64,000 bases of DNA from Stichopus chloronotus. Lineage: Eukaryota; Echinodermata; Holothuroidea; Aspidochirotida; Stichopodidae. The notes beneath the pieces are model-generated. The model was given only the letters and a program-made list of their open reading frames with translations, ran no database searches and was not told where the DNA came from. The stretch covers positions 11,305,929 to 11,369,928 of the forward strand of contig CM037838.1 in assembly GCA_021234535.1 (NCBI GenBank), given 5' to 3'. The translations under genes were made by a program, and so were the position numbers. Positions 1 to 64,000 of this stretch are shown piece by piece. How positions within the stretch are numbered: the first letter of the stretch is position 1; each line of letters begins with the position of its first letter.

Positions 1-2030
1 CTCCAAAATTACCAGTTTATTACAACTTTAGCATTACATCTCGAACTAAATTTTTCTTGATTGACATTTTCGGAGTACTCTGAAGTGCGCACTGGATAAG
101 TGATATCAGATCACGTTCCAACTATAGAGAAATAAAGCTAACTGAAGACAAAACTGAGTAAGTAATTCATGAATATTCATGTACCACATATTCCCCTTAC
201 ATCTCAACAGTTCACATAATGAACACTGATTACCCAGACCGAGAGGCTTAGAACGTATCTGAGGTACATCTGACAAAGAGTTATGCTAAAGTCATCATAT
301 TAATAATATTTTCAGGTCGGCTTCGTTATGAAATAGGAAAAATCTGTAATTGCCGGGATAAAAAGGGCACCCGAAATGCTTGTCCGTGCATTCGCCTCAT
401 CCTGATTGGAAAATAGAAACGAATGACTGTATGGCTTACCTGAAGGTCATTTGAAGACAGTATAATACATTCACTATTTCACAACTAGATTGAAGTACTA
501 CCATATATTTTCTAGCATTTACACTGACTTTCAATTAAAAAACTAATAATTTCCAAAATTCTTTTCTTCACAAATGAATGAACAATTTGATTTGAGCTAA
601 TTGCTTCAACGTATACGTGACTTTACTTCTGCTGGACGTCTTCGTTTAAGTCAAAAATTATTTTTGTCCTCCTTCTGCTCATACATTTTGTGTTTTGGTT
701 CATATCATTTATAGTTCTCCCTCTTTAAGAACGGTTTAAGGAGCAAAGTCAAAGCCCAGTTCATACCCCAGTTCAATTCATTACTAAAGAATCAACTGTT
801 TTCGTGGTTGTAGTATTTTCAACGTAATCTCACAGGCTACGTCCCTTAAATGGTCCTTCGAGTTTTCCGCCATTTGTCACACGAGATGCATACACCTGTG
901 GAACAAAATGGAGCCTTTAAGCACACAATTTTCATACAAACGACTAGTACACAATCTCAGGTACAGTCTGATGGTTGCCGCGTCACCATCGTGACGCTTT
1001 CTGCGATTTTCCATAGTAGCCGTAATGTTCGTGAGCAAAGAGAATAAATTACTCAGAAAAGTAATAGATTCAAAATTTTGGACAGGGTAAGACATGTTTA
1101 TGTATTTTGTACAATAATTTCAAAGAGAAGATATTCACAGTCTGGTTGATTAGCCTACCAATAAGGATTCATGCATTCAGTGAAAAAGCACTGGTCAAAT
1201 TATATAAAACTAGATGAACCTAACTATTACCGTAATGACCGAGTGAGCAAACATTACGTTCTCGTAACAACTCTGTCATTTGTAAATCTTCATAGTCTCC
1301 CTAGTTTATATTACACATCTGCTTACCGGTAGTCTCTTACTGTTCGAATTCATTGGTTTGGCGATCATCGTTTTGCAGCTAATGCATGTTTTTAGTTGCG
1401 GTAATGGTATACTGTGTATTTTCTTGTTTGTTGTGTGTACTGTGCTAATGTGAAGCATACAAAGTCTATATCGACCAGTTCAGGTAGATTATTTGCGTAA
1501 ATATTTCATGGTTTATACATTAAGGGCAGATTCAACTTCTCAGAATTTGCAAGTTAATTCTGACTTATTCTTTGGTTATCCTTCAACTTTGAAGCTATTT
1601 ATTTTCAATTACAACCAAGAACTGCTAATAGGTCCTTTGGCATCTTCCTTGCAAAACACATGCTGAAACTTCTATTTAAAATAACCCATTTGATTAGTTA
1701 CAGAGAATTGAAGATACGCACATTGTGGTGTTAGTCTATTCAGGTTATTATACGTGTTATTTCTCTACAGATGTGTCATGCCTATTTCATTTCCAACCAG
1801 ATTTAACAAATTTCATATTAAAAGGGAGAAGCGTTAAGACCTTTAGTAAAGAGGGTTTGGAGGGGGTTGGGTCTTGGAGGGATGTTTGGATGGGTGCTGT
1901 TAAGGTTTAATGTACTGTATCACATTGCAACAACATGTCAGAAAAAATAAAATACCAAATAACCTTCTTAAATAGAATTTATTATTGGTATAGACATATG
2001 TGGTAATCGAATAGCATCTGGCAGGCTCAA
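1..2030. other. No gene seen
   Basis: AT-rich sequence downstream of NLR copy A on its strand. Only short chance frames are present. It may hold the old 3' UTR of copy A, but no polyadenylation site could be tied to it. Confidence 0.5.
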
Positions 2031-2097
2031 TCAGGCGTACGAAATTCAATATTGAAGATCAGCTTACATGGTACGAAAAAATTAAATCGTATTAAAA

Positions 2098-2212
2098 TGC
2101 CTTTAACGTTTCTTAATTTCAATGAAGATGGAATAAATCCAACTGGAACACTTTCTTGCAAATGATAATGCCAAAACCTAGGGAGAGAAGCAGAGTAATC
2201 ATAATTAAAAAA
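2098..2212 (-). pseudogene. Tail exon (type e) remnant of NLR copy A
   Basis: The minus strand encodes YSASLPRFWHYHLQESVPVG and FIPSSLKLRNVKG. It is homologous at base and protein level to gene B exon e at 35933-36069 (TASLNRFESYQLPETIPVG, LIPPPLKSRKVKG). The upstream acceptor is not preserved: only a T-rich tract lies before it. At the putative donor position, where gene B has GGTATTT, this copy has GGCATTT. Both losses suit a decaying gene. The 5' limit is approximate. The segment is proline-rich and basic at its end and matches no domain I recognise. Confidence 0.6.
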
Positions 2213-3757
2213 AAACAAAAAAGATGATGTACATGAAATATTGTTCATTGTCACCCATCCCTGAACTGTGGACGAGTTTGTAAAGGTCGTGACATTAGTA
2301 TTAATAAAGCTTAGCAACCGGGATGTTTGGGACTCGATCCTTGGCCGGTCACAGTAACATGTAACTTTTTCCCATCCGGTATGACCTTTTGACTAATAAG
2401 TCGGTATTCACTGGACGTGAAGTTGTAATACAAACACCGCAGTCGTCTTCCACCCTTGTGTAGTAGCTTAACGTCGAAAAATAAAAAAAAACCCGCATCT
2501 TTCCAGTGAGATAATCATGTGTACGGTGTGATAATGTAATAATAATGCTTGTTATCACGAAAATATGGTCGCAAGAATTTTGAAGGTCCAAATCCAATCA
2601 ATATGTTGCATCTACAGGACACGGATCACATATTCATAATATCTGAAGTTGTTTTCAGGCACCTTAAATTGTTATCCTGTATTTCATTGACATAAATTTG
2701 AGGAATAACAAATTAATTTCTGAAATGTGCACGTGACAAGAAGCCTGCATGGATGTATCTTTTTTTTTTCCATATGCACGTGAGCATGTTGAACACACAG
2801 GCTATGGGAAGGCTATCAGACATCATCTCAGGTCAACAGATTTCATTAAGTTCGTGCAGTTGTCGTTACAAGTATCTATCACGTAGTGACACGATAAATC
2901 ACTTCAATATTACAAAGGCAAAGCGTGTTGACTATCCTGAAAGTATGCAATATATCAGATATGATAGAAAATAATAACTTCGGCTTCGTTTGCAGTCACA
3001 GATGCATTTTATTGCAAGTGTTGTTACATATCAGCATGTGTTCTTTCTCCAACCCATAAATTACTTATGTAGGTTTTACGTACAACTTGATATCAACAAA
3101 AGAAAAAGTTTTCAAGTTGAACATGTCTTGTGTTATTTCCTTGCATTTTCCCTATTGCTTTTGTGCACCTTCCAAAGACCTTGCAATCCCTAACACCATC
3201 TATATATAAACTGACAGGAACCTCATATCATCCGAAAAGTTCCATAAAGCATATCAAATGGCCTCTGATACGTCAGTTCAATGAGAAAAAGCGGTAGATG
3301 TCTTTATTTCTAACTTCAAAGACATGCAATTTTTTTGAGATGCAGCGTCATTAACGCATTAGTATATGTTATTTAGAGCTACCTGAATCTGAAACCACGG
3401 TATCCTTAATTAAACGAATATGTCTTTTCCTAGACTAGACAAAAGTGCATTATACTTGACTTCTTACCGTTGGAAGAAAGCCAAACGGCTGAACAGCAAA
3501 ACATGATTAAAACCTTGTACCTCTTCGTGACCACCACCAAATTAAAATAATTTTAAATAACACAATTTAAATTCTTTAATAATTTCAAGTAGCAACGCTC
3601 AGAATTTGCAAATAATATACTTACTGTAACTGACGTTACTAGGTACGTTAGCATTAGAAGAACATACTGTACGTTCAAACTTCTTACAACTATATATACC
3701 GTTTTATTAATGAAATCAATTTACTTTCGGAGTAATTACTTTCAAAGGAATGCTCAC

Positions 3758-3960
3758 TGCAGTTTCTCCAAGTTTGTACACTGTGAGCGATAACCTAAGA
3801 TAGTCACAAACTCTTCCTTAGTTAGTCTTCCGTTATAGTCAGTGATCACTATCCGCTGGAGTGAAACCAGGACAGAAAGGGAGAGACCAGACTCCAGAAT
3901 AAGAGCAGACTATGATACTCTAGGAGAACAGCGATGCAGAAACACGTTTGAGATAGGAAT
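3758..3960 (-). pseudogene. LRR-like exon (type a) of NLR copy A, with in-frame stop
   Basis: The acceptor (ctag) at 3962-3961 is followed by ATT CCT ATC TCA, the IPIS start shared with all type a exons of gene B. The exon ends at a gtgagc donor. Length is 203 bases, phase 0 to 2. The frame reads IPISNVFLHRCSPRVS, TAG at 3910-3912, then SALILESGLSLSVLVSL and GRLTKEEFVTILGYRSQCTN, LEKL. The ending matches the gene B exon at 40689-40927 (LTTEEFVAILGYSSQCTSL), which places both in one paralogous family. It follows the phase-0 end of the NACHT exon. It lacks the expanded 7-residue repeat present in the gene B counterpart. Confidence 0.8.
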
Positions 3961-4808
3961 CTAGAATGAAAGAACAATACATTGGTAATAATTCAACAGA
4001 TACTGTTTAAACAACTTAACAAATAATCTTCATAAATATGTAATGAATGTATGGAAACATATGTAATTATATAAAATCAAAAGAAATAACGTTTTTCATT
4101 CTCTGGTATTTTTCGGCAGTGTATGTTATTCGCATACTTAGGGACAGTCCAATGAAATGGACAACATCGTTAGTCCATAGTATCTACAGAATACCCAACC
4201 CGTCGCTATACCGTTTGTTATGAAGAGCGACTTTGAAGATCTGCTATTGACTTATATTTTGAAGTGACAAGTTTAGAAGGCTTGTGATGGATAAGCTACT
4301 TTCTTACGGTTATGGCAAATAAAGACTTTTAATTCCAAATGTTGGCTGTTTATGTTACTTTGTGTTAACACGGTATTCGGGAGTGATTGTTGCCCCACGT
4401 TGACTGCATCATTTCGCTAAGTATCCTGAAGTACCGCATAGACTTAACAACCACGGAGTTTTGTTTTACTGTTCCATGTATGTGTTCATAATTTGCGTAT
4501 TACATGTCACATTATGATGTTTACATAATACCACAAGGGCATACATATTAATCGTTCACGCCATGTACTAATGTTTCAGTTAACAGAATGTCTCGCATGA
4601 AGTTTCTAATTAAGTTGGAATACCAACAGCAACCTTAACCATTACCTGCGACTTAAGTGGTTCGTCGCTTGCAGTATACCCTTCAAATCATGATCATGAA
4701 AACGAGTCACTAGTTAAGTGATATTGATATTAGAAGCATGTCAAAAGTCATGATCAATACATTTTACATTAATGCCTTATCATCATCAAGTAGATTATAG
4801 ATACTTAC

Positions 4809-6356
4809 CCTACATCTCGATGCTATCTCCAGAAGTCTTGGTTCAGCCCTCTGTAATATCTTGCTGTAATACCGCTACGTACTGATGATCACGCTTCGGT
4901 AACATACTTCTTTTACTGCCTCTGCTATATTTTTATCTTCTCCTGTAAACTCCAAGATACAGAGTATAGCCAAATCTTTATCATCGGTATGTTTCACCAA
5001 GTAGTCTATTATTTTATAACCTGACGAAGGGTCCAATCCAGATGAAAATCGAAACAGGTATTGGAGGTCTTTCCGATCTAAGCTGGAAAGGAGGTCAGTG
5101 GCATCCTTTCACATTGACGTTGCTTCGACGTCTGTTTTATTAACGTTACCTTCCATCGACTGAATGAGATCAACCAAGTAATATGCGCATACGACTCACA
5201 CAATAGCTTGTGATAAAACGAGGCTGTCGTCAGCTGTTGGAAAAAGGTTGGCAGGCCAACTGTATAAGCTACATAAGTTCTTTCGTCTTCCGTCAGAATG
5301 CCAGTGCGAATTGGTGCATTGTAGCTGCGTTCGCTAAATAATTTAACAAGAAATTTCCTATTCCACACAAGCTGCTGCTTTCCCTTTGACAGTCCTTCAA
5401 AGGCAATCCTACTATGTTTCTTTCTACCAATGTCTGAGCTTACGTCACTATCGTCATATTTGTTTGATGTGTGTTTGAAGAAACATTCCATCATGAAGTG
5501 GTAGAACCATGTTACCGATTTAGTGTTTGGTATGATGCTTTTTCTGTCGTGGGTTGCGTGGGCAACGATTGTGAAAAATAGAGGAATTTGGCACATGTCA
5601 TGGAGAACTGGATTTCCGTTTAACCTATCTCTGAGAAGTCGTGCAGCTTCGCGATCCCCGCTAACCACTGCCTTCATGATGTATTCATCTTGACTCTCCT
5701 CAGTGAAACCTGTCAGTTGAAATTGTTTCCCTTGCGTCTTCAGTTCAACAGGAATCTCTCTTGGTTGTGGAAATCTAGTTGTCAAAATGACATGTACATC
5801 GACCAAATTCTCCATTTTTAAAATCACAGTAAAATCGGTATCTTTGTTGCTCTTGTCAGGATATTCATCGTACCCATCAAAGAATATTACCGTCTTATCG
5901 ATACTCTGTAAAATCGTCTTGATGTCATGTACGGTAAGAGTGCAATCAGTTGGTAACAAAATGTGTTGAATCGCCTGGTATAGGGGAGTAATTTTTCCGA
6001 GTTGTCTCATTCGGAGGAAAATTATAGTATCTACGTCCTTTAGCGGGATTCCTGGACCTGGTTACACCAGTCATAAAGAAATTGAAGGGAGAGTGTTGAT
6101 TTTCCGTAGCCAGGGTCACCTAAGATGATGCATCTTGTGGATTCTTCCATTGATTGATTCAGGATATCGTGGTATGATTCTACTGATTGCCAAGTTTCGT
6201 TTCCTCTTTCATCTTTGGTCTTTCTTTGAATATTTCCTTGTATGAATACTTTATCAACGCAACACATCCTGTCTTCCACGTATGGGAGTGGTTTTACTGA
6301 GTCGTACAGTATTTTGTATTTGAGCTTCAACAGGTTGACAAGTGAATCCTTTTTAC
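4809..6356 (-). pseudogene. NACHT NTPase exon of NLR copy A, multiple disablements
   Basis: A single large exon runs from the acceptor (AG at 6358-6357) to a gtaagt donor at 4808-4803. In order it encodes a linker (KKDSLVNLLKLKYKILYDSV), Walker A ILGDPGYGKST near 6119-6093, the segment DTIIFLRMRQLGKITPLYQ, Walker B VIFFDGYDEYPD near 5891-5862, VHVILTTRFPQPREIP near 5790-5750, LTGFTEESQDEYI, and a helical C-terminal part ending LLEIASRCR. It binds and hydrolyses ATP/GTP in intact relatives. Broken here: a one-base loss at about 6044-6048 between QES and PLKDVDT, a shift at about 5183-5188 after CESYA, TGA at 5109-5111 and TAG at 4875-4877. The last helix (YYSKILQRAEPRLLEIAS) resembles exon d of gene B (HSELLQRCTILLLENAS). 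Confidence 0.88.
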
Positions 6357-6983
6357 CTATAAATTAGAGGTGATCAAACAATAAAGTTTTCAAGTGTTAT
6401 CTTTGTTTTGTAAATTTATTGGCGTATCTATGTATGCTTTCCCCTCTGAATGCATACACTTGTAAGGAAATTTAATTGTTGAAAACGGACAGGTAGTATT
6501 TATCGCTGTAGGAGATCTCAGCAAAAATAATGACGTAGTATTTAGCATACGCTACTCAATCATCGAATTTCACATTGTGTGCAATAAATAGTGATTTTAG
6601 TACCGCACACGATATAGTAATAGCATTAATACTAATAGAAACCTTTGTAGCATTGTATGCTTTGTCCCATCAGTACTTTGGAAAGTATTACTGATCTTTG
6701 TTTCTATTTGCAAGTATTACTCCTAAGATCTTTGAGGTAACTTGTTGATTAATCTTGTTCAGACATATTTTGCATATCGCAAAAATGCTTTCAACAAAAA
6801 GGAGAGACACTGTCATTATCTAACGTTATTTGACTCCCTTTTCAGATAACAAAAAAAGAAAACACACTTTACAGTGGACTTAGGTTACATATAAGAAACA
6901 TAACTTACAACGAAACGTTAAACACCGAAGTGGGAATCAGCAAATTTAATAGTTCTCCTTTTTACGATCATCATTTTACTGAC

Positions 6984-7287
6984 CTTCTATGGGTTGCTTC
7001 AACTGATAACTATCAGTACATAGTACACCGGCATGGTCTTCAAACAGTTGTCTCACCTTTGATTTTGTACGAAGGAGATCTAGTGTCTTCAGGCCCTCCA
7101 GAATCGATGTGATATCTGTAGGTTGGATTTGTCCTGTTTTCCACGTATGAAATCATTACGTGATTTCTATTGTCCTTCATTTCAAGTTCTTCCATTATTT
7201 TCGGAGGATACCCAAAGAGTGTGGCTAGTCTGATCACAGTGGCAAATGTCAAATTGTCTTCCAACATTATCTTAAAGCTACCAAAGC
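6984..7287 (-). pseudogene. DED-like (death-fold) exon of NLR copy A, frameshifted
   Basis: The exon begins after a pyrimidine-rich acceptor (AG at 7289-7288) and ends at a gtcagt donor. The frame reads FGSFKIMLEDNLTFATVIRL, then LATLFGYPPKIMEELEMK and VMISYVE. It resumes one base later as TGQIQPTDITSILEGLKTL and DLLRTKSKVRQLFEDH. The spacing of hydrophobic helices and the C-terminal LDLLRTKSKV resemble the RxDLL region of death-effector domains; this is a family resemblance, not a search result. The shift is one extra base in the T run at 7137-7140 (plus strand). Removing it gives 303 bases with phase 1 at both ends, which joins in frame to the NACHT exon. A DED would link a sensor to FADD- or caspase-8-like partners. 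A CARD or Death domain is the alternative assignment. Confidence 0.7.
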
Positions 7288-8382
7288 CTAAAATTGTGGA
7301 AGTAAAGTAGAACAGAGTAAATGACCCACCGGATGTGTATCAACAGCACGGTACATTATCCAAATTGATCATGTAAGTACGTTATACTAATTAACCATGT
7401 ATTACGAAACATTGATTTGACGTTTAGAAATTATTTAACCTCTGGTCATCACAAAGTTCAGACTTACTCTTAATGGTGTCTTTCTGAAGGGGCGCAACCT
7501 CTCGCGGTTATAGTTAGCTGCCATTGTTGTCGGAAGACAACGAATCTAAGAATAAGACAACAAAAAGCTATCCGTATTGCATATTTCCTACTTGGACAAC
7601 CATTTACATTTATTTTTGTACAGTAAATTATCCAATATGGACTCCTTACATTTATGAAATTTGTTCTTGTCCAGAGACTATACCAATATTAACTACAAAT
7701 TTACAGTCACGTGATTACCATCATCTTCAAGAGAAAAAAGGAAAGAAAGGAAGCTGGACACTTAAAGCCCATAAAAACAATATGTTCGTAAAAGATCAAC
7801 CAGAAGAAATTTAAGATCAAGGATTGTTTTCGAACATGTTGAGTATTCATGAAAACTTCCATGAACAATGCTGCTTTTTGCAATATATATATATGACTTG
7901 ACATAATCAACTTAATATTACAACAAGTAGCGACGTAGAACATTTTGCAGTATTTAAGCCACTATATCAAATCAAAGACAGGTTTTGTGGTTTGCGCTAT
8001 TATATATGCCACGTATTCCGTGTACATACAATTAACTTGAACTTAAAAAAAAAAAACTTTTATGATATCAAAAAGATGAAAGTATAGCAGCACATCAACG
8101 CAGTTCGTATTTTCGCTCCCCTTTTCACAACAGTGACACCAGTCTGTCAGTCTCTAATGTTAGTATATGCTCCACGACCTCAGGTTTTTACTAAACTCCC
8201 TCCGATGACTCATACATCACAATATAATTTGTGCTAAAGGTTATGAGCGTAATATATGTCGTGTATATACTTGAAGTAAAATGTACCAGGGGTTTCAGTT
8301 ACTTAACTCATTGGGATTTCTTAGATAGTTAGCGAGTCTTCATGAAAAAAGAAAGATAATTCCTATTCAAACATAGCAAGAT

Positions 8383-9890
8383 GAATGAATGAATGAATGA
8401 ATGAAAGGTTTAAGCAACCAGTACAGCTGAAGAGATAGGTCAGGAACATGTTATATTTTTTCTACCATGAATTAAACTAGCAGCACAATTTTGAACAATC
8501 TGTAGTTCATTCAAGAAACTCTGATTAATACCATAATACAATAATCGATCTTAGAGAGAACTAATACCGTAACGAGAGTATTAAGCTGATCAGAATTTAA
8601 ATACGGTTTGAGCTTAGAAAGTTTACGAAGGACAGAAAAGCAGAGGAACCAGTAGCAGAGATTTGTTTGACAAACGTTAGCCTATTATTTAGGCAAACGC
8701 TAAGACTTTTTACGGAGTTGGCGAACCTTACACAGTCAGTGTTGTTTATAAAGTTGCCACTAATACTTCATCCAAGAAGTTAAAACGGAAAAAAACACTG
8801 TTGAATGTCATGATTCAAGACACGTGGTTCGAAGGCAGGAGAGAAGGACTTATACACCTGATGGTCATCAGCATACCCTTCAATCTTAAAACTAAGGTTT
8901 TCAATTTTCATGTATAACGAACGAATATATATATTAAACAGAACGGGGCCAAGGACAGACCCCTGAAAAACACCGTACTCAATATCGATATAGCAAGAGA
9001 AACTAGAGCCAACTTAAACTCTCTGAGACCTGCCGATCAAAAAAGGATTGAGCTTCTTTTGCAATGCAAGCTGCGTAGTCTCTTTCCGCAAATTGATAAA
9101 AAAAAATTTTTTATCAACTTGCAAATGAGACCGTTTTCATTTTTGTCAGCTTTTCTACGAGCACGACGCTCATGGATAACGTACACCAGGAGATTGTAAG
9201 GAAATACCTGGACAAACGGTCTGTGCATGAGCCTTAAGTTTGTCTCGAACTTCAACGGATGGGCAGACCAACACTTTATCACCTTTTTTGTTCACAAACG
9301 AATTGGTTAGTTTAATGTTGTTGTCGAAAACAGTTTGTTCCAGCTTATCAAGATTCTCATGTTGTTCGCCCTGTTTCTTCGCAACGAGTACCGTCTTCAA
9401 GTTTTCCACTTTGAGCTGATTAAACCATGGATTTACTTGATCACTGTTGGTATTATTTACCAAGGGTGGATGAGCGGGTGAGACCACAGGAAGCTTCTCA
9501 TTGAGAAGTGTTTTGACGTCGGATACATCAGAGGTGAGTGACAGCAATTTATCTTCCAAGTCAGATAAACGATCAACGAGAGAAGGCGTTGTTTTCTTAT
9601 CATGCTTAGACAGACAGCAATCACAAATGAAAACAAAATTGCCTTTTCTGTTGGCTTGTGGACCATGCCTGGAGGTAACTTTACGAAAGGCTTAAAAAAA
9701 TGTGTCCGTACAGAAGACAAATTCAGGATCGCAAGTTGAAGCATGAAATTTTCCTTTGCACATCAAACAGTTAACAAAAGTATTAGATGCATCCGAGATA
9801 CATGATTTTTCGTGTTTATTGAGTGTATCTGAGGCGCATTTAGATGTCTGAGCGAAAGGGTGATGGTGGGGTTTTGAACGATTCTTTGTG
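8383..9890 (-). mobile_element. CR1/L2-like LINE: ORF1 zinc finger plus partial reverse transcriptase, internally deleted
   Basis: On the minus strand, 9800-9560 encodes a PHD-like cysteine/histidine pattern (CLMCKGKFHASTCDPEF and then CDCC). It continues into ORF1 with LEDKLLSLTSDVSDVKTLL and KKGDKVLVCPSVEVRDKLK down to about 9190. From about 9080 the frame is reverse transcriptase: GRSQRV, EYGVFQGSVLGPVLFNIYI, GYADDHQVYKSF. The YADD catalytic motif is intact. The C-terminal RT part to about 8450 is degenerate (LNELQIVQNCAASLIHG). The endonuclease and N-terminal RT are missing between ORF1 and RT. The 3' end is a (CATT)n tail at 8386-8404. Not functional. Confidence 0.8.
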
Positions 9891-9894
9891 AAAA

Positions 9895-12800
9895 CTTTCC
9901 GTGAAAGTTTGCCGTCGCTCTGTTCCCGTACATGTGGACAAGCTATCCAAGACTGTGATTACATGTGATTACATGTTTAGTGTTAATAGTACAGCTGAAC
10001 ATTCAGACCTGCTACGTAAGCTAGCATTGACATGACATTCACAGTGAGCGCGTCGAAGGTGTCGTAGTTGTGAACAATAACTTACAAAGTGAAAGAAAAC
10101 TAAAACAAAATTTCTTGCTCGTATTACTTCAAAATGTCTTAATCAAATTGCGTTTTCGTCTTCATAATTTTAAGCGAATAATGAGCTTAAACATATCACT
10201 GAAATCTGCACAGTGGGTTCTATTTTGTGCAAGGACAAAGATATCGATGACGTCACTTCAGAACGAATTTCAAAAGCTACCTATAAAAATACTGACTATT
10301 AGTAAACTCAAAGCCAGTGATGAATTTATCCAGATTTTGTTATGTAAATCGTCTCATACAGTCATGACACTTTAGGGATGTTCTCTTCTTTAATAATTAT
10401 CCCTGGCCACTCACGAAGTAAGAACAATGGAAGTACATGGTAAGTATCAATGATGACCTGCTCGTAAAACCCAATAAAGAATACTATCATCAGAGTCTGA
10501 CTGAATCAGGACTCCCATCGCTCTAATATATTTATAAATAGTAGGCTATGATTGTTTAGTATTTTATGATTAGTTGAAACTCTCTTAACAGACAGATGGA
10601 AAATTTTATGAGAAATTAGCAATTTATTTAACCTTTTAGAATTAAAACATAACCTGAATATAATTTTCATTAGATGGTCCGTCCTCCACTAATATGCCTT
10701 CGTTATTCACCAATTTTACTTCAATAAAATATGTGCACCTCTAGACCAAAACTGTTTCATTCATAACATTCTCATATCGAATTCTGATGCACCTTATTGT
10801 TTTAATTGACCCACACTGATCTTTCACATAAAAATAAAATCACCTTTCTAAGACACACATTTTGATATAACATGCCTAGCAACAAGATGCAATAATTGGT
10901 TTATTTCAAAGTAATTTTCTTGAGAGGAGATCAAGGCATTGCATTATAAACTACCATACTTATTTTACCTTGTGTTGTCATTAATGTTAGTATTATCAGA
11001 ACTTGTCTCCAACATTTAACCTTTACCAAGTGCATCCTAGTTTATGATTTAACCACACACTAGGTTGTATATGCCGTCTCTACAGATTTCATTTATCCTT
11101 ATTGCCCTTTGCCAGAAAATAAACGTGCAGTGCTACAACACATTAGCATCTGTGGTATCTTCAGCAGTATGAAATGGGGCTAGTTTGGGTGCTGAGCACT
11201 TGTGGTGGGGTGTTGTCACACAAACAAAATGCATGGCATACATCTTTCAAAAATTAAAGAAATTTTCAATCTCTTTAAGCTTGAACAATTGGTACACCTC
11301 TGGAACCCAGTTACGAACATCCAACAGAAAATGAGTCATGGATGTCCACCAAATTGTCTCACACCATCACCGTAATTTGTTTATACAAAGTCATTCGGAT
11401 ACACCATTGGTACCATTGTCTGGTCTTACATGTTAGAAAAGAACCTGGAATTCGAGAAATGTGTGGTAATTTATTTGGTGTGGTGTTTATGACCAGTCTC
11501 TTACCATACATAATCACTGATCCTTCATCCTGCATTGTTACAGTCTACAGGATTACAGAAGTAAGTGACTATATCTAAATAATGGTACCAAGGCTAAACT
11601 AGCTTTACATGTAATGTTGTGTTCGAAACTGGTGATGGAAAAATGTTACATCAGCTAATGTCAGAAATGTACACTCAAACTTAAAATAATGTAACAATAT
11701 AATAATGTAATATTCTCTACCAAGTGCTGTATGAGCATTCATCCATCAGTGATGTAAAGAGAACCAAACTCAGCAGGTTACGCTGAACAAGCATGGCTGT
11801 AGTAAACCTTGGGAGGAAGGCAAATTCCCTGCACATTTCAAGGCAACTTGAAAGTGAAAGGGACTATGAAAATGGAACTTGTAACATTGCAAATTGAATC
11901 AAAGGAAGCTTACCGTACACATGATTCGTATCTTTCATATACTATTGGATTGTAACAACATCTTACATGATATTCTCCTTAAAGTCGTTATATTATTGAA
12001 GGTGATGAATAAACCAAAAAAACTGTATAATATAGGACTATAATATGAGACTCACCGGTGGTTTATTTCAGTTGTGAAGAATGGTCGTAGAAATTCGCAG
12101 GACCTCTCTCCTTTGGGTCCTACAAATTGTTATACGGTGTATAATATTCACTTCCTCCTTTTGAAGTGCCTTATATGCGGTGTAAACTGTGAAGTCACGC
12201 ACAAGGATAGCGAACTGTGCCCATGTGTATTATCACCCATTGAGTGCCAACACCCATTTTTATTCCCAACAAAAGTAAAAGCACTCGCTCCTTCAATGTA
12301 ATCTTTGATGAGATTGTCTGTTTAATCGTGAATAAATGTTGGATGGCTTTCATGTTCATATTTTAATCCCTTTGAATTTGGAATAAGGCACACAATAATG
12401 GCATAATCATTACTCTGACCAGTGTAAACATTGCTAGTTTTGGTCAAAACTTGTAAATGCCCCCCCCCCCTTCCTACAACGCAAGTATATTTTAATTGAT
12501 GGTGCTATGACTGTAATGTAAGGCTCTGATTTGAAATGTCTATACTCTGGTGAGTTTCGTCGATTAAGATTCCGCTAACTCCCTTGCCTCGGTTGTGTAC
12601 GTAATGGGAAGCTACAGCGTGTAAATCATATACTGTGAAAGTGAAATGCACAATAAATCAATGGATACGCGTTGGAGGAATTTTGGGGTATCGTGTTATC
12701 CTATTGAAATGCTCAGGCTCATCGGCCTGCCCTAGTGTCATTTTGAATCACTCAGATACACACATATACTGTTCAGAGTCGAAGCTTACACTTACAGTAT

Positions 12801-15800
12801 TAATGAAATATTCTCTGAAGTAGATTACATTATTGCTAAGCTAGTAGAAGCCTACAAATTCCTCTAGGAATACCAGTCAACATCACACGATCTGGCCAGA
12901 GCCTTCGAAGATTCCCTGTGTTTTTACTTCTTTGATTTAATACTTTAAGTCCCTGAAAAATTAAAATAAAAATGATGTCGAGGAAAACTTTGTAATGCTA
13001 GACATTGGCGGTCTTACTAGTTGTACCACTATTCATACTAGATACTTAGATACTAGACAAATAAGGAAAATGAACACGAATATAAAATGTTGCAACATTT
13101 AATTTAAGCATGTATTAACGATAATCTACATTTCCACCTGCAATTCAGATGGATAAGTCCATGTCCCCCATAATGATGAGCTAAAGTAACAGTAAGTAAC
13201 AGGTTAGTCGTTAATACAATCTCAACAAATAAATTTGTTATAAATCGCGCGATGATGGCCGCATGGTTGATGTACAATTTTCACTAAACTCACAAAAAAA
13301 TTCGCATATGTAATCCGTAGTGACTAAATTACTGGCGTATAATAGTGCCATGTATTTCATAAAAAGTAAATGCAAAAAGCAATCGATCAAACATCTCTCT
13401 TTATGACGGACACTCTGGGCACAGAGAGGCATTTACATGTTATCATAATTATCTGTATTTAGAAGATTATAGGGCGTAAAGACATACATATTACATAGGT
13501 TTTTGTTCTTTCTCTCTTTCTCTAAACCAGTCGTTAATAGTTCATACCCTTAACAGATTTGTGTTTGTCTACAACTGGCACCTTCACTCGGAAAGTGTCT
13601 CGGTAGACGGAAAAATAGAGAGAGAGAAATTCCAAAGTAATTTTGGATTTTTCTTCATTTTGACTTTTTAACTTTGATCTAGATAATATTTATAAGATCG
13701 TGTTTCATGTATTTCATTGGCTTTGAAGATAGAGAGGCGTTGGTTGAAGTATCAAGTCATCAGCAGTTACCTGATTTATTTAATTGCAACATTTGTTGTT
13801 CAAGGTACGGAAATGCCTAATACGCATACCCATGAATTTTATCTAGGGGACGTCACGATAAGAAAAAAATAAAAAATGTAACTGTTGTTTCTCTATACCG
13901 GTCAGGAGCACTTTATCACATATTGTGCCATAAGTAGATCATTATTTATCAGTATTATGTTAAGGAGACATGATTATACCCGATTTGGAGGAGGAACGTG
14001 CAAAAGGGTAGGTAAAATAATATGTCACAACTACACCTGTTCTCCTTAAAACTGTTGATTTCTGTAGGGAGGGGGTTGGGGTGATATATAAATGTACAAT
14101 GACCAAGATCATCTTATGCCTTGTGTAATTCTCCAACGAAAATCATATTTTCTCTACAAAAGGAATCAAAACTTGCCGCACGCCCAGTACTTTTCAAACA
14201 GAAGAACGTAAATTTTCCCCACAAACACAAACAAACAAGCAAACACGTAAACAAATAATCACATAAAAATGTGCTCTTCTCAAACTTGTACTCATATATT
14301 TACCACATAATGCAGGTACATAAGCCAACCCCCCCCCCCCCACTCTCTCCACAGAGAAATCATGTATCCTCCCCCAATGACAAAACAAGGAAAGTAAACT
14401 AAATCACAGGTCTGGGATTTAATCATTTGTGTGAAGTGTAGGCCCTATATATATTGTTTGGCGGTAAAAATAGGTATGGGGTAGAAATTAGGAAGGTGTT
14501 TAAACAGATTCGAAATTACCTATTATCTATGCCTTTACCTGATAGGAATAGTTAGTGGTAACTGAACAAATGAAGTCATCTCTGGTGGCAAAATATCTTC
14601 AAAATAATATGCCGTGCTCCTGCTTACATTACAAACAATTGCTTATGTCTAATGGCTACATAGTGGCCAATCAGGTACCATATTAGGTGCTGGTTATTTT
14701 ACAAGCATACAGTACTGTTACACCAAATGACTATTAAAAGAAAAACAAGAGAAATGGAAACAACTGTAGGTACTTATTTGCACTGAATTTTCAAAATTAA
14801 AGTAGTTTCATATGACGAAGAATGATGCTTAACCATGACAACTTCAGGTTTAAGAAACTTTACGACAGGAAGATGAAAAATAGAATTTACATTAACATAA
14901 AAAGCCCCACCATTACTCCCCAAGGGCAGTATTGATTTAAATTGAACAGTGTTGATATACCATGTGTTAATGTGAGGTCCAGGAAAATGATACAACGTAA
15001 TATTGTAAATGAACGCCAAACCTTTTTGCAATGATATTAAACTTTTTTGCTCAGTTAACAACATCAACAATGTATTGCATTTTGTATTTGAAAGATTGTA
15101 TACATCTCAAATATTACAAACTTGTGAAATAAGTGGCAACAACATGATCGTGTTCCTATTTTATTGTTCAGAACATTATCAATTTCGTACACTTCTATAC
15201 AATTCATTGAATAATTCAAAATCAGTTGAAGTACCGAAAAACCTATGATTTAATGTGTCTAAAAAATGAACTAAAGTGTGAATCAATTCATGTCATTATT
15301 TGCAAAGTTAGCAATCGGTGCAGAAGTCTTACATTTCCTGAAATTTGATGCTAGACGTGCAGTATTTGAGCTCATCCATCAAAATCATATCCTGAACGAA
15401 CTAGGACGTACATTTGCGTATACTCTGGGATTATAAAATATTTGGATAATGCCTAAGAAAGTAAAAGTAAAATAGAATGACTACTAGAAAACCTGACTAA
15501 ATAATTGCTGATCCAGGGTCATAAGATCAGTTTTGTCGTTTAAATAGTGGTCCGGAAAAATGTCTCTGCTCAAGTTGCAATTATTACATACTAAAGCTGT
15601 TCTTACAACCACAAGACTTTTTTTTTTTTTTTAATTTGAACCAGCTTAGGCAAATTTCATATCTGAAACAGAGTATTTAGTTTTGTTCAAAAGCAGCGTA
15701 ATGATATATAATTCTTTAATGCCAAGTGTAAAGCAGTCCTCTACCAGTCTGAGGAGATTACTGACGGAATGTTCGGTGATTCAGTGTAGTGCAACACTGA

Positions 15801-16320
15801 CTAACCACAACCATTTGAAATTCTCCAAACTCCCTCAGAACAATAAAAACTGGCTTCGTTCGAATCCCTGCTACTCAGGTCTTAGTATTTATGTAATCCT
15901 CTCTAAGAAATCACTTTCTCAACTTTTCAAAAGTGTAATTGACCGGTGATACTCCATGATCTGTTATAATGCAGGGAAGATGGGTACCAAGAAAAGTGGG
16001 GGTGAAATGAGTCACAGACAGGGACGCCACCCTAGGGCAAGAAAGATCACGTGGGGTTGAGCACATACGGGCGTAATGAAGTAAGTGTATACATACATTA
16101 CAGAGCTCACACGAGGCACTGTAAGAAGCACCTCAGTCCTCCCCCTTGCCGTCCCCTACTATATAGTCACAGATGACAGATTTCCGATGTTTTCCTTTTT
16201 TTACGCAACTGTTAGACCACACCATTTGACTTTCAAAACTAGAAGCTTATGATCTTCCTGGAATTTCATTGGTTTAATAGCTATCTGTCTGATTAACATT
16301 AATTTGTAATTGTTGATGAT
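9895..16320. other. No gene seen
   Basis: About 6.4 kb of AT-rich sequence with poly-C runs at 12460-12470 and 14329-14341. The longest frames (10070-10375, 14774-15070) show no motif, no splice-site pair and no codon pattern that I trust. Confidence 0.5.
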
Positions 16321-16324
16321 ACTG

Positions 16325-17020
16325 CCTCTGATAAACCGATCGATTACAGGGGTCCGCAGGGTCTACGTCCGCCCTCTACCATTGTTATCTATGTCGATGA
16401 CCTGCCCAAGGTAAGCGATGCACTTCACATTATCTCATGTGCAGTTAATAGGCCCACCACTCTGTTCTACTCTCACCGGGATGCTAATGTTCCAAACGGT
16501 AACATTGACATTTCTGCTGCACTGTAGCAGGAATTTTTAAGTGCGTACAACTGCTATCGTGCTACCAAATTCTCCCTCAACGTAAAGAAAACTATCTCCA
16601 TTAAATTCAGATCCTCGTGTAAACCTCTTCGTATTGATATTCATGATATTAAAATTTGCGGTGAAAATGAAGCTTTTAAATTCTACTGAGTTCCTAGGTG
16701 TCATTATTGATCAGCATCTTTCATGGCAAGAACGTATCAATTTTTACAGAATTTTTCCAGTGGGGTTGGTACAATAAATTGCCTTGGAACTATTTAAAAA
16801 TAAAAGCATCTTGACTACTGTCTGCAATTGTCTCATAATTCTTCCTTACATTTGGCATTGCAATACAGTATGGGAAAGTACGTATGCCTCTCAAATAATC
16901 AGCCACATTTTATTTTTCAGAAAAGATGTACTTCCTTTATTTGATCCCCCAGTCAAACAAATTCATTTTTCGCTAATTCGAACATTTTAATTGTATATGA
17001 CTTACCATAATTACATAAGC
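16325..17020 (+). mobile_element. LINE reverse-transcriptase remnant
   Basis: The plus strand shows LPKVSDALH, PTTLFYSHRDANVPNGNID, FLSAYNCYRATKFSLNVKK, EFLGVIIDQHLSWQERI, and the C-terminal PYIWHCNTVWESTYASQI. The order matches the RT palm and thumb of jockey/CR1/RTE-type elements. The FADD motif is destroyed and several frame changes are present. It is a decayed fragment with no intact open frame. Confidence 0.65.
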
Positions 17021-18399
17021 ATTTTGATATCAAATGTTAATGCAAATGAAAATTGAACATGATTGAAGGCTGCATATGAACTTTGATATAACCTTTGCTT
17101 AAGAAGCTACAAAGATCATCGTGATTGAAATATCAACTTAGACATGGCCCCCCAGCTGACTCCGGTGAAATAACCAATACGTCGCATGTCCAGTGTACTT
17201 CAGATAACGTCCTATGTCCAAGGTCACAAGAAAACGAACTATCCATTTTCGGTACCCATTTTTTTTATAAGTCTCAGTTTGAAATATGATATATTGAAGG
17301 TAACCAATACCAAATTCAAAGGACACAGGGTCAAAGGACAAATCGGAAATGCTATAACAGGTGTGTCGTTACTTGGTCCTACATGACAACAAAAGCCTGT
17401 GCAAACTTGCTGTTTCAGATCTGCTTCATCTTCAAGGGATATTGGTCCTAGTGGTAGATGATATCAAGATTCTGAGAATAAATTTTCACATTTGCATGCT
17501 ACAGAAACAAACTAAGAGTATGCGATCAGGTTTGACTCAATAACTCATTTGCACATTCGGTGCGGCTGCCCTCAGCAATCGGATTCGCTGATAGGACTAT
17601 ACCTCTCAATACACATACTTAGGGTTTTCAACAGAGGATGTCACAGGCTTAGCACTCGTTATAAATACTTGAAATACGTCATTTTGCTACTTCCTAAGTT
17701 CAATGCTATTGTGATTTTTTTTTAATCTGACAAATACTGCAATGTATTTACGAAACCGTTGAAGTTTAGAATTGCTTCGAGTTACCTGTTCTTATTTCAA
17801 CATTGCAACGATGACTGTATAAAATAAATTCGAATTGCCGAACTGTCAAGTCCAGCAATTATTATGGTGAATCAACACTTGCGCCTCAGTTTCTTTGTTA
17901 AACGTCAAAAAAAAAAAAAGAAGAGTGGCGGCACCAGTATTTAAAAATTGTCGGGGGACAAATGACTGGCAAAGTAAACTTTTGGGTTTGGGGATGATGA
18001 GTCTTAGGGACACCGTGTGTGGAGCCCAGGGGCGAAGCCCCAAAAGAAGCCTTAAGGTTTCAGCACCTAAGTAAAGAGTTTAGTCTTGAAACTTTTCAAA
18101 ACAGAAAGGTAAATACAACATATACTTATTTCTCGTTGTCTGTCACGCCACTTTACTTCGGTCGAGTGACGGTGGTTGGCGGGGGAGCGGGGGGGAGGGG
18201 TAATCTACATGTACAGCAATTTGCTTGATTGTATCGTGTCCTCTGTACCTCAAAGATAAAGTTGTAACAACGTGTTATGATTTCTAAACCTTTTATTCCA
18301 CCAATGGTCATTCCTATATACACGAAAACAATCACTTATCCCTCGAAAATGTTTGACCGTTACCATTTCCTAGAAATATCTGCCGAACCAGTTTGGCCC

Positions 18400-18885
18400 A
18401 ATTTTGAAGTGTATGAAAGTATGGTTTGTTGAGTGACATAAACTATACATTTTATCCCTTTCATGTATGATTTCATAGTAACCAATTACTTATGAACCAT
18501 GTAGAGACCTTGGGTAACTCCGTACTCGTAGTTTCAACAAGATGCTCAAAATTATAGTGAGATAAAAATACAATCGTATCGTCAGCAAATAACATGAAAT
18601 GAAGTAATGAAGATTAATTAAAAGTATCATTTATATATATGAGAAATAACAAGGGTCCAGGGATGAAACCTCGCGGACCCCACTTCTGATGAATTAAGTA
18701 CCAGAGTTTACATATGTAGGGAGTGTACGTTTTTCTGTCGAAAAGGTAATTTTCAAACCATATGGCGATATTCCTCTAATACCATAAGAAGTTAAATTTT
18801 TTAAGTCAGATATAATGGTCAGGAGTATCGAAAGCTTTGCTAAGAACCATAACAACGCCAAGTACATGTTCTTTCTTGGATAAAA
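18400..18885 (-). mobile_element. LINE reverse-transcriptase fragment with intact FADD motif
   Basis: The minus strand reads PGPLLFLIYIND near 18660-18620, then HFMLFADDTIVFLSHYNFEH near 18600-18545 and ELPKVSTWFISNWLL before a stop. Upstream (18880-18700) lies a degenerate AKAFDT-type segment with the expected YGIRG..WF..YL spacing. These are RT motifs 3 to 5 of a non-LTR retrotransposon. Ends and tail were not identified. Confidence 0.7.
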
Positions 18886-18889
18886 AAAT

Positions 18890-21800
18890 TATGCCAAATT
18901 TGCAAGGATTGAGCTGAAACTTAAGGAGGAGAGTATATTAAGAGGTTACCAAAAGCTGGAATGTGAGTTGTAGTGGTAATGGCTTGGTCATCTATCTGTT
19001 CTTGCTTCAGCGTTTCAAGGAAGAGAAAGTAGGGGAAACGATCACCTATCACAAACTCTGAAAGAGAACCATGCACTCATCTTCAAGAGATTTGAACGTA
19101 AACATTATTCTCCCTTCTTAAGTGTTCTTTAGATTCATCGATGATTACTATTTGCATATAATCCTTTGAGTTTATTGTCTGGGTCGTTTGTTTATACATA
19201 AAGAAGAGAGAGGCGTCAAATTTCAATAATGTGCATATTCATTGTCACAAAGAAAGGAAAATAAAAAACGAAGCATTGGCGTCATCTTTATATTTTTAAA
19301 TTCTCTTCTACGTAATTTCCATGAAATAACCAAAGATGTCCATCATTTAAAAGACAATCGAACATATATTGAAAATACATGTTCGATGAATCATTGGTAA
19401 AGAACAATTATCGTCACGACTGTGGAGTGGTATTTGATGTAGAATAAGTGTGACTCGGGAAGGGGGGTCTCGGAAAACAGGTATGGTACAGGTTTGTCTG
19501 GGGCCTCAGCGTCGAGGAGTGAACAAGATCTGAAATTCACAAACAGAGAGACAACTAGCAGAGAAAGAGGTAGATATTAATTATTGTATTGTTTCAATTA
19601 TTTGTCGATTCCATTCTTTAAGATTAATAAATGAAATTAGCTAGACTAAGATGATGACAGGCGATAAACACACATCCATATTTACAAGACGTTGAAACAA
19701 ATGATAGAGATGGTGAAGAAATAGTATTTTCTCAATTCTCAATGATGATTATTTTGCGCATTTGCCTACTCTAAATCACAGAGTTGCAGATCCTTAGATC
19801 AAGTGTCACACCGAGCTATGTCGGCCAATTTTAATCATTTTAGCCGACTTAAACCTTTCCGTAATATATAGAGTCACTCGGATATCCCCAAATTCCATTC
19901 ATTACATCTGTATACAGAAATTAAACTGCACTTTTTCTATGACAACTTGCAGGTAGCCAAATCATGTCTGCTACATCGAAAAGCCAAAAGACCAAATGAG
20001 AAATAACACGTAAGGTATTTAGTATTGTGAGAGTGCCATTAAACTTAAACTTGCATAATTCAAACTTAGATCCAAGGTGGTGTGTTCCAAAAATGAATAT
20101 GATGTACATATTTAAAGTATGAAAATTGTACTTTAATTTTCCTTGTTTTTTTCATTTATAGTCCATTTTTGTTATACACCATGAGTGACCTTGGAAGCCA
20201 TGCAAATGTACGACCAAGGGCAACGCAAGAAGACAACTGTATTCCTGTTTACCTCCTCCAAAGTTATATACTACTGCTTAAGGTGTATCTTCTATATTAC
20301 AAATCACATTTATCAGAAACAATGACTTCATACATCGTGCCCATTTGTGTTTCATTCATTCAAAAGAGAGAAAGAACTCTTGCAGATAATAAAATGTGAT
20401 TATTGATATGCAACCAATTACTTTAAACTTTAAAAACAAAAGATGAACATCCATGGCCGACATGTCACATTTGAAATTACTTAAACTACTTTAACTATTT
20501 CAAGTATCAACTACAGTACAGTAATAGAAATTACATGAAAACATCAAACTAAGGTGATAAAAAGAAAATAAAAATAATAGAAGCGGCCGCAAGGGCCATA
20601 CATTTCGATATAATTTCATACTACGGCTTTCCTACCTTTAATAACGAGCAAATGTGTAATCATTGTAACATCCATCTCTTTCAAATGACAATATCACCAT
20701 TAAAAACTGAACCGAGAAAAATGCATTGTAAGTTTTTTCAATATTTTCCAAGATTTATGTAAATGGTAACATCAAGCCAAATGGTACCAAATGCAAAATT
20801 CTGTCTATCCCCGTCAGCCTTTTGAGCTGTAGCTTTTGTGAATCTCAATGATAATGATTCAGAAGACACTGTGTAAGGCAGAGTCAGTGTAAAGAAGTAT
20901 TAGGAAATACTGAAAAGAAATAATTCATTCTTGTTACGTCACAGTGAAGAGTGATCTAAACTCAATTGTTTCCTTCGGTAACTCGACTACTTAGTGTTTA
21001 TGATTTACATCGTATTTACCCAATCAGCTTCTTCGGTTGAAATGAGCTTTAGGAGAAAACAATGCTCTAACGAGTACTAATTTTAAATTACCAACATCAA
21101 CAGTGATTATTGTTTTAAAAGAATTAGCTACTAAAGAAAATTGACATTACATAAAACTTAAGAATATTTATCTCTCGTTCTTGGTAAAAACCATACCTCA
21201 ATAGAATATTTGGTTCGGAAGTTATCAATTGTTTAAGAAGTTATTATTTCATAATGGAGACCGGTGATGTCACCCACATGCAACTATTTGGATATCCTTT
21301 CAGTTTCTTCATAATCGTGACTGTCTTAGAAAGAAACTTACGATAGGTTAAGAGATGTAACCTTAATTTCCACAATAACTTCAGCTAATGCTAGGATAAC
21401 CCTAACGTACCTTTTCACAAGATTGAATTTTCAAGGTTAAATGAAGACTTCAAAATTAAAGAAAAATAAAGACTTCTTTCCGCTCTTACGTGGCATTTTG
21501 GTAACCTTCAGGCAAGTGGAAACTTCATTTTATCGCACTTGAGCATACTTTTGGCATTTTAATTAAGTTCGTGCTAGTGACGTTAGTATCTCACTCTTTA
21601 TGTTGCAACTCCTTACTTTTACATAGATCAGCCAAAAGAGGCCACGGAAGTGCCACCGCCAGGTATCTTGGGTGAAATCTTAAGTCTTAATTTATCACCT
21701 TTTGCTCCATTTTGGATTTCAAAGACACTACACTTAACAACACTGAGGAGATTGCTACATGGTACAGTTATCCCCACCCCCTCCCCCTTCTTCGACAAAC

Positions 21801-22045
21801 ATACAAGTCAGAATGAACTGATTACTGAAAAACAGAAATGAGCCATAAAAAAGCATATGAAGAAAGTGTTTGAAAACAGAGCATAGCGAAAGCGAAAACT
21901 TCGTAACATCACGATCATTCCCAAAAGACGACTTACTTAAACCAGATTCTGTAACGAAAAGAATTACACATTCAAAGTATTTTACGCGTGATTACCCAAA
22001 CAAAGACATGCACCTGTACATGTGCTTCTTATACATTCACAAAAC
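18890..22045. other. No gene seen
   Basis: AT-rich, with short chance frames only. Nothing beyond simple A/T tracts was recognised. Confidence 0.5.
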
Positions 22046-22050
22046 GGAAC

Positions 22051-22254
22051 GGTAAAATAAGAGCTCCATAACTTTTAGGTAAAATTTTACACACAGTTAA
22101 TGTAAGTCTTACATTCTGTATGTAACAATTTTACTAAAATGTAGTTTCATTTACCAAAATTATGTACAATTTACATATACTGTTTACATTAATTATATGT
22201 AAAATTTATGGAGTTCTTATTTTACATAATTTAGGTAAACAGTATATGTAAATT
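22051..22254. repeat. Nested inverted repeat (two arms), possible MITE
   Basis: The outer arms are GGTAAAATAAGAGCTCCATA at 22051-22070 and its inverse with few mismatches at 22206-22225. The inner arms are AATTTACATATACTGTTTAC at 22168-22187 and its exact inverse at 22235-22254. The arms interlock rather than nest cleanly, because the outer right arm lies inside the inner loop. The region is packed with GTAAAAT/ATTTTAC words. No target duplication identified. Confidence 0.55.
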
Positions 22255-23597
22255 AGGTTTATTATTACGGAATCTAAATTTGTACCGTGTTAAACATAAT
22301 TTGAATAAATGTCAACGCGTACTGTGGGAAGAACATCTGTATATGACAGCCACGTGGAACAGACAGTCAGGGTTACTAACTGCTTTTGACTAATACTTGA
22401 TATTCTCTTCGAATATCCAAGAACCACCTGCATCGATGACAACTGTATATCGAAGTTTAGTGATTTCCATATAAGTAACGTAAAAGAGTACATACTCTTA
22501 TTTCATCATCCGTCTCCCTCTAATAATAATTTTAGTGGAAACCCTGCCGAAGGGAACACAGATTATTAGATAAATTGGTTAATTTAATGAAACACAGTAC
22601 CTTTCATTAGTCTTAACAGTTTTATCTTCCCATTAATGTATCACACATTCTCTGGCTTGGTTCACCTCTGTTCTAGTTGAGAGCTTCACTGTGTGTAAAA
22701 TTTCTCTGCCCTTCGTGTCCACAGCTCTCGCCAGTTGTTTGGGTTCAGTTGCATCCAAGTTGCCCCCTAGTTGCCCCCCCCCCCTCTCTCTAAACTCATC
22801 ACATCATGTTTATTCATCAACATTATTCGGCATCATTTATTCTTAAACTGCGTTAAATCACCGCAAATTGACTGAACAACTGCAACATTATTCAGTGGTG
22901 TCAGCTTCTTTAACGTAATCTATGATGGGATTCGAAACTGTATTAGTTAGATCCTTTCCCCCGCTCGATCTACGCTTGAGGGAAGCTTAGGGGGATGGGG
23001 TAGCGTTGCATTCTATCATTCCGTTCTCAAGGTCAATATTATCCCGACCACTTAAACAAATATTTAAGAAGATGGCACGCGACACAATTACTTCCACCTT
23101 GAATTTAAATTAAGAATCTAATATACAACTTTAACTCGTTCAAACAGTAAATATCTCTTCAAATATTTTAACATTCATATAGATGGTATGATAATGTTAA
23201 GACTTCTGACACAGCGCAGTTGTTTACAGAACAACAATCCACAAATCGATCTCAGCATAAATCTTAATTATTCAAGACAAAAAGGTGATATACATTTACT
23301 CAGTCCTACAACCTGTTTTGTCCAGTTATAAGTTTGTGGTCATGAAGGGTTATGTATCTAGAAATGTTATCATTACATGAAGAGGTGCACGTTTATAAAC
23401 TTTGTAGTAAAATGAATAAAATGAGGATATTTCTTTTATTTTCGCTTTTAAAGCTCGATACTACTTAAAAATAATTTAGTTTTTCATCGTTTGTTTATCA
23501 GTGCTACTAAGCTAATGATGAGAATAATTTGGTCATATAACTTATACAGTTCGGTAGTTTCAAATTAATATCTCAGTGGTCTTTTAATTCCCAGAAG

Positions 23598-23915
23598 ATG
23601 CAGTTACATATCCAACTATATCACATGGTGCTTCTTGCTTATGTTATGCTTATTGCGTTTATATGCAGTATTCAGAGTAAATCAAAAGATGAAATACAAC
23701 ACAGGAAGAATCGTTGTAATGGAAATATACAAAAATCAGGTGACAGACAATATTATTCTTCCATATCTGTTAATTGTACCAAACCTTATTTAAGGTCAGG
23801 TTTAACCTTAAAATTTATTCCGGATAAAAAAAAACGGTGTCCTGTTTATCATTTTGGATCGAAGACCTCTTTCGCGTTTGAAAATCTTCCATGTAATGAT
23901 TTTCACCTTCAATAA
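23598..23915 (+). CDS. Candidate small secreted protein, function unknown
   Basis: A 105-residue frame opens at ATG 23598, three bases after a good acceptor (tttaattcccag), so it may be the second exon of a gene with a non-coding first exon. The N-terminus (MVLLAYVMLIAFICSIQS) looks like a signal peptide. The mature part is basic, with four cysteines (RCNGN, VNCTK, KRCPVY, LPCND) and a possible N-glycosylation site at NCT. It ends LPCNDFHLQ and stop. No family recognised. In AT-rich DNA a 105-codon frame can occur by chance, so this is a candidate only. Confidence 0.3.
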   Translation: MQLHIQLYHMVLLAYVMLIAFICSIQSKSKDEIQHRKNRCNGNIQKSGDRQYYSSISVNCTKPYLRSGLTLKFIPDKKKRCPVYHFGSKTSFAFENLPCNDFHLQ

Positions 23916-25076
23916 GATATATCGGTCACATATGAATATGATAAAAAGTATAGCCAAATCATAAAGATTCCAAGTTAGATTTCAGGTGGAAATGGCAAAA
24001 TTAGGTCACTCGTTAGCAATAACAACTTTGAATGTTGTTCATTTATTTGTTCGATATAACTTTGATAAGGTACAGTACCTTTTTTGCGAAACAATATAGA
24101 CAATCACCTATCATAGCTGTTAGCGCGAATAAATTGCCTAACATGATAAATGTTGGATGATTATCACAACTTTGTCTATCGAAGATTATTACACACCAGG
24201 TTGCATTTTTCAACTTGGTATTTTTGATACTTAGAATGTTTATATTTGTAACATTTATTATATATTTTTTATTAATTCTAGAATGATTGATATCTTTCCA
24301 TAATGTTTTTAACTGATGTCTGTCCTTACTGGATGCAATTGTTTCGTATAGATATGATTTACATATTCTTTATGTTGAGGTTTGATAGGATCTTTCTATT
24401 CGTTTTTAAGGACATAACATTGCCATGGCAATGAACACATTGATGTTCGTGGCAGCTGGTTGTGAGTTCGGATAGTCGGATGAAACAAACGACATAGTTA
24501 AAAATAATCGTTAACACGAAAATAGTAACGAGAGGTATAGTCACCACATTGTGTGAAATCACTAATTAATGTGGCAGTCTTTGAGTGTTATGTTTTGAGC
24601 ATTTTAAAATTTCAATCACCGTTATTCTTACCTCTTCTCAAAGCAGGTTACCACGATCGTCACATCTCTGAAGAAGAAAAAAAAGATTCGGCATAATCAC
24701 AATATGATAATACAAACTTACACGCCACGTGATATTCAGTAAATTGTTACCCATCTTAGGAAGGAACTTCGGGACAATCAAATAGAATAAAAATGTCATT
24801 GATATTCCTCTCATAATGTAATGCCGATTGTGCGTTACAGTCTTTTGCGTATTGTTTTGTAGCCTTCACGTTAGCCAGTAAGATTTAGATACGGTATACG
24901 TTTATCAGAATCTTAATCCATACCTCTCAGTTACACCGTCAATAGGTACGTGATACTATAGTACCATGATACATTTTACAACAGTTATCGAGAGTTATCC
25001 AATCAATATTTGGCAAAATACATATTATCTAGAGACGTGATTCTCTTAATGGGCTGGTTTTAATGGGTTGATGGTG

Positions 25077-25115
25077 ATCATGGAATTACTACCTCCGAGG
25101 TAGTACTTCCATGAT
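25077..25115. repeat. 19-bp inverted repeat with 1-base centre
   Basis: ATCATGGAATTACTACCTC at 25077-25095 pairs with GAGGTAGTACTTCCATGAT at 25097-25115 with one mismatch. The arms are separated by a single base, so this would extrude as a cruciform rather than form a normal RNA hairpin. Surrounding sequence is not coding. Confidence 0.6.
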
Positions 25116-26247
25116 GGTGATTAAACCAAACGAGTATGTGTGTCAAAATTTAATTACTACTCTTACACCACGCAAGGCAGACCGGTTAAATTGCAACCAC
25201 AACCCGAGGCAGCATGTTTGCACACTACATCCAATGCAATATTAACACCAAACTAGTCTCTTTAAACATTAATTCATGGCCTGTGATATGTATTCTTCCA
25301 CCCTTATCAGTGTTTATTACTCTTTTCTTGGGGCACTATTGATATTTGTGCCTCATACGGTTTTTAATAGCTGGCAGTGCTTGGTCTCTTAATCATGTGA
25401 CGTAGCAACGTCTGTAATGTAAAATTCTATCAAAATATCACAGATGTCCTAATTCTCGACCTAGCTAATACATGTAACAACATAAAACTCATTTTTCTCT
25501 GCTTTGTAACACTGAGTAGGGTTAGAAGGCTACCGTAGGCAACACCATAATAATGAAGCCATAGGTTTTCGACGTAGAGTGAAGCCTCATATTAGCTGTT
25601 GGTAGTTGGAGGGAGTAACTCACGCATTGACAGGAGAAACAAAAAGCCAAACTTTTGCTAGACGAGTTTGAAAAATAAAGGAAGCAGGCCAGATAGTATT
25701 GTTATATCAACAGGAGCACTGACAGAATATGATGCAATATAATGCAAACTTTAATTTGGCTTTTTACACATTGTACAGTAGGTCTAGATATGAGGGTAGG
25801 CATGCATCTTATACACAAGTTTGCTTACTTGCTTCACTTTGTAAAGATGTGTTAATACACAAAGTCACCAGAACATATTAAGGTCAGCTACGTTCACTAA
25901 GACTCTCGAATTAGCTATTAAAGGTTCAACGTGAAAAAACATTGAAGAAGTAACCCCAGCTGACCAAAATTTGTCAGCAGCCTGCTCGCCAGACCTTGGT
26001 TATCCAATGAGAATGGCACATACTTGACCGTGAAGGACTGACCTCAGGGAAGCAAGCCAACTAGTAGAATCCTTTACAATTGTTAAATAAACGTATACCA
26101 CGCACATAACAAACACCATGGATATTGACGTTGTGGTAAAGGTTTGATACTCTGATGACCAGCCAGTGTAAAATTGGAACAACGTGTGTACCTTTTTTTT
26201 ATAAATTCAAGCTGTAGATTTGTCAACAAATGTCAGCCCACAATCTA

Positions 26248-26438
26248 CAATCTTGGACAAAATTGTTGGGACACTTTGTTGCAAATATAATACTGAATTT
26301 TAAGTGAGAGGATAACATGAAACCCCACGCCCCTTTCCAATGTTGCCCTATAGAAGTGAATGTACCCTTTGAACAGCAATCCTATAGCCAACAGTGAATG
26401 GGGGCGCGAGGTGTCCCAAGGTATTTTGTCCAAGATTG
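26248..26438. mobile_element. 191-bp MITE with 27-bp terminal inverted repeats and TA flanks
   Basis: The left terminus CAATCTTGGACAAAATTGTT (26248 onward, to GGGACAC at 26274) is the near-perfect inverse of the right terminus GTGTCCCAAGGTATTTTGTC (from 26411 to 26438). A TA dinucleotide lies immediately outside each end (26246-26247 and 26439-26440). TA duplication and the terminal repeat length fit the Tc1/mariner superfamily. The interior has no coding capacity. Confidence 0.75.
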
Positions 26439-27007
26439 TAGCTACCAATCGCTTCGTAAAAGAAACAAAGTATGATGTAGTACAGTAGCAAACGTTGGCA
26501 ATGACGTGCTTGGTGTTCGTCCGTATGCACTAGCCTAAGTCGCGTGAAGATTTTTTACTGTTGTAAGAGGTTTAGGTTATGTAGATGCAGAACGAAGTTA
26601 CTTTGCAGGGCCAGCACTAACAAGGCAAAAAAAATGACGATTTAAACACTACAACGTAACCACAGTGAGTTACAGAAATTTTGGGGACACGATGCACGGG
26701 CTATATGTTGAGAAAAAAGATAAAAAACCCAACACGGCAAGGAGGCATGAAGGGCATGGAAGTTGGTGCATGCATATGATGGGCCCATACGCTGGATCAT
26801 AAACTTTCAACACCTATGGAAGCCGAAAGTAACCATTTCCCCCTTGTTTTTTTACATGCAGCTTTGTAGATCATGTTTCGCTGTTATCCGAATTTGGAAT
26901 GTTTGTTCATTGAAAGAATGAAAATCATTACATTTTTAGTAATGGATGTATAGTATACAAAGAAGCAAAATATTGCATCATTTTGCACCTACACCGTAAG
27001 CCTTTCC

Positions 27008-27235
27008 AGCAGGGGCGTAGGTTTCTTTTCAACATTGGGGGGGGGGGATGATGTGTGCACTCGAAGCGTGCACGGCGAGCGCGATGCGCGAAGCCCGTAA
27101 AGGGTGGGGTCCAAGGGTCCGCCTTAGGGAACCTGGTGGGGTCCATGGGCGAAGCCCCGGTGGGGGTCCAGGGGGCGAAGCCCCCGGAAGCTCCTGGGTT
27201 TTAACGCCTCAGAGGCCCCAGGAAGACTGCTTTAA
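27008..27235 (+). repeat. GC-rich repeat with GGGGGCGAAGCCCCC hairpins
   Basis: A sharp GC-rich island in AT-rich DNA. It starts AGGGGCGTAGG, has an 11-base G run at 27037-27047, then three GTCCA..GGGCGAAGCCC-type hairpins (27130-27190). Related pieces occur at 18018-18060 (plus) and 48563-48640 (minus). I read it as a dispersed repeat family of unknown class. Open frames across it are a by-product of the composition. Confidence 0.6.
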
Positions 27236-28487
27236 GGGGTAAAATACAGAGGTAATGTTGTAGGGTATTGACATGATTATACGCTTAGGAAAGGCTCTTT
27301 TGAGCACAAATCTCTTTATCAAGTTGCACTGGAGGACTGAAATTGAACAATTCTAGAGCAACGATGTAACGTTAAGTTTTAAAAGGCAGGTATCAACTCA
27401 GGGTTATCCCCGGTAACAAAAATTTGAGTTCGAAGACCATTACATTACTTGCAAGTTGACTGGAGATAACCAGAAAACTTTATTCATGAAAGTAATGCAA
27501 AGGACATACATATGAATACATAAAACTTAAGCTGGAATTTTTGTGCAACCTAACAGAATGAGATGATATAGTTCCCAAATTATCAACCATTCCCGCCAAA
27601 AAATCATCAAATATCGGTAAATAAATTGAGTTTGTAAAAAGGATTGTGACGGATTGAATAGTAAAACGTTATAACAGTGTTGTAATATGGCTTTATCATA
27701 TATTATTCTCACAACCTCAAACAACTTGAAATCGATTTAAAATACTTGCAACCATGGAAAAACGCATAGAGATTAAACGGACACTGAAGATTTCCTTACG
27801 AAAATTACCCCATCGATATTCACGAAAGTAACTTACTTGGTGCCATTCACTGTCTTAAGGACGACAGAATTTGCCCGACGTACCCTTTGTGGTAAGTCAG
27901 TATGGATACTTTATGTGTAGGCCTACGTGTGGGGACAGCATGCTCGATGGGCAGTGATATGAAACATAAAATTTACCTTTCACTACAGGTTCTTGGAAAA
28001 AATGGAGCTCTGTCCAACTGAAAAACTTAACAATGTGTAAGTGATCTTCTCAAAATTGATGAAGCTATCATTTTGTACAGCAAAGCGGTACAGCCAAACG
28101 GTCGCATCTCTTGGTAACCTTGTGCGCAGGTGTGACGATTGCAGCTAAAACAACAAGCCTGCACAGTGTAATTCTTCTCCGTCGGGCAGGCACGTCTCCG
28201 GTAGAAGCCCGCCAAGGTTAAACGAATTATATGGGACCGGTCTGGAGTATTTCAGCGAACTTGGGAGACTAGTGACTACCCAGCTTAAATGACAGAAACT
28301 TAAAGTATGTGACTTTCATGGCTCGAAACGTTTTGAAAATGATGTCAAAAGTTTGGAAACCTTCTGATGTAACGTAACCTACATAGACAGCATTACATTA
28401 CACACGTAGGTGAACAACGTGAGTCATGTTAATCATGAGAGGAGAATAAATGTAGCTTACTTGTCAGTAAAAAACACGTATCTGTAG

Positions 28488-28640
28488 ACTGAACATGGGG
28501 GGGGGGGGTGATTACATTGACCATCCCCTTGTCAAATATTGGGGGATATATCCCCCATCCCCCCCAGGATCTACGCCTATGCTTTCCAGAGGGAAAAATC
28601 CAAACAGGAGACATCCTCCCCCCCCCCCCCCCCGCTCAAT
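28488..28640 (-). repeat. Second dispersed G/C-run repeat with a GGGGGATATATCCCCC palindrome
   Basis: On the minus strand it reads GGCGTAGATCCTGGGGGGGA, a 16-bp perfect palindrome at 28541-28556, and ATTTGACAAGGGGATGG. It is bordered by a 16-base C run (28618-28633) and a 12-base G run (28497-28508). The GGCGTAG start is shared with the 27008-27235 repeat, which suggests related families. Confidence 0.5.
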
Positions 28641-29376
28641 AACTCTCCTCTAGAACAGCAACCGAGATTATCAACTAAGATTATATAATTATGATCAACA
28701 TCATTAGATTGATAATTGAATACTGCCACCAGTCTTGGATAAATATAAAAAAAGATGGAGCCTACCCAGATGTCAGTCACAGATAAAAAAAAAACAATGC
28801 ATAATTTGATTTTTTTATGTTGGCATGACATTGATCCCATTTATTTTCATTTTATGTGGACCAACTTAATCGAATTCAGGGTAATAATATGACAACTAAA
28901 TGTGCCCCTTCTGTTAGGATAAATGAACCCTTCTTTGAAGGCTATATGAATTATCACTTATATATTCAGTGAATGTTATAGAAACATGTCATACGTGTGA
29001 CAGTGTTTCGTAATCACTTTCTAAAACAAACCTTGGCTGTGTAAAAAAAGTGCATTAACTGCAGGCTATTCTGATCATATTTATTTGGTCTATTTGAATG
29101 CTTTATGCTTCAAAAAACAACTAATGCATGCATTTTATAAAGAATATACCTAAAGATTTACTTAACTGGTTTTCACCTCTTTTCTTTCCTGATCATTTGT
29201 GGCCATACACTGTCATTTTGAGAATGCGACTCAACTATCAAGTCATGCATATAAAGAAACCGAACGGGCTACTGCGATGGACATTGAATATTTCAAGAAG
29301 GTGGGGGTCTGTCATCTTGTCATCTGTCATCTTGTTGGTTTCCTCGAAAGGAGAAACCTCTGCGGTCATGATGGCG

Positions 29377-30260
29377 TGTGTATGTATGGGTGTTTGTGTG
29401 GGGGTGTGTGCGTATATGTGAGTGTTTGTGACTCTAAGAGTGTGCACGCGATATCTCCAGGTATGAATGATGGATACTCTTCATACTTGGTATGTAAATT
29501 TGTCATGTTAGGAGAAAGAACCCTATTGTTTTTTGGTGGAGGTCAAAAGCCATTTGGGGTCACCAAAGGTCAATCGTGAAAACATTTTGCACTCTATATT
29601 TCAAAATAGGAATGATGGATACTCTTCATACTTCAAAGATCATGTGGGGTCACAAGAGGTCAAATAGTGAAAACCTTTGTGCACGCGATATCTCCAGATG
29701 GGAGCGATGGATAGTCTTCATACTTGGTATGTAGGCTTTCCATATTGAGAGAAAGAATCGTATTGTTTTTGGTGAAGGTCAAAGGTCATATGGGATCAGT
29801 AGAGGTCAAATTCTGAAAAGCTTTGCAAATAATATCTCAAGGTTTGAATGATGAATAATTTCATTTTTAGTGTGTATCTTATCATTGTGAAGGGAAGAAG
29901 CTTTTTGTTTCAAATTTATTCTCATTTAAAGATCTTGAAGAAATTTCACTGTCTACACAGACATTTGCGTGCACTGTACATTCCTAGATTGTAGGTGTAT
30001 CTCATTGAGTTTACACAACATTGGTTGTATTTGGTAAAGGTCAAACTTCATTTGCTGTCAACAGGGTCACAGTATGGAATTCTTGTAAACATCTTATCTC
30101 AAGAAAGGAAGCTACGGCAGATGTCATATTCGATATGTAGTTGTATCTCATTGAGCACAAGAAGCAAGGTAAAGGGCCATTCAGTGTCAACAAGGGTCAA
30201 ATAATGAACATGTAGATATGACCTCAAGGAAGGAAGCTTGTACAGATCTCATATTTCATA
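29377..30260 (+). repeat. Degenerate tandem repeat with AGGTCA motifs, led by a GT-rich tract
   Basis: A GT-rich tract (29377-29430) is followed by copies beginning GCGATATCTCCAG at about 29448 and 29686, with related starts near 29597, 29830, 30090 and 30218. Each full copy is about 145 bp. It contains GATGGATA(C/G)TCTTCATACTT, a TATTGTTTTTGGTG(A/G)AGGTC-type segment and several GGTCA words. Spacing is irregular, so copies have been shortened. No coding signal. Confidence 0.65.
29776..29788 (+). promoter_or_regulatory. Perfect DR1 (AGGTCA-A-AGGTCA) inside the tandem repeat
   Basis: Two AGGTCA half-sites are separated by one base. DR1 is the known binding geometry for RXR-, HNF4- and COUP-type nuclear receptors. 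Neighbouring repeat copies carry decayed versions (GGTCAAAAGCCA, GGTCACCAAAGGTCA). It is a sequence match only. No gene start was found nearby, so a regulatory role is unproven. Confidence 0.3.
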
Positions 30261-31204
30261 TAACCCATACGTGGTTTAATGTGACACATACTAATGCTAT
30301 TATATCAGATTCAGAAAAAAATCTCTTTAGCAGATCAGCAAAACCACAGTGCATTTCTACAATCTGGTTACTGTCAAGAACTGCCCGTTTAGGTACTCTG
30401 TCGGACCACATGTATGTCCAGTCGGTCAGAACCGTGCTGTGACTCAGTCTTACTTTTCGTTATCAATACATGCTTTGATGTGATAATATATAAAATGTCC
30501 AAGGGAAGAGTTGACGACTGGTCTAGTAGTCTGTAAATCATTCGCGACCCAAGCGGCTTTTCGTGAACCAACAGGAAACATCTGGATAACCACATTTAGG
30601 TTGCAACTCATCATTTAAAAAGTGCCAAAAAGGCGTAAATGCAGACGATGAAAATGAAAGTAAACAAATAATAATCATTACCGGGTAAATTCAGATCCGA
30701 AAACAAACTTGCATCGAAGTTACAAAGATGGGAGCAGAGTGAATTATCTAACCTGCCAGAGACCAGTGGTAAGAATGAGACGGTGAAAATTGCGAAAAAA
30801 CTTCAACACTGAAAGGAAAGTAGAAGAAGAGAGATTGTTACCATTTTATTTTCAAATCCAATTGGATATAATCAAATTATCTTCGAGTTAAAGCTCAAAA
30901 CAAAGTGAAAATGGCATTGACGTTATTAGAATCATTTACATCATTGCCATGTATCAAGAGTGTGGCTATGAAGTTCCAATAAAGCGTTCTAGTAACAGTT
31001 TCCGTTGTCTCAGATAAATCGTACAAAACTAATGTTAAAGCTGCCTAAAACAGCATTGTCCCAACCTTGGCACTTACCAATCATACTCAAGATGAACACA
31101 CTTACTTAGTCATTTACATATGGCGGTCACAAACAACAATCAAAACTCGAATACAATGAAGCAAAAGAGGAATTGATCTATTAACAGTTTGAAAATGGTG
31201 CCCC

Positions 31205-31480
31205 AAAACACCAAATGACAATGCGCACACTTACTATATATGATATTCATTATAAATATGTTTCGCATCAACTCTGCCATCCACAATTATGCCACCCAAA
31301 TTTATTCAAATGTTCATTTAGAAAACACCAAAACAGCTCTTGCCCATAGGTCGATTCGACACACTGTTCTGAGTTTCGTTCATAATTCTTTATCTGTGGA
31401 TATTCGAATGTGCTACAAAAAATATCTTCAAGAGTCAAGTTAAGAATCTCATCTTGGGTATATATGACAAACAACACGAA
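31205..31480 (+). mobile_element. LINE ORF2 C-terminal fragment
   Basis: The plus strand frame reads FRINSAIHNYATQIYSNVHL, ENTKTALAHRSIRHTVLSF, HNSLSVDIRMCYKKYL. This has the HNY.TR....L......S.R..GP..WNSLP..IR pattern found at the C-terminus of many non-LTR retrotransposon ORF2 proteins. A T/C-rich stretch with no coding signal follows to about 31850 and may be its 3' UTR. No reverse-transcriptase core is present. Confidence 0.6.
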
Positions 31481-32684
31481 TTTTTCATCAACTACATGCT
31501 ACCATTTATCTCTACTCCATTCCATGTCCATATTTGTTTTCAACAAAATGATCACTTACGAGTCACTTCATCCCCTCACACTTTTTGTCCAGGCTTGATG
31601 TAGAGTACCATCTTTATCTCACTTACTTTATCAACTTTTCTACATCTACTTTTATCCTTCCTTCTGTTTCCTCCCCTTTCATCCTACCCCTGGTATCAGT
31701 TTTTTCATTGATTTACAATTTTGGCTGTAAATACCCCTTGTTAAGCTTTCATTTTCCTTCAATTATGTGATGTTTGATTTTAATTGGATAACTTTATTTG
31801 CTTTCGCTCAAGCTCGCTCAAAGTTTTGGTCGTTCCTTTCAAATATGTGTATATACACTAAATAATTATTCAATTAATTACTTATATAATTATATAGTTT
31901 GTATATGAAATTGAGTTTCCTGGAAATTCCAAGTTTAGTACAACAGTATCGAAACTGATAAAAAAGTTATAGGTGAAATTATCAATTTATTGATTCGCTG
32001 ATTATTTGAAATGATACATAGTGTGAGGGAGTTCTTTTAAGAAGTTTGCCTATTTAGTGTGGGCCTGTTCTCGAATATCTACATATATCCTCTTCTATTT
32101 CAATTCATTTTAATGCAACGTACTTTAGTTCAATCTCTTTTAATAGTACAAAGGAATATTTTTTACAATTATAGCATCATATAAGAGAATGGGGAGTGAC
32201 AACATGAAGTTGTATCGTATATATGTAAGTTCACTTGGGGGTAGTTCAGAGTGTTGCGTAACTGTTGCTACTCTGGCCTTTCATCATTCAGAGAATTGTT
32301 TCGCTATTATGTTATGTTACACTCTTACCGTGGGAATAGAAATATAGATTCATTCAAGGATTGAAGTTTAGTTAAATGACCAAGTTGAACGTAACCTATA
32401 GGGATATCTATTGCTAGCCTATAAGTCTCTGGGATTACTGGTTTTGGACCGATTGTCGGTATACGGTGTCGGCCAATATTTGCAACAAGCGAACCTAGCA
32501 CGCATTGTCATTCTGAATCAGGCCTAGTTTGAATAAAAGGTCTACAGACAGTCTAATAAATATCTCTGCAATGGAAATAAAAGAAAATAATATCAGTATT
32601 TTAGTAAGAATTTGTTGGAGATGTACCAATGTCATATATAGCATCATATGTAGCCCCCTTGTGCATCTTGTCCACTCTAAAAAG

Positions 32685-32890
32685 GTCAAAGTTTGGGGAG
32701 GGAACCCTCTTTCACTCAGATCCGTTTTTCCCATGACGTTGACCAGTCATCAGTTTTTTCACATCAGAATACAGAGTCCTATTCGGTCCCGTGTGACTTT
32801 GAAAAGTTTTGGAGAAATTACGTCACAGCTTTCAATTATTCGACTGGAATCCTCTGCAGTAGTTTGATAATTTATGACTATGATGAAGAG
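32685..32890 (+). CDS. Candidate internal coding exon, unknown product
   Basis: The frame from an acceptor (ctctaaaaag) to a gtaagc donor is 206 bases, phase 1 to 0. It reads QSLGREPSFTQIRFSHDVDQ, NTESYSVPCDFEKFWRNYVT and AFNYSTGILCSSLIIYDYDE. Residue usage looks protein-like, with a glycosylation site (NYS) and two cysteines. No partner exon could be proved. A frame at 34136-34421 behind a pyrimidine-rich acceptor is one possibility. It could also be a transposon fragment. Confidence 0.22.
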
Positions 32891-33779
32891 GTAAGCTTAT
32901 TAAATTTATGACTAAGCATTTCTTCGTTTATGGTAGGAGTCAGTGAGAACAGTTACGGTTATGATGTCTCACAATGATGGTGGATATAAATTTATGATTG
33001 TCATTAATTCTATGGATTATACACATGCTTTTAAATTTCATTTTATTAAAAAGTACAATAGCGACACCAAACCTATATATGGGACAAGCAATAAGAAGAC
33101 TGAAGAATGAATTAACACAAAAAGAGCTGGAAAGAATAAAGACAAACTAATCGAATGGAAACTGAGAGAATAGAAAGTATGAAGCACAGCATGATAGGTA
33201 TAAAATGATGAGAAGCAAGCTGAGTATGGATGTAATTTATATTAAATGATATTCACATATGGTGGATAAAACAGTACAATAACTGTCAATGGTCTCAGGG
33301 AGAGTGATGATATATACTACATATAGACGCATAAGATACACGTTGTTTTCCACATGTTCAGATTCATAATCAGATTGGTAATGGACAAATTCTTTTAAGA
33401 ACCCCCCCCCCCCCCTCCAAGAGGTGGCTGGGATGATAATTTAACATAGTGGCAAACTGTATAGTGATCACATTGTAGTATATGATGTTAATGTTGATTG
33501 TGGACATATTACGGTACTTTATGGTGTGTCAGGACTTGAGAGACTATATGTCCGGAGGTCATTCAATCCAATGATGATGATAACCTTTATGGGTCATTAG
33601 CAGTCACCACTAACTAATACATTGAAAATTATGATTATAACTTTGCATCTAATCGATAGACGTACGGTCAGAAAAAAAAAAAAACAAACTTAAGTCATAA
33701 GTTCCTTCCGACGGGGACACTAGACCATATCGGTTTAGTTGTCAGTAATATTGAGGTTTCTCAGTATATAACACTAATT

Positions 33780-33936
33780 CCGACCCTTTTTCTAATTTCT
33801 TTTTTTTTTCAAAAGTATCCCATATTTGGCCAGAGACTGTATCTTCGAAGTTCCATCTATCGAGGATGCAAAGGACCATGGCCGCATACCACCCGAAAAA
33901 AGTGCCTCCACCTGGTTTGACCACAGTCGTCATGGC
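33780..33936 (-). mobile_element. Possible Tc1/mariner transposase fragment
   Basis: The minus strand frame contains AMTTVVKPGGGTFFGWYAAM then VLCILDRWNFED. Tc1-type transposases carry a V.HGGGS.M.WG motif, and the VKPGGG....W spacing is similar. No other transposase motif or terminal repeat was found. An unrelated short frame is possible. Confidence 0.3.
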
Positions 33937-33939
33937 ATC

Positions 33940-35930
33940 GCTTCAAGTTAGTACTTTAATGTCGGGGTTTTCACATACGCTAATCGGGATCGTTTAATTT
34001 GGACTTGTTAAGATGACCAGTCTTACTAGGCCAAACAAGTGGAGTGGATACAAATAAAATTTCATATGATAGGGACACCAAAGATCGTTCCTATATCCCC
34101 CTTTTCTTTTCTGAAAGCTAACTGTCTACCACAGTTACCGTGGTAACATTTCAAAAATATAAAGTCGGGTTTACCATATGTAATAAATTTAAATCAATTG
34201 AGCGTACGATGTTTTATTATTTTCAACATGTTGTCATAAAAGGCCGATTGTGTCTTAACAACAGAATAGATCCAAACTATCCTTTCAGATGGTGTACACT
34301 ACCAGTTGTCTTACTATCCGTAAGAGTCGGAGGGGTCTGGCTCTCTCCTGAAAGATACAGCTGCCGTTGGCATTACTCAAACACTTCAGATTTCACGGTA
34401 TATTCCTACACTGAGAGTTAAAATTTGAAACTTCTACCTTTTTAAAGGATAAATCTTAATCGTCCTCATACAATTAGGCAAGTCAATGATTCCATTGATT
34501 TGCTCTTTAGAGAGAGGTAAAAGATGCCTCAATGCTATCAAAGTACTAGGAATTATGTAGTAAGTAGCTGAGAGAAGACCAAATTGGCAGACTTTATATC
34601 ATACAATGATTTTTAAAGGGGCTAATTTGATTGATATGATTTTATCTACATTATGGAGTGTCAGAGCAAAAGCGAATTCATTCGTTTTCTATTATTAACA
34701 AGGAGCGAGAGGAAAGATCTCCCCCTCGGAACTGGGACTGTACCGTATCAGAGTAGATCGGGGGACCTGCAGTTAGCTCGAGCACACTCCGTAGAAGTGC
34801 TTTTCTACAGTTCTACAATTAACAATGAGTTTGGAATGATGTTAAGATCAGGGCATAGATGATGCCTAAAATGCCATGAGCCAATTTTCCCTCCCGTATG
34901 AAATATCTTTAATCACAAAAAAACGTAACAAATATGATAAAATCGTATGGTTTAGCAGATATTATGTTAAGAAATTTGGTTCAAAGTTATCCTTATTTTT
35001 TCAGTTAACTGCTTATTCTGGCTGCTATTTAGGATATTCCTAGTTACATAATACTACGGAGACGTCGCCATCGTCATCAAAATTTGATGCACTGATTCAT
35101 TGGATTATTGGATCATAAAATGCATGGGTATAGAGACCACTTTTTAGTTGGTGCAAATCTATTATAGGCTTCAATTCGACGGAAGCTTATTAGCATAATT
35201 TTGGAATTGTGACATATATTTCCTGTCAGGATTTTCAAATGCCCATGAATGTTATGTAATACTTCAAGAAATAGCTTTAATCTAGACCTCTTGTTGATAC
35301 GATAGCACGATTGAAGGAAGGATCTGATATTTAACAGTTTGGATTACTTACTTATATTTGATAATGGAATGATACTATTTTATGTTGTAAATATCTAATT
35401 CTTAACTGCATGGATACAGATTTGATAAACAAACTTCATTTGCAACCAGTTGGAGGGTTGCAGTTTGAATTTTTAGGAGAAAGGTAATAAATTACCGAAC
35501 ATAATTAACAAGAAGGGAACTTGTATCCATCTAATCGATGCAGAATACATAAAGTATCAAAATACCAATGCTATAACCTCGCAAGTGATATGAACATTAA
35601 CACATATGACAATAACGCCCACCCCCCACCACCGCAAAGAAATTACAACCAGAACAAACCCATTCACATCAGTTTGCTCGATTGGAAAGTGATGTAACAC
35701 CTTTTAGTTAGACGGGATGGGGCAGGGGTTAGGGATATACTCTAAATTGTAACAACATGGAAAGGGAGGAAAATCACAAACGATCAGCTTGACCAGAGAT
35801 GCTACAATAAACCTGGAAGATTGGAATAAACATATCTGTAGGGAAAAAAAACAGAATTAATGAAGAATTTGCGATGTAATATTTAATATCAACAAGCATG
35901 ATGTGCACGGTGACAACATAATAATAAAAT
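33940..35930. other. Region 3' of gene B, no firm gene
   Basis: It could contain the 3' UTR or last exons of gene B if the weak donor of exon e is used. A plus-strand frame (34136-34421) follows a good acceptor but has no recognisable domain. No other signal. Confidence 0.4.
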
Positions 35931-35932
35931 AC

Positions 35933-36069
35933 CTTTAACTTTTCTTGATTTCAGTGGAGGTGGAATCAATCCAACCGGAATAGTTTCTGGCAGCTGATAA
36001 CTTTCAAACCTATTGAGAGAAGCAGTGTCATCATCATTGTATGAAGGGGTAGGTGTTGGTGAATTTCTT
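35933..36069 (-). CDS. Exon e of gene B, proline-rich acidic/basic tail
   Basis: After the acceptor cttcag the exon starts in phase 2, which fits the end of a3 exactly (CTG GT plus A). It reads RNSPTPTPSYNDDDTASLNR, FESYQLPETIPVGLIPPPLK, SRKVK. The length is 137 bases if the GTATTT donor is used. That donor is weak; read-through would add a short tail and stop at about 35.89 kb. Homology with the remnant at 2098-2212 stops just after this point. No domain recognised: the segment looks disordered, with SP/TP sites and a YQLPETIP motif. Confidence 0.6.
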
Positions 36070-39000
36070 CTGAAGCTTGATTCATTATTGAATGAAAACG
36101 TAACAGTAATGAAGACATGTCGAGTTTAAGAATCAGAGATTCTCCGACACCAACGTCCTCACCTCACGACAGCCAATCAAAGAGCATACTTTGCTGCAAT
36201 TCACTCAAAGCGAACGCAAAATTGATGATGTGACTATTATCTCTACTCTGATTGTCTCTATTATCTATTATCGCTATTATCTATATCATCTCTACATTAT
36301 TATCTCTCCACTGATCATAATTAATATTTTGAGGTGAAACAATAGAGTTGGAAAGACTTCCATGACTTGAGTTTTAACAATAGTTATAGTAAATCTGTAA
36401 ATTGACCACACCACAGCTAATTCTCTTCATCTTTCTATTTTGTCTGATTTTGATTTATATTTTCCCTTTGTTTCCTGCTTTCTATTTTTTTTTCCTTTTT
36501 CATTCCAAATTTCCATGAGCTGAAAAAGCGTTTAGCTTGCTCCGTTTTCTTTGTTATCGAATTACATTCATATAATTAGACATACATTTGTTAATGAATA
36601 TACTATTATTCTTACAGCTGCTTTTTTATTTTCTTTAGTCTGAGACTGACATCAAGTCAACAATGATGTTGTTACCTTTACCCAGTAAAATGTAGATGAC
36701 TTATTTTGAGATTTCAAGAGACTACTTTATGTCAAGTCAATCTCACTGGAACCCACCGCCCCCCCCCCCCAAAAAAAAAATAAAAAGAAAAGCGAAAATA
36801 CGTATCGTCCAGACCATGTTTGTTTTCATCAAGCAGGACATTTAAAGTTTCAATAATTCTTAAACTACCGTACCTGAGGGAGGAGGTAAGGGTGTTGTCG
36901 TCCCACTTTTCCATTATTTGACGGTCTGTGGGTACATTTTCAAGAGCTCATTGCATGTTACAATCTGCGACAACTTGTAGTAATGAACCTCTGCTGCGAT
37001 AGACCTCCCTACGATTCTCTGCTCTATTTGCCATTACAAAGTCATGTTGGCCCCATTGTAGAAGAGACACAATGTATTTTCATATCACAACGTATTTCTT
37101 TGAATTAATCACCAACCCCCATGAAGGACACTTCGTTAAACCACGTTATTCATGTCCCAGTTCCCCCAACAAAACCGCGACTATAAAACAAAAGTCTACC
37201 TATGCCAGCAGTCCGTACTCAATGACTTACGTGCATTATGCCAAAGTCAAATTACACCCCACACCCGATCAATTTATCCCATTTCTAGACATCGCTCTAA
37301 CAGATCGGAGAAAAATAGGCCAATGAAGCTTACAAAGACACATTGAAAAGAGGCCAGCACGGTTTCTTTACTGGTAGTGGCCAGTCGGTGATCGGCCCAT
37401 TTTTGTAGCTCTATGCTCACTTTCATGGACAGTTCTCGGTCGGTCTCCGGTCGGTACTCATGCGACACTCGACCGACTCTGATCCGATATCTGCTCGGTA
37501 TTCGTAAGGGCGCAGATCGATTCTTGACGACCAGACGGTGACCGGCCAGACGGTGACCGGCCGGACGGTCATTGGCAAGGCGCCTGATGATTACAGGGCG
37601 AATAGCGATCGAAATCAGATCATTATGTGCATACAAGATAGAATTACATGTAGAAACTACTCTGCTGACTTCATTCGCTTCCCAAACAACTCTATGAGAA
37701 GAAGAGAGAAGTAAGCGGTTCCCCGTTCATCCACAATCTCAGAGAATTTGAGCTGAGAACTTTGGTTCTTGCTTAGATCGACTTTATAACATGGATCATG
37801 ACTGCTTTGTTGACAGCAAAAGAGAAACAGGTGCAAAGGAAGTCCGAAGCACAGAAAAGGGGCAACGGGAGTATGCTTGGCTGATGAGGTGACCCTTAAA
37901 AAGGAGCACTACACTGAAGGTACAATACTAATGCTGAATATGAAGTTATAAATTACTGCTTTTGGATAAGGTGAAAGGGGTTGACAACAACTTTGTATTA
38001 AATCTTTTGGATTATTATAGTTTATTTAGAAGTAAAATACAGTCAAAAGATTATAAAAAAGAGAAAAATTGAAACCTGTAACTTCAACAGTATATCAGAC
38101 TGAAAATGTAAGGAAGGTATTTTTATCTTTCTTCTTCAATATGGAGTGTTTCTCTTTCTATTAGTTAGTCTTTGTAAACTTCTCCGCCCCCCCCCCCCAC
38201 TCCTTCTCCCCTTCACAACGTAGCATATGGACTTTTGCCCTTATCGACGTGCAGTCACCGGTGCAGGCCAGTAATCTCCCGGGAGCCTCCATGCCATGTT
38301 GAGGAGATTAGGGTAAGACCTATGAACTTAATGGCCACTTAATGGGCTAATCACCATGAGGGGTTCGTCATTCGCCCATAACCCAAATGACGTGCAGAAA
38401 CCCCCCCCCCCCCCCCGAAAGACAACAGGAAACGGTTTAGTCGGGTTTAACCAACTACTTTCTACATTCAATCTCCGGTCTCTATAGAAATATTCTTACT
38501 TGTTAATTTTCGGTCGATGATTTCGGGTATCTCTCTAAAAAATCTGCAAAAACCAGGATTCAAGGACTTAAATGGAATTAGATAGTTAAACTGTAGACCC
38601 CTTATTTACGTGATACTCAACATGATATAATCAGGTTTACATAGTTTGGTGCATTAATTGTAAGATGTTGCAATTGAACAGAAATAAACGTTGACATAAT
38701 TGGTCGTAATTCGACCTACGATGTATGTAGTACAACAGTATATGAACATTATGTTCAGGATATAGTCAAGTTAGGGGCGAAGTTTTTGTCTGCTACGTAC
38801 ACTAACCTGGCTGGCTCGCGGAGTATTTATTGTTATGCTAATTAGTTCTCTGCATGTGGTCCAGGTGCGTTATTTTCTATTCCTTATGATTATTATGATT
38901 ATTATAATTATTAAGATTATTATGATTATGATTATTATTATTCTTATTATTATTATTATTACTATTATTATTATTATTATTACTTTTTTTCCCCTCCATT

Positions 39001-42000
39001 TCTGTATTTGAGTTTCATGGTCAGCATAGTTACAATATTTACAAGTTTTCATTTCGCAGAGATGATAACTGAAATAAATATGAATATTGGAATATATGAA
39101 TCTTGGAATATATGAATCTTGGAAATAAAATATAAAACTATACACTCAAGACTAGAACATCCTAAATACTTCATCGAATTTGTAATGATTAATACCTTTA
39201 CTTCTGTAATCTTTGCTCGAAAAGTAATGATTGTGCCTTTCAACTTGTAAGGCAAACTTAAATTTGTAGTAGAACTCTTCTATATTGGGTAGAGACTTTT
39301 GTCTTTGTTTACCAAAAATATAATACTCTAAATGCAAGATAAGAAAATTATATGGGTGAGACTTCTCATTACCGTAACCGAAGAATATATCTTCTTTGGA
39401 GAATATGAACTGGCTATTCAAGATCTGTGATTCTACATCCAGGATGAATGACGAAGTATATCTACATCCCCAGAACAAGTGGCCCATTGTTTCAACCTCC
39501 GTTTTACAAAAAGAACAGAAATTGGATTCAACTTTCCCCATGAGAGAGAGCAGTCTATTACTAATTACTATTATTATTATTAATATTATTATTATTATTA
39601 TCATTCTTATTATTATTATTATTATTTTTATTACTATTATTACTATTACTATTATTTTTATTTTATTATTATTATTAATATTATTATTATTATTATTATC
39701 GTGTGTTTTAGCGTAAGTGCAGTGAGTCTGTATGCAGTCAAATAATCTTCGTAACATAATTGTAAAAGTAAGCAGAGTTGGAGTTCTTTTTAATGCATAA
39801 AATCGATGTCTTGTCTAGGAACGATAACATCACACAGAAAGCGGATAGCAATTGTGGTTGCATATATGTGTTAAAGTATCAACTAAATAAAGTGTAAAGT
39901 ATATGGCTGAAGAACATAGAAAAAAGGAAGTAAAGGAGACTCCTCTAGGACATAAGAAAGGTTCACTGTAATAAATGTCCCTATAGATTCCTAAATTAAT
40001 TTCAGTCCCTGCATCAGTCCGGTGAAGTGCAATTAAACAGTTTTACCTCAAATAATGAATAAAGGCTTGATTTTGTTATGTCAAATATATTAAAATAATT
40101 GACCAGACCAGAATTGACAAGACCTAACCATGATACAATAAATATATAATATTTTAATATATCATTATTTAATTATCTATCAATCGTCATACAGTTCTTG
40201 ACAATTTAATGAATTGTTGTCATTGTTATTTTACACAAAATTCATTGAATTTGTTGATGTTTTACACTAAGTTCATTGATTTTTACATAATTTGGAATTA
40301 ATTAACTACATAATAATTGCATATTATTTGTTTATTTTGATTAGCCTATTGCAAACATTTTAATTTCTTCCTTTTGCTTTAAGCATTCCTCCTAAGTTTT
40401 AATGTAGAATATACATATCTTAATTTCATTTGATGACCTGCCTTTTTGAAAAAACTAGCTACAAGTAATTGAAAAAAAAAAATTATGAAATTCCTGTCTA
40501 CAAGAGCACATTTTTTTTTTTCAAAAAAATAGTTGGTTCACGTTAGCGATAAACTTCAATCGCTTTTATTTAAAATAATACCCTTTGTTTTCTAAATTTA
40601 CATTTTAATGTAAACGACAGATTTTATTTTACCAAATCAATTCATGAAACTGTTTTAATGGTTCTACCATATACAGAGGAATACTTACACCAGCTCTTTC
40701 AAGCTTGTACATTGTGAGGAGTAACCTAAGATGGCCACAAACTCTTCAGTAGTTAGTCTCCTGTCGGAGTCAATGATCTCTAGCTGCTGGAGTGAACTCA
40801 AGATAGAGAGAGAGAGACCAGACTGAAGGATAAGACCAGACTGAGAGGTAAGACCAGACTGAGGGGTAAGACCAGACTCAGATACTCTCGGAGAACAGCC
40901 ATTTAGGCACACACATGAGATAGGAATCTAGAATGAAAGAATAGCGATAATGATAATATAAGAGATACAGGTGAATATATTTGGGTTAAGCAGAACTAAA
41001 CTAACTATTATAATTACGTTACTCATATAAAGAAATTTATATCTCTCCAGTTGAATCGTTTGTCACAACAGTTTACACGTTGTACTGTTCCACTCCATTT
41101 CTTTGTTCCAGTGATTTGTCTGTTCGATGGTTTTAGTATCGTGCGCTGCACAGAATTATTTAGACCAATAATTATCTTTATGCTTTTGAAGTAGCCCCCT
41201 CTAATGTGTGCACTTTTTGCTTCTTTCTTACTGAAACAATGAAGTATTTGGTCTTTCATTGTACTTTCTCACATGGAAGTTGGAAGTTTCTTTTTCAGAA
41301 TATTTTCAAAGGAGCAGATAATTTTACAGATTTGAAAGACATTTGAGTTGTTTTGTTTGGGAATCATTATGCTTAAAAGGTATATTTTTAATTATAAGAA
41401 AACGAAGACTTTTCACACGGTTAATGATTCCTTAATACTTTTTAAAGAGTTGATATTTTTGCAAAGTATGTTGCCCAAAGTATTTATTATGAGGTATCTT
41501 CCGATTGTATCGGCTTCTCTGGTTACATTATTTGATTAATTTTATTTTACTTAAGGATTTCTACTTCTTGTTTACTGAAGATAATTTTGTCCGTAATTAC
41601 ATTAAATTTCATTGTATGCATTTTTGTTGATAAGAGCATGAAAAAGGAAATAGAAAATATATAAAGAAATCAAATGAAGAAGACACTATCCGTGTTCGTG
41701 TAAGTGTTTTCAGATCCACTATCAAGAATAATAAAAGATACTTTGCCCAAAGAGGAAATAAAGACATTTGAGTATCGTCAAGAAAGAGAATTTGAGAATT
41801 GTCAAGAAAGATTATAACTTTCCTTATATTATTAGTTCTTGGAATCTTGTAACGTATGTGGAAGACTTCAATTCAAAGATGATAAAGTATATTCCAGTGA
41901 GGCTAACTAGAACTGGAGTATTTTGATTACAATTCTGATAGATTACGGCGTATATATTGGTTATTCTTAACTAGTTCAGTTTATTTTTCTAAATGTATTT

Positions 42001-45000
42001 TATATGTTTCTGCCGTGTACCATTTTTAAAGATGGAATCCTTTGTGACAAACGTCATAACAAGTGAAGTAAAATTATGTTTCTTTTTTTATAGAAATGTA
42101 CACACAAATATATTCATTGCTCAAGACAAAAAATATATTAATTTCTCCAAGTTTGGTTTACGCCTGAGAAAATTTACAGCGGTGCTTAGGTTGGGTAAGG
42201 TAAGAGTTATTTTATCCTTGTTTACTAAATCTTTTCAAAAATAGTCAACCTCACTTCACCACCTTATTAAACAGCCAGGTGTATGATGATATAGAATATT
42301 ATTTCAATATTCCATGCTTTATTTTAACTTCCCGACGACTATAGCAACATCCTACTTTTGAAATATTGTTCCGCGTAAAGTGTTCTGAGGGAAATGATTA
42401 GTTTAGTCTGTAAATTTAGATGAAACAGATCCAGCTGAGAAAATAATATATCAGTTTATACAGCAAGTACATTTCACGGGGCCACTCTGTCTTCTACTGC
42501 ATTTTACACATTCATTTAATATTTTTACTGAATATAAAAAACAGTTTGTTGATTCTTTTAGGCAAGTCGTATAATCTTATTGAAGTTCCAAATTTGAATT
42601 TTCAAGTATTTTGATGTATTTTATGTTCTATAGAGAGCAGACGGTTACATTTAAACCTACCCTCTAAACAGGTTGGTCACGTTTGCCTCGCTATCAACGC
42701 TTTGGTGAAAAAATAGCCAAATTGATAAAGAAGTACGCATTGTTGGGAGGGTCTATCATTCAAGTAAAGAAGGGTAACTTCTGATCAACTCCGGTGCTTT
42801 GTACCCACCAGTAACGTGCACACCTTATAACTAATCCTTTCATTTCAAATAAATTATTTGTTGTAGCTATATTTTTTGTGATCTTGCGGTTAAAATGCAT
42901 TGAAACACTTATTAAGGAACTTTTTTTTTTGAGGGGGGTTAATCAATTAAAAACAAACATGTTCAGTCCCTTGTTTTTATAAGTTAGGCCTATTATGGAA
43001 TTTTCATGTTTCATAAAAAGCGGTAAAAGTAATTGCTGAAACTAGCTTAAAGAGATTGGCTGCAACTTGACTTTCAAATTCATTCGAAGGTAGCCTAATG
43101 TAAAAGCACATCTATTACGACTATAAACGTTCAACGTTATGGTAATATTTTTGTACGACATGTAATTTGTCGTGATAATCATCTCCTAACGATTTCATTA
43201 AAGTATTTGATAAAATATTTAGGACTTGCAGAAAATCTGGAACGAAAACAAAATGATCTTCAGACCAAGTAATAATAACTATTGATATGGAGACTGAAAA
43301 GTGATTATCTTCCTGGATTGAGAAGCCTGTGGAGTCTTCAAATAACAAGGCCTAACTTCGACCTTAGCAATTGTCTTGTCCCGTTTTCTATGTAACGTAC
43401 TTTTCTCAATTTACCTTTGTAAATCTTGATTTATCAATTATTATTGTGAACATACTAACGTAAGGCTAAGATCTAAAAATTTAGTACGCTAGGCCTGTGC
43501 TTTACACCTTACCTTCAAATTCCATACATAAAACACAGCATTAACCAGACGGCTGTTTATTAATACCCTGAGAGTTAAATGAGTTGTTAGCTGTGTCACC
43601 AATCTCAGAGCAATGACTGAAGTACACACTGTATTGAATATTACGAGTAATATGTCTCCTACAGTCAATGTTCACAAACAGTTATTCACGAATTTCACGT
43701 ACAGGTGTTTCTATTGTTATTGCTGATATGCATTGTAATGTTATGTAAATGTGTCTCCATTGAGTTGTAATAATACAAAAATGAATAAATACAGGGAGAG
43801 AATCAAAGCGTTGACGTCCTTTCAATGCACTTATGGTCATTTCAAAAGCAGGATGATACAACAATTTGTTTATTTTTTTATTTATGTAATCCTATAAGCT
43901 GACAATGGACGACGTAATCCCCTTAAGGAAACAGCAAGTCATTTCCGAAATTAATATTAAGGCCATCAATCTCGATTTATGATCCCAGCAAATTATTATC
44001 CCACTGTTGATATTGACAGTGTTTTCTTTTTTTTTACTGCTGCTACCAGGCTATCGAAACCGTTGTTTGTATTTACTTATTGTTTTGTATGTTCATTACA
44101 GTGACGATAATACATGTAAACTACCACAAGAAGAAATTACAGTAATTCCCTAAAATGTTCATTCAATTTCAGTTGAATCTAATTTTATGTCGACGAGAGA
44201 GATGAATCTGCAGATAGAGAGGATTCGGTTAAAATAAACTTGTGGCAGTATGTAATAATTAGACTATGGGAACCAGAAATCGAGGGCAGTATGGTAGAGT
44301 AACAACTTTAGAGCTTCTCACATAAACAATTTTGTGAAACCTTGTTTTGTTAAGTAAAGTAATTATTTTATGATGTGTCTAAGCACGATGATCCTGATAT
44401 ACTGTAATTTCGTTACTTTTACCACTCTCACAATATTGTTACTTTTTTTATATTATAGTAAGAGATCGGAATAAAGTCATACTGAACTGAACTGGAACTA
44501 AACAGTAGGAGGAGGATTACAATAAAAATATGAAAACAAATATTACAACAATTCAAATATGAAGAAAAAAATGTTACAACTCTTTCCAACTTTTCGTGCA
44601 TAATTAAATTTTCCTCATTGTAATGTAATGTAGTGATTGAGTTTGCATGGACTAGGAGGCGGTTGTTGAAATTCAGCATGCAGTATGAATTAATTTAGAT
44701 AATCAGGTGATCATTGGCTTTCTGAGAAAAAAAAGTGGGGCTGATCAAATTGATAAACTCCTCAGATCTAATTTCGATGCAATAATTTAAAGGGCGATCG
44801 ACATATTTGCGGAGCGGGTTGAAGGGGCGAGGGGTTTAAGTTGGAAACAATCAGAAATGGCACTATCCAAAACAAGCTCCAAAACTATAGTTGGCGTGTT
44901 GACGTACTGAGAAAATGTTTTAATCAAAATGTCTCCTATAGATCGTGACCTGCGACATATTGGCTTTCCCAGCGTAGCCCAGAAAGATTAACCTTTAAAA

Positions 45001-48000
45001 ATAAAAATTAAAAAAAAAAAACGGGAGTATGACCTGGTCAGGAAATAGTGTCAGCTGGTACTAATGGGGGGGGGGGGCTCTGCTAAATTAAAAATATTGC
45101 AAGCATTGTCCTATTGATTATTACTTTTACGGTGGATTAAGGATGAGGTCTACTAGAGGGTACAACATTGATTTTGTGTAGTATCATTCAATAATTTTCA
45201 GGAGCTGGAATAACATGTGAATCTTTGCTAGAAAGAGACTTTAATAAAAGACAAATTGAAAAACGATTTTATATATCATTTTTAGGAGGGAGTAGATCTC
45301 TGTAGTTTATTTGGTGCAGTTGGCCTGGGGAGGAATGTAAATGTCGCATGTTAGCTTGTCTTTTACAACAGTTATGGTGTCAGCATTCATCTGTAGTGAA
45401 GTGTACAGCTATTGTGTGGCAACTTTCAGTCCACGAGATCTGTAGAGTAAGTCTCAGAAAGTAGAGTAAATTTTAGTTGATTTTGTAGAAGTTGACTGTG
45501 AATGTATGTAGAACTTCAGTTGCACTCCAAAGTCACAACTTATATATATATATTTCACAATTGCTATTACAAGCTTGGGAAATATAAATAAATCAGTCAC
45601 GTCTACCAATTTGATATTTATCAATGTTACAGATACAGATTTAATTTTGTTTTGGTTTATACATCCAACCAAATGGTTTTGTTTTCTTTAAATATTACAT
45701 TGACATTACAGTGATATGATCTTGACTTACGTCATTGTTAGATGCATTCTCCAGAAGTAGAATGGTACATCTCTGCAGTAGCTCACTGTGGCTCTTCCAT
45801 ATGTTTACCTGACTTGAACACAGTCTCCTGACAGTATTGACGTCATCAACCTTTACAAATAATCAATAGTGAACACATCGTTGTTACCTTAAGCCCGGTA
45901 ACAATAGTGCCATTTAACACACAATATTTAACTTCAACTAAATAATTGAATATATAATTGTGCCCATTGAATTGATCATAAATGTCGTTTGAAACAGAAC
46001 AGCTTCCCGATATCCTTCCTCTTGGCTCTCCGGAATCTGTAAATCGATTGTTAACATTTTGCAGTCATTCATGTAAATGGCAATTTAAGTTGTCCAATGT
46101 TAGTTGAAAGTTGAATCGCGATACTGTGACCCTGACTTTACATATAATAATATCTATCAAAGGCAATTCCTACAAAATTGGGAGAACAATCAAAGAATTT
46201 AAAGCACAACTAGCACACTGTTGTATAGAAGAAACATATAAACATGTCTTGATATCTTTACAAGAAGAATCACTTTGAGACTAAAAATGTTTTTTAATAT
46301 ATGTCATTTAAGTAAAAATGACATAACGACATGACAAAACCGTGATACTGAACAGAGAATGCATTGATTAATGTCTGTTTATTATCTAAAGTAAATGTAG
46401 TAATTATCTGTCTGGCCACGTTTCCAGCAATTAAGAGGAATCGTATCCTACAGTTTCATTCAAATCTCATTTCTCGGAGTATCATTTTCAAAGTTGATAA
46501 GCTCTCGACCTAGGAAGGTCATTGGCGATAGAAGGACAGTTGTATTCCGCCAGCAGTGATTTTTTACGTCACTAAGACATATTGTCGTATTTTGAACTGA
46601 GTGATTTTGTTTTGCAATTTTGCAGTCACTTGGATCGACGATATATTGTCGCAACGAAATGCGGTTTTACTGTCATGGTTTGATCAGTAAATTATCACCT
46701 TCGCATTGAATATCAGTTTAATGGAGATTTGTTATGACAAATGCAATCAGCAAGTTGAACATATTCTTAAAATATTTCTTCCAGCTTAATGCTAGGAAGC
46801 TCTGTTCAAAGTTGTGATGTGAAAATAACACCACGTTTACAATTATCCCACAACATACGTTATCTGAAGGAAACGGTTTTTAAATAACATTAGTTTTGTC
46901 ACTTTGTAGGAATCTGATTTCTTGTAATGTTCAAAAGTTAAAAGCATAGCTATTGCTTAGATTCAGACCTGTCATAAATCAGAATGCAGAGCATCACATA
47001 ACTTCCAACATTCAAGTCTAATAATTTGATGATTTAGACCCGTCACAGTCTAGAATAAACAGCTGCATGGATAGCTGCAAGTTGAATCATGTACATGGCT
47101 GTATGTTATAAAGTATACGTATTGGCTTATCGTGACCTTTCGTGCGTACTGTAGAACCACAACTCATGTAATATTTTCATCTTGGAATCTCATTCCAGAA
47201 CATGCCTCAACCAAGCAAAATTTATAACGTATTAAATTAAGACAGCTGAACCTCATTTCGTATGGTAAGGTTAAATTTTCAAGGCGTATCATTTTTACGC
47301 TGTTATATGTTTATTACAGGTAGATTGCTTAAACTCACATGAAAAAAAAAAAATACTAAATTATTTCTCAGTAAGGCATTAGTAACAGAACAAAGGTTTA
47401 GTGTGTGAACTCGGAACAAAGTGCCTACCGTAAAACATATTGTGAAACAGGTACATCTGACTTACCTCCCAACGTCCAGATTGAAAATTAAAACAGTAAC
47501 CATAGCGACACCAGGTAACTGCAAAGAAGCAATCATTTATACATGGGATGGTTATGGTAAGTATAGCAATTTATCATAAGTGGATTAGTGGAAACATTAA
47601 CAACCAAAAACGTGTGTATTGGGTGCTTTTGACATCAAACAGTGCTAAGACATACCAGTAGCGTGTTTAAAGGGGCTTGGGGGGTTAGGGGTCACAGTGT
47701 TTCACCTCCGAAGCCAGTCGGGGGAAAATCCCTTCATTGGGATTTTAGGGTAAAGGGGAAAAGAAAAAGATTGAAGACTCTAGCCAGGTTTGGATAGGGG
47801 AATCCCCCTTTGGAGGGGATGCTCCATCATTCGGAGAGTCTTGATCGATACGATACAGAATGCAGTCCGCCGCAGTTCGCTCTCCAGAGGAAGTTTTTTT
47901 CTTAGCACTACGCGACCTTTAACTTTTCACTAGTGCCACCCCACATTACGAGACAGTACAGGCCCCTCTGCCACCTTGATAAGTAACATAGAAGCAGAGT

Positions 48001-51000
48001 ACATAGTTTTTGTAGGCCTATAGGTGATTTCATCAGCTGTTGCAAAGCCTGTTGCAGCTCTTCTCTCACGTGTTGGCCATGCGGTATGTCTATAGTGACC
48101 AGAGGAGAGAGGTAGAACGTATACGTCCAATAGAACCCAACTGCAAAGACCATTATTGACCTGTATAAGCTTTTAATTCGTACCGATATTCTAACATATT
48201 ACTGTGGGATAACTTAAAAAAATGCGCGCTTCCCTCGAACATTTTAGATTTAAGAAAAAAAAAATCAGCGCCAATACTATGTTCTTCTAGTAAATACACA
48301 TTTCATGGAAATGGCTTGAAACAAGTACCGTATACTTTTTCGATCATCTCAAACAGCTTTCTTGACCAAATGACTGGACTAATGATCTTAAACTCACAGT
48401 CCTGTCAATGTACTTTATGTGGCACACTGCGGCCTACCACATATTGAGTACAACCTGAACTTTATGTCATTGACAGCGAATTTCGCAAAATCTGAAACGA
48501 AAGACACCTGATAAATAGGGCCTCTAAAACAAATTTAAGGCATTCTTTTTTCTTTTCATTGGAGCTTGCGGGGCTTTCACCCTGGACCCCCATCGGGGCT
48601 TTGCCCCTGGACTCTGACGAGGGCCCTGCACCCAACGCCTGCGAACTCGCTCTTTGATACGTGGTGCACCGAGTGTGTACTAATGACACTCCTATCTATG
48701 TCAATCACATGTTGCACCCCCACCTCTGAAATCCTGCACACGTCATTGAGACAAACGCTTTAAGTACGTCATCTAAGGTAATGGCATATCCAACATGTAT
48801 AAAGGTATCGGTCTTGGTGGCACTCAATTGACTTCATACAATACAAGAGTACCTCGTATTGCCTTTGTTTACATTATCAATGTACGTAGATTCAGAAAGT
48901 TTCACGTTGATGAGATTGGACTGAAAATGTTTCTTTTTAATTGTCACTAAAGCCATGTTTTATTGACAAGGAAAAAGAAATATATTAGGTGAAATTTGCC
49001 TAACAGTAGAAGTCATAATGACCAACCCAGCTAAAACGAGGGCTTTCTTTGGCAAAAACAATAACATATTCGTTTCTTCTGCTGCCCTCTATTGGTTGCG
49101 ATATGTTCTAGTTGATGCCTTTTAACATATATACAGTAAACTTGTAAAAGGGTGAGCAAAACCTGATCACTAACCCAAAGATAGAGCCACCTTTAGTTGT
49201 CACACAATGACACCCAAAGTAAAACCAACACCTGAAACACTCTTTCATTGTAGAACAATCTCTTTCAGCCACTCACTCCCAAGGGAGAACCTTGGATAAT
49301 TTCAACATTTCAATCAAATTTTAAGACATGTTTTGTTCTTTAGACACAGACAATTTCACTTGGTAGGGACCAGAGACGTATCAGAAATACATCATGTTTT
49401 GTGTATTTTGTGTTATCATCAGAATAACAACATGCTACGATGGTGTTGATGTTATATTGTTATCACAATTAATGAAGTTATTAATAAAGTAATTAAGACG
49501 ATAGAAGACACCTAACAGTGTACCATGGGGGCCTGGTTTCGTTCAGCGTTTTTTATTTTTTGGGGGGGTGGGGAGACTTACAATAGGAAGACGTTGTGAA
49601 AGCCCGTTAGGTCTAGGTCTTTCGAATCAAATGTCTTTCTTTCGAATGTTGTAAAAATAACGCTGTGTCACTAATCAAGAACGGAAACAAGTTTTGATGC
49701 GAACCTGTCAGCTTCTCAAGATATTGAAATATATGCCAGTGTTGAATCTGCAGCGATTTGAGAAATCTGAATGATAACAACAGTTGCATGACTATCAATT
49801 GGAATCATTTATCCAAGCAATGAACAATACAAGGTGTACAACTAAATACACAACAGAATAGTAAGAAAACGTTAATTAACACTATTGCATAAAAGAAGCA
49901 TAGCTACATATTGATCATGTTTACATTACCTCAAGAGAAATAGTATGTGGAAAAACACCATACATCACAAACAAAGCAAAATGATAGGGAACAAAATACG
50001 ACTTGTAATCATGAATGAAAGTTTAAGGGTTTAGTTTAATTTAACTATTACAAGAAATAAGACAATCACCTTTATTTTCGTTCATGACTATTATACCAAT
50101 ACAAATGTTTTAGAAGAATATCTTTTGTCACGAATAAAACTGGAAATTTATTTCTTGATTACATTTTTAATTAAACGTCGGTGACGAACTCTACGTGAAT
50201 TAGTACGTTGACCTAACATTATCATCATCCACTAAACTACGTCCTGCTTTGAACTGATCTCTTAGTGTCAGGATTACTACAATAATCTGATCCTGACTGA
50301 TAATCTGTCAATCCAATTTTCTTTTTTGAGTGATGATCGATCTTTACCTTTGATGTTTCTGTTGATAATGTCAGCAGCCTGAACAGTCCTTGACAATGAA
50401 AGGGGCAACAAACAATCTCCGAACCTGTGACAGAAATTAATATATTGTTAATGGAAAGAAAGAGTAATGTTAATTCAGGGAGATCCCTGGTTCACCTATT
50501 GTTGATAATTGTCATGTCACAACGTAAAAAAACAATTACATTGTATAAGGAGCTACCACATAGCAGTAAATAGTGTTGTATGATGTTTTTATATTCTGTT
50601 TATTACTGCCAATCAGATAAATAAAACACAAATATCACCCGCATTTATTTTTGTTTTTTTTTTTGAGGGGGGGATATATTTACAGTTATTTCTCAACATA
50701 AAGGAGAATTCAAACATTGCAGTGGATTTTACGTCAATGCATGTATTTTTTTCAGTCATTTAACTGTTGCATTGTTGTTTTGCTGGGTACACGGGTATCT
50801 TACATAAGATACCAAGACTTGGCTCTGATATTGTTAATCAGGTGTAAAGATATCAAGTGTTACACAAATCTACTTGTATCCCTAACTAACACTATTTTAT
50901 TGGCATTTCCATTCAATGAGACACGTTATGTTACACTAGCGAAGTAAAATTCTTTTCATATGGTTCTTCATAGATTATGACTTGAGGTATTTGGGTTGAT

Positions 51001-54000
51001 TCCGTCGTGTGTTTTTTAAGTATTTGTTCAGTTTATAATTTCATTTGTGTTTTCTTTTTATAAGTCCCCGGACAATTTAATGTCTCACTGTTTTGCAGTT
51101 TGGAGTTTTTGAAACAATTCCACTTTAACGTTAAATGTTACACTTGCTTTTATTGAACACATATTTGAATTGAATGGAAAGCGTAGGCCGAATGACGTCC
51201 ATTATAATTTTATTTACATATGGTAATCTACATTGCTGTATGAAGTATTTCACTAATGATTATTGCATTTTCTGATCCACTGTCACTGAGAATTGATCCC
51301 CTACCGGATACGGACTATGAGACCTAATACACTAAATTCAGCAGTCTTACACACAACTAGCCCTATCATGTGTTGGGGACGAATAGAAAATATTAAGCTA
51401 GGGAGGTCTGACTGTAAAAATTTCTAAGCAGTGAAACACCATGAGGTGGCGTGGATATCTCGAGGAAAAAAAAAATCCTCTCTTCACCGACGGCCGAAAC
51501 AACATTTTTCAGGTGCCAAATTTTGAGACAGGGATCTCACGTCTGCAATTTGCTTTCATTTAATGAGAAAAATTATTATGTCAGCAAAAATGCCTACATA
51601 TCATACAGCGTGGGATGATACAAGGAGTACTATTGATTAATTACACTGTTTAATTTATTTCCAGAACAATTGACAAATATTGACGAAGGGTGAAGTTTCC
51701 CCTCACTTTCCTTTTCGACCGAGTCTAAAATGACCTTTTCTAGCCCTCTACTGTTACGCCGCTACTACGCATTTTACAATAAACCATATCGAAACCAAGG
51801 ATCTGTTTTGGATTAACTTCAGCTCAACTGGGTCGATCCATATGACTACCAGTTTTTATCAAGTACCAATAGTACCATTTATCCAACTCTCTATAGTATG
51901 TGGTCATTCGGAAAGTTTTCTGCAATTTATAATGATAATAAAATTTTCGTAGTGATGTCTAAATTCTTCATTATGTAGCAAGATACCATTTTGCTGAGGG
52001 CCAGGGTGATTTAAACCTAAAACATCCACGCCCCTCGGTGTCCACCTTTGATCTTTATTATTTAAGATGCCATTGCAGTAAAATGCAATGTATTTTTAGT
52101 CTCATCAATTCAAAAAAATTAAAACAAGCTAAAACTTACGAGTGACATCAGTTTAAATAAATTGCAGTTTAAAAGTTTCACAGTATAACTGTTACTTTAC
52201 TTACGATATTTCTTTTAGTCTTGTTGATTCCAGACTATAAGCACAAATCTTCATAACTTCATCTTCTGACAGTTCTCTCACTTTCTTTTCAGTCTTCTTC
52301 TCTGTCTCTATGTGTATCTTCTCTACAGTCAAGAGTTTTGGTAAAGTTTGTCCTGATCGGAGTTTTATTTCGTCTTTATCAACTTGTTCAAATGACTGGT
52401 TCAAAGTAACGCATGATATGGGTATCTAAGGAACAGAATAAACCCTACCATGAAGAGGCAACAAATTGTTCAAAACCTCACAAATTATGAAAAAACACAT
52501 GCAGTTTATAAAATATTTATATAAAAGGACACTCTGTATTTGTAAGATTTTCCTCAAGTGGGTCTTTCACGTACTTCTGTTGAAATTGATAGCCGTGAAA
52601 GCACGGCTATCGATTTATCGATACATAGTTCCATATTTAGTGATATCCATGTTGAGGTCCTCTTATTATTCGGAAGAGTCATTATTCTGAAAGGTAGTCA
52701 TTCCTAAGTCAGAATGAAGGTCATTATTCCGAAGAGTCGTTCTTCCGGAGGACTATTATTCCGAATCTAAGACAAAGGTCATGACTTAAAAGGGTCACTT
52801 CTTTTACTCAAAAAACAATATTTGGAAGGGTTGTGATTCGAAAATGATGGTCATTATTCCAAATGGTCGTTATTTCTAATAAAATATACCTAATCAATCT
52901 TCGTAAATATTTCACAATTGTTATCACAAGCCAGAAAAATATCAATAGATTAAATACTTCTACCACTTCCATTTAGATAAATGTTATGGCACAGATTTAG
53001 TTATTGTTTTTATACATATCGACCAAATGATTTTTTTCTTTAAATATTGCAATGATAATACAATACTATAATATATTAAATGAACGATCTTGACTTACGT
53101 CATTGTTTGATGCATTCTCCAGAAGTAGAATGGTGCGTCTCTGTTGTAGCTCACTGTGGAAATCCCGTATATGTATCTCACTTGAACACAGTTTCTTGAC
53201 AGTACTGACGTCATCGACCTTTGCAGATAATCAATAGTGAACATATCATTGTCACCTTAAGCCAGGTGGCACCAATGCCATTCAACACGCTATATTCAAC
53301 ATTCAACTAAATTAGTGTACATTGAATTGTTCATTAAAGCAGTTTGAAACAGCATAGCTTCACGATTTTCTTCCATCTTGGTTATCTGGAACCGCTAAAT
53401 CAATTTTGTAGTTCATATTTTGCAGTTAAGTAGTCAAGGAATTCAATAGCACAACTAGTACACTGTTGTGTTAAAGAAACACATAAACATGTATTTTTAT
53501 CTTTACAAGTAGACTCATTTTGAGAGTAAAATTTGTTTAAATATGTGTCATTTTAGCAAAGAATTGCAAAATGCCTCATTAAGAAAAGACGTTAGAAAAC
53601 TGTAATACTGAACAGAGAATGCTTCATTGATTGATGTTTTTTTATTATCTAGAGTACATGTAGTAATTAGTTTGGTCACTTTTCCAGCAACTAAGAGGAA
53701 TCTGAGTCTACAGTATCATTCAATTCTCACTTCTCAGGCTATCATTTTCAAAGTTGATAATCTCCCGTCCTAGGGAGATTATTCCTCTTGAGGGCAATGC
53801 AAAGGTGTTAGCGATAGAATGGCATTTGTATTCATTTCGCTTGTAATGAATTATTACTGCACTATAACATATTGACAATCATTTTGAACTGTGTGCATTT
53901 TCTCTTTCAATTTCCCAGTCACTGGGATCGACGATACACTATCGTAACAAAGTGGGGTTAACTGTACCAATTTGAGTAGTAAATTAGTAGCTTTACATTG

Positions 54001-56468
54001 AATATGAAAGTAATGAAAATTTGATATGAAATGCAATCAGGAAATTGAGCATATTCTTACAGGGGCTAGATGAGATATTTTAGTCACTTGGCTAGTGGAG
54101 CTATATATTGTACTGTGCACCCATGAAAGAATGGTTGCCATGGAAACGCTTGGAGTGGATGAGTAGCGACAACCCAGGGGTAGAGTGACCATGGGTACAG
54201 GAGGGTCCTGTTGGGTGGTGTAAATGAAAACGTGTCCGTGCCAATGTGTGTGTGTGGGTGCGTGGGTGTGTGCGTCCGGACCTGTCCAAATTGTGGTTTT
54301 TCCAGAATAGTTTGAAAAGCCTATGAGCGATTAAGTTGAAACTTGGTATATGTTTTGCATGATGCCAATATGTGCAAGATGTATCAGTTGTATAATAAAT
54401 CGAGTCAGATTTGCTGATTTTTCACGGAAAAAAGGGCTATTTTGCCCCAAAATTGCTATTTCCAGCATATCTTGAGAGGTATTTGAGCATTTAGTACAAA
54501 TTTTTGCAAACACTTACCTGAGAATGAAAAATTTCAAGGTATATCACTTTTGTCGTAAAAAGAGTAAAATTTGCTGATTTTTGAGAAAAAAAAAATTTTG
54601 CCCCAAAATTGCTATTTCCAGCATATCGTGAAAAATATTTGAGCATTTAATGCAAAATTTTGCAAAAACTTACATGAGAAAGAAATATTCAAGGTATATC
54701 ACTTTTGAATGAATGAATGAATGAATGAATGAATGAATGAATGAATGGTTTATTCACAGTCTCTAAGTTGACTACAAGGCATGCACGGTCGTGCTGAAAA
54801 CAAAATAACCAATGTTAAATAGTAGAAAACAATTTAAAATAACAGAAAGCAAAGAAAGAACATCAAATGTATACAAAAGGCATTTACTTAACATTGAGCT
54901 TCATTACAAAATTATTCGCATTAGAAAAGAGAAAATGTTTTAGGTGTTTCTTGAAACTATGTATACTGTGCATGCAGTAAACAGAGTGAAATTTTCTGAT
55001 TTTTTAGAAAAAAAAAAATTTTGCCCCAAAATTTGCATTTCCAGAATATCTTGAGAGCTATTAATCCAACTAGCTTAAAGTTTTGTAAGTACTTACCTGA
55101 AAACACATTGTTCAACATAATATTACTGTAATGGTAAATTGAGTCAAAATTTGCTGATTTTTTGAAAGAAAAGCCAATTTTGCCCCCAAAATTGCTATTT
55201 CCAGCATATCTTGAAAAATATTTGAGCGTTTAATGCAAAATTTTGCAAAAACTTACATGACAATAAAATATTCAAGGTATATCACTTTTGTAGTAAAGAG
55301 AGTGAAATTTGCTGATTTTTTAGGAAAAAAAAGAAAAATTTTGCCCCAAAATTTGCATTTCTAGCATATCTTGAAAACTATTAAACCAATTGACTTAAAG
55401 TTTTGTAAGTTCTTAGCAATAAACTTTTCCCATTTCCCATGTGCAGGCCCCGTACTGAAATCAATGCACATGTTGGTGATGAGATACGCAACTCCGTGGA
55501 TTTACCTCTTGTTATTTCTTTCATTTAAATGATAGTGATAAAAACAACACGATACCAATCATCCCCCTTGATACTTTATCTGAAGAAAACTTTTGTTTTT
55601 TTTTTTAAAGCAATAACTTTATCATTTTTTTTAAGGAATCTGATCCTCTTACGTTTAAATGTTAAAGGCATATATCTATCGTCCATTCAGTCCAATTATG
55701 TATCATAATGCATTACGTCACATATTCAAATCTAATAATTTGATGATTGAGAGCTATTATTGTCATCATTAGAAACAATACCTGCATAGAAGAAAAATGT
55801 TGTATCCTGTACATGGCTGTATGTCATGTCTCAGAGGCAAAGTTTTGCCTCTGGGACAATTGTAAGTATGGTAAGTATTGTAAGTATTAGTAAAATATCC
55901 AAGTACTGTCATGACCTTTCCTGGTACTATCGAAGCAGAACTCATGTATTACTTTTATCTAAAAAACTCATTGCAGAACATTCTGGAACCAAGGAAAATT
56001 TACAATGTGTTAAATTAAGACAGCTGCAACTCATTACGTATAGTAATGTAAATTCTGAAATTGTGTATTTTATATGTATTCTCTCGTGTGTGTAATATAA
56101 TCATCCAAAAGAAGATCAAAATGTTTATTCAATAATTACTCAATATGGAATGCATGATCAACGAGACAAATGCCAATTGTGTTAACTCGGGACAATCTGC
56201 CTAGGAACACATAGTAAAACAGGTACATCTGACTCACCTCCCAAAAACCAGACTCAAAATTAAAACGGTAACCATAGCGACACCAGGTAACTGTAAAGAA
56301 GGAAGTATATATGATATGGGAAGTATACGGTAAGTAGTCCATTGAAACAGAAACGCCTCATCAATGTGTGTAATGGCTGTGGTGACCTCGAACATTGCTA
56401 GGACAAACGCTATAAGCACAGTATCTGCAAGAGCGTTCTCATCTAAGGTATGATATCTCCACCATATT

Positions 56469-56532
<64 letters not shown>

Positions 56533-59500
56533 ACAGAAGTATTTTTGTTTATATCATACGTGTGCATTTAGTCTATAAATTAAACGAAGTTAAACGAAAA
56601 ATGCTCTTTTTCATATAATCAAGTGAAATTTGCCAAACAATAATAGTCATAATAACTTACTCTGCGAAAAACAGGCTACAGCAGGGCATTTGCGACATCA
56701 TAACGATATCTGTTTCTTACTTTAATCTATTCGCTGGCAAATTTTCACATTGATGCTATGTAGAGTATACAGTAAACGTGATAAACAAAGAGGACAATCT
56801 TACCAAGAAACACTAAATAAAGCTAATCACTTCTATTTTTCAAAGAAACATAGGTTTCTTAGTAAAATCAAGCATCCCATACCCATAGTAAAATCCCATA
56901 TACCCACAGTGAAATCAAGCATCTGAAATATTCAGGGTCTTTACAACAGAGCATTCCTTTTAAGTCACCTAATTTAATTTAAAGAAAAAAAATATTTCAA
57001 TAATTTTCAACTATTGAAAAATCATTCGACATCCAGGACTCGCACGAAAGTATATCAAACACACTTGAATATGTATGTATCCCAAGATAGCAATATTTAC
57101 ACATATATTTAAGCCAGATATAAGCAAAAATACTACCGATTACTCCTGAAATGTATGTTATGTACAACTTTGAATCCACCTCATGCAGGTGCATATGAAA
57201 AAGTAATGTATTCCCTTGGGTTTCACTTTACAGCTTTGAAGTTCAGCCTCCTCCGAAAATAACAATTGCGTTTTAGGTTCCTCCAATTTATTTGACCTTT
57301 AAAGCATTTCGTGTTTTATTGTGCACCACATGCTTCCTATAATAAATGATTGCAAATCCTCCACCATCTTCATATTTATGCTAATCTGCACCTATATGCT
57401 ATAATACTATTGCACACTACACAGACAATGGTGGTGGTTGTTAAAGGGGTATATAATGGACAAACAAAGTATACTGCAACGTCGGTAAACCCGCCTATAT
57501 TGATACAGATAAAACATCGTAGATATTGAATATTAATCTTTTTAGGCTCTCCAGTCTCTGCAATTTGAAATCGATAGGTCGAATAAAAACGTGTAAAAGA
57601 CCACAAAATCAGTACACATATTATTTTTAATTAACCCAGAAAAATCATCAAGGCACTATATTTCACTTATTTCAATCAAGTCACTCGATAACATCAAGTA
57701 ATGAACTTGTTAGTGTAAAGCAGTGTTTTCTTTGAAAATGTCCCTATGATACCACTGTGTCACTGGCTAAGCATGAAAGACAACTTTTAAAACACACAAC
57801 TTCTCCTGATTTTTAAACAAATGTGACCATTTTTTTTTCTGCCTCAAAGATCTAAGAAAATTAGATATTAACGTCACTTGCACAACTTTTCAATCAAGAA
57901 AAATTACTATATAGATTAAATTACTTAACACAATGAAAATATCTTACACAAAAATGTTTTCATCTCCAGCCTCTTTGTTTTCTTTTTAAATGATCGTAAT
58001 CCATCTGTATGGTACGAATATCTCTACTTATGATTAAAATTGAAAGTTTACTCTTTGTTTTCTTTTCTAATCAAACATCGGTAATAAGCTGTGTTACATT
58101 GACCCACATAATCATCATCCATTAAATTACTTCATGCCTTAAGCAGATGGTTGCAGTACCATGGGACGAGCTTCCTATTCTGATCTGATACTGATTTGTG
58201 ATCCGACAATCAAGTTTATTTTATAAATATTGATCGAGCTTTACCTCCGATGTTTCTGTTGATAATTTCAGTAGCCTGAACCGTCTTTGACAATGAAAGG
58301 GGCAGTAAACAATTTCTGAACCTGAAGAAGAAATTACACATTGTCATTGAAAAGAAAAGAAAATGTTTGTTCAAAGGTAAACATGAAAACAAAAATACTT
58401 GTTACATTTTAGAAGAGACATTTTTTTTTAATCCGGAACCCAGGTATTTGACCTAAGAGAGGTACCCTGCCCTGAAATTGCTACTCACATGTAAAATTTT
58501 CAAGTGTGACAAAATACAGCTTGTATGCCTAAGATCACTTTATTGACATGGCGATAGAATCAGATACATTACGTTATACGAGTAAATGTAAATGTAAGTA
58601 AATGTTGCATTATCACTTCACAATGAACGCGTGGTCTAACGAATGTGATATTTCCCCTCACCCTACCGACTATAAAATAAGGGGATTTGTGTTGATTCCT
58701 GAGTGTTTTGTTCCTTTACTTTTAATTTTACTTCCGTTGTGTTCATTCAAGTCTGTTATTTTGAAGTTTTTTTGTTTGTAATGATCTACTATATTCTGTG
58801 TTATAAGGCAAGCGTGCTGTTTACATTTTTTTCGAGATTTTGGCACGAATCACTTTTCGATGTCAATTTTTGCACAAACATTGAATGAATAAATCTTTGA
58901 ATTGACTGTTGAAAGTTTAATGTCGTTATTCAAAACTTTCCTTTTTTTATTTATAAACTGCGTTGCCATAATAAACACATTGCTAAGTGAAGTATTACCT
59001 AATAACACAGATCGCAGGTTTGTGGCATTCCCTGCCACTGAAAGCCGATCTGCGTGTCTGCAAAATAATCTAAGCAGTGCCAACGTTATTTGGGAAGGAG
59101 AGTGAAAGAAAATCCCCTTCCCCTAGCTTCCCTTTTAAACATAACAGCACTAATTGGGAGTTGTATTCTGCCTGTACCCAATTTGGCATTAGGGATCTGA
59201 CAACTGCATTATTTTTATTTCTAAGAGAGAAATCAATTTATGATGATTAATACATGTCATATGGATTAAGATGGCACAAGAATAACAGTGAATTATAGCT
59301 TATCCTCTTTAATATATTTTAGGGGCAATTGGCAAATATTGGAGAATATGCCCTTGCGACCCATCTTTCTCTTTTGGACTGATTCTACAATGCCCCCTTC
59401 CACCCCTCCCCATTTTCGCCTCCGCAGTGTATTCTCATTACACCATATGGAAGCCAAGTGTCCTTTTTTCTCTGATTCGATGCACAAGGTCGATATACAA

Positions 59501-62162
59501 GATTGTCAGTACTTACCGATCAGCAATTATAATGCCATTCATCCGACTACAGAAAATGGTCTGTAGTCTTAATATTTTACAGATGTTTTACTTTTGCTTT
59601 GCTAATGATATTTCTTTTAGTCCTTTTGATAGCATTTTCATGCCATCCTCTTAACAAATGCCGCGATTCTAATAAATTACTAAATAAATCAAGACTTGTT
59701 TGACGAAGACTAAGGCCTACTTATACTTCTGACGGTAATAGGACTAAAGTTGTCTTTAAAATCTTGGTATGGCATGGCATGGTAGCTGTTAGTAGCTGTG
59801 GGAAAAGCTAGCTGCGCACAGGGTTCCCATACAGAGGAACCCTACCTAGCTATGGAGGGTGGCAAGGCATCCTTTACTTTTTGACTGTTCTCTCTGTACT
59901 AGTAAATGTTCAGTGGGAGAACCACAGTAGTACATCGTCATCTATTACATTTTGCCACTGCTTGGCGAATGTTTCAATGTTTGATCAGGACCATTAATTA
60001 CGAGCATTTCTCCTTTCACACGTTTCAGACAGGAAAACGGGACAGGAAAATAGATGGGCTCACAAGAATATCGATTAAAACAGCCCACCACACCTCTCGG
60101 CTTCCGTACATTTGAGATGCGATAGAGAGATGGCCTCAAACCAGTCGTCAGGGAGACAGAATTTGCTTTGGATTAAAGATCGTTATAGTAACAGTGACAC
60201 GAGTAACTGATTATTAAACATGGGTGTGAAGGTAGGGGCAACTTTACTACAAATTGAAAGAGCATAACATATGTATATAATGAACGTATGACATATAGGA
60301 TGAGATATATTAGGCGCGTAAAGAGGACCGTCACATGGGGGTCCTTATCTGAAGAACAACCCTTTTGGGCGCTCCGTGGGACAGAATAACTATGGCACTA
60401 TCGCTTGCAGTGGAAATGCAGCTTGGCTTTCACCCCCCCCCCCCCCCACCATTCCTTAATGGACAAAGACACCACATTCAGGTTTGTTCGCTAAGCTGCA
60501 TCTGTTAAGCCTTAAAAAATATCACATGTTCATAATTTCTCAATTAATGAAAACAAAATGAATCTATAAAAACATAGTAAGAATTTAGATTGCTTCTGCC
60601 TAGAATATTTACACCTATAGGATATGTTAGCATTTTTATAGAGTTACTTTTGCGTTCATTCGAGAAATTGCAAACATGAAATCCCTGCTTCAAAACTGTG
60701 TATATGCAGGAAGTGCCGTTCCCGACTGTCTGGGGTATTTGAAAGCCAAAATGTTCTGACGCGCTCCGCGCTAATGATGGTGGCGCTCTGCCTAGATAGT
60801 CCTTAGGGTCGCTTTATTGAGTGGTTTGAGTTTATTTGAGCCCATTTTGCTTCAAACTAATTGATCTTTATTGATATTTTTGAGATATGATAACCAATCG
60901 GGTCGCCATTACATATGTTTGTTTTCAGTGGATATGTTCAGATCATGTACAACAGTTTGACTAGCTGGCGTGCACGCACACAGGAGCACAATGTTCGCTC
61001 AGGTAGAGGCCTACTGTCAAAAATCGCCACCCTCTCAATACAGGAACCCTAATCCTGTCAGCATTCACTCCCCTACCCCCACCCCTTTAATATATTTAAG
61101 GAACAGGGGATACTTCTTTTATGCAGCGCCCTTAAAAGCCATTTTTGCCCTCACTCTGACTGAAATTGCTATCTCCACCATTAGTGGAGCTTACAGTGCA
61201 GGTATCTCTCATAGTTTTCACCCTTGTCGCCTGGCATGTTCACAGGCCTTTGTTGATGTGACGTTTGCCTTAAACCTTACTGTGGTTCTTCTCTATATTC
61301 TAGGTGCAAAGTTCAATTTCTCAACAGTTTTTCAACGAATATGTTCTTTAAAATGATGATGAACTTATCAGTCAATGATGAAATTTGGGTTGTATACACC
61401 CCTTATACGTTGCGTCAAGGAGACGACATCTATTCTAGGAGGCAATATATAAAAAGATACGTGCTCCACATATATTTCAATTAACTGATCTAACGACTAG
61501 TTGTAAGGCCTTCCATACTTTGCGACGTGTCTCAATATTCAAGTGGCAAGACCTGGTTGTGTTGCATATACAGTCGCATAATGTGGAAGGGGCCTTACGA
61601 CAGGGGCTAAATTCATTGCCCTGAAAGTTCCAATTAAATCCACCACGCACCTTTATCCCGCCCCACTGTCTGTCTAAAACTCCTCCTTGTGCATGGGACA
61701 CAATCCCAATTTAAAGTGTTTCATAACCTGATGAGCATACAAAGACAACGTGGGTAATCAAATCATTCCGTTCCTTTTTCATAAAAACTGATCTGCATTT
61801 TTTCATGTGAATCATAAAACATCAGAAACAATTGAGAATTTTATTTACCAGTAATCAAAATCGAAGCTTGGAGTGATGTGGAGTAACTGCTAAAATCAAA
61901 TGTGGGGTTAACATTCAAGATCTTTTAAACACTGCTTCATTCTCTGTTAAACTCACGATATCTCTTTTAGTCTTCTTGATCTTAGTGAATAAGCACAAAT
62001 TTTTGCGACTTCATCTTCTGACAGTTCTCTCTCTTCCTCTGTCTCTATGAGTATCTTCTCCACTGTCAAGAGTTTTGGTAAAGTTTGTACTGATTGAAGG
62101 TTTATTTCGTCCTTATCATCTTTTTCAAATGATTGGCTCAAAGTGATGCACGATATGGGTAT
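35933..62162 (-). CDS. NLR-family receptor gene, 3' part, with tandem four-exon cassettes ('gene B')
   Basis: Ten short exons on the minus strand can be chained in frame: a1 62162-61957, b1 58321-58245, c1 56290-56238, d1 53218-53099, a2 52425-52205, b2 50424-50348, c2 47518-47466, d2 45850-45731, a3 40927-40689 and e 36069-35933. All have AG acceptors and GT donors and no stops. Phases run 0-2, 2-1, 1-0, 0-0 through each cassette. Each a-b-c-d cassette encodes about 152-157 residues. Inference: it is the ligand-sensing C-terminus of a NACHT receptor, because exons a and e match NLR copy A and exon d matches the end of its NACHT exon. No NACHT exon is visible up to 64 kb, so the 5' part lies outside the window. 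Two separate transcripts remain an alternative, but no terminal exon separates the cassettes. Confidence 0.65.
37380..37600. repeat. GC-rich stretch with CGGTCGGT and GACGGTGACCGGCC repeats
   Basis: Three copies of a 15-bp unit (GACGGTGACCGGCCA) lie at 37521-37570 and CGGTCGGT words lie at 37380-37500. It is compositionally foreign to the surrounding AT-rich sequence. The 120-residue minus-strand frame across it has no recognisable domain. Possibly part of a transposon. Confidence 0.5.
38885..38990. repeat. ATT/ATA microsatellite
   Basis: Imperfect trinucleotide runs (TTATTATTATTA with ATG and ACT variants). With the similar tract at 39565-39700 it brackets the LINE fragment. Frames through it give poly-isoleucine and are not genes. 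Confidence 0.9.
39160..39565 (-). mobile_element. L1/Tx1-like LINE C-terminus (zf-RVT type) between ATT microsatellites
   Basis: The minus strand reads SLMGKVESNFCSFCKTEVET, MGHLFWGCRYTSSFILDVES and then SKEDIFFGYGNEKSHPYNFL. The CSFC..E.ET..HLFW.C pattern is the zinc-binding segment found C-terminal to reverse transcriptase in many LINEs. The frame continues about 100 residues to TGA/TAA sites. ATT/ATA microsatellites flank it on both sides (38885-38990 and 39565-39700). It lies in the intron of gene B between a3 and e. Confidence 0.65.
39565..39705. repeat. ATT microsatellite
   Basis: Imperfect (ATT)n with TTTTATT variants, immediately 5' of the minus-strand LINE fragment. Confidence 0.9.
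40689..40927 (-). CDS. Exon a3 of gene B, LRR-like, with internal 7-residue tandem repeat
   Basis: 239 bases, phase 0 to 2, with acceptor ctag and donor gtaagt. It reads IPISCVCLNGCSPRVSES, then a tandem heptad (GLTPQS, GLTSQS, GLILQS, GLSLSI), then LQQLEIIDSDRRLTTEEFVA and ILGYSSQCTSLKEL plus two bases. It matches the 3758-3960 exon of copy A closely, including ILGY.SQCT.L. It lacks the Glu/Lys block of a1 and a2, so it belongs to a second subtype that sits last before the tail. The repeat comes from a 21-bp unit at about 40800-40880 and keeps the frame. Confidence 0.78.
41185..41560 (+). mobile_element. LINE C-terminus (zf-RVT type), opposite orientation
   Basis: The plus strand reads NVCTFCFFLTETMKYLVFHC, TFSHGSWKFLFQNIFKGADN, FTDLKDI and then a stop. 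The CTFC....ET...V.HC.....W pattern matches the zf-RVT type segment at 39160-39565 on the other strand. Downstream sequence to about 42050 is AT-rich and may be the rest of the element. It lies in the gene B intron between d2 and a3. Confidence 0.55.
42060..45450. other. Gene B intron between d2 and a3, no exon found
   Basis: I looked on the minus strand for words shared with exons a-d and e and found none. AT-rich with a 12-base G run at 45066-45077. It may contain remnants of the LINE at 41185-41560. Confidence 0.45.
45731..45850 (-). CDS. Exon d2 of gene B, helical NACHT-tail-like segment
   Basis: 120 bases, phase 0 to 0, between a gtaaag acceptor and a gtaagt donor. It reads VDDVNTVRRLCSSQVNIWKS, HSELLQRCTILLLENASNND. 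Against d1, 11 of 40 residues differ and only two codons differ silently. The changes cluster at residues 14-20, while the first seven and last twelve residues are nearly unchanged. It leads in phase 0 to exon a3 across an intron of about 4.8 kb that holds a LINE fragment. Confidence 0.73.
47466..47518 (-). CDS. Exon c2 of gene B, Trp/Tyr-rich strand segment
   Basis: 53 bases, acceptor ttgcag, donor gtaag, phase 1 to 0. It reads TWCRYGYCFNFQSGRWE. It differs from c1 in three residues and is otherwise the same. A 1.1-kb insertion that is absent near c1 lies in the intron just upstream on the minus strand (about 48.74-47.67 kb). No stop or shift is present. Confidence 0.67.
47668..48744. repeat. 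Copy-specific insertion of about 1.1 kb in the intron before exon c2
   Basis: Flanking sequence (a GCTAAGACA-like word on the left and ACAAACGCTTTAAG on the right) is nearly continuous at 56390-56420 in the sister cassette, so the block between is an insertion. It carries a G-rich left end (TTTAAAGGGGCTTGGGG) and, near its right end, the GC-rich GGGGCTTTGCCCCTGG hairpin repeat. A minus-strand frame inside (48153-47910) has no recognisable domain. The element type is unknown. Confidence 0.5.
50348..50424 (-). CDS. Exon b2 of gene B, LRR-like strand and helix
   Basis: Length is 77 bases with a gtcacag acceptor and gtaaag donor, phase 2 to 1. It reads S-FGDCLLPLSLSRTVQAADII-NRNIK. Compared with b1 there are six replaced residues and three silent codon changes. 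It continues the strand begun by RLKEIS in a2. I know of no function for this segment beyond the LRR-like pattern. Confidence 0.72.
52205..52425 (-). CDS. Exon a2 of gene B, LRR-like
   Basis: The exon is 221 bases, phase 0 to 2, with an acceptor ccttag and donor gtaagt. It reads IPISCVTLNQSFEQVDKDEI, LPKLLTVEKIHIETEKKTEK, VRELSEDEVMKICAYSLE, ending RLKEI plus two bases. It starts in phase 0 directly after d1, 674 bases downstream on the minus strand. Compared with a1, the first codons differ only at third positions in IPIS (TCG/TCA), which is the pattern expected under protein-level constraint. The highly charged Glu/Lys stretch varies in length. Confidence 0.75.
53099..53218 (-). CDS. Exon d1 of gene B, helical NACHT-tail-like segment
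   Basis: Exactly 120 bases, phase 0 to 0, between a gcaaag acceptor and a gtaagt donor. It reads VDDVSTVKKLCSSEIHIRDF, HSELQQRRTILLLENASNND. It looks helical. Its second half resembles the end of the NACHT exon of copy A (YYSKILQRAEPRLLEIASRC), and both are followed by a phase-0 exon starting IPIS. It therefore seems to be a detached copy of the helical element that joins NACHT to LRR. Confidence 0.72.
54061..55490. repeat. Tandem array of about 156-bp units in the gene B intron d1/c1
   Basis: Five copies of the TTTTGCCCCAAAATT word start near 54440, 54596, 55019, 55179 and 55340. Each is followed by a TATTTCCAGCATATCTTGA-like segment, a GCAAAATTTTGCAAAAACTT segment and GTATATCACTTTTG. A GT-rich tract (54245-54275) precedes them, with a divergent first copy at about 54291. 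The block is absent at the matching place in the sister cassette (near 46780), so it entered after the duplication. A LINE end at 54707-54978 is nested in it. Confidence 0.75.
54707..54978 (-). mobile_element. 5'-truncated LINE 3' end with (CATT)n tail, inserted in a tandem repeat
   Basis: Read on the minus strand, about 54978-54900 encodes FKKHLKHFLFSNANN and then a stop, typical of the last residues of LINE ORF2. A short AT-rich 3' UTR follows and ends in about ten copies of a 4-bp CATT unit (54747-54707). It interrupts a tandem repeat of about 156 bp: the spacing between neighbouring copies grows from about 156 to 423 bp at this point. It is a typical 5'-truncated target-primed insertion. 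Confidence 0.6.
56238..56290 (-). CDS. Exon c1 of gene B, Trp/Tyr-rich strand segment
   Basis: A 53-base exon, acceptor tttacag, donor gtgag, phase 1 to 0. It reads TWCRYGYRFNFESGFWE after a shared valine codon. The alternation of aromatic and polar residues suggests a beta hairpin closing the LRR-like unit. Another frame would give a hydrophobic VAMVTVLILSLVFG run that looks like a membrane span. Splice phases from both neighbouring exons exclude that frame. The sister c2 has the same length. Confidence 0.65.
56472..56528. repeat. (AT)n microsatellite
   Basis: About 28 uninterrupted AT units in the gene B intron between b1 and c1. Absent at the matching place in the sister cassette. Confidence 0.95.
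58245..58321 (-). CDS. Exon b1 of gene B, LRR-like strand and helix
   Basis: This 77-base exon runs from a ttcttcag acceptor to a gtaaag donor, phase 2 to 1. Joined to a1 it reads S-FRNCLLPLSLSKTVQATEII-NRNIG. The F..C.LP.SLS pattern following LKEIS continues the LRR-like strand begun in exon a. Its sister b2 is the same length and differs in six residues. Confidence 0.7.
61957..62162 (-). CDS. Exon a1 of gene B, LRR-like
   Basis: The exon lies between a cag acceptor and a gtgagt donor, with 206 bases and phase 0 to 2. It reads IPISCITLSQSFEKDDKDEI, then LPKLLTVEKILIETEEE and RELSEDEVAKICAYSLRS, ending RLKEI plus two bases. The charged glutamate-rich middle is probably a solvent-exposed helix. 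The SEDEV..ICAYS..S..LKEI end has the spacing of a leucine-rich repeat helix and turn entering a strand. Its sister a2 is 15 bases longer in the Glu/Lys stretch, a whole number of codons. Confidence 0.72.
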
Positions 62163-62169
62163 CTGCGGA

Positions 62170-63570
62170 ACAGAATAAAACTTAGCTGTTTAGGTTAATC
62201 ATGTATACTCACAAACGTAATGACAACCTTAAACGTAACATGAATCATAAATGTTGTAGCCTCGACTTGTAAATGCAATAACTGACTCAAACATCAATGA
62301 AATAGTGTTCAGACACAAATTTAATGAATTCTATGAACACCGAAGTGTGACTAGGTGACCTCTGATTCGCATTTCACCAACCCGCATGAGGTCTGAGGCT
62401 ATTTGAATGTATTCTGTGTAATATCTGATTTTATACAGACATATACAGACAAGTGAAGACATGCTTTCTTAGGTAGGATGTAGCCATATAGGGTTCATCT
62501 AAGTTCCTGGTATTATTTTTTTTTTTCAGAAGGATATAAATCTGGATTTTGCTGTTATCAGCTAAAAGTCAAGCATTTCATTTTCTTTCATTGATTTGCA
62601 CATCCTTAAATTTGATATTATATTAAAATTTCGATTAAACATCTCTGTTTTCAGTTGTGGACTCTCTGGACTTTTTTTTTTGGTCCTTTTTTGAAATTTT
62701 GAGATAGTGCACTCTCTAGGATTCTTCCTGTCTTCCATTGAACACCATAGAGCTAATAATAACAGAAAAACATGGCACATATCGTCTTACAAGGGAATGC
62801 GGATTTTGTTTTACAGGAAAATGAATGAACCTTTTCTGAAACCAATACTTGGAGACATATATATAGTCATTGACTGTTGAAAAGAATTTATGATGTTGGC
62901 CTTCTCAAGAAATATGTTCCCCCTAGATCCATAAACTTGTTGCTGAAGGATGATTTGTTAACCCAAACTTCTTAGAATTTAACCATATAATACATCTCTT
63001 GTTACTTATCTTATGCAAAGTGTTTTGAAGAGACGAAACTTTTGTAGATGTTTATCAACGAGCCTGGATGATTTAACACTGATTAAAGCTGTATTTACTG
63101 TATGCCATGTTGTGGCAGTGTAAACAGCCAATTCCAGTCTCTATTTTTTTCATATGTACTTGCAACTTAAAGGTTGAGTCAAAATCGTTTTCTGCTACAC
63201 CTGCACACCATTAGTGATCTAGGTCCTGGTTGGGCTTTATAGCTTATTGGTTGAGTATAATAGTTGAAGTGGTACTCGGGATGTCCTGGCCAGCCAGCTG
63301 ACACGTCCCAAACAAAACGCTACTTCAGTGTATAATCCCAAGCAGTGAAAAATCCTGCCTGACTTTATTTCACCAATTCTAGTTCGCTGGAAAATATTGT
63401 TATAAACCTGTGAGTGATCAAATCAAACATATAGCTTAAATCTTCTTGCGGGACCGAATTTATGAAGGGGAGGGCATTGACCACAAAATACTAGGGCGTC
63501 ACCTTCTACCATGATCATTTACGAAACCACAAGGTTGAAATATGCCAGGGAGGAAAGAAGTTATGGTTAC
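62170..63570. other. Upstream of exon a1, no exon found
   Basis: A preceding exon d or NACHT exon must end in phase 0 before a1. No GAGAATGCATC-like exon d word or Walker motif is present up to the window edge, so it lies farther upstream or is lost. Confidence 0.45.
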
Positions 63571-63572
63571 GA

Positions 63573-63780
63573 ACATATACTCAAATAACTTCAACATACA
63601 CTCAACTGATCTCCAAATATACTCAAATGATCTCCAAATACACTCAAATGAGCTCCAAATATATTCAAATGACCTCCACATATACTCAACTGACTGTCAC
63701 ATAAACTAAAATGATCTCCACAAATACACAAATGACCTCCACATATATTCAAAGGACCTGCACATATACTAAAATGACAT
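63573..63780. repeat. Minisatellite, about ten copies of a 21-22-bp unit
   Basis: The unit is close to CATATACTCAAATGACCTCCA, with variants at two or three positions. Because most copies are 21 bp, two minus-strand frames stay open and read as heptads such as ICGGHLN. There are no spacers, so it is not a CRISPR-like array. No coding role supported. Confidence 0.85.
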
Positions 63781-64000
63781 GTGAAAAAGCACCCTTTAAT
63801 CGCACTGCCATTCCGGTTTTCGTTGCCCCAGGCACACATCAAGGCAACAAGGCAATCAATACCTTTCTCCACTGGTTGACTGGCCTCTTTTTTACAACAT
63901 AACATACAAAAGTGAAATTTACATTAAAATGTGTCCACATGCGGAATCTAACCGCGATTTAACATTGAATTATACTTTCAAACGAAAAAAAAATTGGTTC

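Follow-up and report, generated by a model that had tools for sequence, protein, structure and literature searches.

The cassette region of the window, the whole 64,000-nt stretch of Stichopus chloronotus DNA that was analysed, is very probably the 3′ part of an NLR gene, the C-terminal arm of which would be a diverged LRR-like solenoid built from whole genomic cassettes. Two complete four-exon cassettes occupy the minus strand from 62162 to 45731. Cassette 1 begins with exon a1 (61957..62162; 206 nt, phase 0-2), followed by b1 (58245..58321; 77 nt, phase 2-1), c1 (56238..56290; 53 nt, phase 1-0) and d1 (53099..53218; 120 nt, phase 0-0), the last a copy of the NACHT-region tail d0. Cassette 2 continues in the same order with a2 (52205..52425; 221 nt, phase 0-2), b2 (50348..50424; 77 nt, phase 2-1), c2 (47466..47518; 53 nt, phase 1-0) and d2 (45731..45850; 120 nt, phase 0-0). 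All eight exons had been proposed in the sequence-only reading, and all are confirmed with their lengths and phases: each is preceded by AG and followed by GT (8/8), and together they form a single open frame of 927 nt. Cassette 1 comprises 456 nt and cassette 2 comprises 471 nt, both multiples of three. The only frame-neutral units are d, abc and abcd; removing a, b or c singly disrupts the frame. Neither d0 nor NACHT homology was found upstream of a1 (62163-64000), so the start of the cassette gene lies beyond the window. Three simple repeats are located around these exons: the c1-d1 intron has a 160-base tandem repeat (54976-55415), the b1-c1 intron a run of AT in 28 copies (56472-56528), and a 21/42/63-base minisatellite lies upstream of a1 (63572-63778).

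After d2 the minus strand continues with exon a3 (40689..40927; 239 nt, phase 0-2), the first exon of a terminal-type cassette. A short in-frame repeat near 40815-40878, translated QSGLTSQSGLILQSGL, accounts for its extra length over a1 and a2. The third copy had been read as a3 followed by a separate exon ‘e’ (35933..36009, minus strand; 77 nt, phase 2-1). A separate exon was rejected, since ‘e’ has the exact length and phases of b and the profile aligns it through its b part; it is b3, and the third cassette therefore starts after d2. The run from a1 to b3 comprises ten open exons, each bordered by AG and GT and matching its neighbours in phase. A weak candidate for the terminal exon c3 (30753..30808, minus strand; 56 nt, phase 1-0, with a stop 6 nt beyond) was spotted by eye. 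It has a compatible phase and a good acceptor, but scores no better than chance, ranking ninth among 1189 splice-bounded candidates with a homologue-built profile (E = 2).

The module is found in related proteins. A protein query of the two cassettes returned nine proteins, and with a best match of E = 2e-79 to sea-cucumber proteins the cassette pair is not a chance resemblance. An alignment search gave 54 proteins and a third search 41, to a distinct total of 82. Every named homologue comes from Apostichopus japonicus or Holothuria leucospilota, with a few lacking a name; the searches required shared words and imposed length limits, and those returning 54 and 41 proteins scored only about 8000 candidates, so absence from other groups means little. 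An HMM made solely from the two window cassettes identifies the d0 stretch in 71 of the 82 homologues and at least two cassette starts in 32. The order is NACHT-d0-(abcd)n-abc with one to four cassettes, and the window fits it from a1 to b3, with d0 beyond the window and c3 the weak candidate described above. A strict count, requiring d0 plus complete units and nothing else, is satisfied by 40 of the 82 and gives 26 proteins with one cassette, 10 with two, 3 with three and 1 with four; P0024 and P0066 lack the terminal unit at their ends, and the first two counts are better taken as 25 and 9. P0059 has four cassette starts, with one unit split by the HMM. None of the 11 Holothuria proteins fetched has more than one cassette start. 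Cassette number thus varies from one to four among related proteins, in support of the sequence-only reading.

Of 50 homologues scanned with Pfam, 39 have a NACHT match at E ≤ 0.1. The assignment of the module to NLR proteins is borne out by these NACHT-bearing homologues, the NACHT of the window gene itself lying beyond the window. P0069 and P0080 are Ig-bearing NLR relatives that carry cassettes. They have a hydrophobic stretch, LCQVPL..FAHM, inside the NACHT region at positions 640 and 791, and in P0080 its distance from NACHT is about that of the second transmembrane helix of AjNLRC4, reported at 776-795 (PMC8699970). That helix may therefore be part of the NACHT fold. Compared by eye with P0011, P0012 (the Apostichopus ‘NLRP3’) lacks about 24 d0 residues just before exon a, which may reflect alternative splicing where NACHT meets the cassettes.

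A broken NLR lies further along the minus strand of the same window. In its relic (4809..6363) the Walker-A piece is out of frame with NACHT and stops follow further on; the NACHT open reading frame matches PF05729 with E = 4e-7. Exon a′ (3758..3960, minus strand; 203 nt) has an internal stop, and b′ (2101..2177, minus strand; 77 nt) has GC in place of the GT donor. An open piece upstream (7339-7043, minus strand) may be its N-terminal domain; it has no Pfam match at E ≤ 1. Here a and b come directly after NACHT, and the homologue of d0 is the 3′ end of the relic, immediately before a phase-0 GT donor. The alignment of this last stretch with exon d is weak taken alone (E 0.43, with 39% over 33 columns). 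Some proteins, P0023 among them, match the end of the broken NLR and d1/d2 with the same residues, so exon d is a copy of the final 40 NACHT-region residues. Such an origin, in which the NACHT-region tail is copied within the repeat unit, is unusual.

Cassettes 1 and 2 are closely similar, as expected of the homologous exon pairs originally described. Of 152 residues aligned between their proteins, 119 (78%) are identical; their exons are 85-89% identical, with 52-82% identity in the 120-nt flanks. Long stretches of the introns are also alike, at about 61-75% identity depending on scoring. Since both exons and intron stretches match, the cassettes were duplicated in tandem as a single genomic unit. 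A false assembly duplication was rejected, the intron stretches being only about 61-75% identical, and the copies are probably too diverged for a pair of assembled haplotypes. Between the two cassettes dN is 0.126 and dS 0.286, a dN/dS of 0.44 (bootstrap 0.26-0.78) that fits purifying selection and constraint at the protein level. The suggestion that this arrangement provides fast change of the receptor is not supported, given a dS of 0.29 and purifying selection between cassettes 1 and 2.

The history of the cassettes was followed in a tree of 93 units, in which the columns are few for the number of rows and many forks are not settled. The first and second window cassettes (W1 and W2) are sisters (100/99). 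Their group contains 20 interior cassettes, mostly the first ones of their proteins, although the second cassettes of P0010 and P0058 also belong here. Other interior cassettes and terminal units form separate groups. The third window cassette (W3) is placed beside the exons of the broken NLR (96/95), among NLRs that for the most part have a single cassette. As W1 and W2 fall with one interior and W3 with one terminal group from Apostichopus, at least two types predate the species split. W1 and W2 would have arisen by local duplication in the lineage of the window. The cassettes had been called interchangeable; this is right only in part, as the tree groups follow position to a large extent (interior first, other interior and terminal), rather than showing free mixing.

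The tree bears upon whether a3 and b3 belong to the same gene as the two complete cassettes. It is possible, though doubtful, that a1 to d2 form one gene fragment and that a3-b3 is the 5′-truncated tail of a separate single-cassette NLR. Such a tail would be sister to the broken NLR at 7-2 kb, and the terminal cassette belonging to the gene of a1 to d2 would lie elsewhere or be lost. The pairing of a3/b3 with a′/b′ (96/95), in a clade of mostly single-cassette NLRs, is what a separate gene would give, and the a3 region shares DNA with the broken NLR in the vicinity of exon a, at 68% across some 300 nt. However, the region upstream of a3 (40928-45730) contains no relic of NACHT or d0, the d2-a3 junction fits phase 0, and neither a3 nor b3 has lost its open frame or canonical borders. 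Moreover a comparable succession occurs within one protein: in P0061 an interior cassette from the W1/W2 group is followed by one from another group and then directly by a terminal cassette of the clade containing a3/b3. A single gene running from a1 to b3 remains the preferred reading.

That the region is a decaying gene, its cassettes no longer expressed in the manner of the neighbouring broken NLR, is unlikely. The neighbour is within the same window, and for the cassette gene neither a start nor NACHT nor a certain terminal exon was seen there. Reverse-transcriptase relics are found on the minus strand at 9013-8783 and 39814-39155 (RVT_1, E 1e-5 and zf-RVT, E 5e-4, both under cut-off), the latter located within the a3-b3 intron, which also accords with decay. 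Against this, a1 to b3 are ten exons that are all open, bordered by AG/GT and consistent in phase, and the dN/dS between cassettes is 0.44, though past selection also contributes to that value.

A pair of Apostichopus proteins differs by one cassette. P0058 and P0060 carry the database names isoform X2 and X3. They share 643 identical residues, after which P0060 lacks 175 residues (644-818 of P0058), followed by a further 261 that are identical. By HMM coordinates the missing segment is one d-a-b-c block. The C-termini differ as well. From their names and the identical stretches the two are apparently products of one gene. The proposal that a whole cassette can be gained or lost in frame is thus upheld, both by the cassette lengths and by these isoforms, which differ by exactly one.

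The module occupies the position taken by the LRRs in NOD2 and NLRP3. AlphaFold2 predicts confident strand-helix repeats, five per cassette and about 31 residues each, with the five strands spaced 27-36 residues apart and hairpin strands between repeats. An LRR is a repeat of 20-30 residues with the motif LxxLxLxxN/CxL. In the cassettes a near-full motif is present only at the strand of the a/b junction (such as LKEISFGDCLL), while the other strands retain the strand part alone. The LRR-like fold of the arm is a prediction of the model.

The cassettes might instead be an NLR-specific repeat that is not an LRR, forming another beta-alpha solenoid or small domains, perhaps structural rather than ligand-sensing; we consider this improbable. 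The window module matches no Pfam LRR family at E ≤ 1. Among the 25 of 28 Pfam families shown for the 50 relatives, LRR_4 occurs in one (E 0.06, sub-threshold) and the FNIP repeat, which we take to be LRR-related, in one (E 0.03). Other matches to the module or to the cassette parts of relatives, including STPPase_N, Ras_bdg_2, Kelch_4 and Dredd_N, all fall under the Pfam cut-offs and were rejected as chance. Searches of the PDB by phmmer with the module and with P0010 gave nothing useful, and the matches of sequence profile A3 are confined to the NACHT side of NLRs. The best VIA Z for the cassette-only model is 6.4 (VIA-align was restricted to the top chains from Foldseek, and the absence of a family there was not used), and the hairpin strands that separate the repeats are a further departure from an LRR. 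These points are countered by the regularity of the five predicted strand-helix repeats in each cassette, by the location of the module where NOD2 and NLRP3 have LRRs, and by the structural matches to the cassette-only model, which among those listed are mostly LRR proteins by title, with some others including YdiF and CGD. A diverged LRR-like arm thus remains the preferred reading.

In NLRs the LRR arm binds or regulates, while NACHT oligomerises. By analogy with the LRRs of other NLRs the arm described here would sense ligands, with its length tuning the surface. The sequence-only reading had called it the sensing region of the receptor; its position and predicted fold fit a sensing arm, but the sensing itself we infer.

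A mechanism can be proposed in which each cassette (a-b-c-d, about 155 residues) would encode five strand-helix repeats, the repeat unit being ‘NACHT tail + first repeats’ copied in tandem. Because the d-to-a and NACHT-to-a junctions are both phase 0, a cassette can be inserted or skipped without breaking the frame. Gain would occur by unequal exchange between similar introns, and skipping of a cassette in splicing would shorten the arm. Either event, involving a whole cassette, probably leaves the solenoid unbroken, and the change in arm length may be beneficial. More speculatively, sea cucumbers could possess a large NLR family with a cryptic LRR arm whose length changes in steps of about 155 residues by germline gain and loss and by splicing skips, so that one locus gives receptors of different reach; the sensor domains would then be disguised and modularised, not lost. 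The cassette provides a testable unit of receptor length change, one duplication or skip adding or removing five repeats. If the cassettes are diverged LRRs, many sea-cucumber NLRs may have a sensor arm that is missed by standard profiles, and ideas on the loss of LRRs in echinoderm NLRs will need revision.

Among the matches listed in a search of the open-licence literature, no title or start of an abstract describes this four-exon cassette. Modularity of LRR exons in NLRs is already known from Hoss et al. 2019 (PMC6642158), where the LRR exon of human NLRP3 is 171 bp and such exons encode two canonical LRRs each. Like the cassettes, these exons preserve the frame, and when one is spliced out the solenoid becomes shorter, as in NLRP3 without exon 5. 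Unlike them, the frame-neutral unit here consists of four unequal exons of mixed phases with about five diverged repeats, and it includes a copy of the NACHT-region tail. The human type of modularity, with 171 bp, two LRRs and each exon neutral alone, is not seen in exons of 206/221, 77, 53 and 120 nt. Shuffling of LRR exons is also known in brown-algal ROCO genes, which have one 72-bp phase-2 exon per LRR together with a ROC-COR GTPase (PMC11378527). They resemble the cassettes in their tandem LRR exons, variable in number with alternative splicing reported, and as candidate immune receptors, but they are not NLRs and do not have a multi-exon cassette. Among sea cucumbers, the Apostichopus database ‘NLRP3’ (P0012) has two cassette starts, as in the cassette NLRs. 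The available parts of the accounts of AjNLRC4 (PMC8699970) and AjNLR-new (PMC13133943), compared by description only, contain neither a repeat module nor exon cassettes, and AjNLRC4 of Apostichopus japonicus is stated there to be without LRRs. In Chiridota heheva NLRs were found by a NACHT HMM, and 22 of 53 were called NACHT-only and one as having LRRs (PMC8913654); such a profile-based count would miss a module that Pfam does not model. What is new by comparison is the four-exon, five-repeat cassette with its NACHT-tail exon, together with a predicted LRR-like arm in a receptor group where AjNLRC4 is said to lack LRRs (PMC8699970) and the NLRs of Chiridota heheva are mostly so counted (PMC8913654).
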